From: Oceanimonas smirnovii ATCC BAA-899
GTDB lineage: Bacteria; Pseudomonadota; Gammaproteobacteria; Enterobacterales; Aeromonadaceae
Length of the DNA: 64,000 nt
Assembly (NCBI RefSeq): GCF_000381965.1
Contig: NZ_KB908454.1
Location: 472,324-536,323 of the forward strand
Reading direction: 5' to 3'
Position numbers and translations under genes: made by a program
Shown here: one piece after another, positions 1 to 64,000 of the stretch
Layout: every line of letters begins with the position of its first letter
Position numbering within the stretch: the first letter of the stretch is position 1
Notes under the pieces: model-generated
Told to the model about the DNA's origin: nothing
The model's database searches: none
Seen by the model: only the letters and a program-made list of their open reading frames with translations

Positions 1-371
1 TTCTTATTGCAGATGATTCTTCTGTGGCCCGCCGTCAGGTAGTAAAGGCGGTTGAATCTCTGGGGCTTAAGTGTATTGTGACGGAAAATGGCCGGCAGGC
101 GCTGAACAAGCTCAAAGAACTGGCTGCCAACGGTCCGATTCATGAGCAGTTATCATTGGTGATTTCCGATGTGGAAATGCCAGAAATGGATGGCTACACG
201 CTTACCGCCGAGATTCGAAGTAATACTGCTCTTAAGGATCTGCATGTTATTCTGCATACCTCACTCAGTGGCGTATTCAACAAGGCGCTGGTTGAAAAGG
301 TCGGAGCCGATAATTTTATCGCCAAGTTTCAGCCTGATGAGCTGGCCAGTGCAGTCAATGATGCACTCTAA
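1..371 (+). CDS. cheV: CheV, C-terminal receiver domain (5'-truncated)
   Basis: The open frame runs in from the left edge, so the start and the CheW-like half lie outside the window. What is visible is a response-regulator receiver domain: an acidic pair (IADDS) at the first codons, the phospho-acceptor region VISDVEMPEMDG, and a late Lys in FIAKFQ. CheV proteins couple receptors to CheA through a CheW domain and are tuned by phosphorylation of this receiver. The call as CheV rather than a lone CheY-like protein rests on the cheR gene 23 bp downstream and the flg genes beyond, the order cheV-cheR-flgB known from Vibrio and Aeromonas. The ORF stops at TAA 369-371. Confidence 0.85.
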   Translation, partial: LIADDSSVARRQVVKAVESLGLKCIVTENGRQALNKLKELAANGPIHEQLSLVISDVEMPEMDGYTLTAEIRSNTALKDLHVILHTSLSGVFNKALVEKVGADNFIAKFQPDELASAVNDAL

Positions 372-394
372 TTTTTGAAGGTGTAATAGCACGG

Positions 395-1216
395 ATGAAA
401 AATTTCACCGACGAGCAGTATTTGGCGTTTTGCCGGTTTCTTGAAAGCAACACCGGTATCGTCCTTGGAGCCAGCAAGCAATATCTTGTTAAAAGCCGGC
501 TTTCACCGCTGATGTCTCGTTTTGGTATTGAATCCATGGGAGTGCTGATAGAGCGCTCCATGCAGCCTCGGGAGCGTGAACTGAAAACGGCCGTGGTCGA
601 TGCCATGACCACCAACGAAACACTTTGGTTCCGTGACAGCTACCCCTTTACTCAGCTGAGTGACCGTTTATTTCCGGAGTTGGCGAAACCCGGTAAATCA
701 CTGCGTGTCTGGTCTGCGGCCTGCTCATCAGGGCAGGAGCCTTATTCCATTGCCATGACGGCACAGGAGTACATGAGCCGGCGGCCGGGTGCCTTGCCGG
801 GGCTGCAAATTATTGCCACTGATATTTCAGCCACCATGCTGGAACAGTGCAAACTGGGCATTTATGACAGCCTGTCTCTGGCCAGGGGCCTGTCTCCGGA
901 GCGACGCAGCCGGTTCTTTACCGCGCTTGATAATGGCCGTATGCAGCTGCAGCCTGCCATTCGCAATATGGTCAGCTTTCGGCCCTACAACCTGCTCGAC
1001 AGCTACAGTTCGCTGGGCAAGTTCGACATTATATTTTGCCGTAACGTACTGATTTACTTCTCTCCCGAGAATAAATCCAAGATCCTTAACCAGTTTGCCG
1101 GCTCTCTTAATCCGGGGGGCTATCTGCTGCTGGGTGCGTCTGAGTCACTTACCGGACTTTCCGACAAGTTTGAAATGATCCGCTGCAGCCCCGGCATTAT
1201 CTATCGCCTTAAATAA
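395..1216 (+). CDS. cheR: Chemotaxis protein methyltransferase CheR
   Basis: A 273-residue protein of normal CheR length. It transfers methyl groups from S-adenosylmethionine to glutamates of chemoreceptors for adaptation. Visible motifs are the N-terminal CheR helices, the SAM-binding stretch VWSAACSSGQEPYS, the acidic strand end IIATDIS, and the signature FDIIFCRNVLIYF. It follows cheV by 23 bp and is closed by a strong hairpin terminator. It therefore ends the cheV-cheR unit before the sigma-54 promoter of flgB. No CheB is seen in the window. Confidence 0.95.
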   Translation: MKNFTDEQYLAFCRFLESNTGIVLGASKQYLVKSRLSPLMSRFGIESMGVLIERSMQPRERELKTAVVDAMTTNETLWFRDSYPFTQLSDRLFPELAKPGKSLRVWSAACSSGQEPYSIAMTAQEYMSRRPGALPGLQIIATDISATMLEQCKLGIYDSLSLARGLSPERRSRFFTALDNGRMQLQPAIRNMVSFRPYNLLDSYSSLGKFDIIFCRNVLIYFSPENKSKILNQFAGSLNPGGYLLLGASESLTGLSDKFEMIRCSPGIIYRLK

Positions 1217-1234
1217 TTTCACCTTGCCGTCCTT

Positions 1235-1267
1235 AAAGCACCTCAGTGTTAACTGAAGGTGCTTTTT
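1235..1267 (+). terminator. Rho-independent terminator after cheR
   Basis: GCACCTCAGT pairs with ACTGAAGGTGC around a GTTA loop (one bulged base), followed by a run of five T. It separates cheVR from the flg operon promoter a few bases downstream. Confidence 0.85.
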
Positions 1268-1272
1268 ATTTA

Positions 1273-1288
1273 TGGCACGACTCTTGCT
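1273..1288 (+). promoter_or_regulatory. Sigma-54 promoter of the flgB operon
   Basis: TGGCACGACTCTTGCT matches the -24/-12 consensus TGGCACG-N4-TTGCW at every defined position, with GG and GC 12 nt apart. It lies 58 bp before the flgB start. By analogy with Vibrio this is an FlrC-dependent class III promoter. Confidence 0.9.
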
Positions 1289-1346
1289 TTACTTTTTCCT
1301 GTGTGAGTACTTCAGATTCCGGTCACTATGACGCAGGAGGGTGGCG

Positions 1347-1748
1347 GTGACGATTTCTTTCGACAAGGCATTTGGTGTGCATCAGCATGCACTGGTGGCC
1401 CGCTCCGACAGAGCCGAGCTGCTGGCCAGCAACCTGGCCAATGCCGACACGCCCGGTTATAAGGCGAAAGACATGGACTTTCAGGCGGCACTGAGCAAGG
1501 CACAGGGTTCTCAGAATTTCTCCCTCAGCCGCACCAATAACCGCCACTTTGCCGTGGATCTGGCACCGCCGGGCACAGTGCAATACCGGGTGCCCAATCA
1601 GCCCGATACCGGCGACGGCAATACGGTGGATGTACAAACCGAGCGTACCAGTTATATGGAAAATGCCCTGCAATATCAGGCCTCGCTGGAGTTTCTTAAC
1701 AGCAAGATATCCGGCCTGCTGAAAGCCATAAAAGGAGACTCAATGTGA
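1347..1748 (+). CDS. flgB: Flagellar basal-body rod protein FlgB
   Basis: Proximal rod subunit, about 133 residues, exported by the flagellar type III system. The GTG at 1347 is chosen because AGGAGG (1335-1340) sits 6 nt before it, and the resulting N-terminus [10 protein letters not shown] matches the family. An upstream in-frame GTG at 1341 touches the Shine-Dalgarno and is unlikely. The rod-family motif [16 protein letters not shown] is clear. It is the first gene of flgBCDE and overlaps flgC by 4 nt. Confidence 0.95.
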
Positions 1749-2164
1749 GCCTTTTTAAAGTCTTTGATATTTCCGGCAGCGCCATGAGCGCCCAGTCGGT
1801 TCGTCTTAATACGACCGCCAGTAACCTGGCCAACGCCGACAGTGTCAGCTCCAGCATTGATGAAACCTACCGTGCCCGCAAGCCGGTGTTTGCCGCTGAT
1901 CTCGACCAGGCCCTGTCGGACCGTCAGGAAAGCGTCGGCGTCAAAATTATGGGCATCGTCGAAACCGACAAACCCCTGCAAAAAGAATTCAACCCGGATC
2001 ATCCCATGGCTGATGCCGAAGGTTTCATTTTCAAGCCCAATGTGAACGTGGTGGAAGAAATGACCGATATGCTCAGCGCCTCACGCAACTACCAGACCAA
2101 TGTGCAGGTGGCCGACGCTGCCAAGCAGATGCTGCAGCAGACCCTGCGGCTGGGCAAGGGGTAA
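1745..2164 (+). CDS. flgC: Flagellar basal-body rod protein FlgC
   Basis: Rod protein of 139 residues with the N-terminal rod/hook motif [12 protein letters not shown] and the C-terminal motif [20 protein letters not shown] typical of the FlgBCFG/E/K family. The GTG start at 1745 lies inside the end of flgB, a 4-nt overlap that suggests translational coupling, with AAAGGAG just upstream. It joins FlgB, FlgF and FlgG in the rod. Confidence 0.96.
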
Positions 2165-2170
2165 TCATTT

Positions 2171-2869
2171 ATGCAGATCAATAATGACTACTATAACGGA
2201 TTAAAGGGGCCCGGAGAGTTAAGTCCGGCCGAAAAAGCAGCTGAAAACAGTAAGGCTCAGCTGGAACAGGAAGATTTTTTTGCCCTGCTCAGTCAGCAGC
2301 TGGCTTATCAGGATCCGTTCAAGCCGGCGGATAACTCCCAGATGATTTCACAGATGACGTCTTTCACCACGGCAGATGGAATCAGCAAAATGAGCGAACA
2401 GCTTGCTGGTTTAAGTGAAGTGATGACGTCCAGCCAGGCACTGCAGGCTTCCAGCCTAGTAGGGCAAAAAGTACTTGTGCCAAGTGAGGTAGCTTATTGG
2501 GATAGCCAAGAGCCAGTTGAAGGTGTTGCTGTTACCGGAGAGGGAGCAACTAACGTTCTTGTGCGCATAGAGAATGAAAAAGGTGAATTAATACGTACTA
2601 TCCCTCTTGAAGGTAAGCAGCGAGGAAACGTTAAATTTACCTGGGATGGTATGAACGAAAGCGGAGAGGCTGCCCCGACAGGTAAATACACAATTAAAGT
2701 CAGTGGCCTGGTTAACGATCAGCGAGAAGATCTGAGTGCGTTAGCCTTTGCAAAGGTAGACAGTGTCACACTGGGTAGTGCTAACAGCCCGTCCCTGGTA
2801 AACCTGACCGGCCTGGGTGGCCTGCCGCTTAATCAAATTCTGGAAATAGCCAGCCGCAAGGCGGCGTAA
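2171..2869 (+). CDS. flgD: Hook-assembly scaffold (hook cap) FlgD
   Basis: 232 residues. FlgD forms a temporary cap that promotes FlgE polymerisation and leaves when the hook is finished. The N-terminal motif EDFFALLSQQLAYQDPFKPADNSQMI is diagnostic. The C-terminal half holds the FLGD Ig-like fold (FTWDGMNESGE, PTGKYTIKV). Bases from about 2455 to 2760, the Ig-like part, are visibly more AT-rich than the flanking flg genes. It lies 6 bp after flgC and 9 bp before flgE. Confidence 0.96.
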   Translation: MQINNDYYNGLKGPGELSPAEKAAENSKAQLEQEDFFALLSQQLAYQDPFKPADNSQMISQMTSFTTADGISKMSEQLAGLSEVMTSSQALQASSLVGQKVLVPSEVAYWDSQEPVEGVAVTGEGATNVLVRIENEKGELIRTIPLEGKQRGNVKFTWDGMNESGEAAPTGKYTIKVSGLVNDQREDLSALAFAKVDSVTLGSANSPSLVNLTGLGGLPLNQILEIASRKAA

Positions 2870-2878
2870 GGAGTACTT

Positions 2879-4147
2879 ATGTCTTTTAATATTGCACTCA
2901 GCGGCGTTAATGCGGCTCAGAAAGATCTGGACGTGACTGCCAATAACATTGCCAACGTCAATACCATTGGCTTTAAAGAATCTCGTGCCGAATTTGCCGA
3001 TGTGTATGCCAACTCCATTTTTGCCAATGCTAAAACCCAGTCTGGCAGCGGCGTACAGACCGCTGCAGTTGCACAGCAGTTTCACCAGGGGGCATTACAG
3101 TTCACCAATAACTCCCTGGATATGGCCATTAACGGTAGCGGCTTTTTTGTTATGTCCAATGAAATAGGTTCCCTGGATCGCACCTTTACCCGTGCCGGTG
3201 CCTTTAAACTGAATGATGAAGGCTTTGTAGTGAATGCTCAGGGGCATTATCTGCAGACCTACACGGCTAATAAGGATGGCTCACCTGCAGGATTAGGTAT
3301 AAACAGTACTAAGCCTCTGCGTATTCCGGATAAAGCAGGTGAGCCTAAAATGACTGAAAACGTTTCTACTGGTGTCAATCTTCCGGCAAAAGCTGATGCC
3401 ATGGATCCTGCAGGCTTCGATCCGGAAAACTCCGCTACCTACACATCATCTACCTCCATGACCATTTATGATTCGCTGGGGGATACTCATACGTTGACGC
3501 AGTATTTTGTAAAGACAGGGCCTAATCCAGATGCCACTCCTCCTGTTACAGATAATACATGGGAGATGCATATTTATGTCGATGGCAGCGATGTCGGTAG
3601 CGGTGCTCAGCAACTGACATTTGATAATAGTGGTCAGCTGACTGCACCGGACCCAGCGGAATTTACAACGGGTGCACTGGGGTTCACCAATGGTTCTGAT
3701 CCCGCTCAGACTATCGAATTGTCTCTAAGCTCCGCTTCGCTGAACTCCGGTCCTTTTGAAGTAACTGCGAATGATCAGGATGGTAACACCGTAGGCCGGT
3801 TGACCAAGGTGGACGTAGGCCCGGACGGCCTGGTGCGGGCGACCTATAGTAACGGCAGCACCGAAAACTTAGGAATCGTGGCCATGGCGCGCTTCCCGAA
3901 TGATCAGGGCCTGACCCAGATTGGTGATACGCAGTGGCGGGAATCCCTGTTGTCTGGTGAAGCTGTGACTGGTCAGCCCAATACCGGTATTTTTGGCAAG
4001 GTCAGCGTGGCTTCACTGGAGCAGTCTAATACCAACCTGACTACTGAACTGGTAGATCTGATTACCGCTCAGCGCAACTTCCAGGCCAACTCCCGGGCGC
4101 TGGAAATTAACAGCACTCTGCAGCAGACCATACTGCAAATCCGTTAA
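2879..4147 (+). CDS. flgE: Flagellar hook protein FlgE
   Basis: 422 residues; it builds the curved hook that joins rod to filament. The N-terminal motif ANNIANVNTIGFKESRAEFAD and C-terminal motif ELVDLITAQRNFQANSRALE are typical D0/D1 elements. The central D2 part (about 3280-3800) is less G+C-rich than the ends, as expected for variable surface domains that recombine. It ends the first flg transcription block: a terminator-like hairpin and repeat element follow before the flgF promoter. Confidence 0.97.
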   Translation: MSFNIALSGVNAAQKDLDVTANNIANVNTIGFKESRAEFADVYANSIFANAKTQSGSGVQTAAVAQQFHQGALQFTNNSLDMAINGSGFFVMSNEIGSLDRTFTRAGAFKLNDEGFVVNAQGHYLQTYTANKDGSPAGLGINSTKPLRIPDKAGEPKMTENVSTGVNLPAKADAMDPAGFDPENSATYTSSTSMTIYDSLGDTHTLTQYFVKTGPNPDATPPVTDNTWEMHIYVDGSDVGSGAQQLTFDNSGQLTAPDPAEFTTGALGFTNGSDPAQTIELSLSSASLNSGPFEVTANDQDGNTVGRLTKVDVGPDGLVRATYSNGSTENLGIVAMARFPNDQGLTQIGDTQWRESLLSGEAVTGQPNTGIFGKVSVASLEQSNTNLTTELVDLITAQRNFQANSRALEINSTLQQTILQIR

Positions 4148-4149
4148 TA

Positions 4150-4246
4150 CAAGCCGGAAGCTAGAAGCTTGAAGAAAAGCCCGGGATCGAAAACCCGGGT
4201 TTTTTATGTTTTTACTTCAAGCTGATAGCTTCTTACTTCTAGCTAT
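4150..4246 (+). repeat. Palindromic heptad-repeat element (family A) around the flgE terminator
   Basis: Left arm units resembling GCTAGAA GCTTGAA start 3 nt after the flgE stop. The right arm has inverse units (TTCAAGCTGATAGCTTC, CTTCTAGCT). The arms flank the terminator. Similar elements follow several other stop codons in the window (12031, 15135, 15361, 28573, 40118, 53770). Confidence 0.6.
4175..4206 (+). terminator. Terminator after flgE
   Basis: CCCGGG (4180-4185) pairs with CCCGGG (4194-4199); the stem is extended by A/T pairs and followed by six T. It lies inside a repeat element and separates flgBCDE from flgF. Confidence 0.75.
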
Positions 4247-4248
4247 AG

Positions 4249-4264
4249 TGGCATTTTTTTTGCA
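4249..4264 (+). promoter_or_regulatory. Sigma-54 promoter of flgF
   Basis: TGGCATTTTTTTTGCA has GG and GC exactly 12 nt apart, with TTGCA intact. It lies 43 bp before the flgF start, directly after a terminator. This suggests that flgFGHIJ(KL) is a separate sigma-54 transcript. Confidence 0.8.
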
Positions 4265-4306
4265 TGTATTTTATACATTACTCAGTCGGCCAACCACGGA
4301 GCTGAA

Positions 4307-5053
4307 ATGGATCACCTGCTGTATATCGCCATGTCGGGTGCCAAAGAGAACATGCACAGCGTCTCTTTGCGCGCCAATAACCTGGCCAACGCCAATACCA
4401 CCGGCTTTCGTGCCGATCTGGAGCAGGCCCGGGCCATGCAGGCCTTTGGCGAGGGGCTGCCCAGCCGGGTATTTGCCATGACGGAAAGCCCGGGGCAAAA
4501 CTTTGCCGCCGGCCCCATTCAAACCACGGGGCGGGAGCTTGACGTGGCCGTGGCCGGTGACGGTTGGCTGGCGGTAGAAGCCGCAGACGGCACCGAAGCC
4601 TACACTCGCTTTGGTAACCTGCAGGTCTCGGTAGAAGGCCTGTTGCAAACCAGCACCGGCCTTAATGTGCTGGATGACGGCGGCAATCCCATCGTATTGC
4701 CGTTGCCGCTGGAAAAAATGGAAATCAATAAAGACGGTACCATCTTTGCGCGGCTGGAAGGTGAAGCCCCCAACGGCGGTGCCGAGCTGCAGCGCATAAA
4801 AACCGTGCTGCCCGCCAATGATGAAATAGAAAAAGGCAATGACGGCCTGTTTCGCCGCAAAGACGGTGAAGCCGAGCCTGCCTCGGCCCAGGTGCAGCTG
4901 ATTGCCGGCGCGCTGGAAGGCAGCAACGTCAACCCTATTGCCGAAATGACCCATATGATCGATTTGCAACGGCGCTTTGAGACTCAGCTAAAAATGATGA
5001 GTCACGCCGAAGAGAACGACAAAGCCCACGCCCAGCTGCTGCGTATTGGTTAA
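4307..5053 (+). CDS. flgF: Flagellar basal-body rod protein FlgF
   Basis: 248 residues; middle/distal rod subunit. The start region MDHLLYIAMSGAKENM is typical of FlgF, followed by RANNLANANTTGFRADLEQ, and near the end EMTHMIDLQRRFETQLKMM. It is the first gene after the 4249 sigma-54 promoter and is followed 11 bp later by flgG. A long in-frame ORF on the other strand is only a shadow. Confidence 0.96.
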   Translation: MDHLLYIAMSGAKENMHSVSLRANNLANANTTGFRADLEQARAMQAFGEGLPSRVFAMTESPGQNFAAGPIQTTGRELDVAVAGDGWLAVEAADGTEAYTRFGNLQVSVEGLLQTSTGLNVLDDGGNPIVLPLPLEKMEINKDGTIFARLEGEAPNGGAELQRIKTVLPANDEIEKGNDGLFRRKDGEAEPASAQVQLIAGALEGSNVNPIAEMTHMIDLQRRFETQLKMMSHAEENDKAHAQLLRIG

Positions 5054-5064
5054 AGGAGAGCAGA

Positions 5065-5853
5065 ATGAACCCCGCCTTGTGGATTAGCAAAACCGGGCTT
5101 GATGCCCAGCAGACCAATATCTCGGTGACCTCCAACAACCTGGCCAACGCCAGTACCGTTGGGTTTAAAAAGGGCCGGGCCATCTTTGAAGATCTGCTCT
5201 ATCAGAATGTGCATCAGCCCGGCGGTCGCGCCACCGCCGACAGCAACCTGCCTTCGGGCCTGATGGTAGGGGCGGGCAGCAAGGTGGTTGCCACGCAAAA
5301 AACCTTTACTCAAGGGAGCGTTCAGACCACAGATAATGCCCTGGATGTGATGATCGACGGCCGCGGCTTTTTTGAAGTGTTGCTGCCCGACGGCACCACA
5401 GGATACACCCGCAACGGTCAGTTTGCCCTGAACGATGAAGGCATTATCGTGACACCCGGTAATGGCTATCCGCTGCTGCCGGAAATGCAGATCCCGGAAA
5501 ATGCCCAGAGCATCAGTGTGGGCACCAACGGTGAAGTCTCGGTACAGCTGGCGGGTCAGGCCGAGGGACAAGTCATCGGTCAGATTATTGTCACCGATTT
5601 TGCCAACCCCGCCGGTCTGCAGCCCAAGGGGGAAAACCTCTATCTGGAAACCCAGTCCAGCGGTGCGCCGCTGCAGGGCATTGCCGGGGCTGACGGATTT
5701 GGCACCCTTAAGCAGGGCATGCTGGAAACCTCCAACGTGAACGTGACCGAAGAGCTGGTCAACCTGATCCAGGCTCAGCGGGTGTATGAAATGAACTCCA
5801 AGGTTATTTCTGCCGTGGACGACATGCTGGCCTACGTTAACCAGCAGCTGTAA
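5065..5853 (+). CDS. flgG: Distal rod protein FlgG
   Basis: 262 residues, standard FlgG length. It forms the distal rod that passes through the P and L rings. N-terminal MNPALWISKTGLDAQQ and SNNLANASTVGFKKGRAIFE and C-terminal ELVNLIQAQRVYEMNSKVI are family hallmarks. AAAGGAG (5053-5059) precedes the ATG. It lies 13 bp before flgH. Confidence 0.97.
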   Translation: MNPALWISKTGLDAQQTNISVTSNNLANASTVGFKKGRAIFEDLLYQNVHQPGGRATADSNLPSGLMVGAGSKVVATQKTFTQGSVQTTDNALDVMIDGRGFFEVLLPDGTTGYTRNGQFALNDEGIIVTPGNGYPLLPEMQIPENAQSISVGTNGEVSVQLAGQAEGQVIGQIIVTDFANPAGLQPKGENLYLETQSSGAPLQGIAGADGFGTLKQGMLETSNVNVTEELVNLIQAQRVYEMNSKVISAVDDMLAYVNQQL

Positions 5854-5866
5854 TGCGAGGTGGGTG

Positions 5867-6541
5867 ATGAAGCTTGTTCTGATATTAACTGCCGGCCTGC
5901 TGCTGAGTGCCTGTACTTCGACGCCCTATACTCCCAAGCCCGATGATCCGGCCTACGCGCCGGTGATGCCCGGGCCTGGCCATGAGCAGTTGGAGCCCAA
6001 CGGTGCCATTTTTCAGGACAACTATGCCAACAGCCTTTATTCCGACATAAAAGCTCACCGGATCGGGGATATCATCACGGTTGATCTGTCCGAATCGACC
6101 CGTGCCCAGAAGCGGGCCACGACTCAGCAGGCCAAAGACAGTGGTCTTAATATCAATCCGCTCAACATTGGTGGCCAGCCGATTAATATTGGCGGCTATC
6201 CGGTGACTGCCAGCATGTCGAGCAGTAATGAATTCGACGGCCAGGCCAATACCAATCAGAGTAACAGCCTGCAGGGCAGCATTACCGTGAGCGTGGCGCA
6301 GGTACTGCCCAACGGTAACCTGATGGTGCAGGGTGAAAAATGGCTGATGCTCAATACCGGTGAAGAATATGTGCGCATCAGCGGCATGATACGGCCGCAG
6401 GACATCAGCTCCGACAACAGAGTGGAATCCACCCGCGTGGCCAATGCCCGCATTTATTATGGCGGTACCGGCGACTTTGCCAACACCCAAAACCGCGGCT
6501 GGCTGGCCAAATTCTTTAACAGCCCCTGGTTTCCGTTTTAA
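5867..6541 (+). CDS. flgH: Flagellar L-ring lipoprotein FlgH
   Basis: 224 residues. It has a lipoprotein signal peptide with lipobox LLSAC, so the mature protein is anchored in the outer membrane, where it forms the L ring. The body contains the FlgH motifs GDIITVDLSEST and VRISGMIRPQDIS. The ATG at 5867 is preferred to the GTG at 5864 because GAGG (5857-5860) then sits 6 nt away. It is part of the flgF-J run. Confidence 0.95.
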   Translation: MKLVLILTAGLLLSACTSTPYTPKPDDPAYAPVMPGPGHEQLEPNGAIFQDNYANSLYSDIKAHRIGDIITVDLSESTRAQKRATTQQAKDSGLNINPLNIGGQPINIGGYPVTASMSSSNEFDGQANTNQSNSLQGSITVSVAQVLPNGNLMVQGEKWLMLNTGEEYVRISGMIRPQDISSDNRVESTRVANARIYYGGTGDFANTQNRGWLAKFFNSPWFPF

Positions 6542-6554
6542 TGAGGCTTAATGC

Positions 6555-7649
6555 ATGAAAGGGCTTACCGCAATTTTACTGGGCATGGCACTGCTGGCAT
6601 TACCGGCACAGGCTGCCCGTATCAAGGACATCAGCTCGGTGGCCGGCGTACGGGCCAACCAGTTGGTGGGCTATGGTCTGGTGGTAGGTCTGCCTGGCAC
6701 GGGCGAGCGCAACAACGCCTTTGCCCAGCAAACCTTTCGCACCATGCTCACCAACTTCGGCATTACCGTGCCGGATAATATGCGGCCTAAAATGAATGAT
6801 GTGGCACCAGTGGCGGTGCATGCAGAGCTGCCACCTTTTGCCAAGCCCGGGCAGACCATAGATGTCACCGTCTCGGCCATTGGTGAAGCCAAAAGCCTGC
6901 GCGGCGGCAGCCTGCTGCAGACCTTTCTGAAAGGGGTGGACGGCCGGGTCTATGCCCTGGCCCAGGGCAGCCTGGTGGTGGGCGGTCTGGGTGCCGAAGG
7001 GGCCGACGGCTCTTCCATTATGATCAACACGCCCACGGTAGGCCGCATTCCCGCCGGCGGCATGGTGGAGCGGGAAGTGCCCAGCTCCTTTGCCCGTGGC
7101 GACACCATCACCTTTAATCTGCACAGATCCGACTTTACCACCGCCAAACGCATGGCGCAGGTGATCAACGATCTGGTGGGCCCGGCCACGGCTCAGGCGC
7201 TGGATGCCACTTCCGTGACCGTTTATGCGCCTCGCGATCCCGGTCAGCGCGTCAGTTTTTTGTCAACGCTGGAAAACCTGACGGTGGATGTGGCCGATGA
7301 AGCCGCCAAAATTATTGTGAACTCCCGTACCGGTACTGTGGTGATTGGTCAGCAGGTGCAGCTGAAACCGGCGGCCATTACGCACGGCGGCCTGATCATC
7401 ACCATCAATGAAAACCCGCAGGTATCCCAGCCCAATGCGCTGGCCGGCGGTGATACGGTAGTGGTGCCCAACTCCGGCATTAATGTGGAGCAGCAGGACG
7501 GCCGTATGTTCAAGCTGGACACCGGTACCACCCTGGACGATCTGGTGCAGGCAGTGAATCAGGTAGGGGTGGCTCCGGGCGATCTGGTGGCCATTCTCGA
7601 AGCTCTGCGGCAGGCCGGGGCCATTCAGGGTGAACTGGTGATTATCTGA
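6555..7649 (+). CDS. flgI: Flagellar P-ring protein FlgI
   Basis: 364 residues with a Sec signal peptide (hydrophobic core [14 protein letters not shown]). After export it assembles the P ring in the periplasm around the rod. Family motifs include [29 protein letters not shown] and the C-terminal [30 protein letters not shown] region. Its length is as in other gammaproteobacteria. It lies 13 bp after flgH and 20 bp before flgJ. Confidence 0.97.
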
Positions 7650-7669
7650 CGGCATTAACCGGAGGCAGC

Positions 7670-8635
7670 ATGAAAAACCTCGACACAGTGCAAAACAGCC
7701 TGCTGGCCAATGACATTCAGGGCCTGGACCGGCTGCGTCAGCAGGGCTTTGAGCAGGACAGAGGCAAGGCGCTGGATGAAGCTGCCCGCCAGTTTGAAAG
7801 CCTGTTTACCCAGCAGTTGTTCAAGTCGATGCGCGATGCCAACAAGGTATTTGAATCAGACAGCCCCATGAACAGCCGTTATACCCAGTTCTATCAGGAT
7901 ATGCACGATCAGCAGATGAGCAGTGAGCTCAGCCGGCAGGGCAGTCTGGGGCTGGCCGATCTGATAGTGCGCCAGCTGGGGGGCGGTGAAGACGCCAGTG
8001 CGGCCACCGAAGCCCGCCATTTCAGCCTGGATAATGTGCGCCGTATTAATGGCAAGGTAGTGCGGCCGCCGGACGCTGAGCAGACAGACAACGCCAGACC
8101 GCCGCTGAAAGCGGCAAAAAATGCTCCCGAGGATGCCGTTACCCTGACGGCAGGTCAAAAATTTGACTCACCGGAAGAGTTTGTGCGTCGCCTGTTACCC
8201 GCCGCCACTGCCGCCGGTGAGCGGCTGGGGCTGGATCCCAAAGCCATGCTGGCGCAGGCGGCGCTGGAAACCGGTTGGGGCAAAAAGATCATCGGCAGAA
8301 AAAATGGCGAGTCCAGCCATAATCTTTTTGGCATCAAGGCCGATAAAAGCTGGAAAGAGCAAAAAACCTGGGTCAGCACGCTGGAATATGAGCAGGGCGT
8401 GGCCGTTAAGGTACAGGCACCGTTCAGATCCTATGCCTCATTCAATGACAGCTTTAACGATTATGTGCAGTTTCTGAATGACAACCCCCGCTACGGCCAG
8501 GCACTGGAGCAAACCGGCTCACCGCGGCAATATTTCAAGGCCCTGCAGCAGGCGGGCTATGCGACCGATCCTAACTATGCCAGCAAGCTGAGTGCGGTGC
8601 TCGACACCGTGAACCGGCTGGCATCACAAGCATAA
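7670..8635 (+). CDS. flgJ: Rod-capping peptidoglycan hydrolase FlgJ
   Basis: 321 residues in two parts. The N-terminal rod-cap domain (about 1-100) includes EAARQFESLFTQQLFKSMRDA. The C-terminal muramidase/GH73 domain (about 160-310) includes AQAALETGWGKKI and NLFGIKADKSWK. The Glu in ALETGWG is the expected catalytic acid. The protein opens the murein layer for the growing rod. GGAGG precedes the ATG. The bifunctional form is typical of gammaproteobacteria. Confidence 0.96.
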   Translation: MKNLDTVQNSLLANDIQGLDRLRQQGFEQDRGKALDEAARQFESLFTQQLFKSMRDANKVFESDSPMNSRYTQFYQDMHDQQMSSELSRQGSLGLADLIVRQLGGGEDASAATEARHFSLDNVRRINGKVVRPPDAEQTDNARPPLKAAKNAPEDAVTLTAGQKFDSPEEFVRRLLPAATAAGERLGLDPKAMLAQAALETGWGKKIIGRKNGESSHNLFGIKADKSWKEQKTWVSTLEYEQGVAVKVQAPFRSYASFNDSFNDYVQFLNDNPRYGQALEQTGSPRQYFKALQQAGYATDPNYASKLSAVLDTVNRLASQA

Positions 8636-8644
8636 GGACACATC

Positions 8645-10585
8645 ATGGCTGTTGATATGTATCAAACCGGAGTAAGCGGCCTGCTGGCGGCACAGGCCCA
8701 GCTGGCCACTACCGGTCATAACATTGCCAACGTCAATACCGAAGGCTACAACCGGCAGCGGGCCGAACAGGCCACCACAATGCACATGTTTTCCGGTGGC
8801 AACTTTTACGGTACCGGCACCCGGGTAACCGACGTAACCCGCATGTATCAGGAATATGCCTTTCGTGATGTGCTGGTCAACAATACCGAAAAAGCCGGTG
8901 CCGAAGCCCTGTATAATCACCTTACCTATCTCGACAAAACCATGACCAGTGTGAACGCCGGTCTGGCCAGCAGTCTGGATGATCTCTACGGCGCCATTAA
9001 CGCGGTAGCCGATAACCCGGGCAACCTGGGCAACCGTGAGCTGATGCTGGCCAACGCCCAGGACATAGTCGATCACTTCAACGAGTTTTACAGCTCGCTG
9101 GAGCAGGAAAAAATGATCAAAAACCGGGATATCGAATCCCGGGCCGATCATATCAGCTCCCTGACCGCCGGTATCGCCGAACTGAACCAGCAGATTATGA
9201 ACGCCGGCCAGAACGGGACTCCCAATGATCTGCTGGATCAGCGCGATCGGTTGCTGCAGGATCTGGGTAAACAGGTGCAGATCACCACACTGAAAGACAG
9301 CAACGGCATGATCTCCGTGATGCTGAACGGCCGGGAACCGCTGGTGTCCGGTAATCAGGCCTATCGAATGGAAGTGCGTGCCGGCTCACCGGATCATCAG
9401 CAAACCGAGCTGTATCTGGTTTCCCCCAACAGCAATGGTCAGGCCACCCGCATCAAGGGCAGCCAGGCCCTGGGCGGCGAAATGGGAGCACTGTTTCACT
9501 ACCGGGATCAGGTGCTTGGGCCCAACCTCAGCGACATGGGCAAAACCGCCATCGCCATTGCCGATGCCTTTAATAAAATTCAGACACAGGGCGTGGATCT
9601 GAACGGCGATCCCGGCAAAAACATGTTTAACAACATCAATGACCCGGAAGCCATGGCCAAGCGCTTTGTGGGTAATAATCCCAATGTGACCGGCGAGGTG
9701 GAGATTACCGATACCGGCAAGCTGACCGGCGGGGAATACAGTCTTAAATACACGTCGACGGGTGGCTATGAACTGACCGATATTACCACCGGCAAAAAAG
9801 AAAGTTACGCAGACATAACCGATTTGAATACGGGCCTTGAACAACTTGGCTTTCAGCTTACTCTCAATGAAAATCCGGCCAACTCCCTGGCTCCGGGCGA
9901 TGAAATGCTGATCCAGCCTACCCGGCAGGGGGCCATTGATCTGGAGCTGCAGCTGAATACCGGTGATCAAATTGCTGCTTCCGGCTCTGTCGTCGTCAGC
10001 CCGAATGGAGATAATACGGGAACCGCAAAACTCGAACTGACTGCAGATAATCAGGCCCATTTGCCACAAAAAGACAGCCCCTGGACGGTAAGTTTTGATG
10101 GCAGCGGTAATTATACTGTTGATTATGTGGATTCATTGGGAGCTAGCCAAAGCGTGACAGCGGTGTTTGATCCAAACAATCCTGAAATCACAGTAGAAGG
10201 TGTGACCATCAAGGTAAGTGGCACGCCGGCAGAGTTTGATCAATTTGAAATCCGTCAGGCCGGTGGCTCTGGTAATAACGAAAACGCCCTGGCCTTTGCC
10301 GAACTGCAGAACAAAAAATGGCTCAATAACGGCAAGTCTACCGTGACCGACAGTCTGAACCAGACTGCCGTGGGCATTGGCAGCCTGACCCGAAATCAGG
10401 GCGTTAAAGCCGAGGCGGCAGGGGCGGCCTATCAGCAGTCTTACGATCGCATGTTGTCCACCTCCGGAGTGAACCTGGACGAAGAAGCCGCCAATCTGCT
10501 GCGTTTTCAGCAGTCTTATATGGCGGCAGCCCGGGTGGTGTCCACCGCCAGTGAAACCATGAATACCCTGTTGCAGATCCGCTAA
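8645..10585 (+). CDS. flgK: Hook-filament junction protein FlgK (HAP1)
   Basis: 646 residues, longer than the 547 of E. coli because of an enlarged central region, as seen in other polar-flagellum systems. N-terminal GHNIANVNTEGYNRQRAEQ and C-terminal NLLRFQQSYMAAARVVSTASETMN are the conserved D0/D1 ends. It forms the first junction layer between hook and filament. It is 9 bp after flgJ and 9 bp before flgL, probably in the same transcript. Confidence 0.97.
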   Translation: MAVDMYQTGVSGLLAAQAQLATTGHNIANVNTEGYNRQRAEQATTMHMFSGGNFYGTGTRVTDVTRMYQEYAFRDVLVNNTEKAGAEALYNHLTYLDKTMTSVNAGLASSLDDLYGAINAVADNPGNLGNRELMLANAQDIVDHFNEFYSSLEQEKMIKNRDIESRADHISSLTAGIAELNQQIMNAGQNGTPNDLLDQRDRLLQDLGKQVQITTLKDSNGMISVMLNGREPLVSGNQAYRMEVRAGSPDHQQTELYLVSPNSNGQATRIKGSQALGGEMGALFHYRDQVLGPNLSDMGKTAIAIADAFNKIQTQGVDLNGDPGKNMFNNINDPEAMAKRFVGNNPNVTGEVEITDTGKLTGGEYSLKYTSTGGYELTDITTGKKESYADITDLNTGLEQLGFQLTLNENPANSLAPGDEMLIQPTRQGAIDLELQLNTGDQIAASGSVVVSPNGDNTGTAKLELTADNQAHLPQKDSPWTVSFDGSGNYTVDYVDSLGASQSVTAVFDPNNPEITVEGVTIKVSGTPAEFDQFEIRQAGGSGNNENALAFAELQNKKWLNNGKSTVTDSLNQTAVGIGSLTRNQGVKAEAAGAAYQQSYDRMLSTSGVNLDEEAANLLRFQQSYMAAARVVSTASETMNTLLQIR

Positions 10586-10594
10586 GGAGTCATA

Positions 10595-11848
10595 ATGCGT
10601 GTTGCCAGTTTTCAGTTTATTCAGCGTAACCTGAATAACATCAGTGCCAGAACGTCTCAGGCCAACGATCAGCTGGGCAAAATGTCTTCCGGCAAGCGGG
10701 TAGAACATGCCAGCGAAGACCCGGTGGCGGCCAACGGCATCCTTAACTACAAGCAGGAGCTGCGCAAGCTGGAGCAATACCAGAACAACATCAATCTGGC
10801 AGAAAACCGGCTGCGACGGGAAGAATGGGCCTTAAGCTCTGCCGAAACCACCACTCAGCAGGTAAAGGAAATTATGCTGGGGGCCAACAACCCGGCCATT
10901 ACTCAGCAGGAACGGGACGCCTATAAAGAAGAGCTGCAAAGCCGCATCGATGAAATGCTGGATCTGGCCAATACCCGTGATGAATTCGGCCAGTATATCT
11001 TTGGTGGCTTTCAGACCGACAGCTCCCCTTTTGTGCGTAACCCCGATGGCTCTGTGAGCTATGCCGGAGACGGCGGCCAGCGCGACATGATGGTGGGTGA
11101 TAACGTAAAAGTAGGCATTAACCACAGCGGGGAACTGGTATTTGGCGGCGTGCCAAACCCGGCAGGTGACTTTACCGTGGCTTATGACCTTCAAGGTGAC
11201 TCCCGCGACGATAACCTGAGGGTGGAAAGCGCAGTTATTGATGATAAAGGCAGTTTTACCGATGCTCATCCATACACAGTGAAGTTTGAGGCTCATCCTA
11301 CCGATCCAGACAGCATTACGGTGATTGTGATTGATGACGCCGGCAATACGGTACCGGCCGATCCGGTGGCTAATCCCAAAACGTATATCCCGGGCGACAA
11401 AATCACCATAGACGGCGTAGATATCACCATTAAGGGTGAAGCCAAAGCCGGAGATAAGATTACCTTATCCTCTGAGGTCAGCGATGGATCCGGTCAGGAC
11501 ACCCGCGATGTGTTTGACGTGCTGAACCGGGCTAAGGAATGGCTGGAAACTGACGGCCATAACCCCTCTGGCCAGAGTGAAATGATTGACATTCTGGGGG
11601 AGCTGGATGCCATGGGCAGTCACTTTACTCGGGTTCGTGCCGATACCGGTAACCGCATGCAGCGCATCGAAAACCAGCAGGTGACCCATGAAGACATGAG
11701 CCTGACCCTGAACAAGCTGCGCGGCGGCATGGAAGATCTCGACTATGCCAAAGCCACCGGCGAGTTCAGCCAGACCATGGTGGCCCTGCAGGCCACTCAA
11801 ACCATGTTCGGCAAGGTGCAGAGCATGAGTCTGTTTAATTACATTTAA
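10595..11848 (+). CDS. flgL: Hook-filament junction protein FlgL (HAP3)
   Basis: 417 residues with flagellin-like ends: N-terminal SARTSQANDQLGKMSSGKRV and C-terminal YAKATGEFSQTMVALQATQTMFGKVQSMSLFNYI-type coiled coil. It is the second junction layer, on which flagellin polymerises. The middle, roughly residues 200-290, is variable. It is the last gene of flagellar region 1; after it comes a 225-bp stretch of repeats and hairpins. Confidence 0.96.
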   Translation: MRVASFQFIQRNLNNISARTSQANDQLGKMSSGKRVEHASEDPVAANGILNYKQELRKLEQYQNNINLAENRLRREEWALSSAETTTQQVKEIMLGANNPAITQQERDAYKEELQSRIDEMLDLANTRDEFGQYIFGGFQTDSSPFVRNPDGSVSYAGDGGQRDMMVGDNVKVGINHSGELVFGGVPNPAGDFTVAYDLQGDSRDDNLRVESAVIDDKGSFTDAHPYTVKFEAHPTDPDSITVIVIDDAGNTVPADPVANPKTYIPGDKITIDGVDITIKGEAKAGDKITLSSEVSDGSGQDTRDVFDVLNRAKEWLETDGHNPSGQSEMIDILGELDAMGSHFTRVRADTGNRMQRIENQQVTHEDMSLTLNKLRGGMEDLDYAKATGEFSQTMVALQATQTMFGKVQSMSLFNYI

Positions 11849-11875
11849 TTAATGTGAATTTTAGTAAAACACGTG

Positions 11876-11995
11876 GTCATTCCGGCCTTTGAGCCGGCAT
11901 CCATTCTGAAGGCAACAATGCATTCAGCTGGTGACTGTGCTCCATGCCATGGACTCCGGTCAGTCATGCTGAGCTTGATTCAGTACCGGAGTGAC
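11876..11995. repeat. MITE-like inverted element downstream of flgL
   Basis: The ends GTCATTCCGG (11876-11885) and CCGGAGTGAC (11986-11995) are inverted repeats with 9 of 10 matches. Internal palindromes occur as well (CCGGCCTTTGAGCCGG). The 15274-15299 palindrome has the same GTCATTC...GAATCCA style. No ORF is inside. Mobility is inferred only from the form. Confidence 0.5.
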
Positions 11996-12002
11996 AGTGT
12001 TT

Positions 12003-12030
12003 GTAGGCCGCGTTTAATTGCGGCCTGCAA
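12003..12030. terminator. Hairpin between convergent flgL and the decarboxylase
   Basis: GTAGGCCGC and GCGGCCTGC pair around GTTTAATT. There is no strong T-run on either strand, so termination is likely but not certain. A family A heptad repeat (12031-12073) lies between it and the minus-strand gene end. Confidence 0.45.
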
Positions 12031-12073
12031 TACTTACAGCTGATAGCTTATGGCTTACAGCTCCCGAAGGGGG
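12031..12073 (-). repeat. Family A heptad element at the 3' end of the decarboxylase gene
   Basis: Reading on the minus strand directly after the stop: a small CCCCC-TTCGG-GAG hairpin, then 7-nt units GCTGTAA, GCCATAA, GCTATCA, GCTGTAA. It has the same design as the elements after several other genes in this window. Confidence 0.6.
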
Positions 12074-14335
12074 TTACTCGATCACACAATCCACAAAATA
12101 CTGCGTCTCGCCCTGGTGCTCTTCTGCCACCAGACCGTGAATATAGGTTTCAAAGCCCGGGAAACGCTGGTTAAACTCACGGGCAAAGCGCAGATAGCTG
12201 ATAATGGTGTCGTTAAACACTTCACCGGGAATAAGCAGCGGAATGCCGGGCGGGTAGGGGGCCACCATGACCGCCGTGGTGCGACCGGCCAGCTCGTCCA
12301 GGGGCACCCGTTCAATGTCTTTGTGGGCCATTTTGGCAAAAGCCTCTGCCGGTTTCATCGCTGGCACCAGATCCGACAGATACATCTCAGTGGTCAGCCG
12401 GGCCACGTCGTTTTCTTTATACACAGCGTGAATTTGATCGCACAAGTCGCGCAGGCCCACCCGCTCATAGCTGGGCTGACTCTGCACAAATTGCGGCAAA
12501 ATCTTCCACAGCGGCACGTTCTTGTCGTAATCGTCCTTGAATTGCTGTAACTCGGTCACCATGGTATTCCAGCGGCCCTTAGTAATGCCGATGGTGAACA
12601 TAATAAAGAAAGAGTAAAGCCCGGTTTTCTCGATGACGATGCCGTGCTCGGCTAGATATTTGGTCACCACCACGGCAGGAATGCCCGACTCGGCAAACTG
12701 GCCCTTCATGTTAAGGCCGGGAGTAAGGATGGTGGCCTTGATGGGATCCAGCAGGTTAAAGCCGGGCTCAATATCGCCAAAGCCGTGCCAGCTGTCTTCC
12801 GAGCGCAGCATCCAGGCGTCCCGCTCATCCAGACCATGGTCGGTCAGATCATCCGGCCCCCATACCTTGAACCACCAGTCGATGCCATATTCGTCGTCCA
12901 CCTTGCGCATGGCCCGGCGAAACTCCAGCGCTTCCGATAACGACTCTTCCACCAGCGCGGTGCCGCCCGGCTCTTCCATCATGGCGGCAGCCACATCACA
13001 GGACGCAATAATGGCGTACTGCGGGCTGGTGGAGGTGTGCATCAGGTAGGCCTCGTTAAACACATGGCGATCGAGCCGGGTTTTTTCGCCGTCCTGAATA
13101 AGAATTTGTGACGCCTGAGACAGGCCCGCCAGCAGCTTGTGGGTGGACTGAGTGGCGAACACCATGGAGTCTTCACAGCGGGGCCGGCCTTCGCCAATGG
13201 CGTGATAATCGCCGTAAAAGTCGTGAAAGGCAGCGTGAGGCAGCCAGGCTTCATCAAAGTGCAGGGTTTCTATTTCGCCGTCGAGCAGATCTTTTATCTC
13301 CTCCACGTTATAGAGAATGCCGTCGTAGGTGGACTGGGTAATGGTCAGCACCCGCGGCTTGACGTTCGGGTTCTTTGCCAGAATTTCCCGGCAGAAGGGG
13401 TTGGCTTCCATCTTCTCACGAATACGGGCAGGCTCGAACTCACTACGGGGAATGGGGCCGATAATGCCGTAATGGTTGCGGGTGGGCATCAGAAACACTG
13501 GCACGGCACCTGTCATCATAATGGCGTGCAGAATCGACTTGTGACAGTTGCGGTCTACCACCACGATATCACCCGGGGCCACCGTGGAGTTCCATACGAT
13601 TTTGTTGGAAGTAGAGGTGCCATTGGTCACGAAAAACAGGTGATCGGCGTTGAAAATGCGGGCTGCGTTACGCTCCGAGGCCGCCACCGGGCCGGTATGA
13701 TCCAGCAGTTGGCCCAGTTCGTCTACCGAGTTACACACATCGGCACGCAGCATGTTTTCACCAAAAAACTGATGAAACATCTGGCCTACCGGCGACTTCA
13801 GAAAGGCCACACCGCCGGAGTGCCCCGGACAGTGCCAGGAATAGGAGCCGTCCTGAGCATAGTGGGTGAGGGCACGGAAAAACGGCGGTGCCAGCGAGTC
13901 GAGGTAGCTTTTGGCTTCACGAATAATATGCCGGGCCACAAAGTCGGGGGTGTCTTCGTGCATGTGAATAAAACCGTGCAGCTCCCGCAGAATGGCGTTG
14001 GGAATATGGCGTGCGGTGCGGGTTTCACCGTAAAGGTAAATGGGAATATCCGGATTGCGGTGGCGGATCTGCTCCACAAAGCGGCGCAACTGCTCCAGTA
14101 CCGAATACGCTTCCTCCCGGCTGCCGGCCAGCTCTTCATCGTCGATGGACAGCACAAACCCCGCAGCCCGGCTCTGCTGCTGGGCAAAGGAGGTCAGATC
14201 GCCGTAGCTGGTATAGCCCACCACGTCCATGCCGGCTTTTTCAATGGCTGAAGCCAGCTCACGAATGCCGGAGCCGCTGGTGTTTTCGGAGCGAAAATCT
14301 TCGTCAATGATGACGATGGGAAAGTAAAAGCGCAT
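12074..14335 (-). CDS. Orn/Lys/Arg decarboxylase, biodegradative (AdiA/LdcA) type
   Basis: 753 residues from the ATG at 14335, chosen because AAGGGA precedes it; a 13-residue N-terminal extension is possible but has no support. It removes CO2 from a basic amino acid in a PLP reaction. It has an N-terminal receiver-like wing domain (1-130), then the fold-type-I core. Motifs are SWHCPGHSGGVAF, HFDEAW and STHK with the PLP lysine at about K400, then the C-terminal domain. Similarity in recall is closer to the Pseudomonas LdcA lineage (FFGENMLRADV, VNGTSTSNKIVW types) than to E. coli AdiA, so lysine or arginine are both possible substrates. No antiporter gene is adjacent. It is convergent with flgL. 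Confidence 0.9.
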   Translation of the reverse strand: MRFYFPIVIIDEDFRSENTSGSGIRELASAIEKAGMDVVGYTSYGDLTSFAQQQSRAAGFVLSIDDEELAGSREEAYSVLEQLRRFVEQIRHRNPDIPIYLYGETRTARHIPNAILRELHGFIHMHEDTPDFVARHIIREAKSYLDSLAPPFFRALTHYAQDGSYSWHCPGHSGGVAFLKSPVGQMFHQFFGENMLRADVCNSVDELGQLLDHTGPVAASERNAARIFNADHLFFVTNGTSTSNKIVWNSTVAPGDIVVVDRNCHKSILHAIMMTGAVPVFLMPTRNHYGIIGPIPRSEFEPARIREKMEANPFCREILAKNPNVKPRVLTITQSTYDGILYNVEEIKDLLDGEIETLHFDEAWLPHAAFHDFYGDYHAIGEGRPRCEDSMVFATQSTHKLLAGLSQASQILIQDGEKTRLDRHVFNEAYLMHTSTSPQYAIIASCDVAAAMMEEPGGTALVEESLSEALEFRRAMRKVDDEYGIDWWFKVWGPDDLTDHGLDERDAWMLRSEDSWHGFGDIEPGFNLLDPIKATILTPGLNMKGQFAESGIPAVVVTKYLAEHGIVIEKTGLYSFFIMFTIGITKGRWNTMVTELQQFKDDYDKNVPLWKILPQFVQSQPSYERVGLRDLCDQIHAVYKENDVARLTTEMYLSDLVPAMKPAEAFAKMAHKDIERVPLDELAGRTTAVMVAPYPPGIPLLIPGEVFNDTIISYLRFAREFNQRFPGFETYIHGLVAEEHQGETQYFVDCVIE

Positions 14336-14534
14336 TAAAAGTCCCTTGTTGCTTTGAGCAAATGCCACAATCATAGCCTAGCCGCATTCTACTGCCTGAC
14401 CGAAAGCCTTACAAAAGATAGTTATGCATTAAGAGTGATTAAATAATATTGAGTGAAGGGTGATGAGCAAGAGGTGTGGAAAAGAGACGGCGTCGCAGGC
14501 ACTATTTGAAGCTGGCTTTATACAGGACACCTTC

Positions 14535-15134
14535 ATGCCCGGAATTCGTCAACTTGCCGGCCTTGGGCTGGCGGCCATGTTACTGGCCGGCTGTGCCACA
14601 GCTCCCCCCAGACACCCTGAGAATATATGCCGTATTTTCGAGCAATATCCCGGCTGGCATGATGCCGCCGAAAACACGCGTGAAAAGTGGGGTGTACCTG
14701 CTCATGTAACCATGGCCATGATGTATCAGGAAAGCAGCTTTCGCCACGATGCCCGCCCGCCCATACGCTGGTTTCTGTTTATTCCTTACGGACGGGCATC
14801 CAGTGCTTATGGCTACGCTCAGGCCAAGGATGAAACCTGGGCCGACTACCGGCGGGAAACCGGCAACGGCTGGGCCGACCGGGACGACTTTGACGATGCC
14901 ATGGACTTTATGGGCTGGTATATGAGCAAAACCAGCCGGCTGAACGGCATTTCAAAGTGGGATGCTTACGGTCAGTATCTTAATTATCACGAAGGCTGGA
15001 CCGGCTACCGCCGTGGCAGCCATCTGAAAAAGCGCTGGCTGCTGGGCGTGTCCCGCAAGGTAGAAGCCCGCGCCAAGCGATATTCCGAGCAGTATTGGAG
15101 CTGTAAGGATGACCTTAACAGCGGCTGGTTTTAA
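14535..15134 (+). CDS. SLT-domain (lytic-transglycosylase-like) lipoprotein
   Basis: 199 residues from the ATG at 14535 (AGGA 7 nt before). The signal peptide ends in lipobox LLAGC, so it should be a lipoprotein. The segment MMYQESSFRHDARPP contains the Glu expected of the SLT fold, followed by SSAYGYAQAKDETW and a basic C-terminus with a final Trp/Cys pair. It may cleave glycan strands or just bind peptidoglycan; activity is inferred. The 75 bp upstream are in frame, but that extension would place the lipobox too far from the N-terminus. It is alone, divergent from the decarboxylase. Confidence 0.75.
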   Translation: MPGIRQLAGLGLAAMLLAGCATAPPRHPENICRIFEQYPGWHDAAENTREKWGVPAHVTMAMMYQESSFRHDARPPIRWFLFIPYGRASSAYGYAQAKDETWADYRRETGNGWADRDDFDDAMDFMGWYMSKTSRLNGISKWDAYGQYLNYHEGWTGYRRGSHLKKRWLLGVSRKVEARAKRYSEQYWSCKDDLNSGWF

Positions 15135-15200
15135 CGAGACCCCTTCGGGGAGCGGTAAGCGGTAAGCGATCAGCTTTAAGTGGAGTAGCTGGTGGTTTTT
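15135..15200 (+). repeat. Family A heptad element after the SLT lipoprotein gene
   Basis: It starts immediately after the stop with the hairpin ACCCCTTCGGGGAGC, followed by units GGTAAGC, GGTAAGC, GATCAGC. It matches the layout of the element after the decarboxylase gene. Confidence 0.55.
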
Positions 15201-15238
15201 GAGGTGTGCCTGTTTGGTACAAGCTGTTTGCTTGATGG

Positions 15239-15299
15239 GCTCCGGCCTGCGCCGGAGCGACGGTGAAGATATCGTCATTCTGGCGAAGGCCAGAATCCA
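15239..15299. repeat. Pair of REP-like palindromes
   Basis: GCTCCGGC-CTGC-GCCGGAGC is a perfect 8-bp stem (15239-15258). ATTCTGGC-GAAG-GCCAGAAT is a second perfect 8-bp stem (15278-15297), flanked by GTC and CCA. Such GTCATTC...GAATCCA palindromes are common dispersed elements in proteobacteria. They sit between convergent genes, so they may also terminate transcription. Confidence 0.6.
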
Positions 15300-15360
15300 T
15301 TGTACAAACCACACAGAAACTTCAGGCACCACCTCGTATCGGAAGGCCCTAACAGAACAA

Positions 15361-15388
15361 CTTATAGCTGATAGCTGATAGCTTACGG
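15361..15388 (-). repeat. Family A heptads overlapping the dsdA stop
   Basis: On the minus strand the last codons of dsdA run into GCCGTAA GCTATCA GCTATCA GCTATAA. The TAA of the first unit is the dsdA stop codon, so the repeat has replaced the original gene end. Confidence 0.6.
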
Positions 15389-16732
15389 CTTTGTGTTCAG
15401 GTATTTGTCCATTTCTTCCGCGGGTACCATGCCGCCGCCGGTGGCCCAGACCAGATGATGGGCGCGGGCCAGGCGGGCTGCAGTCAGGTTCATGCGGGTT
15501 TTATAGCCGGAGTCGTCGCTTTTTACCCGCCAGGGGCCGGGCATGCCGGCCAGAGCCGAGGGCTCAAGGCGAATGCCTTCTTGCTGTTCCAGTAACCTGA
15601 GCAGGCTGAACATCTCTTCATCCGGCAGCGTATAAAAACCATCCAGCAGCGGGGCCATGACCCGGCCCACAAAGCCGGATGCCCGGCCCACCGCCAGCCC
15701 ATCGGCGGCGGTAATATTATCAATGCCCAGGTCCTGCACCGAAATGGCGTCGTGCAAACCGGTATAGACTCCCAGCAGCATGCAGGGCGAGTGGGTAGGC
15801 TCGGCAAATACACAGTGCACCGCATCACCAAAGGCCAGTTTCAGGCCAAAGGCCACGCCGCCCGGACCCCCGCCCACACCACAGGGTAAATACACAAACA
15901 GCGGGTGTTCTTTATCCACTTTAATGTGTTGCCGCTCCAGCTGGGCTTTCAACCGTATGCCAGCTACCGCATAACCCAGAAACAGCTGTACCGAGTTTTC
16001 ATCGTCAACAAAATGACAGTAAGGATCGTTTTGTGCCTCGGCTCTGCCCTGAGCCACTGCCACTGAATAGTCACTTTGATATTCCACCACATTCACGCCA
16101 TGGCTGCGCAGTAATTCCTTCTTCCACTCCCGCGCATCCGCCGACATGTGCACGCTCACCTTAAAGCCCAGTTTTGCACTGATAATGCCTATCGACAGGC
16201 CCAGATTGCCGGTGGAGCCCACGGCAATGGAATAACGGCCAAAAAACGCCCGGAATTCGTCACTGTCGAGTCTGGCATAGTTATCGTTCAGGTTTAACAG
16301 GCCCGCTTTCAGTGCCAGCTTTTCGGCATGATGCAGCACTTCATAAATGCCGCCCCTGGCCTTGATGGAGCCGGATACCGGCAGCAGATCATCCCGCTTC
16401 AGCAGCAGGGTGCCGGCAAGCTCATGGCCCAGACGGGCGTTCATGGCGTGCTGCATGGCGGCAACGGGCTGCAGTGGTGACTCCAGAATGCCATTTAGTG
16501 GCCGGGTATCGGCAAATACCGCCTCAAAAAAAGGCGCAAAGCGGCTCAGGCGGGCTGCTGCATCGGCCACATCGTCGGCAGTCAGGCCCACACCGGCGAG
16601 AGCCTGATCCAGTGGCTGGCGTTCGGGGTTGAACCAGCTGACCGGCGTCAGTGCCATTAGTGTGTTCAGTAGCGGAAAATCAGCGCACAGAGCCTGAATG
16701 TCGCTGTGAGAATAATGGGGATGTGAGTGCAT
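15383..16732 (-). CDS. dsdA: D-serine ammonia-lyase
   Basis: 449 residues (E. coli 442). PLP enzyme that turns D-serine into pyruvate and ammonia. The start ATG at 16732 follows an AGGA. The PLP lysine is K124 in [12 protein letters not shown]; the glycine loop is [11 protein letters not shown], and [15 protein letters not shown] is also typical. The C-terminus LNTKP is encoded just where a heptad repeat begins. The gene is 98 bp downstream of an AGCS amino-acid symporter in the same direction, which suggests uptake and breakdown of D-serine or related amino acids. A terminator hairpin lies between them. Confidence 0.95.
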
Positions 16733-16768
16733 AAAACGAGTCCTGAAAACGAGCTGCGGCCAGTATAG

Positions 16769-16799
16769 CAAAACAAACGCCGCGATAATCCGCGGCGCT
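16769..16799 (-). terminator. Terminator after the AGCS symporter gene
   Basis: On the minus strand GCGCCGCG and CGCGGCG pair around a short AT loop, followed by TTTGTTTT. It lies between the symporter gene and dsdA, so dsdA may be transcribed partly from its own promoter. Confidence 0.7.
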
Positions 16800-16810
16800 G
16801 TCGCTACTGC

Positions 16811-16825
16811 TTATCCCTAATCCCC
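16811..16825 (-). repeat. Family B heptads (GGGATTA) after the symporter stop
   Basis: Minus strand: two units GGGATTA, GGGATAA begin about 6 nt after the stop of the symporter gene. They have the same unit as after flhB, fliO and ligA. Confidence 0.45.
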
Positions 16826-16830
16826 GGGTT

Positions 16831-18165
16831 TTATTTCTGCCGGGCAAAATACTCTTTGGTGAGCCTGAACACTACCGGACTCAGCAGGGCCAGGGCAATC
16901 AGGTTGGGAATGGCCATCATGGCGTTCATGGTGTCGGCCATCAGCCAGATAAATTCCAGTGACTGAGTGGCACCAATCGGCAATGCCAGCACCCAGGCAA
17001 TGCGAAAGGGCACTATGGCTTTCACACCAAACAAAAACTGCACGCATTTTTCGCCGTAGAAACTCCAGCCCAGAATGGTGGTAAAGGCGAAGATCGCGAG
17101 CGCCACCGAGACGATATATTCGCCGCCGGGAATGGCCAGCGAAAACGCCAGGGTAGTGAGCGAGGCACCGGCCTCACCGCTGGTCCAGCTGCCGGTTACA
17201 ATAATGGCAAGGCCGGTTACCGAACACACAATAATGGTATCGATAAAGGTGCCCAGCATGGCAATCAGGCCCTGACGCACCGGGTTGTCGGTTTTGGCAG
17301 CCGCATGAGCAATGGGGGCACTGCCCAGACCCGCTTCGTTCGAGAACACCCCACGGGCCACACCAAAGCGAATGGCCGCCCATACTGCCGCACCGGCAAA
17401 GCCACCCTGAGCAGCAATGGGAGTAAAGGCGTGCTCAACAATCATGACAAAAGCGGCGGGGATCTCGCCAATGTTCATGATCAAGACCACAATACCGGCC
17501 GCAAAGTAGGCGACTGTCATCAGCGGCACCAGCTTGCCGGCCACTTCCGAAATCCAGCGAATGCCGCCAATCAGTACCATGCCCACCAGTACCATCAGCA
17601 CCACACCTGTCATGGTGTGAGAAATACCAAAAGAGGCATCCAGTGCATCGGCAACCGAGTTGGCCTGCACCGTATTACCAATGCCAAAGCCGGCAATGCC
17701 GCCAAAGATGGCAAAGGCCACACCCAGCCAGGCCCATTTCGCACCCAAGCCGTTACGGATGTAATACATGGGGCCACCCACATGGTTGCCCAGTTTATCG
17801 GTCTCGCGGTATTTCACCGCACACACCGCCTCGGCATATTTGGTGGCCATGCCTACCAGAGCCGTCATCCACATCCAGAACAGAGCACCCGGGCCACCAA
17901 AGAAAATGGCCGTGGCCACACCGGCTATGTTGCCGGTTCCTATGGTGGCTGAGAGTGCCGTCATCAGGGCGTTGAAAGGTGAAATTTCGCCTGCACCCGT
18001 TTCGGTTTTGCTGAACAACAGTTTAAAGCCGGTGCCCAGCTTGCGAATGGGCATCAGCCCCATACCCAGTTGCAGATAAAGGCCCAGACCGAGAATACCC
18101 ACCAGCATGGGCACGCCCCATACCACGCCGTTAATAGAGGTAAGCAGTGAGGTGATCCATTCCAT
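16831..18165 (-). CDS. Sodium:alanine/glycine symporter, AGCS family
   Basis: 444 residues, inner-membrane protein with about ten hydrophobic segments. Family motifs include SATIGTGNIAGVATA, GPMYYIRNG and FSNEAGLGSAPIAHAAAKTD. It imports alanine, glycine or D-amino acids with Na+. The ATG at 18165 is chosen because TCAGGAGT then lies at a normal distance; the GTG at 18174 overlaps the Shine-Dalgarno. It is just upstream of dsdA, so D-serine is a plausible substrate, but substrate cannot be read from the sequence. Confidence 0.93.
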   Translation of the reverse strand: MEWITSLLTSINGVVWGVPMLVGILGLGLYLQLGMGLMPIRKLGTGFKLLFSKTETGAGEISPFNALMTALSATIGTGNIAGVATAIFFGGPGALFWMWMTALVGMATKYAEAVCAVKYRETDKLGNHVGGPMYYIRNGLGAKWAWLGVAFAIFGGIAGFGIGNTVQANSVADALDASFGISHTMTGVVLMVLVGMVLIGGIRWISEVAGKLVPLMTVAYFAAGIVVLIMNIGEIPAAFVMIVEHAFTPIAAQGGFAGAAVWAAIRFGVARGVFSNEAGLGSAPIAHAAAKTDNPVRQGLIAMLGTFIDTIIVCSVTGLAIIVTGSWTSGEAGASLTTLAFSLAIPGGEYIVSVALAIFAFTTILGWSFYGEKCVQFLFGVKAIVPFRIAWVLALPIGATQSLEFIWLMADTMNAMMAIPNLIALALLSPVVFRLTKEYFARQK

Positions 18166-18185
18166 CGGTGTCACTCCTGAAAGTT

Positions 18186-18200
18186 AATAATGTCATTATT
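18186..18200. promoter_or_regulatory. Palindrome upstream of the symporter gene
   Basis: AATAATGTCATTATT is a perfect 7+1+7 inverted repeat, 20 bp upstream of the symporter start. It has the size and place of an operator for a dimeric repressor. The regulator is unknown. Confidence 0.35.
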
Positions 18201-18247
18201 GAATTGATGCCGCCTAAGACTAGACCCATTCAGAACAATAACGCCAG

Positions 18248-20221
18248 CTAAAAATAACACTGCATAATGTGTCTTAATGCCGTGATCACACTTTTGTGTC
18301 CGGAGTAGCCAAACCGGCTGGCCAGTTTGGCGGGTTCGGCACCGGGCTGCAGGGCGGCCTGCAGCAGTTGTTGCTGAAATCCGGTTAATGGCGTCCGGGG
18401 AAGGGTATGAGTAACAAAGCGGCGCAGGGCAGGGCAGTCGGCATGCCAGTCTCTGTGATAAAAAGCCAGGTCATGGGCCCGTTGCCCATCCTGTGGCAAC
18501 ACTGTGTCTGTGCTTTTTGGCTGGTGGTCGGCCATAAACTGCTGCTGCCATATTGGCAGCATGGCCCGGGCCTGTGAGCTTGCCGGCCAGAGCATCATGG
18601 CTGCCTTCAGGCCGCTGACGCCATCAGTATTCAGCCCCATGCGTACCAGCGAAAACTGATTTTGCTGCCAAAATGCCATCAACTCCGGGCTGGCACCAAA
18701 GCTGGTACCCAGAAAATCGCAGCTGGCATGCTGTTTCAGCCAGTCAAGCAGTTGTGAACCAACGCCCATGCCCTGGCAGGCCGGATGTACCACAATGCGC
18801 ATAATACGGTCATAGCTGAAGCGACAGGCATCATAATGGCCACCATGAAATGCCAGTGACTGCGGCAGCAAGTGCCCGCGCGGGCGGCGCTGGCCACGCC
18901 AGATAGCGCTGGCCAGCTGCGGCTCCAGCTCACCTTCCCGTATTACCAACACTGCTGCCACCGGTATTTCACCGCGAAATGCAGCGACTACCGTCACGCC
19001 GGGTGCATCCAGCAGCTGGCGCAGATCACCGGGGCGGGTCTGATAATGGGCCAGAGTGAGCAGACCAAACAGCTGCTCCAGCAGCGTGTCATTGTGCAGT
19101 AAGGCTTTCCGGCTCAGCGGACGAATGGATAACTCACCTGTGGTGGCCGGAGCTGGTGGCTCCGCATTCAGGGCCATCAGGGTAAACAGCAGCGGCTCCA
19201 GCGGATCCGAGACGCTCCAGCGGGCAGGAATATCAAGGTGCAGCTTGCGCCAGCGCGGAAACAAAGCTGCCAGTGCCGGCTGAAATTTAAGCGCAAAGCC
19301 AAGGCCGGTGCCTTCATAGCCGTGCTCTGTGCTGGCAAACACACAGGTATATTGCCGTGCCAGGGCCAGCAGCATGGGCACCGGAATGGCGGCCGCTTCA
19401 TCCACCAGCACCAGATCAGCATCGGGCTTTGTTTGCAGCAGTGCATCCGGTGCTGTAAAGGGCAGGAGCCGGCTGCAATGGGTTTGCGCCTGAGCGGCCG
19501 CGCCCGGGCTTGGAGCGGTTAACACCACTTCTTTACCCGCCTGCAACCAGCGTTCAGCAACGCGCCCCAGCAGGCTGGACTTGCCCCGGCCCCGGTCGGC
19601 GGTCAGCACCACGGGAATTTGCTGGCGCGCACAGTGCAGCATCACCGCCAGGGCATGGCGCTGTTGCGGGTTCAGACAGCCGTTTCTGTCTGGCCGGCAT
19701 TGCCAGCGAGCACCCTGACGGAGTGCGGGCAGACTGAACGCCTGCCCCTGACGATGGATTAATACATCGGCATTTGCCTGCAGCAGGCGTACAAAGCGGG
19801 CAATAAAATGACTGTAAAGGTGGTCTGCCTGCTCGGGCAGGGCCACATAGCGGCGCAGATCCGGACAGCCAGACTCAGGCCAGTGTTCCAGCGGCGGACA
19901 CAACAACAGCAAAATACCGCCGGCAGCCAGGGCACCACCAGCTGCGCCAAGGGCATCTGGATGCAGACCGCTGAAGGCATTAAATACCAGCAGAGAATAT
20001 TCACGGCCAAGGGCGCTGTGATATTTGCCCATGGGACTGTGGGGTTGATCAGCAGGGGCTGCCCCCAGCCAGAGGTGAGAGAGCTCACCGCAGTGAGCAA
20101 GCAGGTAATGTGCCTGTGCTTGTGCCCAGTGAACATCGCCGCTCAGCACCAGCAGCCTGCGCTCTCCCAGCCTGTTCAGTTGCCGGCAGAAGCCGGACCA
20201 GTCAGTCAAACAGCTGTTCAC
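18248..20221 (-). CDS. tmcA: tRNA(Met) cytidine acetyltransferase TmcA
   Basis: 657 residues (E. coli 671). It makes N4-acetylcytidine at the wobble base of elongator tRNA-Met, using acetyl-CoA and ATP. N-terminal DUF1726-like part, then the helicase module with Walker A VLTADRGRGKSSLLGR and Walker B LVLVDEAAAIPVP. The GNAT domain has IVVHPACQGMGVGSQLLDW, and a short C-terminal tail follows. Its start overlaps the HlyU-family gene by 20 nt, so the two are likely cotranscribed. Confidence 0.95.
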   Translation of the reverse strand: MNSCLTDWSGFCRQLNRLGERRLLVLSGDVHWAQAQAHYLLAHCGELSHLWLGAAPADQPHSPMGKYHSALGREYSLLVFNAFSGLHPDALGAAGGALAAGGILLLLCPPLEHWPESGCPDLRRYVALPEQADHLYSHFIARFVRLLQANADVLIHRQGQAFSLPALRQGARWQCRPDRNGCLNPQQRHALAVMLHCARQQIPVVLTADRGRGKSSLLGRVAERWLQAGKEVVLTAPSPGAAAQAQTHCSRLLPFTAPDALLQTKPDADLVLVDEAAAIPVPMLLALARQYTCVFASTEHGYEGTGLGFALKFQPALAALFPRWRKLHLDIPARWSVSDPLEPLLFTLMALNAEPPAPATTGELSIRPLSRKALLHNDTLLEQLFGLLTLAHYQTRPGDLRQLLDAPGVTVVAAFRGEIPVAAVLVIREGELEPQLASAIWRGQRRPRGHLLPQSLAFHGGHYDACRFSYDRIMRIVVHPACQGMGVGSQLLDWLKQHASCDFLGTSFGASPELMAFWQQNQFSLVRMGLNTDGVSGLKAAMMLWPASSQARAMLPIWQQQFMADHQPKSTDTVLPQDGQRAHDLAFYHRDWHADCPALRRFVTHTLPRTPLTGFQQQLLQAALQPGAEPAKLASRFGYSGHKSVITALRHIMQCYF

Positions 20222-20480
20222 CGTTCTCGTCTATCAGCCGCTGAGCTTTGGCAACCATCAGCTCGGCAGCCAGCTCGGCACCGGGCAGCAGATCGGCCCT
20301 TATCAGCCGGTATTCCCGGGTTTCGCCATTATGCTGCTGCACAATGCGGCCCTGCAGACGATATTGGCCGCCCTCATTACCGGGTTCAGGAATAATGGTA
20401 AATCCCTTGTACTCCACCGGCTCAAAGCGAGTGCTGGCGGGTGCGTGTGAACGAAACAGGTTTTTCAGCCAGGCAAACAC
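20202..20480 (-). CDS. HlyU-family small protein (PF10115 type)
   Basis: 92 residues. The conserved pattern GFTIIPEPGNEGGQYRLQGRI ... EYRLIRADL ... AQRLIDENGEQLF matches the small HlyU domain family, not the ArsR-type HlyU of V. cholerae. No DNA-binding helix-turn-helix is obvious, so a regulatory role is uncertain despite the family name. It lies 3 bp after crr and overlaps tmcA by 20 nt, forming a tight crr-HlyU-tmcA run on the minus strand. Confidence 0.75.
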   Translation of the reverse strand: MFAWLKNLFRSHAPASTRFEPVEYKGFTIIPEPGNEGGQYRLQGRIVQQHNGETREYRLIRADLLPGAELAAELMVAKAQRLIDENGEQLFD

Positions 20481-20483
20481 GGG

Positions 20484-20993
20484 TTACTTCCACACATGTA
20501 AAATAACGTCGTCGGCCACGGTGACAATGCCACTTTTCTTTTCAAGATTTTTGACTTCATCCATATTGGAAATAATGACAGGCGTCAGTGTTGATTTAGC
20601 CTTTTGCTCCAGCAGGGCCAAATCAAATTCCAGAATGGTATCCCCTTTTTTCACCTGCTGGCCTTCCTGAGCCACCCGGGTAAATCCTTCGCCTTTCAGC
20701 TCTACCGTGTCGATACCAAAGTGTACAAACAGCTCCAGTCCCGACTCCGACTCAATGGAAAAAGCGTGGTTGGTTTCAAAAATTTTGCCAATGGTGCCGT
20801 CACAGGGGGCCACCATTTTGTTGCCGCTGGGTTTAATGGCGAGGCCATCACCGACAATTTTCTCGGCAAATACCACATCCGGTACTTCCTCAAGGGGGAC
20901 AATTTCACCGGAGAGCGGGGCAAATACCTCAATGGCATCGGCAACATTGGTATCGTCAGACACCATTTTTTTCAGTTTATCGAACAGACCCAT
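20484..20993 (-). CDS. crr: PTS glucose-specific EIIA (Crr)
   Basis: 169 residues, almost colinear with E. coli Crr. Phosphocarrier that passes phosphate to sugar permeases and regulates adenylate cyclase and inducer exclusion. The two active-site histidines are H76 (FETNHAFSIE) and H91 (LFVHFGIDTVEL). The start at 20993 gives the standard MGLFDKLKK N-terminus. A minus-strand promoter with -10 TATCAT near 21024-21029 is possible. ptsH and ptsI, which in E. coli lie between cysK and crr, are absent here, and a terminator separates crr from cysK. Confidence 0.96.
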   Translation of the reverse strand: MGLFDKLKKMVSDDTNVADAIEVFAPLSGEIVPLEEVPDVVFAEKIVGDGLAIKPSGNKMVAPCDGTIGKIFETNHAFSIESESGLELFVHFGIDTVELKGEGFTRVAQEGQQVKKGDTILEFDLALLEQKAKSTLTPVIISNMDEVKNLEKKSGIVTVADDVILHVWK

Positions 20994-21057
20994 TGTCTCA
21001 GCTCCTGAAGGATTCACACGATGATGATAGCACGGCCATAAAGTGAATAAACAGCGA

Positions 21058-21085
21058 TCAAAAAAGGCACCTTGCGGTGCCTTTG
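21058..21085 (-). terminator. Rho-independent terminator after cysK
   Basis: On the minus strand GGCACC-GCAA-GGTGCC is followed by six T. It lies 16 bp beyond the cysK stop and uncouples cysK from crr. Confidence 0.85.
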
Positions 21086-21100
21086 AATGCCGGCAGTTAA

Positions 21101-22069
21101 TTACTGCTGCAGTTCCTGATCAGTAAAAATACCCTGGAACAGGGCCGTGCTCAGATAGCGCTCGCCGGAGCTGGGCAGAATCACCACAATGTTCTTGTCG
21201 GCAAACTCGGGCAGGGCGGCAATGCGGTTGGCGGCTACCACGGCAGCACCGGAGCTGATGCCGGCCAGAATGCCTTCGTCTTTCATCAGCCGGCGCGCCA
21301 TGTCGATGGCTTCTTCACTGGTAATCTGCTCTACCCGATCAATCAGAGACAGGTCCAGGTTACCGGGAATAAAGCCGGCACCAATGCCCTGAATTTTATG
21401 CGGGCCCGGTTTAATTTCTTCACCGGCCAGTGCCTGCGTGATAACCGGCGACTCTACCGGCTCTACTGCAACCGTGGTAATGGCCTTGCCCTGAGTGTGC
21501 TTGATATAGCGGGACACGCCGGTCAGGGTGCCACCGGTACCCACGCCGGCCACAAACACATCCACTTCGCCGTCTGTATCTTCCCAGATTTCGGGACCGG
21601 TGGTTTTTTCATGAATTTCCGGGTTGGCCGGGTTGTTGAACTGCTGCAGCAGCACATATTTCTCAGGCTGTGACTCTTTCAGCTCCATGGCCTTTTCAAT
21701 GGCACCCTTCATGCCTTTGGCACCGTCAGTAAGCACCAGGTTGGCACCCAGGGCTTTCAGCAGCTGGCGGCGCTCCAGACTCATGGTGTTGGGCATGGTC
21801 AGGGTAATGGCATAGCCGCGGGACGCCGCCACAAAGGCCAGAGCAATACCAGTATTACCACTGGTGGGTTCAATCAGCTCTTTTCCGGCCACCAGCTCAC
21901 CACGTTTTTCAGCATCCCAGATCATGTTGGCACCAATACGGCACTTAATGCTGAAGCTGGGGTTGCGGCTTTCTACCTTGGCCAATACACGGCCCTGGCT
22001 GACCCGGTTCAGTTTAACCAGTGGTGTATGGCCAATAGTAAGGGAGTTGTCTTCAAAAATTTTGCTCAT
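21101..22069 (-). CDS. cysK: Cysteine synthase A (O-acetylserine sulfhydrylase)
   Basis: 322 residues. PLP enzyme that makes L-cysteine from O-acetylserine and sulfide. PLP lysine K42 in [15 protein letters not shown], phosphate-binding [11 protein letters not shown], and C-terminal [11 protein letters not shown]. The Ser-Ile of SFSIK and the overall length point to CysK rather than CysM. It lies in the minus direction, with cysZ further upstream on the same strand but separated by the divergent ldtD-mepK pair. A palindrome at 22157 may be its operator. Confidence 0.96.
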
Positions 22070-22156
22070 GGTGGCTGTCCCTGATGTAAATAATGAAAAA
22101 GTGAAGTACCGTCTCAGCTTAACCCTTCCGCCGAGAATGAGAAGTGACGATTTGTT

Positions 22157-22171
22157 ATAACAATATGTTAT
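22157..22171. promoter_or_regulatory. Palindrome in the cysK/ldtD divergent region
   Basis: ATAACAATATGTTAT is a perfect 6+3+6 inverted repeat, about 90 bp upstream of the cysK start in an AT-rich promoter-like stretch. CysB would be the expected regulator of cysK, but its site is poorly defined, so the assignment is only a guess. Confidence 0.35.
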
Positions 22172-22174
22172 TAA

Positions 22175-22339
22175 ATGATAAAATCATATTCCATTCAGCC
22201 TGAAGAAAGCCAGGGGCACCACCACTGTGATCACCATCACGCCGTTTTTTTAAGTAGTAAGCGGAATTATTTGATTAAATGTCAGTATGCAGAGCGTTTG
22301 CCGGTTTTGAGCAATAGCGCCAAAGACGGGATTTATTAA
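22175..22339 (+). CDS. Candidate 54-residue His-rich small protein upstream of ldtD
   Basis: ATG 22175 to TAA 22337-22339 is an uninterrupted 54-codon frame. Residues 15-22 read HHHCDHHH, a possible metal-binding cluster or a histidine-sensing leader; several Cys/Lys/Arg follow. The stop and the ldtD start share a base (TAATG), the layout of translational coupling. Against it: no Shine-Dalgarno precedes the ATG, the frame is short and the composition could be chance. The 269-bp cysK-ldtD gap has no other gene. Confidence 0.25.
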
Positions 22340-23841
22340 TGAAAAAACATCTGATTTTTAGCTGGTTATGCAGTTTATGCATATTCAGTCTGGCGCCACA
22401 GGCCGCTACCTGGCAGCAGGAGCACGACGCTCGCCTGCAACTGCATCAGCTGGGGTTGGAGCTGTCTCTTGCGGATGTGCACAGTGGCATTACCGAGCGC
22501 TGGCAAAAAGCGGTCACTGCTGACACTGCCTCGGAAGCCGCCGATGATGAGCTCTGGCTGTCCTTGGCTGCCTTTTGGCGCGAATGGGCAGCGCTGGAAT
22601 TTGAAGACCGGCAATATCTGCGCACGCAAAAACTCATACTTTCCACAAATCAGGGTGAAATGGAGCAGCTGCATCAGGCGGCAGCCAGCCCGGCCGATGC
22701 TGGTCGCCGACAGCAGCTGGTTAACCAAATCATGCCGGCGTTTAATGACTATCAGCAGCTCAAGGCGCAGCTTGCCCGCTTGCTGGCCATGGCTGATGAA
22801 CCCTGGCCGGCCCTGGCGGGAGCAACCTTGCGGCCCGGTGATCAGGGCCCGCGAGTGGCGCAGCTGCGCCAGCGCCTGCAACGGCTGGGCGATATGCCCG
22901 ACAGTGAGCCGCTGGTATTCGAGTTGTTTGATAATAACCTTGAGCAAGGCATCAAAGCCTTTCAGGCCCGTCATGGCCTGACCACAGACGGCGTAGTGGG
23001 ACCGCGTACTTACCACTGGCTCGACACCAGCCCGCGTCACCGGGCGCAGCTGCTCATGCGCAGCATGCTGCGCACCCTGATAGGCGACAGTCTGCCCGGC
23101 TCTTATATGCTGGTAAATATTCCCGAATACCGGCTGCGGTTATATCAGGATCAGGTCATGGTGCTGGAAAGCGATGTTATTGTAGGTCGTGACAGCCGCA
23201 AAACCCCCATTATGCACAGCCGCATTACCAACGTGGTGGTCAATCCGCCCTGGAATGTGCCCAACTCCATTATGACCAAAGACATAGTGCCCAGGCTGTA
23301 TCGCGATCCGGGTTATATCTCCCGCATGGGCTTTGAGGTGATCGACAGTGCCGGCAGAGTGGTGCCCGATGAAGAGTGGCAATATGTACTCTATATGGAA
23401 AATCGTTTTCCGTTTCGCCTGCGGCAAAAGCCCGGTGCCAGCAATGCGCTGGGTGCCTGGAAGTTTCATCTGCCCAATAACGAAGCCATTTATCTGCACG
23501 ACACACCGTCTCGCGGCTTGTTCTCCCGCGACAGCCGGGCGCTCAGCTCCGGGTGCGTGCGGGTAGAAAATGCCGAGCAGCTGGCGCACTGGCTGCTTGA
23601 TGCCACCATCTCCCGTGAGCGGCTGGCGCAGCTTAAAGCCGCCAAGCGCACCCGCTGGTTAAAAGTGAAAGAGCCGTTACCGGTATTTATGGTGTATTGG
23701 CGCGGCTGGCTGGCCGGTGGCGGGCTGCCTCAGTTTCGCGATGATATTTACCAATTTGATCGCGGCCTGAACAACCCCTTTAACAGTCAGATTCAGCAAA
23801 ATCAAATGAGTCTTATCGGTTTTGTATCCGAGTCCTTATAA
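22339..23841 (+). CDS. ldtD: L,D-transpeptidase, YcbB/LdtD type
   Basis: 500 residues (E. coli LdtD 615). Makes 3-3 (mDAP-mDAP) crosslinks in peptidoglycan in the periplasm. Signal peptide 1-22; peptidoglycan-binding domain about 164-230 (LRQRLQRLG, AFQARHGLTTDGVVGPRT); YkuD catalytic domain about 255-420 with H387 in YLHDTPSRGLF and nucleophile C406 in SSGCVRVE. The shorter N-terminal region is the main difference from E. coli. It is followed by a terminator hairpin and then a MepK-type endopeptidase, as in the E. coli ycbB-ycbK pair. It may be coupled to the small ORF ending at its ATG. Confidence 0.9.
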   Translation: MKKHLIFSWLCSLCIFSLAPQAATWQQEHDARLQLHQLGLELSLADVHSGITERWQKAVTADTASEAADDELWLSLAAFWREWAALEFEDRQYLRTQKLILSTNQGEMEQLHQAAASPADAGRRQQLVNQIMPAFNDYQQLKAQLARLLAMADEPWPALAGATLRPGDQGPRVAQLRQRLQRLGDMPDSEPLVFELFDNNLEQGIKAFQARHGLTTDGVVGPRTYHWLDTSPRHRAQLLMRSMLRTLIGDSLPGSYMLVNIPEYRLRLYQDQVMVLESDVIVGRDSRKTPIMHSRITNVVVNPPWNVPNSIMTKDIVPRLYRDPGYISRMGFEVIDSAGRVVPDEEWQYVLYMENRFPFRLRQKPGASNALGAWKFHLPNNEAIYLHDTPSRGLFSRDSRALSSGCVRVENAEQLAHWLLDATISRERLAQLKAAKRTRWLKVKEPLPVFMVYWRGWLAGGGLPQFRDDIYQFDRGLNNPFNSQIQQNQMSLIGFVSESL

Positions 23842-23905
23842 CCAATGGTAATTGATCCTTACTATTAATGTGGGTAAGTTCTGTTCGCTGAAGCAAATAT
23901 GCCGG

Positions 23906-23950
23906 GCCGGCGGGTGAAGGGGGAAGCACATTCACCCGCCGGCTTTCTTT
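23906..23950 (+). terminator. Terminator after ldtD
   Basis: A 13-bp perfect stem, GCCGGCGGGTGAA with TTCACCCGCCGGC, 12-nt loop, followed by TTTCTTT. Because it lies 21 bp before the mepK start, it may act as an attenuator between the two genes. Confidence 0.75.
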
Positions 23951-23970
23951 GTGCGCTTATAGGAGGTTAT

Positions 23971-24516
23971 ATGCTGTCGCGCTCTGTGGATCGTCGTCGT
24001 TTTTTACTGGGGTTGGGGGGCTTGGGAGCTGCCGCCATGATGGCCAGCCCGGCACAGGCCAGCCTGTCGGCTCCGGTACGCACGCTGAGCCTGCATAACC
24101 TTCATACCGGCGAAAAAATAAGCGCCAGCTTCTGGGAAAAAGGTCATTACATAGGCGACAGCCTGGCATCATTCAACAAGGTCATGCGCGACTTTCGCAG
24201 CAACGAGGTGCACCGCATTGATCCCAGACTGTTTGATCAGCTGTTTTTGCTGCAGCATCGTCTGGGCAAGCAGGGCGAGATTCAGATCATCTCCGGTTAC
24301 CGTTCTCCCGCCACCAACGCCATGCTGCGCAGCAAAAGCTCGGGCGTGGCCAAAAAAAGCTACCACATGAAAGGTCAGGCCATTGATCTGCGCCTGCCCG
24401 GCATAGAGCTGGCGCATGTGCGCAACGCCGCTAAACAGCTGGCCGTGGGAGGGGTGGGTTATTATCCCGGCTCCAACTTTGTTCACCTGGATACCGGCCC
24501 TGTACGCAGCTGGTAA
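23971..24516 (+). CDS. mepK: Murein endopeptidase, YcbK/MepK (DUF882) family
   Basis: 181 residues (E. coli MepK 182). The ATG at 23971 has AGGAGG 4 nt upstream; a longer reading without a Shine-Dalgarno is rejected. The N-terminus has twin arginines (DRRRFLLGLGG), so export by Tat is likely. Zinc-binding residues are in SYHMKGQAIDLR and NFVHLDTGP, the M15-like pattern. In E. coli this enzyme cuts the 3-3 crosslinks made by LdtD, so the pair makes and breaks the same bond. Its last 34 bp overlap the end of cysZ, which runs the other way. Confidence 0.9.
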   Translation: MLSRSVDRRRFLLGLGGLGAAAMMASPAQASLSAPVRTLSLHNLHTGEKISASFWEKGHYIGDSLASFNKVMRDFRSNEVHRIDPRLFDQLFLLQHRLGKQGEIQIISGYRSPATNAMLRSKSSGVAKKSYHMKGQAIDLRLPGIELAHVRNAAKQLAVGGVGYYPGSNFVHLDTGPVRSW

Positions 24517-25244
24517 AAATGATCTACCCATAACGCAGTAGCACCGCACACTGCCACCGGCATCACCAGCAGGTTGATAAAGGGCAGGCTGGAGCACAGT
24601 GTGACGCTGGCACCAAACCCCCAGGTAAGCCGGCGCTTGCTGCCCAGCTCCCGCTGCATCAAGGTAAAGTCGATTTTGTGGTTATCAAAGGGGTAATCAC
24701 AGTACTGAATGGCCATCATCCAGGCGCTGAAGGCAAACCATACCAGTGGTGCCAGCGTCTGGCCCACAACGGGTACCAGAAATAACAACAGGCAGCCCAG
24801 CGCCCGGGGCAGGTAGTAGGCCATTTTGCGCCACTCTCTGCCCAGCATGCGGGGTGTGTCTTTAATCAGGTCCAGCCAGCCGCTGTCGGGCACCGGATTG
24901 CCGGTGAGTTTCAGCTCTACCCGCTCTGCCAGCAGGCCGTTGAACGGAGCAGCCAGCATATTGGCAAAGCCGGTAAACACAAACGAAAAGCCCACCGCTA
25001 TGGTGACCAGTGCCAGCGGCCACAGCACATAGCCCAGCCAGTGCAGATAATCCGGGGTCTGCTCTGCCAGCCAGGTGAACATCACTTCCAGCTGAGTAAA
25101 CAGATAATAGAAAGCGCCGCCAAACAGCAGCAGATTAACCAGCAGCGGAATTAATACAAAAGGACGTAAATCCCGCTCACCGATAAGGGAGAGCCCCTTC
25201 ATCAGATATTGTGGCCCGCTGGCGCTGTGATAACTGACCGACAT
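24483..25244 (-). CDS. cysZ: Sulfate transporter CysZ
   Basis: 253 residues, the same as E. coli CysZ. Inner-membrane protein for sulfate uptake in cysteine synthesis. Motifs: the N-terminal ASGPQYLMKGLSLI, the hydrophobic hairpins (LLVNLLLFGGAFYYLF, VLWPLALVTIAVGFSFVF), and ALGCLLLFLVPVVGQ. The ATG at 25244 with GAGGA upstream is preferred to the longer ORF start. It is divergent from zipA and convergent with mepK, overlapping by 34 nt. Confidence 0.95.
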   Translation of the reverse strand: MSVSYHSASGPQYLMKGLSLIGERDLRPFVLIPLLVNLLLFGGAFYYLFTQLEVMFTWLAEQTPDYLHWLGYVLWPLALVTIAVGFSFVFTGFANMLAAPFNGLLAERVELKLTGNPVPDSGWLDLIKDTPRMLGREWRKMAYYLPRALGCLLLFLVPVVGQTLAPLVWFAFSAWMMAIQYCDYPFDNHKIDFTLMQRELGSKRRLTWGFGASVTLCSSLPFINLLVMPVAVCGATALWVDHFYQLRTGPVSR

Positions 25245-25489
25245 AACAATCCTCACCATAAAATGAAGCGCTTATTCTAAAGAAGGGAGGTGCTGGCTGC
25301 CAGCGTGCCACATCAGCAAAAACAGACGCGCGAAAGTGGCTGTCGCAGCGTATTTTTCATGCCAATGGCGGCATCACGGGCAAAAACGTCAATATTTTGT
25401 GGACTCTGGGCCAGTCAGGCACTTGTCAAATTGTAATGGTAAACATACCCTTGTCGCAGTATTGGGAACCCCCTATTAGAGACACGATA

Positions 25490-26440
25490 ATGCAGGACTT
25501 GCGAGTTATCTTGATTATTCTGGGCGCCATGGCGATTGCCGCCCTGCTGATCCATGGATTATGGAGCAGTAAAAAAGACCGTCAGCCATCCATGCGCAAC
25601 AAACCCATGGGGAAGGTAGCTTCAGAGCCCGGATCGGAAGACAGTTTCGATCAGGACGGCATTGGTCAGGTGCGGGTAGTTGCCGGCCAGAAGAATGCCA
25701 CGGCGGCAAAGCAAGAGCCGGCACCCAAGCGGGAAGAGCCACACTTTTCTGCGCTGGACGATGAAGATGACGAACAGCCGGTGGTAACTGCGGAGCCCAA
25801 GCCTGTGGTACAAAACCGACAGCCCGAACCCGAGCCGGAAGATGAGTTTGATCCCCTGTTTGATGAGCCGGTTGCCAAACGTGAGCCCGCAGCGGAAGAA
25901 GCACAGGTTGATGCCGGGCCACAAGAGCCTGAACAAACGATGGAGCAAGCGCCGCCGGCCGAGCCGGAAGTGCTGCCCGAGCCAGAGCCACAGGCCCCGT
26001 TGCGGGAAGTGCCCCGCACCTGGCAGGACGTTTACGTCATCAACCTGATGGCCCGGCCGAATCAGCAGATTGACGGCAATGCCCTGATGCGCGCACTGAC
26101 CAACAACGGTTTTCACTTTGGTGACATGGATATTTTTCATCATCACCAGACCCCGGCAGGGCAGGGCCAGGTGCTGTTCAGCTTGATCAACATGGTAAAA
26201 CCCGGCACCTTTAATCCCAAGGAAATGACCGGCTTCAGCACCCCCGGTGTATCCATCTTTATGCAGCTGCCCCGCCCGGGCATGGCCAAAAACCAGTTCA
26301 ACCTGATGGTGCAGACTGCCGAGAACCTGGCCGAAGAGCTGGACGCCCTGCTGTTTGATGTGGAGCGCTCACCGGTAAGCCCGGATTATCTGGCCCACTG
26401 CCGCGAACAGCTGCGCGACTACGACAGCCAGGCACAATAA
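25490..26440 (+). CDS. zipA: Cell division protein ZipA
   Basis: 316 residues. Membrane anchor that tethers FtsZ at midcell. The start MQDLRVILIILGAMAIAALL is the usual N-terminal membrane segment; a charged stretch follows, then a Pro/Glu-rich linker (about 75-195), then the C-terminal FtsZ-binding domain (WQDVYVINLMARPNQQIDG, FGDMDIFHHHQ). The start at 25490 is fixed by homology; upstream codons are in frame but not conserved. A hairpin terminator separates it from ligA, but readthrough is likely. Confidence 0.95.
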   Translation: MQDLRVILIILGAMAIAALLIHGLWSSKKDRQPSMRNKPMGKVASEPGSEDSFDQDGIGQVRVVAGQKNATAAKQEPAPKREEPHFSALDDEDDEQPVVTAEPKPVVQNRQPEPEPEDEFDPLFDEPVAKREPAAEEAQVDAGPQEPEQTMEQAPPAEPEVLPEPEPQAPLREVPRTWQDVYVINLMARPNQQIDGNALMRALTNNGFHFGDMDIFHHHQTPAGQGQVLFSLINMVKPGTFNPKEMTGFSTPGVSIFMQLPRPGMAKNQFNLMVQTAENLAEELDALLFDVERSPVSPDYLAHCREQLRDYDSQAQ

Positions 26441-28546
<2,106 letters not shown>

Positions 28547-28622
28547 GGGAGCAGGGAATGGGGAGTCCATTTCGTTTTACAACCCGCTTCCGGCTTCAAG
28601 CTTCCAGCTCCCCGAAGGGGCC
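28547..28622 (+). repeat. Family B and family A heptads after ligA
   Basis: GGGAGCA GGGAATG GGGAGTC (28547-28567) begins on the base after the ligA stop. It is followed by a GCTTCCGGCTTCAAGCTTCC tract and a CCCCGAAGGGG hairpin (to 28622), which is a family A arm in inverse orientation. No gene is in this 193-bp gap. Confidence 0.55.
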
Positions 28623-28677
28623 GCACCTGTAGGCCGGACTTTCGTCGCGGGTGCACCCCGGCGAACCATGCCACATG

Positions 28678-28693
28678 CGGCACTTTTCTTGCA
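28678..28693 (+). promoter_or_regulatory. Sigma-54-like promoter upstream of ugd
   Basis: CGGCACTTTTCTTGCA has GG and GC 12 nt apart, an intact TTGCA, and only the first T replaced by C. A start about 12 nt downstream would leave a normal leader before the ugd ATG at 28740, which has AAGGA in front. The same promoter class drives the flagellar operons here. Confidence 0.65.
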
Positions 28694-28739
28694 TGCCTGA
28701 AGCCATTATGTTTAAGGCTCTGCAAGCAAAGGACACTTC

Positions 28740-30095
28740 ATGAACATCACTGTATTTGGCTCGGGTTATGTGGGGCTGGTGGCGGCGGCATGCCTGGCCG
28801 ATGTGGGTCATTCAGTGATGTGCATGGACACCAACCCCGAGCGCATTCATCACCTTAACAACGGCCATATGCCCATTTATGAGCCGGGTCTTAAAGAGCT
28901 GGTAGCCGCCAACACAGCCGCGGGCAGGCTCATTTTCACCAGTGATACTCAGGCTGCCGTTAATGCCGGAGACATGCTGTTTATTGCCGTGGGAACGCCC
29001 CCCGATGAAGACGGCAGCGCCGATCTGCAATATGTGCTGCAGGTGGCAGACAGCATAGGGCGGCATATGCAAACGCCCAAAATCATTGTTAACAAGTCGA
29101 CCGTGCCGGTGGGTACAGCCGATAAAGTAACCGCAGTGGTATATGAGCAACTGAAAAAACGAGGCTCAAACCTGCACCTTGAAGTGTGCTCCAACCCTGA
29201 GTTTATGAAAGAAGGCTGCGCCATAGAAGACTTTACCCGGGGGCCGCGCATTATAGTGGGCACCGAATCGGACTGGGTAAAAAACGCCATGCAGGAATGC
29301 TACGGCCCCTACAACCGTAACCGCGACAAACTCATGTTTATGGGTGTGCGCGCCGCCGAGCTGACCAAATATGCCGCCAATGCCATGCTGGCCACCAAAA
29401 TCAGCTTTATGAACGAAATGGCCAACCTGGCCGAACACCTGCAGGTAGACATAGAAGAAGTACGCCAGGGCATTGGCAGCGATCCGCGCATTGGTTATCA
29501 CTTTATCTACCCGGGCTGCGGCTATGGCGGCTCCTGCTTTCCCAAAGATGTGCGCGCACTGTGCCGCACCGCCGAGCAGCTTGATCAACCCAGCCAGCTG
29601 CTGCGAGCCGTTGAGGCAGTCAATGAACGCCAAAAAACCGTCCTGTTTGAAAAGCTGAGTAATGCCTTTAACGGAGATCTGGCCGGCAAAACCATTGCTA
29701 TCTGGGGGCTGGCGTTCAAACCGGGCACAGACGACATGCGCGAAGCCCCCAGCCGGGTGCTGATGGAGGCTTTGTGGCAAGCCGGCGCAAATGTACAGGC
29801 CTATGATCCCAAGGCCATGGATGAATGCCGGCGGTTATATTCAGCACAACTGCAATCAACCCACAACCAGAGCAAACTCCGCTTATGTGAAAATAAAGCC
29901 GATGCAGTAAAAAATGCCGATGCCCTGGTGATCTGTACAGAATGGAAAGAATTCAGGGCGGTAGACCTAAGGTGGCTGAAGAATGAACTGCGGTTTCCTG
30001 TAGTGGTGGATGGAAGAAATTTATATAAGCCAGAAGCGGCGAGAGTCTCTGGTTTAATGTACTTTGGTATTGGATGCATAAATAGTTATGGCTAA
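28740..30095 (+). CDS. ugd: UDP-glucose 6-dehydrogenase
   Basis: 451 residues. Oxidises UDP-glucose to UDP-glucuronate with NAD+, for capsule, exopolysaccharide or LPS sugars. Rossmann motif GSGYVG at 7-12, the family segment NKSTVPVGTADKV, and the catalytic Cys at C266 in GYGGSCFPKD. The length fits the longer Ugd class. The gene stands alone with a sigma-54-like promoter, next to a flagellin-linked glycosyltransferase. The 3' end is AT-richer and leads into the AT-rich region. Confidence 0.95.
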   Translation: MNITVFGSGYVGLVAAACLADVGHSVMCMDTNPERIHHLNNGHMPIYEPGLKELVAANTAAGRLIFTSDTQAAVNAGDMLFIAVGTPPDEDGSADLQYVLQVADSIGRHMQTPKIIVNKSTVPVGTADKVTAVVYEQLKKRGSNLHLEVCSNPEFMKEGCAIEDFTRGPRIIVGTESDWVKNAMQECYGPYNRNRDKLMFMGVRAAELTKYAANAMLATKISFMNEMANLAEHLQVDIEEVRQGIGSDPRIGYHFIYPGCGYGGSCFPKDVRALCRTAEQLDQPSQLLRAVEAVNERQKTVLFEKLSNAFNGDLAGKTIAIWGLAFKPGTDDMREAPSRVLMEALWQAGANVQAYDPKAMDECRRLYSAQLQSTHNQSKLRLCENKADAVKNADALVICTEWKEFRAVDLRWLKNELRFPVVVDGRNLYKPEAARVSGLMYFGIGCINSYG

Positions 30096-30316
30096 CTTTA
30101 TTTAAATAACTATTTCTAATAGTATTGAATTATTTCTATTCCGTAACCATTTTATAGAAATAGTGCTTAGCTTATTCTTTCTGTTATTTTGAGCACTCTT
30201 CTGTATTTTTCTTCGCTATGAATAAGGCTGAGATGGAATAATTTTTGTTATTTCATTTTTTATGTTGGGCGGCTGACTTGGTTACACAAATTGAGCTAAA
30301 TTATATTTCCTCAATG

Positions 30317-30353
30317 TTATACTATGATGGTGGTTTTCACCATCATAGTATAA
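30317..30353. terminator. Bidirectional terminator between ugd and the glycosyltransferase gene
   Basis: TTATACTATGATGGTG pairs perfectly with CACCATCATAGTATAA (16 bp) around GTTTT. It stands in the 296-bp AT-rich gap between two converging genes. Apart from this hairpin I see nothing in 30096-30391. Confidence 0.75.
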
Positions 30354-30391
30354 TTAAAGCTTAATGATTAGATGAGATAGTAATGTAACTA

Positions 30392-33300
30392 TCACTTCGA
30401 GGTTTCTTTGCTTTCTATGTTATCCTTTAGAGTTAATGACTTTATATAACCGCCTTTGTCGAAACTCGGGATTGAAAGCAATATTCTTAATGATATATCG
30501 TAACTTCCATAAGCATGATGGAGAATGTAAGCCATTTTCTTTTTTTGTGTTGTGGTCATTTTTTCTATACTTTTCCCACTCTTTATATATATAGCATCAG
30601 CGGTGGTTAATTGGTTGATTCCATTGTGTATCTGGTTATTTATAACCAGTGGGGCATAAAGCCGCTTTCTTTCTTCTAGTAGCGTGTGAAGTATGAAGCC
30701 ATGTTCACGCATCCACTGATCTATTTCTGCAAAAAGAGGCTGGTTTTCATAAAGTTGAATGAAGTTAACTTCAGTCTGTATAACCAAAGTATTCTCTAGC
30801 TTATTTTCAGAATTTTTGAATACAGATAACTCCCCACCCTGAATATCAATTTTTAACCAATCAATTTCAGTTAGGTCGCTGAGGTCGTCCAGTCTTACTG
30901 TCTTTATTTTTTCTTCTTTTTTTATCTTTGCCCATTGAGGATAACCTTGAAATTGATTCAAAACCTCAAAGTTAGGTTTCAATGTTGAAGTCATTCCCGA
31001 AGCATTGCAGATATAAAGGGTAGCTTCGTTTCCGTCACCCACAGCATATGGAAGGTACGTTTCATTTTCTGACTTCATCTGAATTAGTTTTTCTAATGCA
31101 TCATTCTGAGGTTCAAAGCCAGTAACTTTAACCTTTTTATCTCTTAATAGGTTGAAATAAGGTGGCTCACCATCAATGGGGTTGGCTCCAATATCCACAA
31201 CAGAGATAAGCTCCTCGATATCCCAGTTGAAATCACCACTGTTTGAACGAGTTATTTTGTTTTTGGTATTTATATTTAAATTTTCTTTGTTTTCTTCTGA
31301 TGCCACAAAGATATTATTTTTTCTTTTGTATTGTTCCGCAAGTTTTGAATCAGCAAGATGCAATGTTCTCGTGCATAGCTCAGGAGAGTCAAGATGATGG
31401 TGATATAAAAAGGCCAGTTTTAAAATGCTGTTATCACTTGATTTAGCTAGCTTTGATTTGGATGGTAAAAAAATTGCATCTGCATTAAATAAAAGATCAG
31501 GTGAGGCGATATCGTTAGAGCTTTTTACATACATCTTGTTTATGAAATCATGAAAAATGAAGCCATGTTCCATAAGTACAGAGGAAATTGCGCTAAAGTC
31601 ACATTCTTTATTATGTATAAAATTAAAATTTACTTTTACTTTTACGATGAGAGTGTTGGCAAGTTTTTTGGTAGAGTTGGCAAGTATGGTTAAAGTGTCA
31701 TGATTATTATCAATAACCAGTAAGTCTATGGCCTCTAAACCTTCAACATCATCAAGCCGAAGAGTGTTGACTGGTAGTTGAGCTAAAAGTTCGTACCCAT
31801 TTCTTAACTCCTCGGGAAATGACTCTGTTTGAACAAAGGGTAAACTTCTGGTATGGGCTGGTTTAAGAGTAACACATAATGTTTTCTGACTTCCATCTCC
31901 TAACACTGTCATGGGAAAGTGATGAAAATCACCGGTGTTGGCCAGTTGTTGCGAGTTATTGATCCTGCTGCCCGGATCGATACAGATTGTTCGTATCGCA
32001 CCGAGTTTATGCAGAGTGTGAAAGCTCTCGGAGCAAGCGAAACCAGCTCCATGATCAACAACAACTATTTTTCCGTTAAAACGGAAATGAAAGTCATCAT
32101 CTTTAACTAATACAGGCTCTTCCGGTAACTGAAGCTGAACAGGTTCGGCTTCATCTTCAAACTGAGCATTTCCATTTTTATCCAGCGTTAATGCTGCGGG
32201 TTGCTTGCCCTCGCAGTAACGTTGCCAGATTGCGCGCATGGCATTGCTGAAGTTACGGGCAAAGCGCTTGGCATCACAAACTGGGGATTCCAGTAGAGCG
32301 CTTCTCATATGAGTACGAATATTGGCCAGGTTATCAATGTCGCTGGCCAGCATCACAACCAGATCGTGGTAATGCTCCCAGCTTTCCGCTACCAGCTGCG
32401 GCATACCTGCATTGGTTAAGTGAGTAGCCGAATGGCGGCCGGCAAAGGTGGGGCCGGGGTAAGTAACAACTGGTACTCCCATATACATGGCTTCACAGGT
32501 GGTTAGGCCGCCTGAATACGGCCAAGTATCGAGAGCAATATCTACTTTTCGATAAGAATTGAGTAATTCTTCGTGACTCGAAGGGCCTTCGATGATGATG
32601 CGCTTTTCACTAACTCCTAGGTTGTTGAGTTGTTTTTTTATTTTTTCTCTAAATGTTTCACTACTAAATTGATATCCTTTGAGAAAAAGTTTTGATTTTG
32701 GCAGTGAGTACATTATCTTGGCCCACTCGCCCAGAAGGACAGGGTTTATTTTGGTTGGGTTGTTAAAACATCCAAGTGTAATGTGGCCATCTCGTCTAGC
32801 TGGTGGTGAATGAATGTCTGGTGTGTAAATTGGTGGATTATAGCAAATGTAGTCATCAGGCATTCGAATAAGTTTTTCTGTATAAAATTTGTCCTCGCCT
32901 ACAGGTGTTTCTATACTGTCACTTAGTAAATAGTCCATGGTGCTGAGGCCTGTTGTATTGATTAATCCTCCAACCCATTTAACCAATATTGGTGCTGGCT
33001 TCATTAGCATGGTTCGTATACGGAAACCATTATTATGACCACATAGGTCAAAAAGTATGTCGATCTGGTCGCTGGCTATTTCTTCGGCAAGATTTTCATC
33101 AGATTGATGTGTTGCAGTTGACCATTTTTTTGATGCTTTTATTATTTTTTGTGTGATATGATCTTCATGTTGGTTAGTGCTATAAGTGAATAGCTCTATT
33201 TCATGGGAAGGCAGAGAGTCAAGTGCCGATGTGATCATTTGACCAACAGGGTGGTTACGAAAGCCATCAGATACCATTCCAATTCGAATGGTTTTTGATT

Positions 33301-33976
33301 TTGTTTTTATTTCAGGGGTGTGAACTTTTTTACTGATATCTTTTGCATATCGTTCTTCCCATGACTCATACAGTGATTTAATGTCTTCCCTTTTTGTTTC
33401 TGGAAGGTAATGACTAAAGGTTAGCAGGTTGTTAAAGGGTGCGTCATTATTGCCGCTGAGCTTTATTGCTTCAAGGTAACACCTTTTGGCATTTTCAAAG
33501 TCGCCTAGATTTCTATATTGGTTTCCAAGGTTATTCCATGTGTTCCATGATTCGCTTTTTGCTTCTATGATGGCGAGAAATGTGTTAACTGACTCTTCGT
33601 AGTGATGTGCTGCTGCTTGTATTATCCCTTTTAGCTCGCTTGGTGGAGTTTTTTTTTCACCTGAATCTCCATTTTCAATGTATTTGAGAGCTAATTCGTT
33701 ATTTCCTATATCAAAGTATAGTCGCGCGAGCAGGTAATTTCCTTCCTCGTGGGCAGGGTTTTCTTTTAATAATGATTTTAAATTTGAAATGGACTCAAAA
33801 TTATTGCCTTGGTGATAATTTATTTTGGCCAGTATGAGTAATATTTCTTGGTTGTTGGGTCGCTTTTCTAACAGCGATTTCGCTTCTTTTTTCGCTTCAG
33901 AATAAAGACCTTTTTGTACTAACTTCTGAATGATGCTTAGCTGCTCGACTTCTACAAGTCGGTCCTTTGAGTTCAT
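30392..33976 (-). CDS. TPR - GT41 glycosyltransferase - tandem FkbM-like protein, probable flagellin glycosyltransferase
   Basis: 1194 residues. TPR-like repeats at about 10-190. GT41 domain (SPINDLY/OGT type) at about 228-590, with IGMVSDGFRNHPVGQ, LFDLCGHNNGFR, CFNNPTKINP, EGPSSHEELL and ALDTWPYSGGLTTCEAMYMG. First FkbM-like domain at about 635-840, where the SAM motif reads VVDHGAGFA and the usual LKIDIQG is LLVIDNNHD, so it is probably inactive. Second FkbM domain at about 925-1130, with VVDIGANPIDG and LKIDIQGGELSVF intact. Likely role: sugar transfer to Ser/Thr of flagellin, with methylation of the glycan. The position, divergent from fliC, supports this; sugar and target are not shown. 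The gene is AT-rich at both ends with a GC-typical middle. AAGGTG precedes the ATG. Confidence 0.8.
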   Translation of the reverse strand: MNSKDRLVEVEQLSIIQKLVQKGLYSEAKKEAKSLLEKRPNNQEILLILAKINYHQGNNFESISNLKSLLKENPAHEEGNYLLARLYFDIGNNELALKYIENGDSGEKKTPPSELKGIIQAAAHHYEESVNTFLAIIEAKSESWNTWNNLGNQYRNLGDFENAKRCYLEAIKLSGNNDAPFNNLLTFSHYLPETKREDIKSLYESWEERYAKDISKKVHTPEIKTKSKTIRIGMVSDGFRNHPVGQMITSALDSLPSHEIELFTYSTNQHEDHITQKIIKASKKWSTATHQSDENLAEEIASDQIDILFDLCGHNNGFRIRTMLMKPAPILVKWVGGLINTTGLSTMDYLLSDSIETPVGEDKFYTEKLIRMPDDYICYNPPIYTPDIHSPPARRDGHITLGCFNNPTKINPVLLGEWAKIMYSLPKSKLFLKGYQFSSETFREKIKKQLNNLGVSEKRIIIEGPSSHEELLNSYRKVDIALDTWPYSGGLTTCEAMYMGVPVVTYPGPTFAGRHSATHLTNAGMPQLVAESWEHYHDLVVMLASDIDNLANIRTHMRSALLESPVCDAKRFARNFSNAMRAIWQRYCEGKQPAALTLDKNGNAQFEDEAEPVQLQLPEEPVLVKDDDFHFRFNGKIVVVDHGAGFACSESFHTLHKLGAIRTICIDPGSRINNSQQLANTGDFHHFPMTVLGDGSQKTLCVTLKPAHTRSLPFVQTESFPEELRNGYELLAQLPVNTLRLDDVEGLEAIDLLVIDNNHDTLTILANSTKKLANTLIVKVKVNFNFIHNKECDFSAISSVLMEHGFIFHDFINKMYVKSSNDIASPDLLFNADAIFLPSKSKLAKSSDNSILKLAFLYHHHLDSPELCTRTLHLADSKLAEQYKRKNNIFVASEENKENLNINTKNKITRSNSGDFNWDIEELISVVDIGANPIDGEPPYFNLLRDKKVKVTGFEPQNDALEKLIQMKSENETYLPYAVGDGNEATLYICNASGMTSTLKPNFEVLNQFQGYPQWAKIKKEEKIKTVRLDDLSDLTEIDWLKIDIQGGELSVFKNSENKLENTLVIQTEVNFIQLYENQPLFAEIDQWMREHGFILHTLLEERKRLYAPLVINNQIHNGINQLTTADAIYIKSGKSIEKMTTTQKKKMAYILHHAYGSYDISLRILLSIPSFDKGGYIKSLTLKDNIESKETSK

Positions 33977-34081
33977 ATGAACACCTTGATGTAAATATAA
34001 ATAAGTTCGCTTTTCTCAATAGTAAAAAATGTGGGAGAGCAGTGCAAGGTAGGCTTCCCTTACCTCTTGACATAATTTCGC

Positions 34082-34108
34082 TAAAGATCTTGATAGTGAA
34101 GCCGATAG
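34082..34108 (+). promoter_or_regulatory. Sigma-28 promoter P1 of fliC
   Basis: TAAAGATC at 34082-34089, an 11-nt spacer, then GCCGATAG at 34101-34108; consensus TAAA(GTTT)-N11-GCCGATAA. It would be read by FliA, encoded at 60.3 kb. Confidence 0.85.
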
Positions 34109-34160
34109 CCTAGGTAGCAAGGGTTAAGCTGTAAGGTAAATGTAAGGTAAAAAATTTTTC

Positions 34161-34187
34161 TAAAGCTGCCACAGATGAGGCCGATAC
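34161..34187 (+). promoter_or_regulatory. Sigma-28 promoter P2 of fliC
   Basis: TAAAGCTG at 34161-34168, an 11-nt spacer, then GCCGATAC at 34180-34187. It lies 79 bp after P1, with similar bases following each -10 element (CCTAGGTAGCAA, CCTAAGCAACA). The fliC leader from P2 would be about 70 nt. The rest of the 285-bp gap holds the direct repeat TGTAAGGTAAA and no gene. Confidence 0.85.
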
Positions 34188-34261
34188 CCTAAGCAACATA
34201 GCATTAGTAACCAACATTACCGGCCAATAGCTGGCCTGCGACCCTCAAGGGAGAGTTAATT

Positions 34262-35773
34262 ATGGCGATTACAGTCAACACCAACGTTACCGGTATGACC
34301 GCTCAACGTAACCTGAACCAGTCTTCCAATGCCCTGGCCACCTCCATGGAACGCCTGGCTACCGGTAGCCGCATCAACTCCGCCAAGGATGATGCCGCCG
34401 GTCTGCAAATCTCAAACCGCCTTAACTCTCAGGTACGCGGCTTGGGTGTGGCGATGAAAAACGCCAGCGACGGTATCTCCATCGCGCAGACCGCTGAAGG
34501 TGCGATGAATGAGTCAACCTCCATTCTGCAACGTATGCGGGATCTGGCCCTGCAGTCTGCCAACGGCACTAACTCTGCTGATGATCGCAAGGCGATTCAG
34601 AAAGAAGTATCTGCTCTGCAAAGTGAACTGACCCGTATAGCAGAAACTACCTCCTTCGGTGGACAAAACTTGATCGACGGCACTTTCGGTAGTCGTACTC
34701 TGCAGGTTGGGGCCAATGCCAATGAAACCATTGATCTTGCTTTGAAGGATGTGTCTGCAGATGCGATTGGTTCTCACCGTGCGGTATTGAAAGGATCCAG
34801 TACTACCGCTACGGATCCTGGTTTGGGTCGTGCAACTGCTGCTGTTACGGCTGGAGCAGCTACTGTTGGTGAGAACGGCCTGGATGCTGAAACACTGACT
34901 ATCAGTGGTCAGGCTACGGCGACAACAGCCGCCACTACTGCAAACGATGATGCAATGACTATCGCATCTGATATTAACGCCATCAGCGCGACAACTGGTG
35001 TTACTGCTGAAGCCCGGACTGAAGCAACCTTAACCACAAATGTTAAAGGTGAAGTTAGCTTTGATCTTAATGGTGCTGCCATTTCTGCCAATATCGCTGA
35101 CGCAACAGATCTCTCTGCTCTGGCAGACGCCGTCAATGCGAAATCTACTGAAACCGGTATTAAAGCAACGGTAGATGGTGGAACCCTGACCTTCGCCAGT
35201 GAAGAAGGTAAAGACGTCAAAATTAAAGGTTTCACCGGCAAGCAAGCTGATGGCACATCAGAAGCAACCGCCTCTGTTCAAGGTAAGGATATTGATGGTA
35301 CCGCTGCTGGTGCAGCTGTAACACTGACTAGTGCCGGGGCTAACTCAACTACTGTAGCTGGCTCAATTCGTTTGAATGGTACTGAATCATTTTCAGTTAA
35401 AGGCGGAGCTGATGATACGACCGTTGGTGTTACCACTGCGGGTAGTTTTTCTGCCTTGAAAACTGTGGCATCACTTGACTTGTCAAGCCAGCAAGGCGCT
35501 CAGGATGCTATTTCGGTCCTGGATGGTGCCATCGGCATGATTGACGCCCAGCGTTCCGACTTGGGTGCCATGCAGAACCGTCTGAACAGCACCATCAACA
35601 ACCTGGCCAACACCCGTGAAAACGCGGCGGCCGGTATGTCCCGCATCAAGGACGTGGACTTTGCCCAGGAAACCGTAAACCTGACCAAGCAGCAGATTCT
35701 GCAGCAGGCTGGTACTTCCATCCTGGCGCAAGCCAAGCAAATCCCGCAGGCAGCACTGTCTTTGCTGGGCTAA
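34262..35773 (+). CDS. fliC: Flagellin FliC
   Basis: 503 residues; filament subunit. N-terminal D0/D1 ([40 protein letters not shown]) and C-terminal D1/D0 ([36 protein letters not shown]) are well conserved. The middle (about 165-410) is variable and rich in Ala, Thr, Ser and Asp, giving many O-glycosylation targets for the neighbouring GT41 protein. GGGAG is 6-7 nt before the ATG. It is the only flagellin in the window; many relatives carry two or more in tandem. Confidence 0.97.
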
Positions 35774-35784
35774 GCTGAACCTCA

Positions 35785-35810
35785 GCCGGGGGGCAACCCC
35801 CGGCTTTCTC
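35785..35810 (+). terminator. Terminator after fliC
   Basis: GCCGGGGG-GCAA-CCCCCGGC, followed by TTTCTC, 12 bp after the fliC stop. Confidence 0.8.
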
Positions 35811-35857
35811 GCCGTTGAGCTTAGTGCCGCAGCTTTCTGTTCACTAAGCTGAACGGC
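35811..35857 (+). other. Second long hairpin between fliC and flaG
   Basis: GCCGTTGAGCTTAGTG (35811-35826) pairs with CACTAAGCTGAACGGC (35842-35857), 15 of 16 bp, with a 15-nt loop. It ends 22 bp before the flaG start. It could be an additional terminator, an RNA processing site or an mRNA stabiliser for fliC. Confidence 0.55.
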
Positions 35858-35879
35858 GCTTTCACATGAGGACCCGACC

Positions 35880-36257
35880 ATGGATACGCTACCGCTCACT
35901 CAACGCACATCCGCCACGGCGGCAGATCTTGCTCAAAAGCAAACTCCTGTTACCACTCAGCCTGCTGGCAGTGAAGCTACCCAAACCATTCAGGCAGTAC
36001 AGGCAGCAGAAAAGGCGCAGGACGGAGAGCTGTCCGGTGATCAGCTGGAGCAAATGGCGGAGCAGATGGAGTCGTTTATCGGCACCTTTAACCGTGGCCT
36101 CAAGTTCAGAGTGGATGAAGATTCGGGCCGTAACGTGGTAACTGTGGTAGATAACGACAGTGGTGATATCATTCGTCAGATACCGACCGAAGAGCTGCTA
36201 CAGGTAATCAGCCGGCTGGCTGAAGCCAGCGGCGGCCTGATAGACACCAAAGCATAG
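35880..36257 (+). CDS. flaG: Flagellar protein FlaG
   Basis: 125 residues. The C-terminal part KFRVDEDSGRNVVTVVDNDSGDIIRQIPTEE-type pattern is typical of FlaG, whose loss alters filament length in some species. The N-terminal 45 residues are Gln/Ala/Thr-rich and less ordered. GAGGA precedes the ATG. It starts the flaG-fliD-fliT-fliS group, which matches the Vibrio flaG-flaH-flaI-flaJ order. No sigma-54 or sigma-28 site was seen directly upstream. Confidence 0.93.
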   Translation: MDTLPLTQRTSATAADLAQKQTPVTTQPAGSEATQTIQAVQAAEKAQDGELSGDQLEQMAEQMESFIGTFNRGLKFRVDEDSGRNVVTVVDNDSGDIIRQIPTEELLQVISRLAEASGGLIDTKA

Positions 36258-36267
36258 GAGACAGCTT

Positions 36268-37671
36268 GTGTCCGATCTCAAATTACCGGGCGTGGGCTCG
36301 GGCTTTCCCATTCAAAGCTTTGTGGATGCTACTGTGGCTGGTGAGCGTGCCGCCAAAGACAACATGTTTGCCCGGCGGGGCAATGATATCGGTATTCAGT
36401 TATCCTCTTACGGCACCCTTAAAGGGGTGCTGGAAGAGTTTAAAAGTTCATTAAAAAAACTGGGTGACGAAGAAGCCTTTGAAAAACGCTCCACCAGCTT
36501 TTCCAACAGCGGCTTTGCCAATGCGACGGCCGACAAAACGGCGGTAGCCGGCAGTTATACTATAGTGGTAGAGCAGCTGGCTGAAGCCCACAAAGTGGGC
36601 TCCAGTGCCATACCTAAAGCCGATGCTGATAAAAAGCTGGGCTCAGGCTCGCTCACTTTGGGGGTGGGTGATGAGTCTTTTACTGTCTCCATCGACAAAG
36701 ACAAAAGCACCCTGGCTGATGTGGCCAATGCCGTTAATAATGCGGAAGACAACAAGGGATTGCGCGCTACTGTGGTCACCGACGATGGTGGCTCTCGTCT
36801 GGTGTTTTTCTCCGATAAAACCGGTACCGAGAACACCATTACCGTGTCTGCCACCGGAAACGGCGATGGCGAAGGCACTCAGGATCTTTCCAGCATTGGC
36901 ACTGTCACTGAAATTCAGGCTGCCAAAGATGCCAAAATCACCATAGACGGGGCCCCCATTACCAGTCAGACCAACGAGATTAAAGATGCCATTCAGGGCG
37001 TGACTCTGGATCTGAAAAAGGTAAACGACACCTCGGTAGACAGTGAAAAACCAGACACCAAGCTGACCATTGGTTACGACAAAAGCACGGTAGAGAAGAA
37101 CCTGCAGGAGTTTGTCAAATCCTTTAACTCTGTGATTGCTACCATTAACCAGCTTACTTCTTATAATGCCGAGACAGAAAAGGCTGGTCCGTTGAACGGT
37201 GATGGCACGGCTCGCAATCTTACCTCGCAAATTCGACGCATGCTGAGCGAACCCATAGAAGGTGCCAGTGCGCCCATCAAGTCACTCACTGATCTGGGTA
37301 TTACCACTCAAAAAGATGGCAAAATCGAGCTGGATGAAGATCTGCTGAAAAAGCAGATTGATGATAACTTTTCTAAAATCGGTCAGTTGTTTGCATCGGA
37401 AGAGGGCGTCTCCAAAAAGCTGGACGATATGCTGGAAAGCTTTGTGGGTAAAGAAGGCGTGCTTACCAAGCGCGACAGCTCATTGAATGCTCAGATGGAC
37501 AAGCTGAATAAAGAGCGGGCAGACTTTGAAATTTACATGGAAAAGTATGAAGAGCGAGTTTATAAGCAATTTACCGATATGGACATTATGGTAGCCCAGC
37601 TTAACCAGCAGCTTAACTCTGTTGTTGCGGCCTTTGATAATATGCCCAGCTTTGGCGGAGCCAAGCAGTAA
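36268..37671 (+). CDS. fliD: Flagellar filament cap FliD (HAP2)
   Basis: 467 residues; pentameric cap that folds incoming flagellin at the filament tip. The N-terminus LKLPGVGSGFPIQSFVD, the central FlgD-like part with NNAEDNKGLRATVV, and the C-terminal coiled coil (LDDMLESFVGKEGVLTKRDSS) are typical. The GTG start at 36268 has AGGAG upstream. The stop overlaps the start of the next gene (TAATG). Confidence 0.95.
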   Translation: MSDLKLPGVGSGFPIQSFVDATVAGERAAKDNMFARRGNDIGIQLSSYGTLKGVLEEFKSSLKKLGDEEAFEKRSTSFSNSGFANATADKTAVAGSYTIVVEQLAEAHKVGSSAIPKADADKKLGSGSLTLGVGDESFTVSIDKDKSTLADVANAVNNAEDNKGLRATVVTDDGGSRLVFFSDKTGTENTITVSATGNGDGEGTQDLSSIGTVTEIQAAKDAKITIDGAPITSQTNEIKDAIQGVTLDLKKVNDTSVDSEKPDTKLTIGYDKSTVEKNLQEFVKSFNSVIATINQLTSYNAETEKAGPLNGDGTARNLTSQIRRMLSEPIEGASAPIKSLTDLGITTQKDGKIELDEDLLKKQIDDNFSKIGQLFASEEGVSKKLDDMLESFVGKEGVLTKRDSSLNAQMDKLNKERADFEIYMEKYEERVYKQFTDMDIMVAQLNQQLNSVVAAFDNMPSFGGAKQ

Positions 37672-37964
37672 TGCTGGTCGACCAGTTAAAAGCACTGGAT
37701 GAGGCCGTGCTTGCAGCGCTTGGCAAAACAGACGAGCTGGATGAAGAATGGCTGTCTGAGCAGCTGCGAGTGCGGGCACAGCTATTGCAGCAGGTGATTG
37801 AGCAAGGCAATGTCACCGAAAGTGACGCTGCTGCTCTGATACAACGCTCCCGGCAGCTTAAAGAAACCGCCGAAGCGGTGCAGCGTGAGCTGGCCAACAA
37901 ACTGAAGACCATGCAAAAGGGCCGGCGCTCGGTGCAGGCCTATCAAACCGTTAAACGTAATTAG
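37671..37964 (+). CDS. FliT-like flagellar export chaperone (FlaI type)
   Basis: 97 residues, almost all predicted helix, with heptad-like Leu and many Glu/Gln. The sequence itself is not strongly diagnostic. The position between fliD and fliS, the size and the TAATG overlap with fliD match FliT/FlaI, which binds FliD and regulates export. Assigned by context. Confidence 0.65.
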   Translation: MLVDQLKALDEAVLAALGKTDELDEEWLSEQLRVRAQLLQQVIEQGNVTESDAAALIQRSRQLKETAEAVQRELANKLKTMQKGRRSVQAYQTVKRN

Positions 37965-37986
37965 ATAATTGTCAGGAGTAGTGCCC

Positions 37987-38382
37987 ATGCGTGGCTCAAT
38001 GAAAGCTTATAAATCCGTGGCTCTGGACAGCCAGAAAACCGTGGCTTCACCTTATAAAGTGGTACAAATGCTGCTGGCTGGGGCGCTGGAGCGTCTGGCT
38101 CGTGCCCGTTCTGCCATGGAGCAGAACAAACGCGCCGAGCAGGGGGAATTGCTGGGCTCTGCCATGACCATTGTTGCCGAGCTGCGTGCGGCACTGGATC
38201 ATCAGGAAGGTGGTGAAATTTCTGTCAATCTCGATAATCTGTATGAGTTCATCATGGCAGAACTGGTAGTGGCCAACAGCGAAAACAGTACAGAAAAGCT
38301 CGAGAGCATCAGCTCGCTGCTGCGCGACATCAAAGAAGCCTGGGACGCTATCCCGGCGGATCAGCAACAGGTTCCTGCCTGA
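37987..38382 (+). CDS. fliS: Flagellin export chaperone FliS
   Basis: 131 residues. Binds the C-terminus of flagellin and keeps it from polymerising in the cytoplasm. Family motif YKSVALDSQKTVASPYKVVQMLL, then helices with LRAALDHQEGGEI. The ATG at 37987 has AGGAG 8 nt upstream (37974-37978), so the earlier in-frame TTG at 37969 is rejected. Last gene of the group, followed by a hairpin. Confidence 0.95.
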   Translation: MRGSMKAYKSVALDSQKTVASPYKVVQMLLAGALERLARARSAMEQNKRAEQGELLGSAMTIVAELRAALDHQEGGEISVNLDNLYEFIMAELVVANSENSTEKLESISSLLRDIKEAWDAIPADQQQVPA

Positions 38383-38390
38383 TCATTTTT

Positions 38391-38412
38391 GCCGGGGTCA
38401 GCCCCGGCTTGT
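38391..38412 (+). terminator. Hairpin after fliS
   Basis: GCCGGGG-TCAG-CCCCGGC with a short TTGT tail; a weak terminator before the flrA promoter region. Confidence 0.55.
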
Positions 38413-38483
38413 AACATTCCTCTTGCTTCGTTCAGGCTTAATCAAGCCGCATCGTCAAAAAAATATCCTTTCCTGATCTAAAC

Positions 38484-38497
38484 TTGATCCAAATCAA
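38484..38497. promoter_or_regulatory. FNR-type box upstream of flrA
   Basis: TTGATCCAAATCAA is a perfect match to TTGAT-N4-ATCAA. A -10-like TATCTT lies at 38519-38524; a start near 38531-38532 would place the box at -41.5, the class II activation position. The rest of the 286-bp fliS-flrA gap has no other gene; a second -10-like TATGCT at about 38596 is also possible. Confidence 0.6.
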
Positions 38498-38668
38498 CAT
38501 AATTGGCTTTTTAGCGACTATCTTTGTCGAGTTGTTTTGACGCTTGTGTCAGAATTACGACTTCTTTGGTTTCAAGTCTGAGCCGCTTCAATGTTATGCT
38601 GGTGTCGAGCCAAGGATAAGCTCAGAAACTAATTCAATAAATCACTGAATGTAAAGGATATTTACCTT

Positions 38669-40117
38669 ATGGGTTTTAATGGCTGTGTCTTGATCATGGA
38701 TCATAACCAGGAGCGGCGGTCAAGACTTGAGGCTATCCTTTCCTTTATGCAGGTTGAATGGCGAAGCGGCAGTCGCGCTAATGATCTGGCATGGTTGCGG
38801 GAGCAGCCCCAAACCATGACAGTACTGCTGGGGGAAACGGACTTTCCACTCCAACCTCTTCTCGATGAACATTCTCATCATGTGTTTATCAGCCTGCGCT
38901 CTACCCAGTGCAGGGCCAATAACCTGCTGGGCACCTTGAGTGATCTGACCTACGACGAGCTGACCCGACTGCTGCATCAGGCTGCCCAGTGGCGGCCCGT
39001 AATGGTGAGTGATGAGCAGAATGAGCAGCTCAATCATTTACTGGTGGGTAACAGCGCCGGCATGCAACAGGTTAAAAGCCTTATTCGCCAGGTGGCCGAC
39101 AAGCAGGCCAATGTGCTGCTGCTGGGTGAGTCGGGCACCGGTAAGGAAGTCATCGCGCAGGCCATTCATTTATTATCGCAACAGTCTCGTGGTCCTTTTG
39201 TGCCCATTAACTGTGGTGCCATTCCGGCTGAACTGCTGGAAAGCGAGTTGTTCGGCCATGAAAAAGGGGCTTTTACTGGTGCCGTGGCGGCCCGCAAGGG
39301 ACGGTTTGAGCTGGCAGACGGCGGCACTCTGTTTCTGGATGAAATCGGCGATATGCCCCTGCCCATGCAGGTGAAGTTGTTGCGAGTGCTGCAGGAGCGC
39401 ACTTTTGAGCGGGTAGGGGGCACCCGGCCGATTAAAGCTAATGTGCGTATTATTGCCGCCACCCATCGTGATCTGGAACAGATGATTGCCGAGCAGCGCT
39501 TTCGGGAAGATCTCTATTACCGGCTGAATGTATTTCCCATTACCGCTCCGCCCCTGCGCCAGCGTAAAGATGACTTGCCCCTGCTGCTGAATGAGCTGAT
39601 TGAACGCCACAAAGATACCCATCAGGTTATGCTTTCTTTCTCTGCGCCGGCGGTGAACACTCTGCAAGGCTATCACTGGCCCGGCAATGTTCGGGAGCTG
39701 TCCAACCTGGTGGAGCGGATGATGATACTGTGCCCGGGGCAACGGGTGGAGCCGGCAGATCTGCCGGAAAAGTACCGCGGCGATTATGTGCCCGAAAGCT
39801 TTGATGAAATGGATGAGCAGGCAGCCCTGGCCTCTATTTTTTCAAGTAATGGTGATGATTTTGAAGACGATGGCGCTTTCTTTGATTTCAGTCCGGAAGA
39901 AGAAGCGCCGGCGTCAGTAAACGGGGATTTACATATTCCCGATTTAACCTCCGAGTGTTACAACCTGAAGGATGTGCTGGCCAGTATAGAAGTGGAAGTG
40001 ATTGGCAAGGCGCTGGATGCCAACGACGGCATTGTGGCCAGAGCTGCCGAACACCTTGGCATGCGCCGCACCACCCTGGTGGAGAAAATGAAAAAATACG
40101 GCATAGCACGGGATTGA
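38669..40117 (+). CDS. flrA: Master flagellar regulator FlrA (FleQ family)
   Basis: 482 residues. Sigma-54-dependent activator at the top of the polar flagellar cascade; in Vibrio it turns on flrBC and others, and in Pseudomonas FleQ is inhibited by c-di-GMP. N-terminal FleQ domain without the usual phospho-aspartate cluster (about 1-115), AAA+ domain with Walker A GESGTGKE (153-160) and GAFTGA (200-205), Asp/Glu-rich linker (about 395-425), and Fis-type HTH at the end (ARAAEHLGMRRTTLVEKMKK). It stands alone between terminators and repeats. Confidence 0.93.
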   Translation: MGFNGCVLIMDHNQERRSRLEAILSFMQVEWRSGSRANDLAWLREQPQTMTVLLGETDFPLQPLLDEHSHHVFISLRSTQCRANNLLGTLSDLTYDELTRLLHQAAQWRPVMVSDEQNEQLNHLLVGNSAGMQQVKSLIRQVADKQANVLLLGESGTGKEVIAQAIHLLSQQSRGPFVPINCGAIPAELLESELFGHEKGAFTGAVAARKGRFELADGGTLFLDEIGDMPLPMQVKLLRVLQERTFERVGGTRPIKANVRIIAATHRDLEQMIAEQRFREDLYYRLNVFPITAPPLRQRKDDLPLLLNELIERHKDTHQVMLSFSAPAVNTLQGYHWPGNVRELSNLVERMMILCPGQRVEPADLPEKYRGDYVPESFDEMDEQAALASIFSSNGDDFEDDGAFFDFSPEEEAPASVNGDLHIPDLTSECYNLKDVLASIEVEVIGKALDANDGIVARAAEHLGMRRTTLVEKMKKYGIARD

Positions 40118-40330
40118 CCCCCCTGCGGGGAGCTGGATGCGGGAAGCTTGAAGCTGTAAGAGGGTTTTCACGGGCTGTAGTACCAAGCTCGATCCGAAAA
40201 ATGAAAGCTGCAGGCAATTAATAATGCTGCAAGCACAGTATTTTATTTTTTGACAGCGCTATCGTCTGGAGCTTCTAGCTTCTAGCTTCTAGCTTCTAGC
40301 TTCCCGCTTCAGGCTCGCCCTTCGGGCGGT
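40118..40330 (+). repeat. Family A heptad element between flrA and flrB
   Basis: The left arm begins right after the flrA stop with CCCCCTGCGGGG and units GGAAGCTTGAAGCTGTAAG. The right arm (about 40269-40312) has four to five tandem GCTTCTA units, then a GCCCTTCGGGC hairpin. The arms are inverted relative to each other. No gene is in this gap. Confidence 0.65.
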
Positions 40331-40331
40331 C

Positions 40332-40347
40332 TGGCACGTATTTTGAA
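40332..40347 (+). promoter_or_regulatory. Sigma-54-like promoter of flrBC (imperfect -12)
   Basis: TGGCACGTATTTTGAA has a perfect -24 element, but the -12 GC is GA. If used, transcription would begin at or just before the flrB ATG at 40359, so either the mRNA is nearly leaderless or the true start is further downstream. In Vibrio flrBC is FlrA/sigma-54 dependent. Confidence 0.5.
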
Positions 40348-40358
40348 TATTACCTGCC

Positions 40359-41393
40359 ATGATGCCTGCAAATTCTTCTTATTCCGCGCCCGATGCGCCC
40401 TGGCTGGATGTGCTGGGGCCGGAGCAGCTGGAGCAAATTCTGCACACTTTACCCGGTGGTTTGCTGTGGGTGAACGGTCAGGGCGTGGTCAGTCGCGCCA
40501 ATGCTGTTGCCCGCCAGCTGCTGGGCGAGCCTTTGCTTAACACGCCCTGGCTGGAGGTGATTACCCGTGACTTTGCGCCCCGGCCCGATGACGGCCTGCA
40601 GGTGTCGTTAAAGAGCGGTCGCCGGGTGCAGCTGGCCATTTCTCACCTGGAAGGGCAGCCTGGTCAGCTGGTGCAACTGACCGATCTTACTCCTACCCGC
40701 GCCTGGGCGGAGCAGCAGGGCCATGCCGAGCGGCTGGCGGCGCTGGGGCGTATGGCGGCAACCCTTGCCCATCAAATACGCACGCCGTTGTCGGCGGCGA
40801 CCTTATACGGTGCCAACCTGGCCAATCCGGCGCTGAATGCATCCCAGCGGGAGCGGTTTCAGGGCCGGCTGATGGAAAGGCTGACGGATATCGAGCGTCA
40901 AATAAGCGACATTCTGCTGTTTGCCCGGCCTGATCAGGCCGCGCTGGCCGAGCCGCTGTGTGTGTCTGCCTTGCTTACCAATATTACCCAAACCGCCAAT
41001 ACCCTGTTTGCAGGCAAGGCCAGTCTGGTTTGCAATACCGAGCCCGGATTAAGCGTGCTGGGTAATGCCAACAGCCTTAAAGGCATAATACTCAACCTGC
41101 TGGAAAACGCCGTGGAAGCGGGAGCCGGTGTCGTCACAATCCATGCCGCCGGCAACCAGGGGCAACTGCTGATTGAAGTGGCAGATAACGGTGCCGGCAT
41201 CAGCCCTGAACTACAGCAGCAGATTTTTACGCCTTTTTTTACCACCCGCAGCCAGGGTACCGGCCTTGGGCTGGCGGCAGTGGCGTCGGTCATGCGTGCT
41301 CATAACGGCGGCGTAAGCGTCAGCTCCGAGCTGGGGCAGGGCACTTGTTTCAGCTTGTGGCTGCCTTTGCTGCAGCATAAGGATACAAAATGA
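40359..41393 (+). CDS. flrB: Sensor kinase FlrB (FleS family)
   Basis: 344 residues, no membrane segment, so cytoplasmic. PAS-like N-terminus (about 20-110), dimerisation/phospho-acceptor helix with H138 in LAHQIRTPLSAATLY, then the ATPase part with NLLENAVEAGA, ADNGAGIS and GTGLGLAAV. It phosphorylates FlrC. It overlaps flrC by 4 nt. The start is uncertain because of the promoter position; a GTG at 40410 is an alternative. Confidence 0.92.
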   Translation: MMPANSSYSAPDAPWLDVLGPEQLEQILHTLPGGLLWVNGQGVVSRANAVARQLLGEPLLNTPWLEVITRDFAPRPDDGLQVSLKSGRRVQLAISHLEGQPGQLVQLTDLTPTRAWAEQQGHAERLAALGRMAATLAHQIRTPLSAATLYGANLANPALNASQRERFQGRLMERLTDIERQISDILLFARPDQAALAEPLCVSALLTNITQTANTLFAGKASLVCNTEPGLSVLGNANSLKGIILNLLENAVEAGAGVVTIHAAGNQGQLLIEVADNGAGISPELQQQIFTPFFTTRSQGTGLGLAAVASVMRAHNGGVSVSSELGQGTCFSLWLPLLQHKDTK

Positions 41394-42715
41394 ACGCCGA
41401 TATTTTGCTGGTGGAAGACGATGCCGGCCTGCAGCAGGCGCTGCAAGACACCCTGGAGCTGGCCGGACTGGAAAGCCGCTGTGTCACCAGCGCGGAAGAC
41501 GCCATTGTGTATTTGCAGCAAACGCCGGTACGCATGGTGATCACGGATGTGCAAATGGCGGGCATGAACGGCCTTGAGCTGCTGGAATGGATTAACGAGC
41601 GCCTGCCCGGCCTGCCGGTGCTGGTGATCACGGCGCACGCTCAGGTATCGGGCGCGGTGACCGCCATGCGCGCCGGTGCCGTGGATTATCTGGCCAAACC
41701 CTTTACGCCCGAGGTCCTGCTGGAGCGGGTGCGCCGCTATGTGCAGCCCGAGTCAAATCACAATAGCGACCCTATTGCTGAAGATGCCGCCAGTCGCCAG
41801 TTGCTGCAACTGGCAGCCCGGGTAGCGGCTACTGATGCCAGCGTGATGATCTCCGGCCCCAGCGGCACCGGCAAGGAAGTGCTGGCGCGCTTTATCCATG
41901 CCCGCTCCAACCGGGCCAATCAGCCTTTTGTGGCCATCAACTGCGCTGCCATTCCCGACAATATGCTGGAAGCCACTTTGTTCGGGTATGAAAAAGGAGC
42001 CTTTACCGGTGCCGTGCAGGCCAGCCCCGGCAAGTTTGAACAGGCCCATGAAGGCACCCTTTTGCTGGATGAAATTACCGAAATGGACGTGAACCTGCAG
42101 GCCAAGCTGTTGCGGGTGCTGCAGGAGCAGGAAGTGGAGCGTCTGGGTAGCCGTAAAACCTTAAAACTGAATGTGCGCGTTCTGGCCACCAGCAACCGGG
42201 ATCTGCGCCAGGCGGTAACCGAGGGCCGTTTTCGGGAAGATCTCTATTACCGGCTGAATGTGTTTCCGCTGGTCTGGCCGGCCCTGATGGATCGCCCCGG
42301 CGATATTCTGCCGCTGGCGCGTTTTCTGTTAAGCCGGCATGCCGGCATGCAGGGGCGGCATGGCGTCACTCTGTCGGAAGATGCCGAAATACGGCTAAGA
42401 CACTGGCATTGGCCGGGCAATGTGCGCGAGCTCGACAACGTGATGCAGCGGGCCCTTATTCTGGCCGCCGGCAGCGAGATTGCCGCCACCGATATTTTGC
42501 TGGACGATGCCGGCCCCTTCAGTACGGCCCCGGCACCGGTCACAGCAGAGCTGGGCGACAAGCTGGAAAGTCAGGAGCACCGCATTATTCTGCAGGCCCT
42601 GCAAAGCAGCGGTGGCAGCCGGCGTGAGGTGGCTGAACAGTTAGGCATCAGCCCCCGGACTTTGCGTTATAAGCTTGCCCGCATGCGCGAGGCAGGTATA
42701 GAAGTACCGGTTTAA
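41390..42715 (+). CDS. flrC: Sigma-54 response regulator FlrC (FleR family)
   Basis: 441 residues. Receiver domain with D53 (ITDVQMAGMNG) and K103 (YLAKPFTPE), AAA+ domain with Walker A SGPSGTGKE and GAFTGA at 203-208, Fis-type HTH at the C-terminus (EVAEQLGISPRTLRYKLARM). When phosphorylated by FlrB it should activate the sigma-54 promoters at flgB, flgF, fliE, fliK and flhA. In this family the binding sites often lie downstream of the promoter. Confidence 0.95.
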   Translation: MNADILLVEDDAGLQQALQDTLELAGLESRCVTSAEDAIVYLQQTPVRMVITDVQMAGMNGLELLEWINERLPGLPVLVITAHAQVSGAVTAMRAGAVDYLAKPFTPEVLLERVRRYVQPESNHNSDPIAEDAASRQLLQLAARVAATDASVMISGPSGTGKEVLARFIHARSNRANQPFVAINCAAIPDNMLEATLFGYEKGAFTGAVQASPGKFEQAHEGTLLLDEITEMDVNLQAKLLRVLQEQEVERLGSRKTLKLNVRVLATSNRDLRQAVTEGRFREDLYYRLNVFPLVWPALMDRPGDILPLARFLLSRHAGMQGRHGVTLSEDAEIRLRHWHWPGNVRELDNVMQRALILAAGSEIAATDILLDDAGPFSTAPAPVTAELGDKLESQEHRIILQALQSSGGSRREVAEQLGISPRTLRYKLARMREAGIEVPV

Positions 42716-42733
42716 TTCGCACAAAAGATGAAC

Positions 42734-42749
42734 TGGCCCGAGCTTTGCA
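42734..42749 (+). promoter_or_regulatory. Sigma-54 promoter of the fliE operon
   Basis: TGGCCCGAGCTTTGCA: GG and GC 12 nt apart, TTGCA intact. It lies 47 bp before the fliE start and drives fliEFGHIJ. Confidence 0.88.
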
Positions 42750-42796
42750 TTAAGATGCGTGGGTTGTATGAAATTCACTGATTGAGGAGCCAAACC

Positions 42797-43111
42797 ATGG
42801 ATATTAAAGCCGCTGCTTTGCTGGCAGAAATGCAGTCAATGCAGGGAGAAGCCCAAAGCATGGCACCGGTGCAGGGTGCGGCCCCTCGTCAGGATTTTGC
42901 CGAGCTGCTGGGTCAGGCCGTGAACAAGGTAAATGCACTGCAGCAAACCACCGGTGATCTGCGCACCCGTTTTGAGCTGGGGGATCCTTCGGTGGGGCTG
43001 GAGCAGGTAATGATCTCCGCCCAAAAATCCAGCATTGCTTTTGAGGCTACCGTGCAGGTGCGTAACAAGCTGGTGGAATCGTATAAAACCATCATGAACA
43101 TGCCGGTGTAA
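42797..43111 (+). CDS. fliE: MS-ring/rod junction protein FliE
   Basis: 104 residues. Joins the MS ring to the rod and is among the first exported rod proteins. C-terminal FEATVQVRNKLVESYKTIMNMPV is diagnostic. The ATG at 42797 has GAGGAG at 42784-42789; an upstream in-frame TTG that overlaps the Shine-Dalgarno is rejected. Confidence 0.95.
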   Translation: MDIKAAALLAEMQSMQGEAQSMAPVQGAAPRQDFAELLGQAVNKVNALQQTTGDLRTRFELGDPSVGLEQVMISAQKSSIAFEATVQVRNKLVESYKTIMNMPV

Positions 43112-43122
43112 GGAGCTGACGG

Positions 43123-44829
43123 GTGGCAGACAATCCGCTGGCGGAAACCGACCAACGCGCGCTGACGGCCAGCAGCGATGGCACCGATATGGAAGCCCAG
43201 GAACGCAAAAGCACGCCTTTTGCCCTGCTGGGTAATGCCGATGTATTGCGTCAGATTGTTATTGTACTGGCGCTGGCCATTTGTCTGGCCATGGCCATTT
43301 TTGTGCTGCTGTGGGGCAAGGAGCCGGAAATGCGGCCCTTGGGGGTGTATAACAATCAGGAATTGATTGAAACCCTCGATTATCTTGATGCCCAGAAAGT
43401 TGAATATAAAATAGACGGCAATAGCGTGCTGGTACGCGCCGATCAATATGCCGATATTCAGCTGGGGCTGCGTCGTTCAGGTCTTACTCAGGCACCGCCG
43501 GAAGGCGACAGCATACTGCTGTCCGATCCCGGTTTTGGCATCAGCCAGCGGCTGGAGCGGGAACGTCTTAATCTTAGCCGGGAGCGTCAGCTGGCCCGGG
43601 TCATAGAGCAATATAACAGTGTGGCCGGCGCTCAGGTGCTGCTGGCTATTCCCCGGGAAAACGTCTTTGTGCGCGACAAGCGTAAACCCAGTGCTACCGT
43701 GGTGCTTAATCTGCGCCGGGGCGGCAGCCTGCGCCAGGAAGAAGTAGACGCCATTGTGGACACAGTGGCCTCTGCGGTACCCGATCTCACTCCCGGCCGG
43801 GTAACGGTGACGGATCAGAACGGCCGTCTGCTGAACTCCGGCTCTCAGGATCCGCTGGCTGCCCGCAACCGGCGGGAATTTGAACTGCAGCAACAGCAGG
43901 AAGAAGAATATCGTCAGAAGATTGACGCCATTCTCAGTCCGGTGCTGGGGCTGGGGAATTACACCGCTGAAGTGGATCTGAATCTCGACTTTCGTCGTCG
44001 CCAGCAAACGGTCAAAACCTATAATCCCGACATGCCGGCAGTACGCTCCGAAATGGTGATGGAAGACAATACCTCCGGCACCGGCCCCATCGGCATTCCC
44101 GGTGCGCTGACCAATCAGCCGCCCATGGAGTCGGATATTCCCGAGCAGGCCGGGCAGGCTACGGAAAAATCCGGTACCGAACGCAGCCGGCGGGAAGCCA
44201 CCCGCAACTTTGAGCTGGATACCACCATCAGCCATACCGAAAGCGCCGTGGGTGATATTCGCCGGTTAACGGTGTCGGTAGCGGTAGATTACAAAAATGT
44301 GACTCAAGCCGATGGCACCACTGAAAGAGTGCCGCTGGAGAGTGCCGAGCTGGCCCGCATCGAGCGTTTGCTCAAGGGGGGGCTGGGCTTTGATGTAAGC
44401 CGGGGTGATGCCATTGAAGTGGTCAGCATGTCGTTTAACCGGCCCGACCTTGATGCCGTGGCGGACATTCCTTTTTATGAGCAGACCTGGTTCTGGCGGC
44501 TGGCGCGCATTCTCGGTGCCGTGCTGGTACTGGTGGTGCTGCTGCTGGCACTGGTGCGTCCCATGGTGAAACGCCTGCTGAACATAGACGACAAAACGGA
44601 TGAACTGGATCTGGACGGTCAGAGTGCGCTGTCGGGCAATAATGATCTCGATATGCTGGCACAGCAGGCCGAACTGGAAGACGGTATGTTCGGCATTAAG
44701 GACGGCCAGCTGCGGCTGCCGGATCTGAACAAGGATGAAGACTTGCTGTCGGCAGTACGGGCGCTGGTATCCAACGAGCCGGATCTGGCGGCACAGGTAA
44801 TTAAAGACTGGGTACAAAGCGATGAGTGA
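43123..44829 (+). CDS. fliF: MS-ring protein FliF
   Basis: 568 residues. Two membrane segments, about 43-63 and 460-482, with a large periplasmic part between them. Motifs: YNSVAGAQVLLAIPRENVFVRD, NLRRGGSLRQEEVDAIV, and the C-terminal FliG-binding tail VRALVSNEPDLAAQVIKDW. GTG start with AAGGAG upstream. It overlaps fliG by 8 nt. Confidence 0.97.
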   Translation: MADNPLAETDQRALTASSDGTDMEAQERKSTPFALLGNADVLRQIVIVLALAICLAMAIFVLLWGKEPEMRPLGVYNNQELIETLDYLDAQKVEYKIDGNSVLVRADQYADIQLGLRRSGLTQAPPEGDSILLSDPGFGISQRLERERLNLSRERQLARVIEQYNSVAGAQVLLAIPRENVFVRDKRKPSATVVLNLRRGGSLRQEEVDAIVDTVASAVPDLTPGRVTVTDQNGRLLNSGSQDPLAARNRREFELQQQQEEEYRQKIDAILSPVLGLGNYTAEVDLNLDFRRRQQTVKTYNPDMPAVRSEMVMEDNTSGTGPIGIPGALTNQPPMESDIPEQAGQATEKSGTERSRREATRNFELDTTISHTESAVGDIRRLTVSVAVDYKNVTQADGTTERVPLESAELARIERLLKGGLGFDVSRGDAIEVVSMSFNRPDLDAVADIPFYEQTWFWRLARILGAVLVLVVLLLALVRPMVKRLLNIDDKTDELDLDGQSALSGNNDLDMLAQQAELEDGMFGIKDGQLRLPDLNKDEDLLSAVRALVSNEPDLAAQVIKDWVQSDE

Positions 44830-45868
44830 TGAGCAGGAGCTGGTAATTACCGATGCACAGCGGCAACTGCTGTCGCGCATGACAGGCACCGAGAAGGCGG
44901 CATTGCTGATGCTGAGCCTGCGGGAAGATGATGCAGCGCAGATTTTTCGTCACCTCGACCCCAAGCAGGTGCAGCGTCTGGGGATGAAAATGGCGGCCAT
45001 GGGCGATTTCAGTCCGGACAGGGTAGGGGCCGTACATCGGTTGTTTATCGAAGATATTCAGCGCTTCACCAAAATTGGCGTGGGCAGCCAGGACTTTGTG
45101 CGCAATGCTCTGGTGGCCGCTTTGGGTGAAGACAAGGCAGGCCGGCTGGTAAACCAGATTGCTGCCGGTGCCGGCTCCCGGGGGCTCGACTCACTCAAAT
45201 GGATGGATGCCCGTCAGGTCGCCGGCATTATTCATAACGAGCATCCGCAAATTCAGACAATCGTGCTGTCCTACCTCGATGCCGATCAGGCCGCGGCCAT
45301 TTTGCAGCAGTTCCCCGAGCCCATGCGTCTGGATCTGATTATGCGTATCGCCGAGCTGGAAGAAGTGCAGCCGGCGGCGTTGCAGGAACTGAACGACATT
45401 ATGGAAAAACAGTTTGTCGGCAAGAGCAATGCCAAAGCCGCCAAAATGGGCGGCCTGAAAACCGCTGCCGACATCATGAACTACCTCGACACCTCGGTAG
45501 AGGGAGCCCTGATGGATTCCATCAGGGATCAGGATGAAGAAATGAGCATGAAGATCCAGGATCTGATGTTTGTGTTTGAAAACCTGATTGACGTAGATGA
45601 CAGAGGCGTTCAGGTGTTGCTGCGGGAAGTGAATGCCGAGCTGCTGCAACGGGCGCTGAAAGGGGCAGATGATCAGCTGAAAGAAAAATTCTTCAATAAT
45701 ATGTCACGCCGGGCGGCCGAAATGCTGCAGGACGATCTGGAAGCCATGGGACCGGTGCGGGTCAGTGATGTGGAAGAAGCCCAGCGCGAAATTCTGGCGG
45801 TGGCTCGTCGTCTGGCCGACAGTGGCGAGCTGATGCTGGCTAAGGGCGGTGGAGATGATTATCTGTGA
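44822..45868 (+). CDS. fliG: Motor switch protein FliG
   Basis: 348 residues; rotor ring that takes torque from the stator. N-terminal GTEKAALLMLSLREDDAAQ, middle NEHPQIQTIVLSYLDADQAA, and C-terminal charged helix region with LLREVNAELLQRALKGADDQLKEKFFNNMS-type sequence. The start overlaps the end of fliF and no strong Shine-Dalgarno is seen, so it is probably translationally coupled. It overlaps fliH by 4 nt. Confidence 0.97.
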   Translation: MSDEQELVITDAQRQLLSRMTGTEKAALLMLSLREDDAAQIFRHLDPKQVQRLGMKMAAMGDFSPDRVGAVHRLFIEDIQRFTKIGVGSQDFVRNALVAALGEDKAGRLVNQIAAGAGSRGLDSLKWMDARQVAGIIHNEHPQIQTIVLSYLDADQAAAILQQFPEPMRLDLIMRIAELEEVQPAALQELNDIMEKQFVGKSNAKAAKMGGLKTAADIMNYLDTSVEGALMDSIRDQDEEMSMKIQDLMFVFENLIDVDDRGVQVLLREVNAELLQRALKGADDQLKEKFFNNMSRRAAEMLQDDLEAMGPVRVSDVEEAQREILAVARRLADSGELMLAKGGGDDYL

Positions 45869-46671
45869 GTGATCAGGGCTACCAGCGAAAAGGGCGGGTT
45901 CCTGCCGGATTGGGGGCCTGGCAATGGCCCGATCTGGAGTTGCCCGAGCCTGAGCGCCCGGAGCAGGCGGCACTCAGGCTGCGTAATGAGCCTGAGCCGG
46001 TGGCCGATGAGCCGGAACCGGACACAGAAGCCACTCCCGAACCCCTTACCGCAGAAGCCCTTGACGCCATTCGTCAGGCCGCCTTTGAGGAAGGCCATGC
46101 CGAGGGCAAGGAACAGGGCCTGGCAGAAGGCCGAGAAGAAGGCCGCCTGCAGGGCATGCAGGAAGGTCATGAAGCCGGACTGCAACAGGGTCTTGAGCAG
46201 GGGCTGGCCGACGGTCAGGCACAAATGCAGGTGTTGCTGGAGCGCTGGAATACCCTTACCGAACAACTGCAGGCTCCGTTGGCTACCATTGACCACACCG
46301 TTGAGCAGAGTCTGGTGATCATGGCCATGGAGCTTGCCCGCAACCTGTTAAAAGCCGAGGCGACTGCCTCGCCCAAACTGCTGCTGGCTACCATACAGGA
46401 AGCCTTGCAGGCGCTGCCCCATCATGAAGGCACCCTTACCTTTTATCTGAACGCCGAAGACATGGCCATGCTGCAGGCACAATACAGTGAGGAAGCCTGT
46501 GCCAAGCGCGGCTGGGAGCTGGTGCCCGAGCCCGGGCTGGCGCGAGGTGAGCTGCGGCTGCAAACCGCCATGTCTCAGCTGGATGTCAGCCTGGCCAGCC
46601 GCATTGATGAGCTGATGGCTAATTTCATTAAGGCCAACTGGAGCCGTTTTCATGACACAGACGCTGGCTGA
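45865..46671 (+). CDS. fliH: Flagellar export ATPase regulator FliH
   Basis: 268 residues. Glu/Pro-rich N-terminus, then a Gly-rich repeat region with repeated EG...G spacing (about 70-112: [19 protein letters not shown] and on), which forms the helical GxxxG stalk of FliH. The C-terminal domain binds FliI. GTG start at 45865, overlapping fliG; its end overlaps fliI by 20 nt. Confidence 0.93.
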
Positions 46672-47989
46672 GCGGCTGGGTGCCTATCAGTGTGCCGGTC
46701 TGGCTCCGGCCATGGCTGCCAGTGGCAAACTCACCCGGGTGGTGGGATTGACACTGGAAGCGGTGGGCTGCACCGCTGCCGTGGGCAGTCAGTGCAAGGT
46801 GCAAACCCAGTTTGGTGAAATGGACGCCGAGGTGGTGGGTTTTGCTGATGACAAACTCTATCTTATGCCCAGCGAATCCCTGAAAGGAGTGATTCCCGGT
46901 GCCAGAGTCACACCGGCAGGCGACGGTAACGGCGTGCCCGTGGGCATGGCACTGCTGGGCAGGGTGATTAATGGCATCGGTGAACCGCTGGACGGCCTGG
47001 GTCCCATCAATACCGGCACCACTGCTGATTTCTTATCCCGGCCCATTAACCCCATGTCCCGTAAACCGATCAAAACTCCCATGGATGTGGGCGTGCGAGC
47101 CATTAACTCAGTGCTGACGGTAGGACAAGGCCAGCGTATGGGGCTGTTTGCCGGCTCTGGTGTGGGCAAAAGTGTGTTGCTGGGCATGATGACCCGGGGA
47201 GCAAAAGCCGATGTGGTGATTGTGGGCCTGATTGGTGAGCGGGGCCGGGAAGTCAAAGAGTTTATTGATGAAATTCTGGGAGAAGAAGGCCGGGCCCGGG
47301 CTGTGGTGGTGGCAGCGCCGGCAGATGCCTCACCCTTGATGCGCCTGAAAGGCTGCGAAACCGCGCTTACCCTGGCGGAATATTACCGGGACCAGGGCCT
47401 GAACGTCTTGCTGCTGATGGACTCCCTTACCCGCTATGCCCAGGCCCAGCGGGAAATTGCCCTGGCAGTAGGAGAGCCGCCGGCCAGCAAGGGCTATCCG
47501 CCGTCAGTGTTTGCCAGACTGCCGGCACTGGTGGAGCGGGCCGGCAACGGTGCCGAAGGGCAGGGAGGCATTACCGCCTTTTTTACCGTGCTCACCGAAG
47601 GGGACGATCTGCAGGATCCGATTGCCGATGCTGCCCGGGCCATTCTCGATGGTCATATTGTGTTATCACGGCAACTGGCCGACAGTGGCCACTATCCCGC
47701 CATCGATATTGAAAAGTCCATCAGCCGGGTAATGACGGCAGTGACCACACCAGAGCATCAGCAGCAGGCGCGGGTAGTCAAGCAGGCTTATGCGCTTTAT
47801 CAGCAAAATCATGATCTGATTAACCTGGGTGCCTACAAGAGCGGGGCTGATCCACGCTTGGATATGGCCATTACCATACGGCCCCGGCTGGAGCGTTTTT
47901 TAACTCAGAGCATGACAGACGTATTTGACTATGAGGCCTGTCTCAAAGAGCTTGAAGTGGTCGCCATGCCGCTGCTGAGGGCAGGCTGA
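46652..47989 (+). CDS. fliI: Flagellum-specific ATPase FliI
   Basis: 445 residues. Cytoplasmic AAA-type hexamer related to the F1 beta subunit, which powers substrate unfolding at the export gate. Walker [14 protein letters not shown] with K173, the [10 protein letters not shown] motif, and Walker [18 protein letters not shown]. The start lies inside fliH and the stop overlaps fliJ (TGATG). Confidence 0.97.
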
Positions 47990-48426
47990 TGAGCCGGGCT
48001 TTGAATTTGCTGCTGGAGCAGCTGGACGGCGAAGAGCGCAAGGCCGCTGCCGAGCTGAATATTGCCCAGCTGCAACTGCAGCAGATGGAGCAACAGCTGC
48101 AAACACTGAGTCAGTATCAGCGTCAGTATGTGCAGACGTTTCAGCAACGGGGGCAGAGCGGGCTGGAAGCACACCAGTTTGGCCACTTTCGCGGCTTTAT
48201 CGACAAACTGGAAGTGGCCCAGCAGCAACAGCAGCAAGGCCTGCAACAGGCCCGGGAGCAATTAACCCAAAGCCGCGATGCCTGGCTGGCGGTGCGTGCC
48301 CGTAAGCAAGCCATTGCCAAACTGATGGAGCGCGAAGCCGGGCGCAAAAAGCAGGAAGCCGCCCGCCAGGAGCAAAAAATGCTCGATAACCTCGCCATCT
48401 ACCGTTACCACCGCAAACCCATGTAA
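47989..48426 (+). CDS. fliJ: Flagellar export protein FliJ
   Basis: 145 residues, nearly all coiled coil and very rich in Gln and Glu. It is the export chaperone/stalk that fits in the FliI ring. Identification relies on size, coiled-coil form and the place after fliI with a 1-nt overlap. Last gene of fliEFGHIJ, since a new sigma-54 promoter follows. Confidence 0.92.
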   Translation: MSRALNLLLEQLDGEERKAAAELNIAQLQLQQMEQQLQTLSQYQRQYVQTFQQRGQSGLEAHQFGHFRGFIDKLEVAQQQQQQGLQQAREQLTQSRDAWLAVRARKQAIAKLMEREAGRKKQEAARQEQKMLDNLAIYRYHRKPM

Positions 48427-48434
48427 TTCCCCTT

Positions 48435-48450
48435 TGGCTCATATATTGCA
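48435..48450 (+). promoter_or_regulatory. Sigma-54 promoter of fliK
   Basis: TGGCTCATATATTGCA has GG and GC 12 nt apart and intact TTGCA. It lies 57 bp before the fliK start and probably drives fliKLMNOPQR-flhB. Confidence 0.8.
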
Positions 48451-48507
48451 TATTACCCGTATCAGCGGGTGCGCCCGGTGGCCACACTTTTAATCAGGTG
48501 ACTCTGT

Positions 48508-50382
48508 ATGACCACAATTATTCCTGCCTTTGCCAGCACTGTGAGTTCTGCCGGCTCCCTGTTGCAGCCCAAAGCCGATGGTGAAGGGGTTAACTTTGCC
48601 GAACTGCTGGAAAGCGCCGAAACCGGTGCAGGCCAGCAAGCACAGGCTGGCAATGAATCTGCAGACAAACAGGAAGTGGCCGGCTCAGAGCAGGGCGAGA
48701 CGACGCCAAAAGAGGCTGATATCAAGGTGAAAGCCGAACCTGATGAGGAAGCAGACAAGCCGGCGGGTGCAACGGCAGAGCAGAAGCATGACAAGCCCGA
48801 GGAAGAGCTGAGAGCCGATACGCTGCAGAGCGGCAATTTGGTGCCGGCAGCGGCAATACCGGTGGCGGTGCAGCAGCAAGCGTCAGCGTCATTACAGAGC
48901 AAGAGCGAGCCGGACGCTCAAGCAAGCAGTACGCGCTCGGAAAATACCAACATACAGAACGTAAAAGGTGAAGCTCCAGCCGCATCGGCAGAAAGCGATA
49001 ACCAGCCGGCTGCAAAGAGTGAGTCGGCGGTTAAAGATGCACCCGTCAAAGCAGCTGTGGTGAACCAGGCTGACACCAAACCAGCCCGGGATAGCGTACC
49101 GGCAGCTGATAACATGCAAATAAAAAATGACGATATAAAATTGAGCGATGCCAAAGAGGCCGCCATTGAAGTGCACAAACTGAACTCTCAAGCCGCTGCC
49201 ATCCAAACGGATGCCGCCGAACAAGCAAAAGCAGAACCCAAAGCACAAACACAACTCAAAACACAACCAATAGCGACGGCTGTGCCTCAGGGTTCAGCAC
49301 CCGCTGGGGAGCCGGCAGAGCCTGAAGCCCAGACGGCTCAGCGGCTGCCAGCGTCTCAGGCTTCAACCGCTCAATCTCAGCCGGCACAGCAGCCTGCGTC
49401 ACAAGTACAGGCCGTTCCGCCACAAGCCGCGCAACAGCAGCCGGCTGTCACACAATCGCAGTCAGTATCAGCAGCCGAGCCGGAGCTAAATGCGCCGCCG
49501 CAGCACGAACAGGAGCCGGACAGCGCTAATCAAACCGCGCCCCGGCAGGAAACTACTCAGGCACCGAAGGAGCCGGCGGGCACACCCAACTGGCTGGCAC
49601 AAATTGAGCATGGCCGGCGCTGGTCGCAGCAGGGCAGCACCGAGAGCAAGGCCGACACCACAGTGGCAGAACAAAACACTGAGAGTCTGAGTTCACCAAT
49701 CACCGAAAAAGCATCAGCCGATGCCGGAACTGATGGTGAAAGCCGCGATGAAGATGCCAGCCGTGGCGAGAAACTGGCTGACGCGCTGGCAGGGGCGGTG
49801 CAGTCAGGCACTCACCAGGCCGAAAAAAACGAGATCCAGCCACTGCAGCAAACCGCTGCCATTACCGCCACCCGTGAAGCCGCGGCCCCCGAGCGCGCGG
49901 CTCAGCCTCAGCTGGAGCGGGCGCTCAATCTGCATCAGGCCGCGCCGGAGCAAAATGCCCGCCAGCTGAGCCAGCAGGTGCAGGTAATGGTGAATCAGGA
50001 GCTGCAGGAGGCAGATATTCGTCTTAACCCGTCCGAACTTGGCGGCATCCGCATTCAGCTTAAATTCGAGCAGGGCGAAGTGAGCATGCAGATCCAGGCT
50101 CAGCATGCGCAGGCCCGGGATATGCTGGAGCAGGCCATGCCGCGCCTGCGTGATATGCTTCAGCAACAAGGTATTCAGCTGGGACAGGGGCAGGTGGGCA
50201 GCTTTGCCGGTCAGCAACAGAATACAGCGCAAAATGGTAACCAGGGGCAGGGTGCAACCGGCCGGGAAAATGGGCATAATTCATCCTCGTTTGAGCAGGG
50301 CCCGAACGATGATGAAGCAGGCTTCACTCAATATTCAGCGGGCAGAACATTGCATGAAGGTGGTATCGACTTTTTTGCATAA
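48508..50382 (+). CDS. fliK: Hook-length control protein FliK
   Basis: 624 residues, long for the family (E. coli 375). The first about 460 residues are low-complexity, rich in Ala, Gln, Glu, Pro and Lys, fitting a flexible ruler. The C-terminal domain has the conserved substrate-switch part MVNQELQEADIRLNPSELGGI ... LKFEQGEVSMQIQAQH. It sets hook length and switches export from hook to filament proteins. The extended N-terminus evolves fast, so length differences among relatives are expected. Confidence 0.93.
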   Translation: MTTIIPAFASTVSSAGSLLQPKADGEGVNFAELLESAETGAGQQAQAGNESADKQEVAGSEQGETTPKEADIKVKAEPDEEADKPAGATAEQKHDKPEEELRADTLQSGNLVPAAAIPVAVQQQASASLQSKSEPDAQASSTRSENTNIQNVKGEAPAASAESDNQPAAKSESAVKDAPVKAAVVNQADTKPARDSVPAADNMQIKNDDIKLSDAKEAAIEVHKLNSQAAAIQTDAAEQAKAEPKAQTQLKTQPIATAVPQGSAPAGEPAEPEAQTAQRLPASQASTAQSQPAQQPASQVQAVPPQAAQQQPAVTQSQSVSAAEPELNAPPQHEQEPDSANQTAPRQETTQAPKEPAGTPNWLAQIEHGRRWSQQGSTESKADTTVAEQNTESLSSPITEKASADAGTDGESRDEDASRGEKLADALAGAVQSGTHQAEKNEIQPLQQTAAITATREAAAPERAAQPQLERALNLHQAAPEQNARQLSQQVQVMVNQELQEADIRLNPSELGGIRIQLKFEQGEVSMQIQAQHAQARDMLEQAMPRLRDMLQQQGIQLGQGQVGSFAGQQQNTAQNGNQGQGATGRENGHNSSSFEQGPNDDEAGFTQYSAGRTLHEGGIDFFA

Positions 50383-50391
50383 GGACACTTA

Positions 50392-50871
50392 ATGGCAGAG
50401 AACCTCACCATTCCCAAGGTGGCATGGTATAAACGCAAGCTGGTCTGGATTTTGCTTTTGCTCGTGCTGGCGGGAGCAGGCGGAGCGACCGCCTGGTTGC
50501 TGATATCGGGTGCAGAAGAAGCGCCGGTAGCAGAGCAGGATAATAATAGTGATCAGGCCATGTATGTCAGCCTGTCACAGCCCTTTACCTTCAGCGTACC
50601 CGGCGGGCGACGAGACCGGCTGGTGCAAATTGAGGCGCAATTAATGGTGCGTGGAGAAGCCAATGCCGAGCTGGCCCGACAGCATCTGCCACTGCTGGAA
50701 AGCACTCTGCTGGATGTATTCAGCCGTCAAACCGCCGACAATTATCTGACGGCCGCCAATAAAAAGGCACTGCGTGAAGAAGCTCTTAATGAGCTGAATT
50801 ACGCCACTGCCGAAGTACTGGAAAAGCGGTTATTTGAAAAAGTGTTATTTACCAGCATAGTGATGCAATAG
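50392..50871 (+). CDS. fliL: Flagellar basal-body-associated protein FliL
   Basis: 159 residues. Short cytoplasmic start, one membrane helix (LVWILLLLVLAGAGGATAWLL, about 17-37) and a periplasmic domain with YVSLSQPFTFSV and ESTLLDVFSRQ. It supports stator function around the motor. It lies 9 bp after fliK and 7 bp before fliM. Confidence 0.95.
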   Translation: MAENLTIPKVAWYKRKLVWILLLLVLAGAGGATAWLLISGAEEAPVAEQDNNSDQAMYVSLSQPFTFSVPGGRRDRLVQIEAQLMVRGEANAELARQHLPLLESTLLDVFSRQTADNYLTAANKKALREEALNELNYATAEVLEKRLFEKVLFTSIVMQ

Positions 50872-50878
50872 GTGAGCT

Positions 50879-51934
50879 GTGAGCGATCTGTTATCCCAGG
50901 ATGAAATCGATGCTCTGTTACACGGAGCCGACGATGTCAAAGAAGAAGAAGTGAAAGAAGAAGGAGGCGTCGCCTCCTTTGACTTCTCTTCACAGGATCG
51001 CATTGTCCGGGGCCGAATGCCGACCCTGGAAATGGTGAATGAGCGTTTTGCCCGCCATATGCGCATCAGCCTGTTTAATATGATGCGCCGCACCGCTGAG
51101 GTCTCCATTAATGGCGTGCAGGTAATTAAATACGGCGAATATGTACATTCCTTGTTTCTGCCCACCAGCCTGAACATGGTGCGCTTTCGCCCGCTCAAGG
51201 GCATAGGTCTGGTCACCATGGAAGCCAGATTGGTGTTTATTCTGGTGGATAACTTTTTTGGTGGTGACGGTCGTCATGCCAAAATTGAAGGCCGGGAATT
51301 TACTCCCACCGAGCGCCGGGTCATTCAGCTGCTGCTCAAGCTGGTATTTGAAGACTACAAAGAGGCCTGGGCACCGGTGATGGACGTGGAGTTTGAATAC
51401 CTCGACTCAGAGGTGAACCCCACCATGGCCAACATTGTCAGCCCCACCGAAGTGGTGGTGGTCAGCTCCTTTCATATCGACCTTGACGGCGGCGGCGGTG
51501 ACTTTCACGTTACCCTGCCCTACGGCATGCTGGAGCCCATTCGTGAGTTGCTGGATGCCGGCGTGCAGAGCGACAAGGGCGAAAATGACCTGCGCTGGGG
51601 CAAGGCCCTGCGGGATGAAATTCTCGATGTGGAAGTGGAAATGTCCACCCGTCTGCTGGAGAAGGAAGTCACCCTGCGCAATATCATGGACTGGCAGGCG
51701 GGCGATATTATTCCCATTGAAATGCCCGAGCACTTGCTGGTGTCAGTGGAAGAGCTGCCCACCTTCAGAGCCCAGCTGGGCCGCTCTCAGGAAAAAATGG
51801 CCATTCGTATTACCGAAAAAATTAAACGGCCCGAAACCGTTAAAACTGAATTGCAAGAAGTCACCCGCCGCGGCGTGCGCATTGATGGCGAAGCCGAGCT
51901 GGAAGAACTGGAAAGAACCATTGAGGACGCATAA
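50879..51934 (+). CDS. fliM: Motor switch protein FliM
   Basis: 351 residues. The N-terminal MSDLLSQDEIDALLHG is the CheY-P binding peptide; the middle CheC-like domain (RHMRISLFNMMRRTAEV, NFFGGDGR) and the C-terminal SpoA domain (VEVEMSTRLLEKEVTLRNIM) follow. GTG start with AGGTGA upstream. It overlaps fliN by 1 nt. It receives the CheY signal from the che genes at the right end. Confidence 0.97.
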   Translation: MSDLLSQDEIDALLHGADDVKEEEVKEEGGVASFDFSSQDRIVRGRMPTLEMVNERFARHMRISLFNMMRRTAEVSINGVQVIKYGEYVHSLFLPTSLNMVRFRPLKGIGLVTMEARLVFILVDNFFGGDGRHAKIEGREFTPTERRVIQLLLKLVFEDYKEAWAPVMDVEFEYLDSEVNPTMANIVSPTEVVVVSSFHIDLDGGGGDFHVTLPYGMLEPIRELLDAGVQSDKGENDLRWGKALRDEILDVEVEMSTRLLEKEVTLRNIMDWQAGDIIPIEMPEHLLVSVEELPTFRAQLGRSQEKMAIRITEKIKRPETVKTELQEVTRRGVRIDGEAELEELERTIEDA

Positions 51935-52350
51935 TGAGCGAGCAGAACGATCAAGGTGACCAACTCGATCAAAGCGAGCTGGATGATATCTGGGGCGACG
52001 CCATGGCGGAGCAGGAGCAAAGTGAGGTTAAAAGGGCCGAGCTGGATGACTTCAGCAACGATGGCAAAGATCCCATCACTCAGGAGGAACGGCGCAAGCT
52101 CGACACCATTCTGGATATTCCGGTCACCATTTCCATGGAAGTGGGCCGCAGCCAGATCAGCATTCGTAACCTGCTGCAGCTTAACCAGGGATCTGTGGTA
52201 GAGCTGGACCGGCTGGCCGGTGAGCCGCTCGATGTGATGGTGAACGGCACCCTGATTGCGCACGGCGAAGTAGTGGTGGTGAACGATAAATTCGGTATTC
52301 GTCTTACCGATGTGATCAGCCAGACCGAGCGGATTAAAAAGCTGAAATGA
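51934..52350 (+). CDS. fliN: Motor switch protein FliN
   Basis: 138 residues. Asp/Glu-rich N-terminal extension (DQLDQSELDDIWGDAM), then the SpoA fold LDIPVTISMEVGRSQISIRNLLQLNQGSVVELDR-type core with AGEPLDVMVNGTLIAHGEVVV. Forms the lower C ring. Its stop overlaps the fliO start by 4 nt. Confidence 0.97.
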   Translation: MSEQNDQGDQLDQSELDDIWGDAMAEQEQSEVKRAELDDFSNDGKDPITQEERRKLDTILDIPVTISMEVGRSQISIRNLLQLNQGSVVELDRLAGEPLDVMVNGTLIAHGEVVVVNDKFGIRLTDVISQTERIKKLK

Positions 52351-52688
52351 GAATTCTGCTGTTGTTATTGATGGCGGCACCGGCTTATGCCCAGGGCGGC
52401 CCTGAAATTGACTGGAGTTCCTGGGCGCTGTCATCGGCCCTGGTCATCGGTCTTTTGCTGGCGCTGGGGCAGCTGCTGCGCCGGCTCAAGCTGCCGGTGC
52501 TGGGCGGTAACCGCCAGCTGAAAGTGGTGTCCAGCCTGGCCCTGGGCCACAAGGAAAAACTGGTGGTAGTGCAGGTAGGCAAGGAGCAGGTGCTGCTGGG
52601 TATTACGCCGCAGAATATCAGCCACCTGGGCAAGCTGGAGCAGCCACTGGAAGTACCTGAAAAACAGGGAGTAGGGAATACCCCGTAG
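52347..52688 (+). CDS. fliO: Flagellar export protein FliO
   Basis: 113 residues. N-terminal signal-like stretch, one membrane helix (WALSSALVIGLLLALGQLL) and the cytoplasmic FliO domain with QLKVVSSLALGHKEKLVVVQVGKEQVLLGITPQNI-type sequence. It helps assemble the FliPQR export gate. The last codons and the stop TAG are made of GGGAGTA/GGGAATA heptads, so the original C-terminus has been overwritten by a repeat. Confidence 0.93.
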   Translation: MRILLLLLMAAPAYAQGGPEIDWSSWALSSALVIGLLLALGQLLRRLKLPVLGGNRQLKVVSSLALGHKEKLVVVQVGKEQVLLGITPQNISHLGKLEQPLEVPEKQGVGNTP

Positions 52689-52710
52689 GAATAGGGAGCA
52701 GGGAATAGGG
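52667..52710 (+). repeat. Family B heptads across the fliO stop
   Basis: Units GGGAGTA, GGGAATA at 52667-52680, then after an interruption GGGAGCA, GGGAATA (52694-52707). The array begins inside fliO and supplies its stop codon. Related arrays follow ligA, flhB and the symporter gene. Confidence 0.65.
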
Positions 52711-52753
52711 TTGTTGGGAATCGTCGGAGCAAATAAATGAATAAGGAACGCCT

Positions 52754-53500
52754 GTGAGCCGCATTCGCTATTTTTTGCCATTGTTACTGCTGCTGGCCAC
52801 GCCGGCACTGGCTCAGCAGGGCATGTCAGCGGTGACGGTCACCACCAATGCCGACGGCAGTCAGGAATACAGCTTAACTCTGCAGGTGCTGGCATTAATG
52901 ACGGCACTGTCGTTTTTGCCTGCCATCGTTATTATGATGACCTCCTTCACCCGTATTATTGTGGTGCTGTCCATTCTGCGGCAGGCCCTGGGCCTGCAGC
53001 AAAGCCCGTCCAATCAGGTGCTGATTGGCATCAGTCTGTTTCTGTCCTTTTTTATTATGTCGCCGGTACTCGACCGGGTAAACGCCGAGGCGCTGCAGCC
53101 CTACCTGGCGGAAGAGATCGGCTCAAAGGAAGCGCTTACCCGCGCCGAGCAGCCCATTCGTGACTTTATGCTGACGCAGACCCGGGTAAAGGATCTCGAC
53201 ACCTTTCTTAATATCGCCAATGTGCAGGTAAACAACGAAGCAGAAGTGCCACTCAGAGTACTGATTCCGGCCTTTGTCACCAGCGAGCTGAAAACCGCCT
53301 TTCAAATCGGCTTTATGCTGTTTTTGCCCTTTCTGGTGATTGATCTGGTGGTGGCCAGTATTCTGATGGCCATGGGGATGATGATGCTGTCGCCCATGCT
53401 GATATCGCTGCCCTTTAAGCTGATGCTGTTTGTGCTGGTGGACGGCTGGAACCTGATTATGGGCACCCTGGCTACCAGTTTCGGACTGGGAGCAAACTGA
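52754..53500 (+). CDS. fliP: Export gate protein FliP
   Basis: 248 residues with a cleavable signal peptide ([13 protein letters not shown]) and four membrane segments. Core of the flagellar export channel. Motifs [20 protein letters not shown] and LLTQ-like TLATSFG at the end. GTG start with AGGAA upstream. It is separated from fliO by repeat sequence. It overlaps fliQ by 1 nt. Confidence 0.97.
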
Positions 53501-53769
53501 TGAGTCCGGAAACCTTCGTTGACCTGTTTCGCAGCGCCCTCTGGCTGGTGACCGTGCTGGTGTCGGCGGTGATCTTTCCCAGTCTGGCGATAGGGTTAAT
53601 GGTTTCCATTTTTCAGGCGGCCACCTCCATTAATGAACAAACCTTAAGCTTTCTGCCCCGCCTGCTGGTCACTCTGGGTGCGCTGGCGGTAGGAGCGCAC
53701 TGGGGCTTTGGCATGCTGATTGACTACTTTCATGAACTCACAGAGCTGATACCGCAGGTCATCGGTTGA
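53500..53769 (+). CDS. fliQ: Export gate protein FliQ
   Basis: 89 residues with two membrane helices and the conserved FQAATSINEQTLSFLPR segment. Part of the FliPQR gate. It begins in the fliP stop (TGATG). A repeat element follows its stop. Confidence 0.97.
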   Translation: MSPETFVDLFRSALWLVTVLVSAVIFPSLAIGLMVSIFQAATSINEQTLSFLPRLLVTLGALAVGAHWGFGMLIDYFHELTELIPQVIG

Positions 53770-53920
53770 ACAAAGCTTGAAGCTATAAGCTGGAAGCTTG
53801 AAGAAAAACGAAAAACAGCCTTGTTTGTAAGTGCTGTATTCCACTCACAGTTTCGAGCTGCCTCTATGCTTATAAACCACTCGGGCTGCTTCCAGCTTCA
53901 GGCTTCCAGCTTCCAGCTGT
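53770..53920 (+). repeat. Family A palindromic element between fliQ and fliR
   Basis: The left arm after the fliQ stop has GCTTGAA GCTATAA GCTGGAA GCTTGAA. The right arm ends in TCCAGCTTCAGGCTTCCAGC and the like, giving an inverted 150-bp element. It interrupts a gene pair that is usually contiguous; no gene is inside. Confidence 0.7.
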
Positions 53921-53936
53921 GTTTTAAGGAGGCTGT

Positions 53937-54725
53937 TTGAACTACACCACTGCCGAGCTGATGCAATGGCTGTCGTCCTACCTCTGGCCGCTGTTTCGCA
54001 TTGCCGGGTTGATGATGACCATGGTGATGTTTGGTGCCAACCTCACGCCTGTGTATGTGCGCCTGCTGCTGGCGGTGGCCATCACCATTGCCGTGGCCCC
54101 TGTGCTGCCGGCCATGCCGGCGGTGGAGCTGTTTTCGGTGGAAGGGTTTCTGGTGAGCATACAGCAGGTACTGATTGGTGCCGTGATTGGTTTGTTATCG
54201 CAGTTTTTGCTGCAGACCTTTGTGACCGCCGGTCAGATCATCGCCATGCAAACCAGTCTGGGCTTTGCCTCCATGGTGGATCCACTCAATGGCCAGTCTG
54301 CGCCCGTGGTAGGCCAGCTTTATTTGATGCTGGGCACCTTGCTGTTTCTGGCGCTGGACGGTCATCTGGTGATGATAGAAGCCATTGTACTCAGTTTTAC
54401 TTCTGTGCCGGTATCGGCAAGTGGCTTTAGCGTGGGTGACTGGCAAAACCTGGCGAGCCTGCTTACCCTGCTGTTTCAGGCAGCGGTGGCCATGGCTCTG
54501 TCGGCCATTGTGGCCATGCTGCTGATTAACTTCAGCTTTGGGGTCATGACCCGGGCGGCACCCCAGCTGAATATTTTCAGCGTGGGTTTTGCCATCAGCA
54601 TGGTGTGCGGCCTGTTTATTATGTGGCTGACCCTGGGCGGCTTTATGGATCATTTCGAGAATCAGTGGTTACGCCTGCAACTAGTGATGTGCGACACCCT
54701 GAGACTGACCTGCGAAGGAGGCTGA
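53937..54725 (+). CDS. fliR: Export gate protein FliR
   Basis: 262 residues, six membrane segments. Completes the FliPQR gate. The start is TTG at 53937, supported by AGGAGG at 53927-53932 and by the N-terminal fit (MNYTTAELMQWL). Motifs PVYVRLLLAVAITIAVAP and QTSLGFASMVDPLNGQ are typical. The rare start codon may lower expression. It lies 1 bp before flhB. Confidence 0.95.
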   Translation: MNYTTAELMQWLSSYLWPLFRIAGLMMTMVMFGANLTPVYVRLLLAVAITIAVAPVLPAMPAVELFSVEGFLVSIQQVLIGAVIGLLSQFLLQTFVTAGQIIAMQTSLGFASMVDPLNGQSAPVVGQLYLMLGTLLFLALDGHLVMIEAIVLSFTSVPVSASGFSVGDWQNLASLLTLLFQAAVAMALSAIVAMLLINFSFGVMTRAAPQLNIFSVGFAISMVCGLFIMWLTLGGFMDHFENQWLRLQLVMCDTLRLTCEGG

Positions 54726-54726
54726 C

Positions 54727-55860
54727 ATGGCAGAGTCGGACGGTCAGGAAAGAACAGAACAGCCCACGGAGCAACGGCTTCGGCAAGCCCGTGAAAAAGG
54801 CCAGATCCCCCGTTCCAAGGAGCTGGGCACGGCCGCGGTGCTGCTTAGTGCCTCGGCCGCACTGTTCATGCTGGGAGACGCACTGGGTGCCGCCATGTCG
54901 GCGGTATTTGCCGCCAGCTTTGAGCTGGAGCGGGCCGCCATTTTCGATCCCGAAACCATGATGCCGGCGCTGGCCTCGGCCATTGGCGGCATCATGTGGC
55001 CGTTGCTGGGCATGTTTGCGGTAGTGCTGGTGGCCGCCCTGGTGGGTAACAGCCTGCTGGGGGGCTTTAACTTCAGTACCCAGGCCATGATGCCAAAGTG
55101 GAACCGGCTCAGTCCCATGAGTGGTATCAAACGCATGTTTGGCGTGCAGGCACTGGTGGAGTTGTTAAAATCCATCGCCAAGGTGGTGTTCATTGCCACC
55201 ATTGCCATCTGGCTGCTGTGGGGGCAATTCGACAATATTCTGCGTTTAAGCAGTGAAACCCTGAACCTGGCCATGAAAGACGCACTGGAGCTTTTGCTGT
55301 GGATGGGGCTGGGTTTGTGTCTGGCGCTGCTGCCCATTGTTGCCATTGATGTGCCGTTTCAGGTGTGGAACCACACCCGCCAGCTGAAAATGACCCTGCA
55401 GGAAATAAAAGATGAATACAAAAATACCGAGGGCAAGCCCGAGGTAAAAAGCCGTATTCGCCGTCTGCAGCAGGAAATGGCCAACCGCCGCATGATGGCG
55501 GAAGTCCCCACCGCCGATGTGGTGGTGGTCAACCCCACCCATTTCTCGGTGGCCCTGCGCTACGACAAGGATAAACCCGGCTCGGCTCCGGTGGTGGTGG
55601 CCAAGGGGCTGGATGAAGTGGCCCTTAAAATCCGGGAAATTGCCCGGGAGTATAAGGTGCCGGTTATCTCTTCTCCGGCGCTGGCCCGGGCCGTGTACTT
55701 CTCCACCAAGCTGGATCGGGAAATTCCCGACGGTCTCTTTGTGGCGGTGGCCCAGATCCTGGCCTATGTGTTCCAGCTGAACGCCTGGCGCAAAGGGCAG
55801 GGCAATAAACCAGTGCCGCTGAAAGACGACTTGCCGATTCCCGATGAATACCGGGTGTGA
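54727..55860 (+). CDS. flhB: Export gate / substrate-switch protein FlhB
   Basis: 377 residues: four membrane segments, then the cytoplasmic domain with the self-cleavage motif NPTH at about 269-272 (VVVVNPTHFSVALRY). Works with FliK to switch from hook to filament export. N-terminal ERTEQPTEQRLRQAREKGQIPRS is typical. AAGGAGG precedes the ATG. GGGATTA heptads follow shortly after the stop. Confidence 0.97.
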   Translation: MAESDGQERTEQPTEQRLRQAREKGQIPRSKELGTAAVLLSASAALFMLGDALGAAMSAVFAASFELERAAIFDPETMMPALASAIGGIMWPLLGMFAVVLVAALVGNSLLGGFNFSTQAMMPKWNRLSPMSGIKRMFGVQALVELLKSIAKVVFIATIAIWLLWGQFDNILRLSSETLNLAMKDALELLLWMGLGLCLALLPIVAIDVPFQVWNHTRQLKMTLQEIKDEYKNTEGKPEVKSRIRRLQQEMANRRMMAEVPTADVVVVNPTHFSVALRYDKDKPGSAPVVVAKGLDEVALKIREIAREYKVPVISSPALARAVYFSTKLDREIPDGLFVAVAQILAYVFQLNAWRKGQGNKPVPLKDDLPIPDEYRV

Positions 55861-55870
55861 TTGACTTAAA

Positions 55871-55891
55871 GGGATTAGGGATTAGGGATTA
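55871..55891 (+). repeat. Family B: three perfect GGGATTA units after flhB
   Basis: Three tandem copies of GGGATTA start 10 nt after the flhB stop. The TAG formed at each unit junction falls in a different frame each time because the period is 7. Confidence 0.75.
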
Positions 55892-55918
55892 GAATCGGCC
55901 CCAGTCCCTGTAAATTTA

Positions 55919-55934
55919 TGGCGCACTTCTTGCA
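55919..55934 (+). promoter_or_regulatory. Sigma-54 promoter of flhA
   Basis: TGGCGCACTTCTTGCA has GG and GC 12 nt apart and TTGCA intact. It lies 37 bp before the flhA start and probably drives flhAFG-fliA and perhaps the che genes. Confidence 0.85.
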
Positions 55935-55971
55935 TTCTCACCGCCACTATCAATAAACCGCAGCGAGTGTC

Positions 55972-58071
55972 ATGGAGTTAAGGGCAAGGCTTTCTCAGGC
56001 TAAACAGTGGACCCGTTGGTTACATTCGGGCATGGGTACGCCTTTGCTGGTGCTGGCGGCACTGGCCATGGTGGTGCTGCCCATTCCGGCATTAATGCTG
56101 GATGTGCTGTTTTCGTTCAATATTGCTCTGGCGCTGGTGGTTTTGCTGGTGGCGGTATATACCCAGCGCCCCCTCGACTTTGCCGCCTTTCCCACCGTTT
56201 TGCTGGTAGCCACTCTGCTGCGGCTGGCGCTGAACGTGGCCTCTACCCGGGTAGTACTGCTGGAAGGGCATCAGGGAGGCAACGCTGCCGGTAACGTGAT
56301 TGAGGCCTTTGGCTCTGTGGTTATTGGCGGCAACTATGCCGTGGGCCTTATCGTCTTTCTGATTTTGATGATCATCAACTTTGTGGTGGTGACCAAGGGT
56401 GCCGGCCGTATTTCGGAAGTGAGCGCCCGCTTTACCCTGGATGCCATGCCCGGTAAACAGATGGCCATCGACGCCGACCTTAATGCCGGCATTATCAATC
56501 AGGATGAAGCCCGCACCCGGCGGGAAGAGGTCACACAGGAAGCCGACTTCTACGGCTCCATGGACGGTGCTTCCAAGTTTGTAAAAGGCGATGCCATTGC
56601 CGGCATTATGATCCTGTTCATCAATATTATCGGCGGCTTTATTATCGGCATGGCTCAGCACGAGCTGAGCTTTGGTGAAGCAGGGCGTGTCTACACTCTG
56701 CTGACCATAGGTGACGGTCTGGTGGCGCAGATTCCGTCCTTGTTGCTGTCCATTGCCGCCGCCATAATTGTGACGCGGCAAAATACCCGGGAAGACATGG
56801 GGCAGGCCATGCTGGGTCAGCTTTTTGACAATCCGCGCTCCCTGTCCATTGCTGCCGGCATTCTTATTGCCATGGGACTGGTGCCGGGCATGCCCCATTT
56901 TGCCTTTTTGCTGCTGGGTGGCCTGGCGGCTGGCGGTGCCTGGTGGATGCACAAACGTCGCAAGGAGCAGGCCGAGCAGCAACAGGAAAGCAATGCTCAG
57001 GCACCGGCGATAGCAGCAAACGAAAACCGCGAACTCAGCTGGGACGATGTAAACCAGGTAGACACCATAGGGCTGGAAGTGGGTTACCGGCTGATCAGTC
57101 TGGTGGATGTGTCTCAGGGCGGCGAGCTGCTCAGCCGCATCAAGGGCGTGCGCAAAAAGCTGTCTCAGGAGCTGGGCTTTCTTATTCCTGCCGTGCACAT
57201 ACGTGACAATCTGGAGTTAAGCCCCAATGAATATCAGATAACCCTGATGGGGGTCAGCTCCGGGGTGGCCGATATCTACCCAGAGCGGGAGCTGGCCATC
57301 AACCCCGGTCAGGTGTTCGGCCCGGTGCAGGGCATAGACACCCGGGATCCCGCCTTTGGGCTGGAAGCCACCTGGATTGGCCGGGATCAGATAGAAAACG
57401 CCCAGAGCCTGGGTTACACAGTGGTGGATGCCGCCACCGTGGTGGCCACTCACCTCAGCCAGCTGCTGACCAACAATGCCTCTCAGCTGCTGGGTCATGA
57501 AGAAGTACAGAACCTGATTGATCAGGTGGGCCGCACTCAGCCCAAGCTGGTGGAAGGGCTGGTACCCAATACGCTCAGTCTGGCGCTGGTCACCAAGGTA
57601 CTGCAGAGCCTGCTGAACGAAGGGGTGTCCATTCGGGACATGCGTACCATTTTGCAGACCCTCACCGAATACGCGCCCAAGAGTCAGGATCCGGAAGTAC
57701 TGACCGCCGCCTGCCGTATTTCTCTGCGCCGCTTTCTGGTGCAGGAAATTGCCGGCACCGAGCGGGAGCTGCCGGTTATTACGCTGGCACCTGAGCTGGA
57801 ACAGATCTTGCAGAACTCTTTGCAGGCGGGTGGTGCTCAGGGCAGTGGCATAGAGCCGGGGCTGGCAGAGCGCATGCAGCAGTCGCTGTCGCAGGCTGCT
57901 GCCAACCAGGAGCTGGAAGGCCAGCCGGCCATATTACTGACGTCAGGCATGCTGCGTACCACGCTGGCGCGCTTTGTAAAACATACCATTCCCAGTCTGC
58001 GGGTGCTGTCTTATCAGGAAGTGCCGGATGATCGCCAAATCCGCATCGTGGCTTCAGTTGGGCAGCAGTAG
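55972..58071 (+). CDS. flhA: Export gate protein FlhA
   Basis: 699 residues, about eight membrane segments in the first 330 and a large cytoplasmic domain. Largest part of the export apparatus; docks chaperone-substrate complexes. Family signature RISEVSARFTLDAMPGKQMAID, and C-terminal VLSYQEVPDDRQIRIVASV. It has its own sigma-54 promoter. The next gene, flhF, is 14 bp away. Confidence 0.97.
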   Translation: MELRARLSQAKQWTRWLHSGMGTPLLVLAALAMVVLPIPALMLDVLFSFNIALALVVLLVAVYTQRPLDFAAFPTVLLVATLLRLALNVASTRVVLLEGHQGGNAAGNVIEAFGSVVIGGNYAVGLIVFLILMIINFVVVTKGAGRISEVSARFTLDAMPGKQMAIDADLNAGIINQDEARTRREEVTQEADFYGSMDGASKFVKGDAIAGIMILFINIIGGFIIGMAQHELSFGEAGRVYTLLTIGDGLVAQIPSLLLSIAAAIIVTRQNTREDMGQAMLGQLFDNPRSLSIAAGILIAMGLVPGMPHFAFLLLGGLAAGGAWWMHKRRKEQAEQQQESNAQAPAIAANENRELSWDDVNQVDTIGLEVGYRLISLVDVSQGGELLSRIKGVRKKLSQELGFLIPAVHIRDNLELSPNEYQITLMGVSSGVADIYPERELAINPGQVFGPVQGIDTRDPAFGLEATWIGRDQIENAQSLGYTVVDAATVVATHLSQLLTNNASQLLGHEEVQNLIDQVGRTQPKLVEGLVPNTLSLALVTKVLQSLLNEGVSIRDMRTILQTLTEYAPKSQDPEVLTAACRISLRRFLVQEIAGTERELPVITLAPELEQILQNSLQAGGAQGSGIEPGLAERMQQSLSQAAANQELEGQPAILLTSGMLRTTLARFVKHTIPSLRVLSYQEVPDDRQIRIVASVGQQ

Positions 58072-58085
58072 CGGGAGAGCCATAA

Positions 58086-59438
58086 ATGAAGATTAAACGG
58101 TTTTTTGCCAAAGATATGCGTGCCGCCCTGGCCGAAGTAAAAGAAGAGCTGGGGGCCGATGCGGTGATCATGTCTAATAAAAAAGTGTCCGGGGGCATAG
58201 AAATTGTGGCCGCCGTAGACGATGACGACAATACACCGGTCGATAAGGGGCAGCGTCCGTTAACGGACGACAATGTCAGAATTTCGTCGCAGGCCCGTCA
58301 ATTTATTCCGCCACTCAGCCAGCAGCAGCAGGCTGACTCCTTGCAGGCGCTGTTAAATCGTGGCAACACAGCACCGTCTCCTAAAACCCTGGCCGAGCAA
58401 GTGGACTGGGGGCAGCCGGAAGCGCGCCGGGAGCCGGTGATGCCATCGCCTGCACCGCTGTTTGCCGGTGGTGAAAAAAGCCGCAGCCGCCAGAAAGACA
58501 GCACCAAAGACAAAGAGCTGAACGCCATGCGTCAGGAAATTGCCAGTATTCGCCGGCTGCTGGAACATCAGGTATCCGGTCTGATGTGGCAGGAAGTAGA
58601 GCGCCGGGAGCCGGTGCGCGCCATGGTGATTAAACAACTGAACCAGCTTGGTTTCAGTGATGGTTTTGCCGATATGCTGGCCATGCGGGTACATGAGCGT
58701 GCAGCCCCTCATGAAGCCTGGGCCCAGATTGAAAACGCCCTGACCGAGCTGGTGCTGACCGGGGAAGATGAAATTATGCGCCAGGGCGGCGCTGTAGCGC
58801 TGCTCGGCCCCACCGGAGTGGGTAAAACCACCACCATTGCCAAACTGGCGGCCCGCTTTGCTGCCCGCCATGGTGCTGATCAGCTGGCGCTGATCACCAC
58901 GGATCATTATCGCATCGGTGCCCATGAGCAGCTGCAGACCTACGGCCGCATTATGGGCGTGGCGGTCAAGCAGGCACGCACCTATGAAGAGCTGGCGCAG
59001 GCACTTTATCAGTTACGTCATCGCCGTCTGGTATTAATTGACACCGCCGGCATGGGCCAGCGTGATATGCGCCTGAACGAGCAGCTCGATACCCTGGTCG
59101 GTGATCGCCAGATCCGCATTCGTAATTATCTGGTATTGCCGGCTACCGCCCAGCGCAGAGTGCTGCAGGAGGCAGTAGAGCACTTTCGGCGCATTCCACT
59201 GGCCGGCTGCATCCTTACCAAGCTGGATGAAAGCCTGTCGCTGGGGGATGTGCTTGATATCAGTATTCAGAACAGTTTGCCCATCAGCTATGTCACCGAT
59301 GGCCAGCGAGTACCGGAAGATCTGCGCCTGGCCAAGGCCGGTGAGCTGGTCAAGCAGGCAATGGGCGCGGTAGAGCAGCGTGAAGATCCCTATTATTGGG
59401 AAGCCGCCGACGATGAGGATGCGCGTTTCTATGACTAA
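58086..59438 (+). CDS. flhF: SRP-type GTPase FlhF
   Basis: 450 residues. Places the flagellum at the cell pole. N-terminal basic domain (MKIKRFFAKDMRAALAEVKE), middle linker, NG domain with P-loop GPTGVGKTTT at 241-250 and LIDTAGMGQRD. Its presence with FlhG is a mark of polar flagellation. It overlaps flhG by 8 nt. Confidence 0.97.
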   Translation: MKIKRFFAKDMRAALAEVKEELGADAVIMSNKKVSGGIEIVAAVDDDDNTPVDKGQRPLTDDNVRISSQARQFIPPLSQQQQADSLQALLNRGNTAPSPKTLAEQVDWGQPEARREPVMPSPAPLFAGGEKSRSRQKDSTKDKELNAMRQEIASIRRLLEHQVSGLMWQEVERREPVRAMVIKQLNQLGFSDGFADMLAMRVHERAAPHEAWAQIENALTELVLTGEDEIMRQGGAVALLGPTGVGKTTTIAKLAARFAARHGADQLALITTDHYRIGAHEQLQTYGRIMGVAVKQARTYEELAQALYQLRHRRLVLIDTAGMGQRDMRLNEQLDTLVGDRQIRIRNYLVLPATAQRRVLQEAVEHFRRIPLAGCILTKLDESLSLGDVLDISIQNSLPISYVTDGQRVPEDLRLAKAGELVKQAMGAVEQREDPYYWEAADDEDARFYD

Positions 59439-60318
59439 TTGGTTTCATGACCAGGCAAGCGGACTGCGGCTTATGCAAAAAATGAACAGAGTGCAGGTAA
59501 TTGCCGTCACTGGCGGCAAAGGGGGCGTGGGCAAAACCAATATTACCCTGAACATGGCCTCGGCCATGGCAGCGCAGGGCAAGCGGGTATTGGTACTCGA
59601 TGCCGATCTGGGGCTGGCCAACGTGGATGTGCTGCTGGGCATTCGGGTCCGGCGCAATCTGTCTCATGTATTGAGAGGCGAATGTACCCTGGATGAGGTA
59701 ATGGTCGAAGGCCCGCAGGGCATTCGCATTATTCCGGCCACATCGGGCAATCAGTCCATGACCGAGCTGTCGCCGCTGGAGCATGTCAGTCTTATTCGTG
59801 CGTTCAGTGAAATGCAGACGCCCATTGATGTGTTGCTGGTAGATACCGCCGCCGGCATCTCCGACATGGTGCTGAGTTTTTCCCGGGCGTCCCAGGAAGT
59901 GCTGGTGGTGGTATGTGATGAGCCTACCTCTATTACCGATGCCTATGCCTTGATTAAGCTGCTGTCCCGGGAGCATGGCGTATTTCGTTTTAAAATTGTG
60001 GCCAACATGGTGCGTACCCAGCGTGAAGGTATGGAGCTGTTTGCCAAACTGACCCGGGTCACCGACAAGTTTCTGGATGCCTCCCTTGAGCTGGTTGCCT
60101 GCATTCCCTTTGACGGTAACTTGCGTCTGGCGGTGCGCCGTCAGGCGCTGGTGGTAAACCAGTATCCCAAGTCGCCTTCTGCCATCGCCATACGGGCGCT
60201 GGCCGCCAAAGCGCTGAACTGGCCCACTCCGCACCGGGCCGAAGGGCACCTGCAGTTCTTTGTGGAGCGCCTGCTGCGCAATCCCGCCATGAACCAGCAA
60301 GGAGTACGGAGTGAGTAG
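59431..60318 (+). CDS. flhG: MinD-like ATPase FlhG (FleN)
   Basis: 295 residues. Limits the number of flagella and in this group inhibits FlrA/FleQ. N-terminal DQASGLR, the helix that activates FlhF GTPase; deviant Walker A KGGVGKTN at 30-37. The ATG at 59431 inside the end of flhF is chosen because it keeps the DQAxxLR motif at the N-terminus; a longer reading is a frame extension into flhF. It overlaps fliA by 8 nt. Confidence 0.95.
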   Translation: MTNWFHDQASGLRLMQKMNRVQVIAVTGGKGGVGKTNITLNMASAMAAQGKRVLVLDADLGLANVDVLLGIRVRRNLSHVLRGECTLDEVMVEGPQGIRIIPATSGNQSMTELSPLEHVSLIRAFSEMQTPIDVLLVDTAAGISDMVLSFSRASQEVLVVVCDEPTSITDAYALIKLLSREHGVFRFKIVANMVRTQREGMELFAKLTRVTDKFLDASLELVACIPFDGNLRLAVRRQALVVNQYPKSPSAIAIRALAAKALNWPTPHRAEGHLQFFVERLLRNPAMNQQGVRSE

Positions 60319-61024
60319 AGCACAGGCATACGCACAGCATCAAAGTCAAAGTCTGGTAGAGCGTCATGCCGGCCTGGTGCGGCGTATTGCTCAGCATCTG
60401 CTGGCCCGTCTGCCCGATAGTGTGTTGCTTGATGATCTTATTCAGTCCGGCATGGTCGGACTGCTGGAGGCGTCGAAAAACTTCGATGCCTCCAAAGGAG
60501 CCAGTTTTGAGACCTTTGCCGGTATTCGCATTCGCGGTGCCATGCTGGATGAAATCCGCCGGGGCGACTGGGTTCCCCGTTCGGTGCATCGCAACGGCCG
60601 GCACATTGCCGAGGCCATGCATACTATTCAGCGACGGGAAGGGCGACCGGCTCAGGATCGGGAAATTGCCGATGAACTGGGTGTCTCACTGACTCAGTAT
60701 CACGCCATGCTGGCAGACGTCAATCATGGCAAATTGCTTGAAATGGATGAGTTTGAGCAAGGCGTCGAGCAACAGGCCGAGTTGCACAGTCATACCGGCA
60801 GCCCCTTTGACGGCATGGCCAAGGAACGCTTTCAGCGAGCGCTGGCAGAAGGCATTCGCAGACTGCCCGAGCGTGAGGCGCTGGTGTTGTCACTTTATTA
60901 CGACGAAGAGCTGAATCTGAAAGAGATCGGCGGCATACTGTCGGTGTCGGAGTCTCGTGTGAGCCAGATCCACAGTCAGGCCATGCTGCGCCTTAAATCT
61001 CGTCTTAAAGAATGGCAGGCTTGA
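60311..61024 (+). CDS. fliA: Flagellar sigma factor FliA (sigma-28)
   Basis: 237 residues. Regions 2, 3 and 4 are all visible: LVRRIAQHLLARLPDSVLLDDLIQ, FETFAGIRIRGAMLDEIRRGDWVPR, and C-terminal LNLKEIGGILSVSESRVSQIHSQA. Should read the two fliC promoters at 34.1 kb. GTG start inside the flhG end with GGAG upstream. Its anti-sigma factor FlgM is not in the window; in related species it lies just left of cheV. Confidence 0.96.
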   Translation: MSRAQAYAQHQSQSLVERHAGLVRRIAQHLLARLPDSVLLDDLIQSGMVGLLEASKNFDASKGASFETFAGIRIRGAMLDEIRRGDWVPRSVHRNGRHIAEAMHTIQRREGRPAQDREIADELGVSLTQYHAMLADVNHGKLLEMDEFEQGVEQQAELHSHTGSPFDGMAKERFQRALAEGIRRLPEREALVLSLYYDEELNLKEIGGILSVSESRVSQIHSQAMLRLKSRLKEWQA

Positions 61025-61157
61025 TACAGAACAAGCAGTCAATGTGAAAAAATGTCATATTCCCGTTCAGAAACGGGAGCGATGGCCGACTTGTATTTGA
61101 GTAGGTATTTTACACCATGTTCAGTGGCTGCCGAGGCAGCAGAACAGGAGGAATGGG

Positions 61158-61541
61158 TTGGACAAGAACATGAAAATCCTGATTGTGGATGACTTTTCCA
61201 CAATGCGCAGGATCATCAAAAATCTGCTCAGAGATCTGGGCTTCAACAACACGCACGAAGCCGACGACGGTCTCACTGCATTGCCGATGCTGAAAAACGG
61301 CGACTTCGACTTTGTGGTCACCGACTGGAATATGCCGGGCATGCAGGGCATTGACCTGCTCAAAGCCATTCGGGCTGATGACAAGCTCAAGCATCTGCCG
61401 GTATTAATGGTTACCGCAGAGGCCAAGCGCGAGCAGATCATTACAGCGGCTCAGGCGGGCGTAAACGGCTATGTGGTAAAACCCTTTACCGCCGGCACTC
61501 TCAAAGAAAAACTCGAAAAGGTATTCGAGCGCATCGGATAA
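61158..61541 (+). CDS. cheY: Chemotaxis response regulator CheY
   Basis: 127 residues. Phosphorylated by CheA, it binds FliM and changes motor direction. Acidic pair D11-D12, phospho-acceptor D56 (VTDWNMPG), T87 and K108 (VVKPFTAG). The TTG at 61158 has AGGAGG 6 nt upstream (61146-61151) and is preferred; the ATG at 61170 would lose the first four residues only. The 133-bp gap before it has one small hairpin (61061-61078, 7-bp stem) and no recognised promoter. Confidence 0.95.
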
Positions 61542-61551
61542 AGGTCTTTCC

Positions 61552-62310
61552 ATGACACAAGCACAAGGGTTGATCAACCTGGAACAGGCCCGTCAGCTGG
61601 TGGCACTGCTGGAGCAGGGTGACCAGGCCGGTGCCGATCGTTTTATGACTGACGTTTGCATGCCTCATGCCGACGCACTGCTGGAGCAGGTAGGTCAGCT
61701 TACCCGTCAGTTGCATGATTCGCTGCAAGAGTTTCGTAACGATCCCCGCCTGCCGGTGCTGGCCGAAACCGACATTCCCGACGCCCGCGAGCGGCTTAAT
61801 CATGTCATTGACATGACCGACAAGGCCGCCAACCGCACTATGGACGCAGTGGAAGCCAGTCTGCCCATCGCAGACCGGCTCAGCGATCGTATACAGCAGG
61901 TAAAACCGGGCTGGCAGGGGCTGATGCAGCGCCAGCTTGAGCTGGGACAGTTCAAGGAGCTGTGTTATCAGCTCGACAACTTTCTGCAAAATTCCGAGCA
62001 GGATGCCGAGCAGCTGCGTCAGCTGCTGACCGAAATTCTGATGGCTCAGGACTACCAGGATCTTACCGGCCAGGTGATTCGCCGGGTGATCAAGCTGGTG
62101 CAGGAAGTGGAAGCCAAGCTGGTTGAAATTTTGTCGGTGTTTGGCCGCCTTACAGACGAAGCGCCCCGCCTGGAGCAGCAAGAGTCTAACGCTGAAAAGG
62201 CACAGAAGGCCATTGAAGCGGAAGGGCCCATCATCAACAAGGAACAACGTGATGACGTGGTCTCGGATCAGGATGAAGTGGACGATCTGCTGTCCAGTCT
62301 GGGATTTTAA
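61552..62310 (+). CDS. cheZ: CheY-phosphate phosphatase CheZ
   Basis: 252 residues. Four-helix bundle protein that removes phosphate from CheY. The active-site segment ILMAQDYQDLTGQVIRRVIKL contains the Asp and Gln of the DxxDLTGQ motif. The C-terminal peptide DQDEVDDLLSSLGF is the CheY-binding tail. It lies 10 bp after cheY and 9 bp before cheA. Confidence 0.96.
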   Translation: MTQAQGLINLEQARQLVALLEQGDQAGADRFMTDVCMPHADALLEQVGQLTRQLHDSLQEFRNDPRLPVLAETDIPDARERLNHVIDMTDKAANRTMDAVEASLPIADRLSDRIQQVKPGWQGLMQRQLELGQFKELCYQLDNFLQNSEQDAEQLRQLLTEILMAQDYQDLTGQVIRRVIKLVQEVEAKLVEILSVFGRLTDEAPRLEQQESNAEKAQKAIEAEGPIINKEQRDDVVSDQDEVDDLLSSLGF

Positions 62311-62319
62311 GGAGCAAGC

Positions 62320-64000
62320 ATGGGCTTTGAGGTAGACGAAGATATTCTGCAGGATTTTCTGGTGGAAGCATCGGAAATTCTGGAACAGCTGTCGGAGCAA
62401 CTGGTCACCCTGGAGCGTCAGCCCGACGACAAGGACCTGTTAAATGCTATTTTTCGCGGCTTTCACACCGTAAAAGGCGGTGCCGGCTTTTTGTCGCTTA
62501 CGGCACTGGTAGAGACCTGCCACAAGGCGGAAAACGTCTTTGATATTCTGCGCACCGGTCAGCGTCGTGTTACTTCAGAGCTGATGGACGTGATCTTGCG
62601 GGCGCTGGATACCGTAAACGCCATGTTTGCTGAAATTCAGAGCCGTCAGGAGCCCACACCTGCCGATCCGACCTTGCTGGAAGAGCTCAGTTTTTACTGT
62701 CAGCCCGAGCAGGAAAATGAAACTGCACCGTCAGCCGAGGCAGCGGCTCCTGCCGGCAACAGCATCGAGTCTCTGAACGAGCAGGAATATCAGCAAATGC
62801 TGGGTGAGCTGGCAGCTGAACCTGAGCAGGAACAAGCGGCCTCGGGCAGCGACAGCGACGATATTACCGACGACGAATTTGAAGCCCTGCTGGATCAGCT
62901 GCATGGTGCCGGCAAGCACGGTGGTGTGCCCGCAGAAACGCCGGCAGCCGACACCGCAGCCGACAAAAATACTGCCGGTGGTGACGACGAGCTGATTGAC
63001 GATGGCGAATTTGAAGCCCTGCTGGATCAACTCCACGGTGCCGGCAAGGGGCCTACTGCCACGTCAGTACCGGAAAAATCCGTGCCGGCCAGCAGCCAGC
63101 CAGCCAAAGCCGCTCCTGATGCCAAACCAGCCGCACCTGCCAAGGCCGCTCCGCCGCCGGCCGACACCACGGTTCGGGTCGACACCAAAACCCTCGACAG
63201 CATCATGAACATGGTGGGCGAGCTGGTGCTGGTGCGTAACCGCCTGCTCAGCCTGCAGTCCGGTCACGAAAATGAAGAGATCACCAAAGCGGTGACCAAC
63301 CTGGATGCGGTCACGGGTGATCTGCAGGGCGCTGTGATGAAAACCCGCATGCAGCCCATCAAAAAGGTATTTGGCCGTTTTCCTCGCGTGGTGCGTGATA
63401 TTGCCCGCAACATGAAAAAGGAAATTGAGCTTGAGATGGTGGGAGAAGACACGGATCTCGACAAAAACCTGGTAGAAGCCCTGGCCGATCCGCTGGTGCA
63501 CCTGGTGCGCAACTCCTGTGATCACGGCATTGAGCTGCCGGAAGAGCGAGAAGCCGCCGGCAAGCCCCGCAAGGGCGTGATCCGTCTTACCGCGTCCCAG
63601 GAAGGGGATCATATTTTGCTGGGCATCGAAGACGACGGTGCCGGCATGGATCCGGAAAAACTCAAGAACCTGGCCATCAAGCGAGGCATTCTCGACGCCG
63701 ACGGTGCCGCCCGCATGAGCGACAACGAAGCCTATAACCTGATCTTTGCCCCGGGCTTTTCTACCAAGGTAGAAATCACCGACGTCTCCGGCAGGGGCGT
63801 GGGCATGGATGTGGTAAAAACCGGCATCAGCTCGGTAAACGGCTCCATTTTTATCGATTCGGAAAAAGGCAGAGGCACCAGGCTGCAGATTAAGGTGCCG
63901 CTCACCCTGGCCATTTTGCCTACTCTGATGGTGGTAGTGGGAGAGCAGACCTTTGCTCTGCCGCTGACTAACGTGAACGAAATTTTCCATCTGGATCTCA
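62320..64000 (+). CDS. cheA: Chemotaxis histidine kinase CheA (3'-truncated)
   Basis: Start ATG 62320 with GGAG at 62311. The first 560 residues are present. Hpt domain with phospho-His H49 (FHTVKGGAGFL); Asp/Glu/Ala-rich linker with two nearly identical EFEALLDQLHGAGK motifs (residues 186-199 and 230-243); dimerisation helices (LDSIMNMVGELVLVRNRLLS); ATPase domain with N box HLVRNSCDHGIELP, DDGAGMD and GRGVGMDVVK. The start of the CheW-like domain (TFALPLTNVNEIF) reaches the window edge. It passes phosphate to CheY and presumably CheV. Confidence 0.96.
   Translation, partial: MGFEVDEDILQDFLVEASEILEQLSEQLVTLERQPDDKDLLNAIFRGFHTVKGGAGFLSLTALVETCHKAENVFDILRTGQRRVTSELMDVILRALDTVNAMFAEIQSRQEPTPADPTLLEELSFYCQPEQENETAPSAEAAAPAGNSIESLNEQEYQQMLGELAAEPEQEQAASGSDSDDITDDEFEALLDQLHGAGKHGGVPAETPAADTAADKNTAGGDDELIDDGEFEALLDQLHGAGKGPTATSVPEKSVPASSQPAKAAPDAKPAAPAKAAPPPADTTVRVDTKTLDSIMNMVGELVLVRNRLLSLQSGHENEEITKAVTNLDAVTGDLQGAVMKTRMQPIKKVFGRFPRVVRDIARNMKKEIELEMVGEDTDLDKNLVEALADPLVHLVRNSCDHGIELPEEREAAGKPRKGVIRLTASQEGDHILLGIEDDGAGMDPEKLKNLAIKRGILDADGAARMSDNEAYNLIFAPGFSTKVEITDVSGRGVGMDVVKTGISSVNGSIFIDSEKGRGTRLQIKVPLTLAILPTLMVVVGEQTFALPLTNVNEIFHLDL

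Follow-up and report, generated by a model that had tools for sequence, protein, structure and literature searches.

A flagellin-linked TPR-GT41 protein with a canonical and a non-canonical FkbM domain in Oceanimonas smirnovii

What might a protein encoded beside flagellin do with a glycosyltransferase domain and two methyltransferase-like domains, one of them without its canonical motifs? Flagellin glycans influence filament assembly, motility and recognition, and it is poorly understood how soluble glycosyltransferases locate flagellin and how their products diversify from strain to strain. The gene in question lies within a 64,000-nucleotide stretch of Oceanimonas smirnovii ATCC BAA-899 (the window) at 30392..33976 on the minus strand, where an ORF with an ATG start encodes a putative modular flagellin glycosyltransferase/methyltransferase of 1194 aa. 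Its G+C content is 38.7%, compared with 54.6% for the window.

Domain architecture of the protein

The original prediction described a fusion of TPRs, a GT41 domain and two FkbM-like domains in a protein of this length, and the ORF, the Pfam matches and the sequence motifs all agree with that layout. Several Pfam TPR models match residues ~19–179, within a TPR region (residues ~15–185, 33422..33934, minus strand) that is the least conserved of the shared regions (mean identity of 24% against 41 relatives). The GT41 catalytic domain (residues 224–597, 32186..33307, minus strand) was placed using PF13844 and an alignment with OGT. On the whole protein, PF13844 scored 168.1 bits (cut-off of 25, E 3e-49) with its best stretch at residues 399–575, and H242 and K409, which align with the His of FGNHP and the Lys of FNQLYK in human OGT, are invariant among the 41 aligned proteins. 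Going by the OGT literature, we take H242 to be the catalytic His and K409 to be the donor-binding Lys. The best PDB sequence matches of the GT domain were 7y4i, 8dtf and 5djs (E 3.4e-71, 6.8e-71 and 4.3e-68, respectively), which are SPINDLY (7y4i and 8dtf), known as a protein O-fucosyltransferase, and the Thermobaculum OGT (5djs). Both resemble the window protein in joining TPRs to GT41, but the window protein is set apart by its FkbM modules; we know of no FkbM or other tailoring module on either of them.

The two FkbM-like domains follow, and all four motifs quoted for them in the original prediction were found. The first, here called D1 (residues 626–884, 31325..32101, minus strand), has VVDHGAGFA (D641) and LLVIDNNHD (D756), while the second, D2 (residues ~915–1160, 30497..31234, minus strand), has VVDIGANPIDG (D928), FEP and LKIDIQGGEL (D1044). 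PF05050 (FkbM) matched the whole protein with an E of 7.8e-28, with its best stretch at residues 928–1095. When scanned separately, D2 reached 89.7 bits with PF05050 (cut-off of 22.7) and 51.5 bits with TIGR01444 (cut-off of 37.7), which places it among the FkbM methyltransferases by both models. With DxGAN and DIQGxE in place, the second domain does keep its motifs, as had been stated, and considering these features D2 probably O-methylates the sugar.

A chance or mis-annotated fusion was ruled out, as four genomes of the same genus carry homologues that are 51–56% identical across at least TPR-GT41-D1. This core was found again in 42 loci, three of which are same-genus members already counted.

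D1, a diverged relative of FkbM

Unlike D2, D1 falls below the PF05050 cut-off when scanned separately (14.2 bits, E 0.048), and its match is confined to the model's C-terminal half. The loss of canonical motifs claimed for this domain was also confirmed, as D1 has neither the DxGAN SAM loop nor DIQGGE. The second D1 of another protein (P0003) reaches 26.2 bits with the same model. By BLASTP, D1 and D2 are 29% identical across 192 columns (E 3e-22, two-sequence search), and profile–profile comparison (hhalign) aligned them over the full extent of D1, across 268 columns, with a probability of 100 (E 6.2e-40). Both comparisons uphold, at the sequence level, the earlier suggestion that the first domain is homologous to FkbM, and in terms of sequence profiles an FkbM match for residues 635–840 does exist. 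Judging from these alignments, D1 clearly shares ancestry with FkbM. Against solved structures, the best match of the D1 profile had an E of only 1.4, and the FkbM profile gave one protein at an E of only 0.058.

Across 140 sequences found with the D1 model, 135 retain the Asp of motif I, 138 have Asp or Glu at the post-I position and 136 retain the Asp of motif IV; in 125, DIQGG has Asp in place of its second Gly. There is no conservation of the Gly-rich SAM loop, and the Asn position varies; a canonical DxGAN is present in only 6/140, and all six of these are FkbM-type second copies. D1 has likely lost SAM binding. We go no further than likely here, as the motif-I Asp, the post-I acid and the motif-IV Asp are mostly kept, and, with most of the acidic positions of FkbM retained, ligand binding by D1 is still conceivable.

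D1 is under purifying selection and has a consensus of its own. For the four closest pairs (all Pseudomonas), dN/dS is 0.055–0.082 in D1 versus 0.038–0.075 in GT41, and in some close pairs the D1 value is greater (0.163 for L070–L076, 0.236 for L057–L069). The low dN/dS in close pairs, together with the consensus, rules out that D1 is a decaying relic. A literature search found no description of D1, which is weak support for novelty as subscription journals were mostly outside its scope.

A strong consensus across 140 sequences and purifying selection would also be expected if D1 were still an enzyme, namely a divergent FkbM-derived transferase with its own active site (consensus DN/DP/LDxxxD) performing a step shared by these flagellin modifications, and stand-alone D1 genes near fliC (L132, L134 and L135) would fit this as well. 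However, the Gly-rich SAM loop has been lost, with DxGAN confined to the six second copies, the window D1 is under the PF05050 cut-off, and partner modules already provide transfer chemistry, so we regard an enzymatic D1 as rather unlikely. In the reading that we favor, D1 most likely no longer methylates and would act as a domain that recognizes or scaffolds flagellin or its glycan.

Linkage of GT41 and D1 genes to flagellin

As originally described, the gene is divergent from fliC (34262..35773, plus strand), with 285 bp between the two. FliC (503 aa) is the probable substrate, considering that its homologues adjoin the gene in related loci. Two sigma-28-type promoters directed towards fliC were identified by motif match (34082..34107 and 34161..34186, both on the plus strand), the first being TAAA-N15-GCCGATA, which we take to be the sigma-28 consensus; the two matches in the window compare with 0.04 expected. 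A glycosyltransferase gene adjacent to fliC is also the arrangement seen in flagellin glycosylation islands.

The proposed tie to flagellin holds well beyond the window. A flagellin homologue is present in 42/42 related TPR-GT41 loci (within 1 kb in 41), in divergent as well as co-directional arrangements and in varied genomic surroundings, and 40 of these 42 flagellin-adjacent loci have D1. A search with D1 alone, covering 201 genomes from a single family that we take to be Halomonadaceae, matched 89 of them, and 85 of the 91 D1 ORFs are within 1 kb of flagellin (75/81 after removing 10 ORFs already behind the D1 profile). D1 also occurs outside GT41 proteins, in GT4-D1 proteins, with a TPR-sulfotransferase, or as a lone D1 adjoining TPR-LicD. 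The suggestion that the first FkbM-like domain is a recognition module is favored by these genes, as 28/32 D1 genes without GT41 are within 1 kb of flagellin, but it is weakened by four flagellin-linked GT41 proteins that have no D1 (L217, L218, L081/L219 and L080/L220). Because of these four, D1 is not required for the tie between GT41 and flagellin.

Such dispensability, along with the position of D1 between the glycosyltransferase and the terminal module in many proteins, would suit a mere structural linker that spaces the catalytic modules without any specific recognition. A linker is nevertheless unlikely, considering that D1 is found as stand-alone genes near fliC and as the C-terminal domain in GT4-D1 proteins, and that its dN/dS is low. 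As for D1 as a recognition domain, the evidence for strict co-variation with flagellin is mixed. The partial rank correlation between D1 and flagellin identity given GT41 was 0.60 for the conserved part of flagellin and 0.37 for the variable part, and is confounded with host phylogeny. The flagellins of L043 (Zobellella endophytica) and the same-genus L023 are 99% identical in the conserved part and 86% in the variable part; as the D1s of this pair are only 40% identical, a strict reading of the flagellin sequence by D1 fits poorly. It is very unlikely that the window gene targets another surface or flagellar component and is merely co-located with the flagellar locus: TPR-GT41 does occur elsewhere (e.g., a match on a plasmid of Nostoc, which to our knowledge lacks flagella), but the flagellin neighbor persists across both layouts and differing surroundings, and is shared by 28/32 D1 genes that lack GT41.

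Terminal modules and the proposed mechanism

What follows D1 differs between proteins. Considering 44 proteins (the window protein, L023 and the 42 loci), some of which have two modules, the terminal module is class-I methyltransferase-like in 22, FkbM in 4, GT2 in 6, GT56 in 2 and a sulfotransferase in 5, and 8 have none. Within this large family, D1 stays constant and the module after it varies, which the original prediction had missed. The class-I methyltransferase-like module received no Pfam name (36 C-terminal parts scanned) and no NCBIfam name (two tested alone); our reading of it as a putative methyltransferase comes from its GSGGST/VExD pattern. Module type changes 20 times on the GT41 tree, compared with 20.7 ± 1.0 for shuffled labels (104/300 shuffles gave 20 or fewer), i.e., there is no detectable signal of module type on the tree. 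Well-supported sisters carry unlike modules: L073 is methyltransferase-like and L074 has a sulfotransferase, and L080 is methyltransferase-like and L081 has GT2. Azotobacter vinelandii CA (L061) has the TPR-GT41-D1-GT2 form, encoded 144 bp after fliC, and FkbM or methyltransferase-like forms occur in Oceanisphaera and Zobellella. There is also a split version in Siccibacter colletis (L070), where the methyltransferase-like module is a separate ORF, the next one along; its counterpart in S. turicensis (L076) is fused, and the two share 89% identity. Module transfer visible as excess similarity was rejected, as the terminal module is at least 5 points closer than GT41 in only 2/242 pairs (L041/L042, 71% vs 59% for GT41 and 32% for D1; L059/L063, 67% vs 60%). 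For this reason, the case for exchange rests on the tree and not on excess similarity.

Taken together, we consider the window gene to encode a modular flagellin O-glycosyltransferase, with D1 an FkbM domain repurposed for recognition or scaffolding, D2 methylating the sugar and the terminal module swapped among relatives (probability of roughly 0.6). The protein would act in the cytoplasm, where TPR and GT41, as an OGT/SPINDLY-type transferase, may move a sugar from a nucleotide donor onto Ser/Thr of FliC before export, and D2 would then O-methylate the FliC-bound sugar within the same polypeptide. As the core is kept and the last module is exchanged for a methyltransferase-like domain, a glycosyltransferase, a sulfotransferase or nothing, the enzyme would be a platform for swapping the final decoration of flagellin, with O-methylation by D2 one among several tailoring options. 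More tentatively, and with somewhat less than even confidence, D1 may found a pseudo-methyltransferase family, a portable docking domain for flagellin or glycan by which bacteria rewrite filament decoration through swapping catalytic modules about a single constant adaptor. Such a docking family would span at least four chemistries, namely GT41 and GT4 glycosyl transfer and sulfation, all three as fusions, and LicD-type phosphotransfer, as a neighboring gene.

GT41-methyltransferase fusions beside fliC are already reported for Enterobacteriaceae. In the part of that paper available to us, SPINDLY-type GT41 enzymes (COG3914) are encoded beside fliC in flagellin glycosylation islands, and an AdoMet methyltransferase domain (cd02440) is present in all except eight of them (De Maayer and Cowan 2016, PMC4875605). 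Siccibacter is among the island-positive genera there and also carries the TPR-GT41-D1 family. The same part covers Enterobacteriaceae only and mentions neither a conserved non-canonical FkbM domain, nor D1 with GT4, sulfotransferase or LicD partners, nor module exchange around a fixed core. Flagellin O-glycosylation by GT41/TPR proteins, which the original prediction took as known in other bacteria, appears in these sections (PMC4875605) as genomic inference and not as experiment.

The TPR-GT41-D1 family offers a handle both on how flagellin is located and on how its products diversify, as it combines a constant core with many natural swaps of the terminal module and exists in split and fused forms, and its non-canonical methyltransferase domain occurs with or without a glycosyltransferase. 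Each module predicts its own mass shift of FliC (methyl +14, sulfate +80, hexose +162).

Other routes of flagellin glycosylation were also considered. The Maf-type glycosyltransferase model PF01973 matched 0/23 genomes of the genus, a weak negative given that only four archaea matched among 14 controls. Aeromonas Fgi-1, as described in the part of PMC7874193 at hand, is a 327-aa GT2 enzyme outside the TPR-GT41-D1 family. Regarding sugar supply, reading of the ORFs recognized no dedicated sugar-donor gene beside the window gene, where ugd (28740–30095) is convergent. By the same reading, sugar biosynthesis genes lie beside the genes of L022 and L025, and L124 has NeuC and NeuB, both scoring above cut-off, next to its GT4-D1 gene.

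The fusion gene beside fliC

The minus-strand ORF at 30392-33976 encodes a 1194-aa protein in which TPRs (residues about 19-179, Pfam) precede a GT41 domain (PF13844, E 3e-49), a non-canonical FkbM-like domain (D1) and a C-terminal canonical FkbM domain (D2; PF05050, E 7.8e-28, best stretch 928-1095). With the D1-D2 homology described below, this bears out the TPR-GT41-FkbM-FkbM fusion of 1194 residues proposed in the original prediction. The gene is also divergent from fliC, as had been read: fliC starts 285 bp away in the opposite direction, preceded by two exact matches to a sigma-28-type promoter (0.04 expected). Its G+C content (38.7%; 35.2% from D2 onward) is below that of the window (54.6%), fliC (52.2%) and the convergent neighbour ugd (53.2%), which suggests that it was acquired from outside.

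By sequence, the closest solved relatives of the GT41 domain are SPINDLY (7y4i, 8dtf) and Thermobaculum OGT (5djs), followed by animal OGTs and XcOGT. The OGT His and Lys, which we take to be catalytic or donor-binding, align with H242 and K409, both invariant in 41 aligned family members. From its domains, the protein would act as follows: GT41 would move a sugar onto FliC Ser/Thr, D2 would O-methylate the sugar placed there, D1 would serve as a docking or scaffold domain, and FliC would probably be modified before export. De Maayer and Cowan (2016, PMC4875605) report that the flagellin glycosylation islands of enterobacteria encode GT41 enzymes of the SPINDLY type, of which all but eight contain a methyltransferase domain, and name Siccibacter among the island-positive genera; a GT41-methyltransferase fusion beside fliC, as in the window, is therefore already known from genomics. 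Papers on Geobacillus (PMC5109656) and Dickeya (PMC7575072) describe separate FkbM genes near flagellin. No account of D1 was found in the literature searched.

There were some further observations on the flagellar genes. flgL (10595-11848) is parted from the fliC side by about 18 kb of non-flagellar genes (12074-30095; cysK, zipA, ligA, ugd and others, as read from the ORFs), unlike in genome G009 (locus L026), where flgL and fliC are adjacent; the separation points to a rearrangement within the genus. Two more flagellin genes lie outside the window (G000:C1:394997-396840), their N-terminal part 49-51% identical to FliC, which suggests a second, perhaps lateral, flagellar system.

A common core with differing terminal modules

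Homologues were present in 5/23 same-genus genomes (the window's own, G001, G004, G011 and G019) and adjoined fliC in all five. The surroundings, as read from the ORFs, vary: ugd-ligA in the window, ligA in G004, a UDP-sugar dehydrogenase and flgL in G001, and sugar genes in G011 and G019. None of the 15 fliC loci fetched from other genus members contained a relative by BLAST (L029 is cut by a contig end); neighbouring ORFs were also read in eight of these. In G017, the place of the GT41 gene upstream of fliC is taken, as read by eye, by genes for a PseC-like aminotransferase and for an IS3-like transposase (L028:10109-11844), which may represent an alternative glycan pathway at this site. The five proteins share their first 885 or so residues and differ thereafter, with FkbM in the window, FkbM and GT56 (PF07429) in G011, GT2 in G019, a class-I methyltransferase-like module in G001, and a second D1 followed by that module in G004.

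We scanned 84,980 species genomes with two conserved GT41 peptides from a five-protein alignment, a pattern-limited search that misses many relatives. The scan matched 58 stretches; 42 of these code for a relative (three from the same genus), in Pseudomonas, Azotobacter, Halomonas and kin, Marinobacter, Microbulbifer, Alcanivorax kin, Bordetella, Siccibacter and others. The predicted flagellin link held throughout: a flagellin homologue was found at 42/42 loci, within 1 kb at 41 (including L056, in which the gene as called extends at its start into fliC, and L081, which has a flagellin ORF of just 92 aa); in L054, at a contig end, the distance is 1657 bp. D1 was present in 40/42, the exceptions being L080 and L081 (Larsenimonas). 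Across 41 relatives, mean identity to the window protein was highest in the two GT41 halves (54% and 62%), lower in D1 (34%) and lowest in the TPRs (24%).

Terminal modules (whatever follows D1 or, in proteins lacking D1, GT41) were compared in 44 proteins (window, L023 and the 42 loci). A class-I methyltransferase-like module, defined as a BLAST cluster, was carried by 22, FkbM by 4 (three D2-like; L054 dissimilar to them by BLAST), GT2 by 6 (L045 and L061 called by BLAST cluster plus Pfam tally), GT56 by 2 and sulfotransferase by 5, some proteins carrying two; in 8, only 5-46 residues remain after D1. Each protein received one label for the tree test (L072 and L067 methyltransferase-like, L041 and L054 FkbM, L055 sulfotransferase). 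On a quick GT41 tree the label changed 20 times, compared with 20.7 +/- 1.0 when shuffled (range 17-22; 104 of 300 shuffles gave 20 or fewer), so module type has no detectable phylogenetic signal, with power limited since half of the rows bear one label and 14/41 inner branches are weak. The module differs within the starred sister pairs L073/L074, L075/L079, L080/L081, L058/L065 and L055/L062. A split version occurs in Siccibacter colletis (L070), where the next ORF encodes the methyltransferase-like module on its own; this module is 89% identical to its fused counterpart in S. turicensis (L076). D1 may also have been exchanged, as L023 and L043 are 85% identical in the TPRs and 84% in GT41 vs 40% in D1.

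Downstream of some module-less TPR-GT41-D1 genes, we read by eye a conserved ORF resembling hexapeptide acyltransferases and another resembling sulfotransferases (L053:8753-10149, L058:8744-10134, L062:8752-10766 and L078:8611-9192 onward), with an APS-kinase-like ORF also in L062 and a less clear sulfotransferase in L078. A sulfated flagellin glycan is possible at these four loci.

D1 as a diverged FkbM-like domain

Scanned separately against PF05050 (cut-off 22.7 bits), the C-terminal 294 residues (D2) scored 89.7 bits and residues 602-894 (D1) 14.2 bits. The FkbM kinship proposed for D1 is nevertheless supported by BLASTP between the two domains (29% identity, 192 columns) and by hhalign of a 41-row D1 profile with a 3-row D2 profile (probability 100, E 6.2e-40, 268 columns), which show D1 and D2 to be homologous along their length. 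The reported loss of canonical motifs was confirmed. The D1 model picked out 140 sequences. DxGAN occurs in six of these, in each case the protein's second, FkbM-type copy, and the Gln-Gly-Gly-Glu that follows the motif-IV Asp in D2 is kept in about seven. The motif-I Asp (135/140), post-I acid (138/140) and motif-IV Asp (136/140) are retained, and the four closest pairs, all from Pseudomonas, have a dN/dS of 0.055-0.082 for D1 and 0.038-0.075 for GT41 (D1 is higher in other close pairs, e.g., 0.163 and 0.236). Considering these retained acidic positions and low dN/dS, D1 is, judging by sequence, a conserved, repurposed domain. We prefer recognition or scaffolding as its role; altered catalysis is possible.

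D1 outside the GT41 fusion

The D1 profile matched 19/369 class-wide genomes, strongly (E below 1e-90) only in the window's genome and G423; weaker matches lay mostly in open frames of 222-426 aa, with one of 1001. The family of G423 had matches in 89/201 genomes (E 1e-20 or better) and is probably Halomonadaceae, since identical stretches link ten of its D1 proteins to named loci, e.g., L053 (Litchfieldella anticariensis). In the 91 regions fetched for all 89 genomes, home-made HMMs placed D1 over 100 bits in 91 ORFs from 90 regions; L142, whose domain scores higher as FkbM, was left out. Flagellin lies within 1 kb of 85/91 ORFs, always on the same strand (85/85; median gap 165 bp), and farther from those in L133 (1646 bp), L153 (1524 bp), L168 (2847 bp) and L136 (3898 bp; the second part of a split gene); none was found in L179 (near a contig end) or L211. 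The profile was built from flagellin-linked proteins that already included 10 of the 91 ORFs; outside that set, 75/81 are within 1 kb.

D1 is joined to GT41 in 59 ORFs, to GT4 in 19 (L124 having NeuC and NeuB in the genes after), to TPRs with an unassigned domain in 3 and to FkbM only in 1 (the split gene), with no recognised partner in 9. A domain scan of eight of these nine (the ninth being L177) revealed TPR-sulfotransferase-D1 in L168, L174, L176 and L193 (three then with a methyltransferase), methyltransferase and TPRs after D1 in L133, and stand-alone D1 genes 91-637 bp from fliC, each followed by a TPR-LicD protein (L132:6601-9324, L134:6528-9082, L135:1922-4142; PF04991 at 36.0, 18.8 and 29.0 bits, L134 thus being below the 22.6 cut-off). 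L132 and L134 also have a cytidylyltransferase (PF01467 over cut-off), for which the best NCBIfam match, below its cut-off, is glycerol-3-phosphate cytidylyltransferase. Phospho-alcohol modification of flagellin is possible at these three loci. The unassigned domain of the TPR-X-D1 proteins beside fliC (L129:6303-8738, L130:6552-9008, L137:5312-7765) received no family name from Pfam or NCBIfam in L129 and L137; it looks ATP-grasp-like by eye (FEANPAM).

As a control, we considered seven occurrences of GT41 not belonging to the D1 set, PF13844 having matched in 66/201 genomes of the family. High-scoring GT41 genes without D1 adjoin flagellin in L217, L218, L219 (the contig of L081) and L220 (the contig of L080); flagellin was absent within 13 kb of the low-scoring L142 and L215, and L216 is an uninformative 3.3-kb contig. 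Both D1 and this type of GT41 are therefore linked to flagellin, and the link does not require D1. The recognition role first proposed for D1 gains from its linkage to flagellin without GT41 (28/32 such ORFs within 1 kb, 0/32 in the profile set), but these four GT41 genes count against it. L142:6903-10013 (G560) is itself a distant GT41-FkbM fusion of 1036 aa, and the same genome carries two D1 genes, those of L132 and L133, within 1.7 kb of flagellin.
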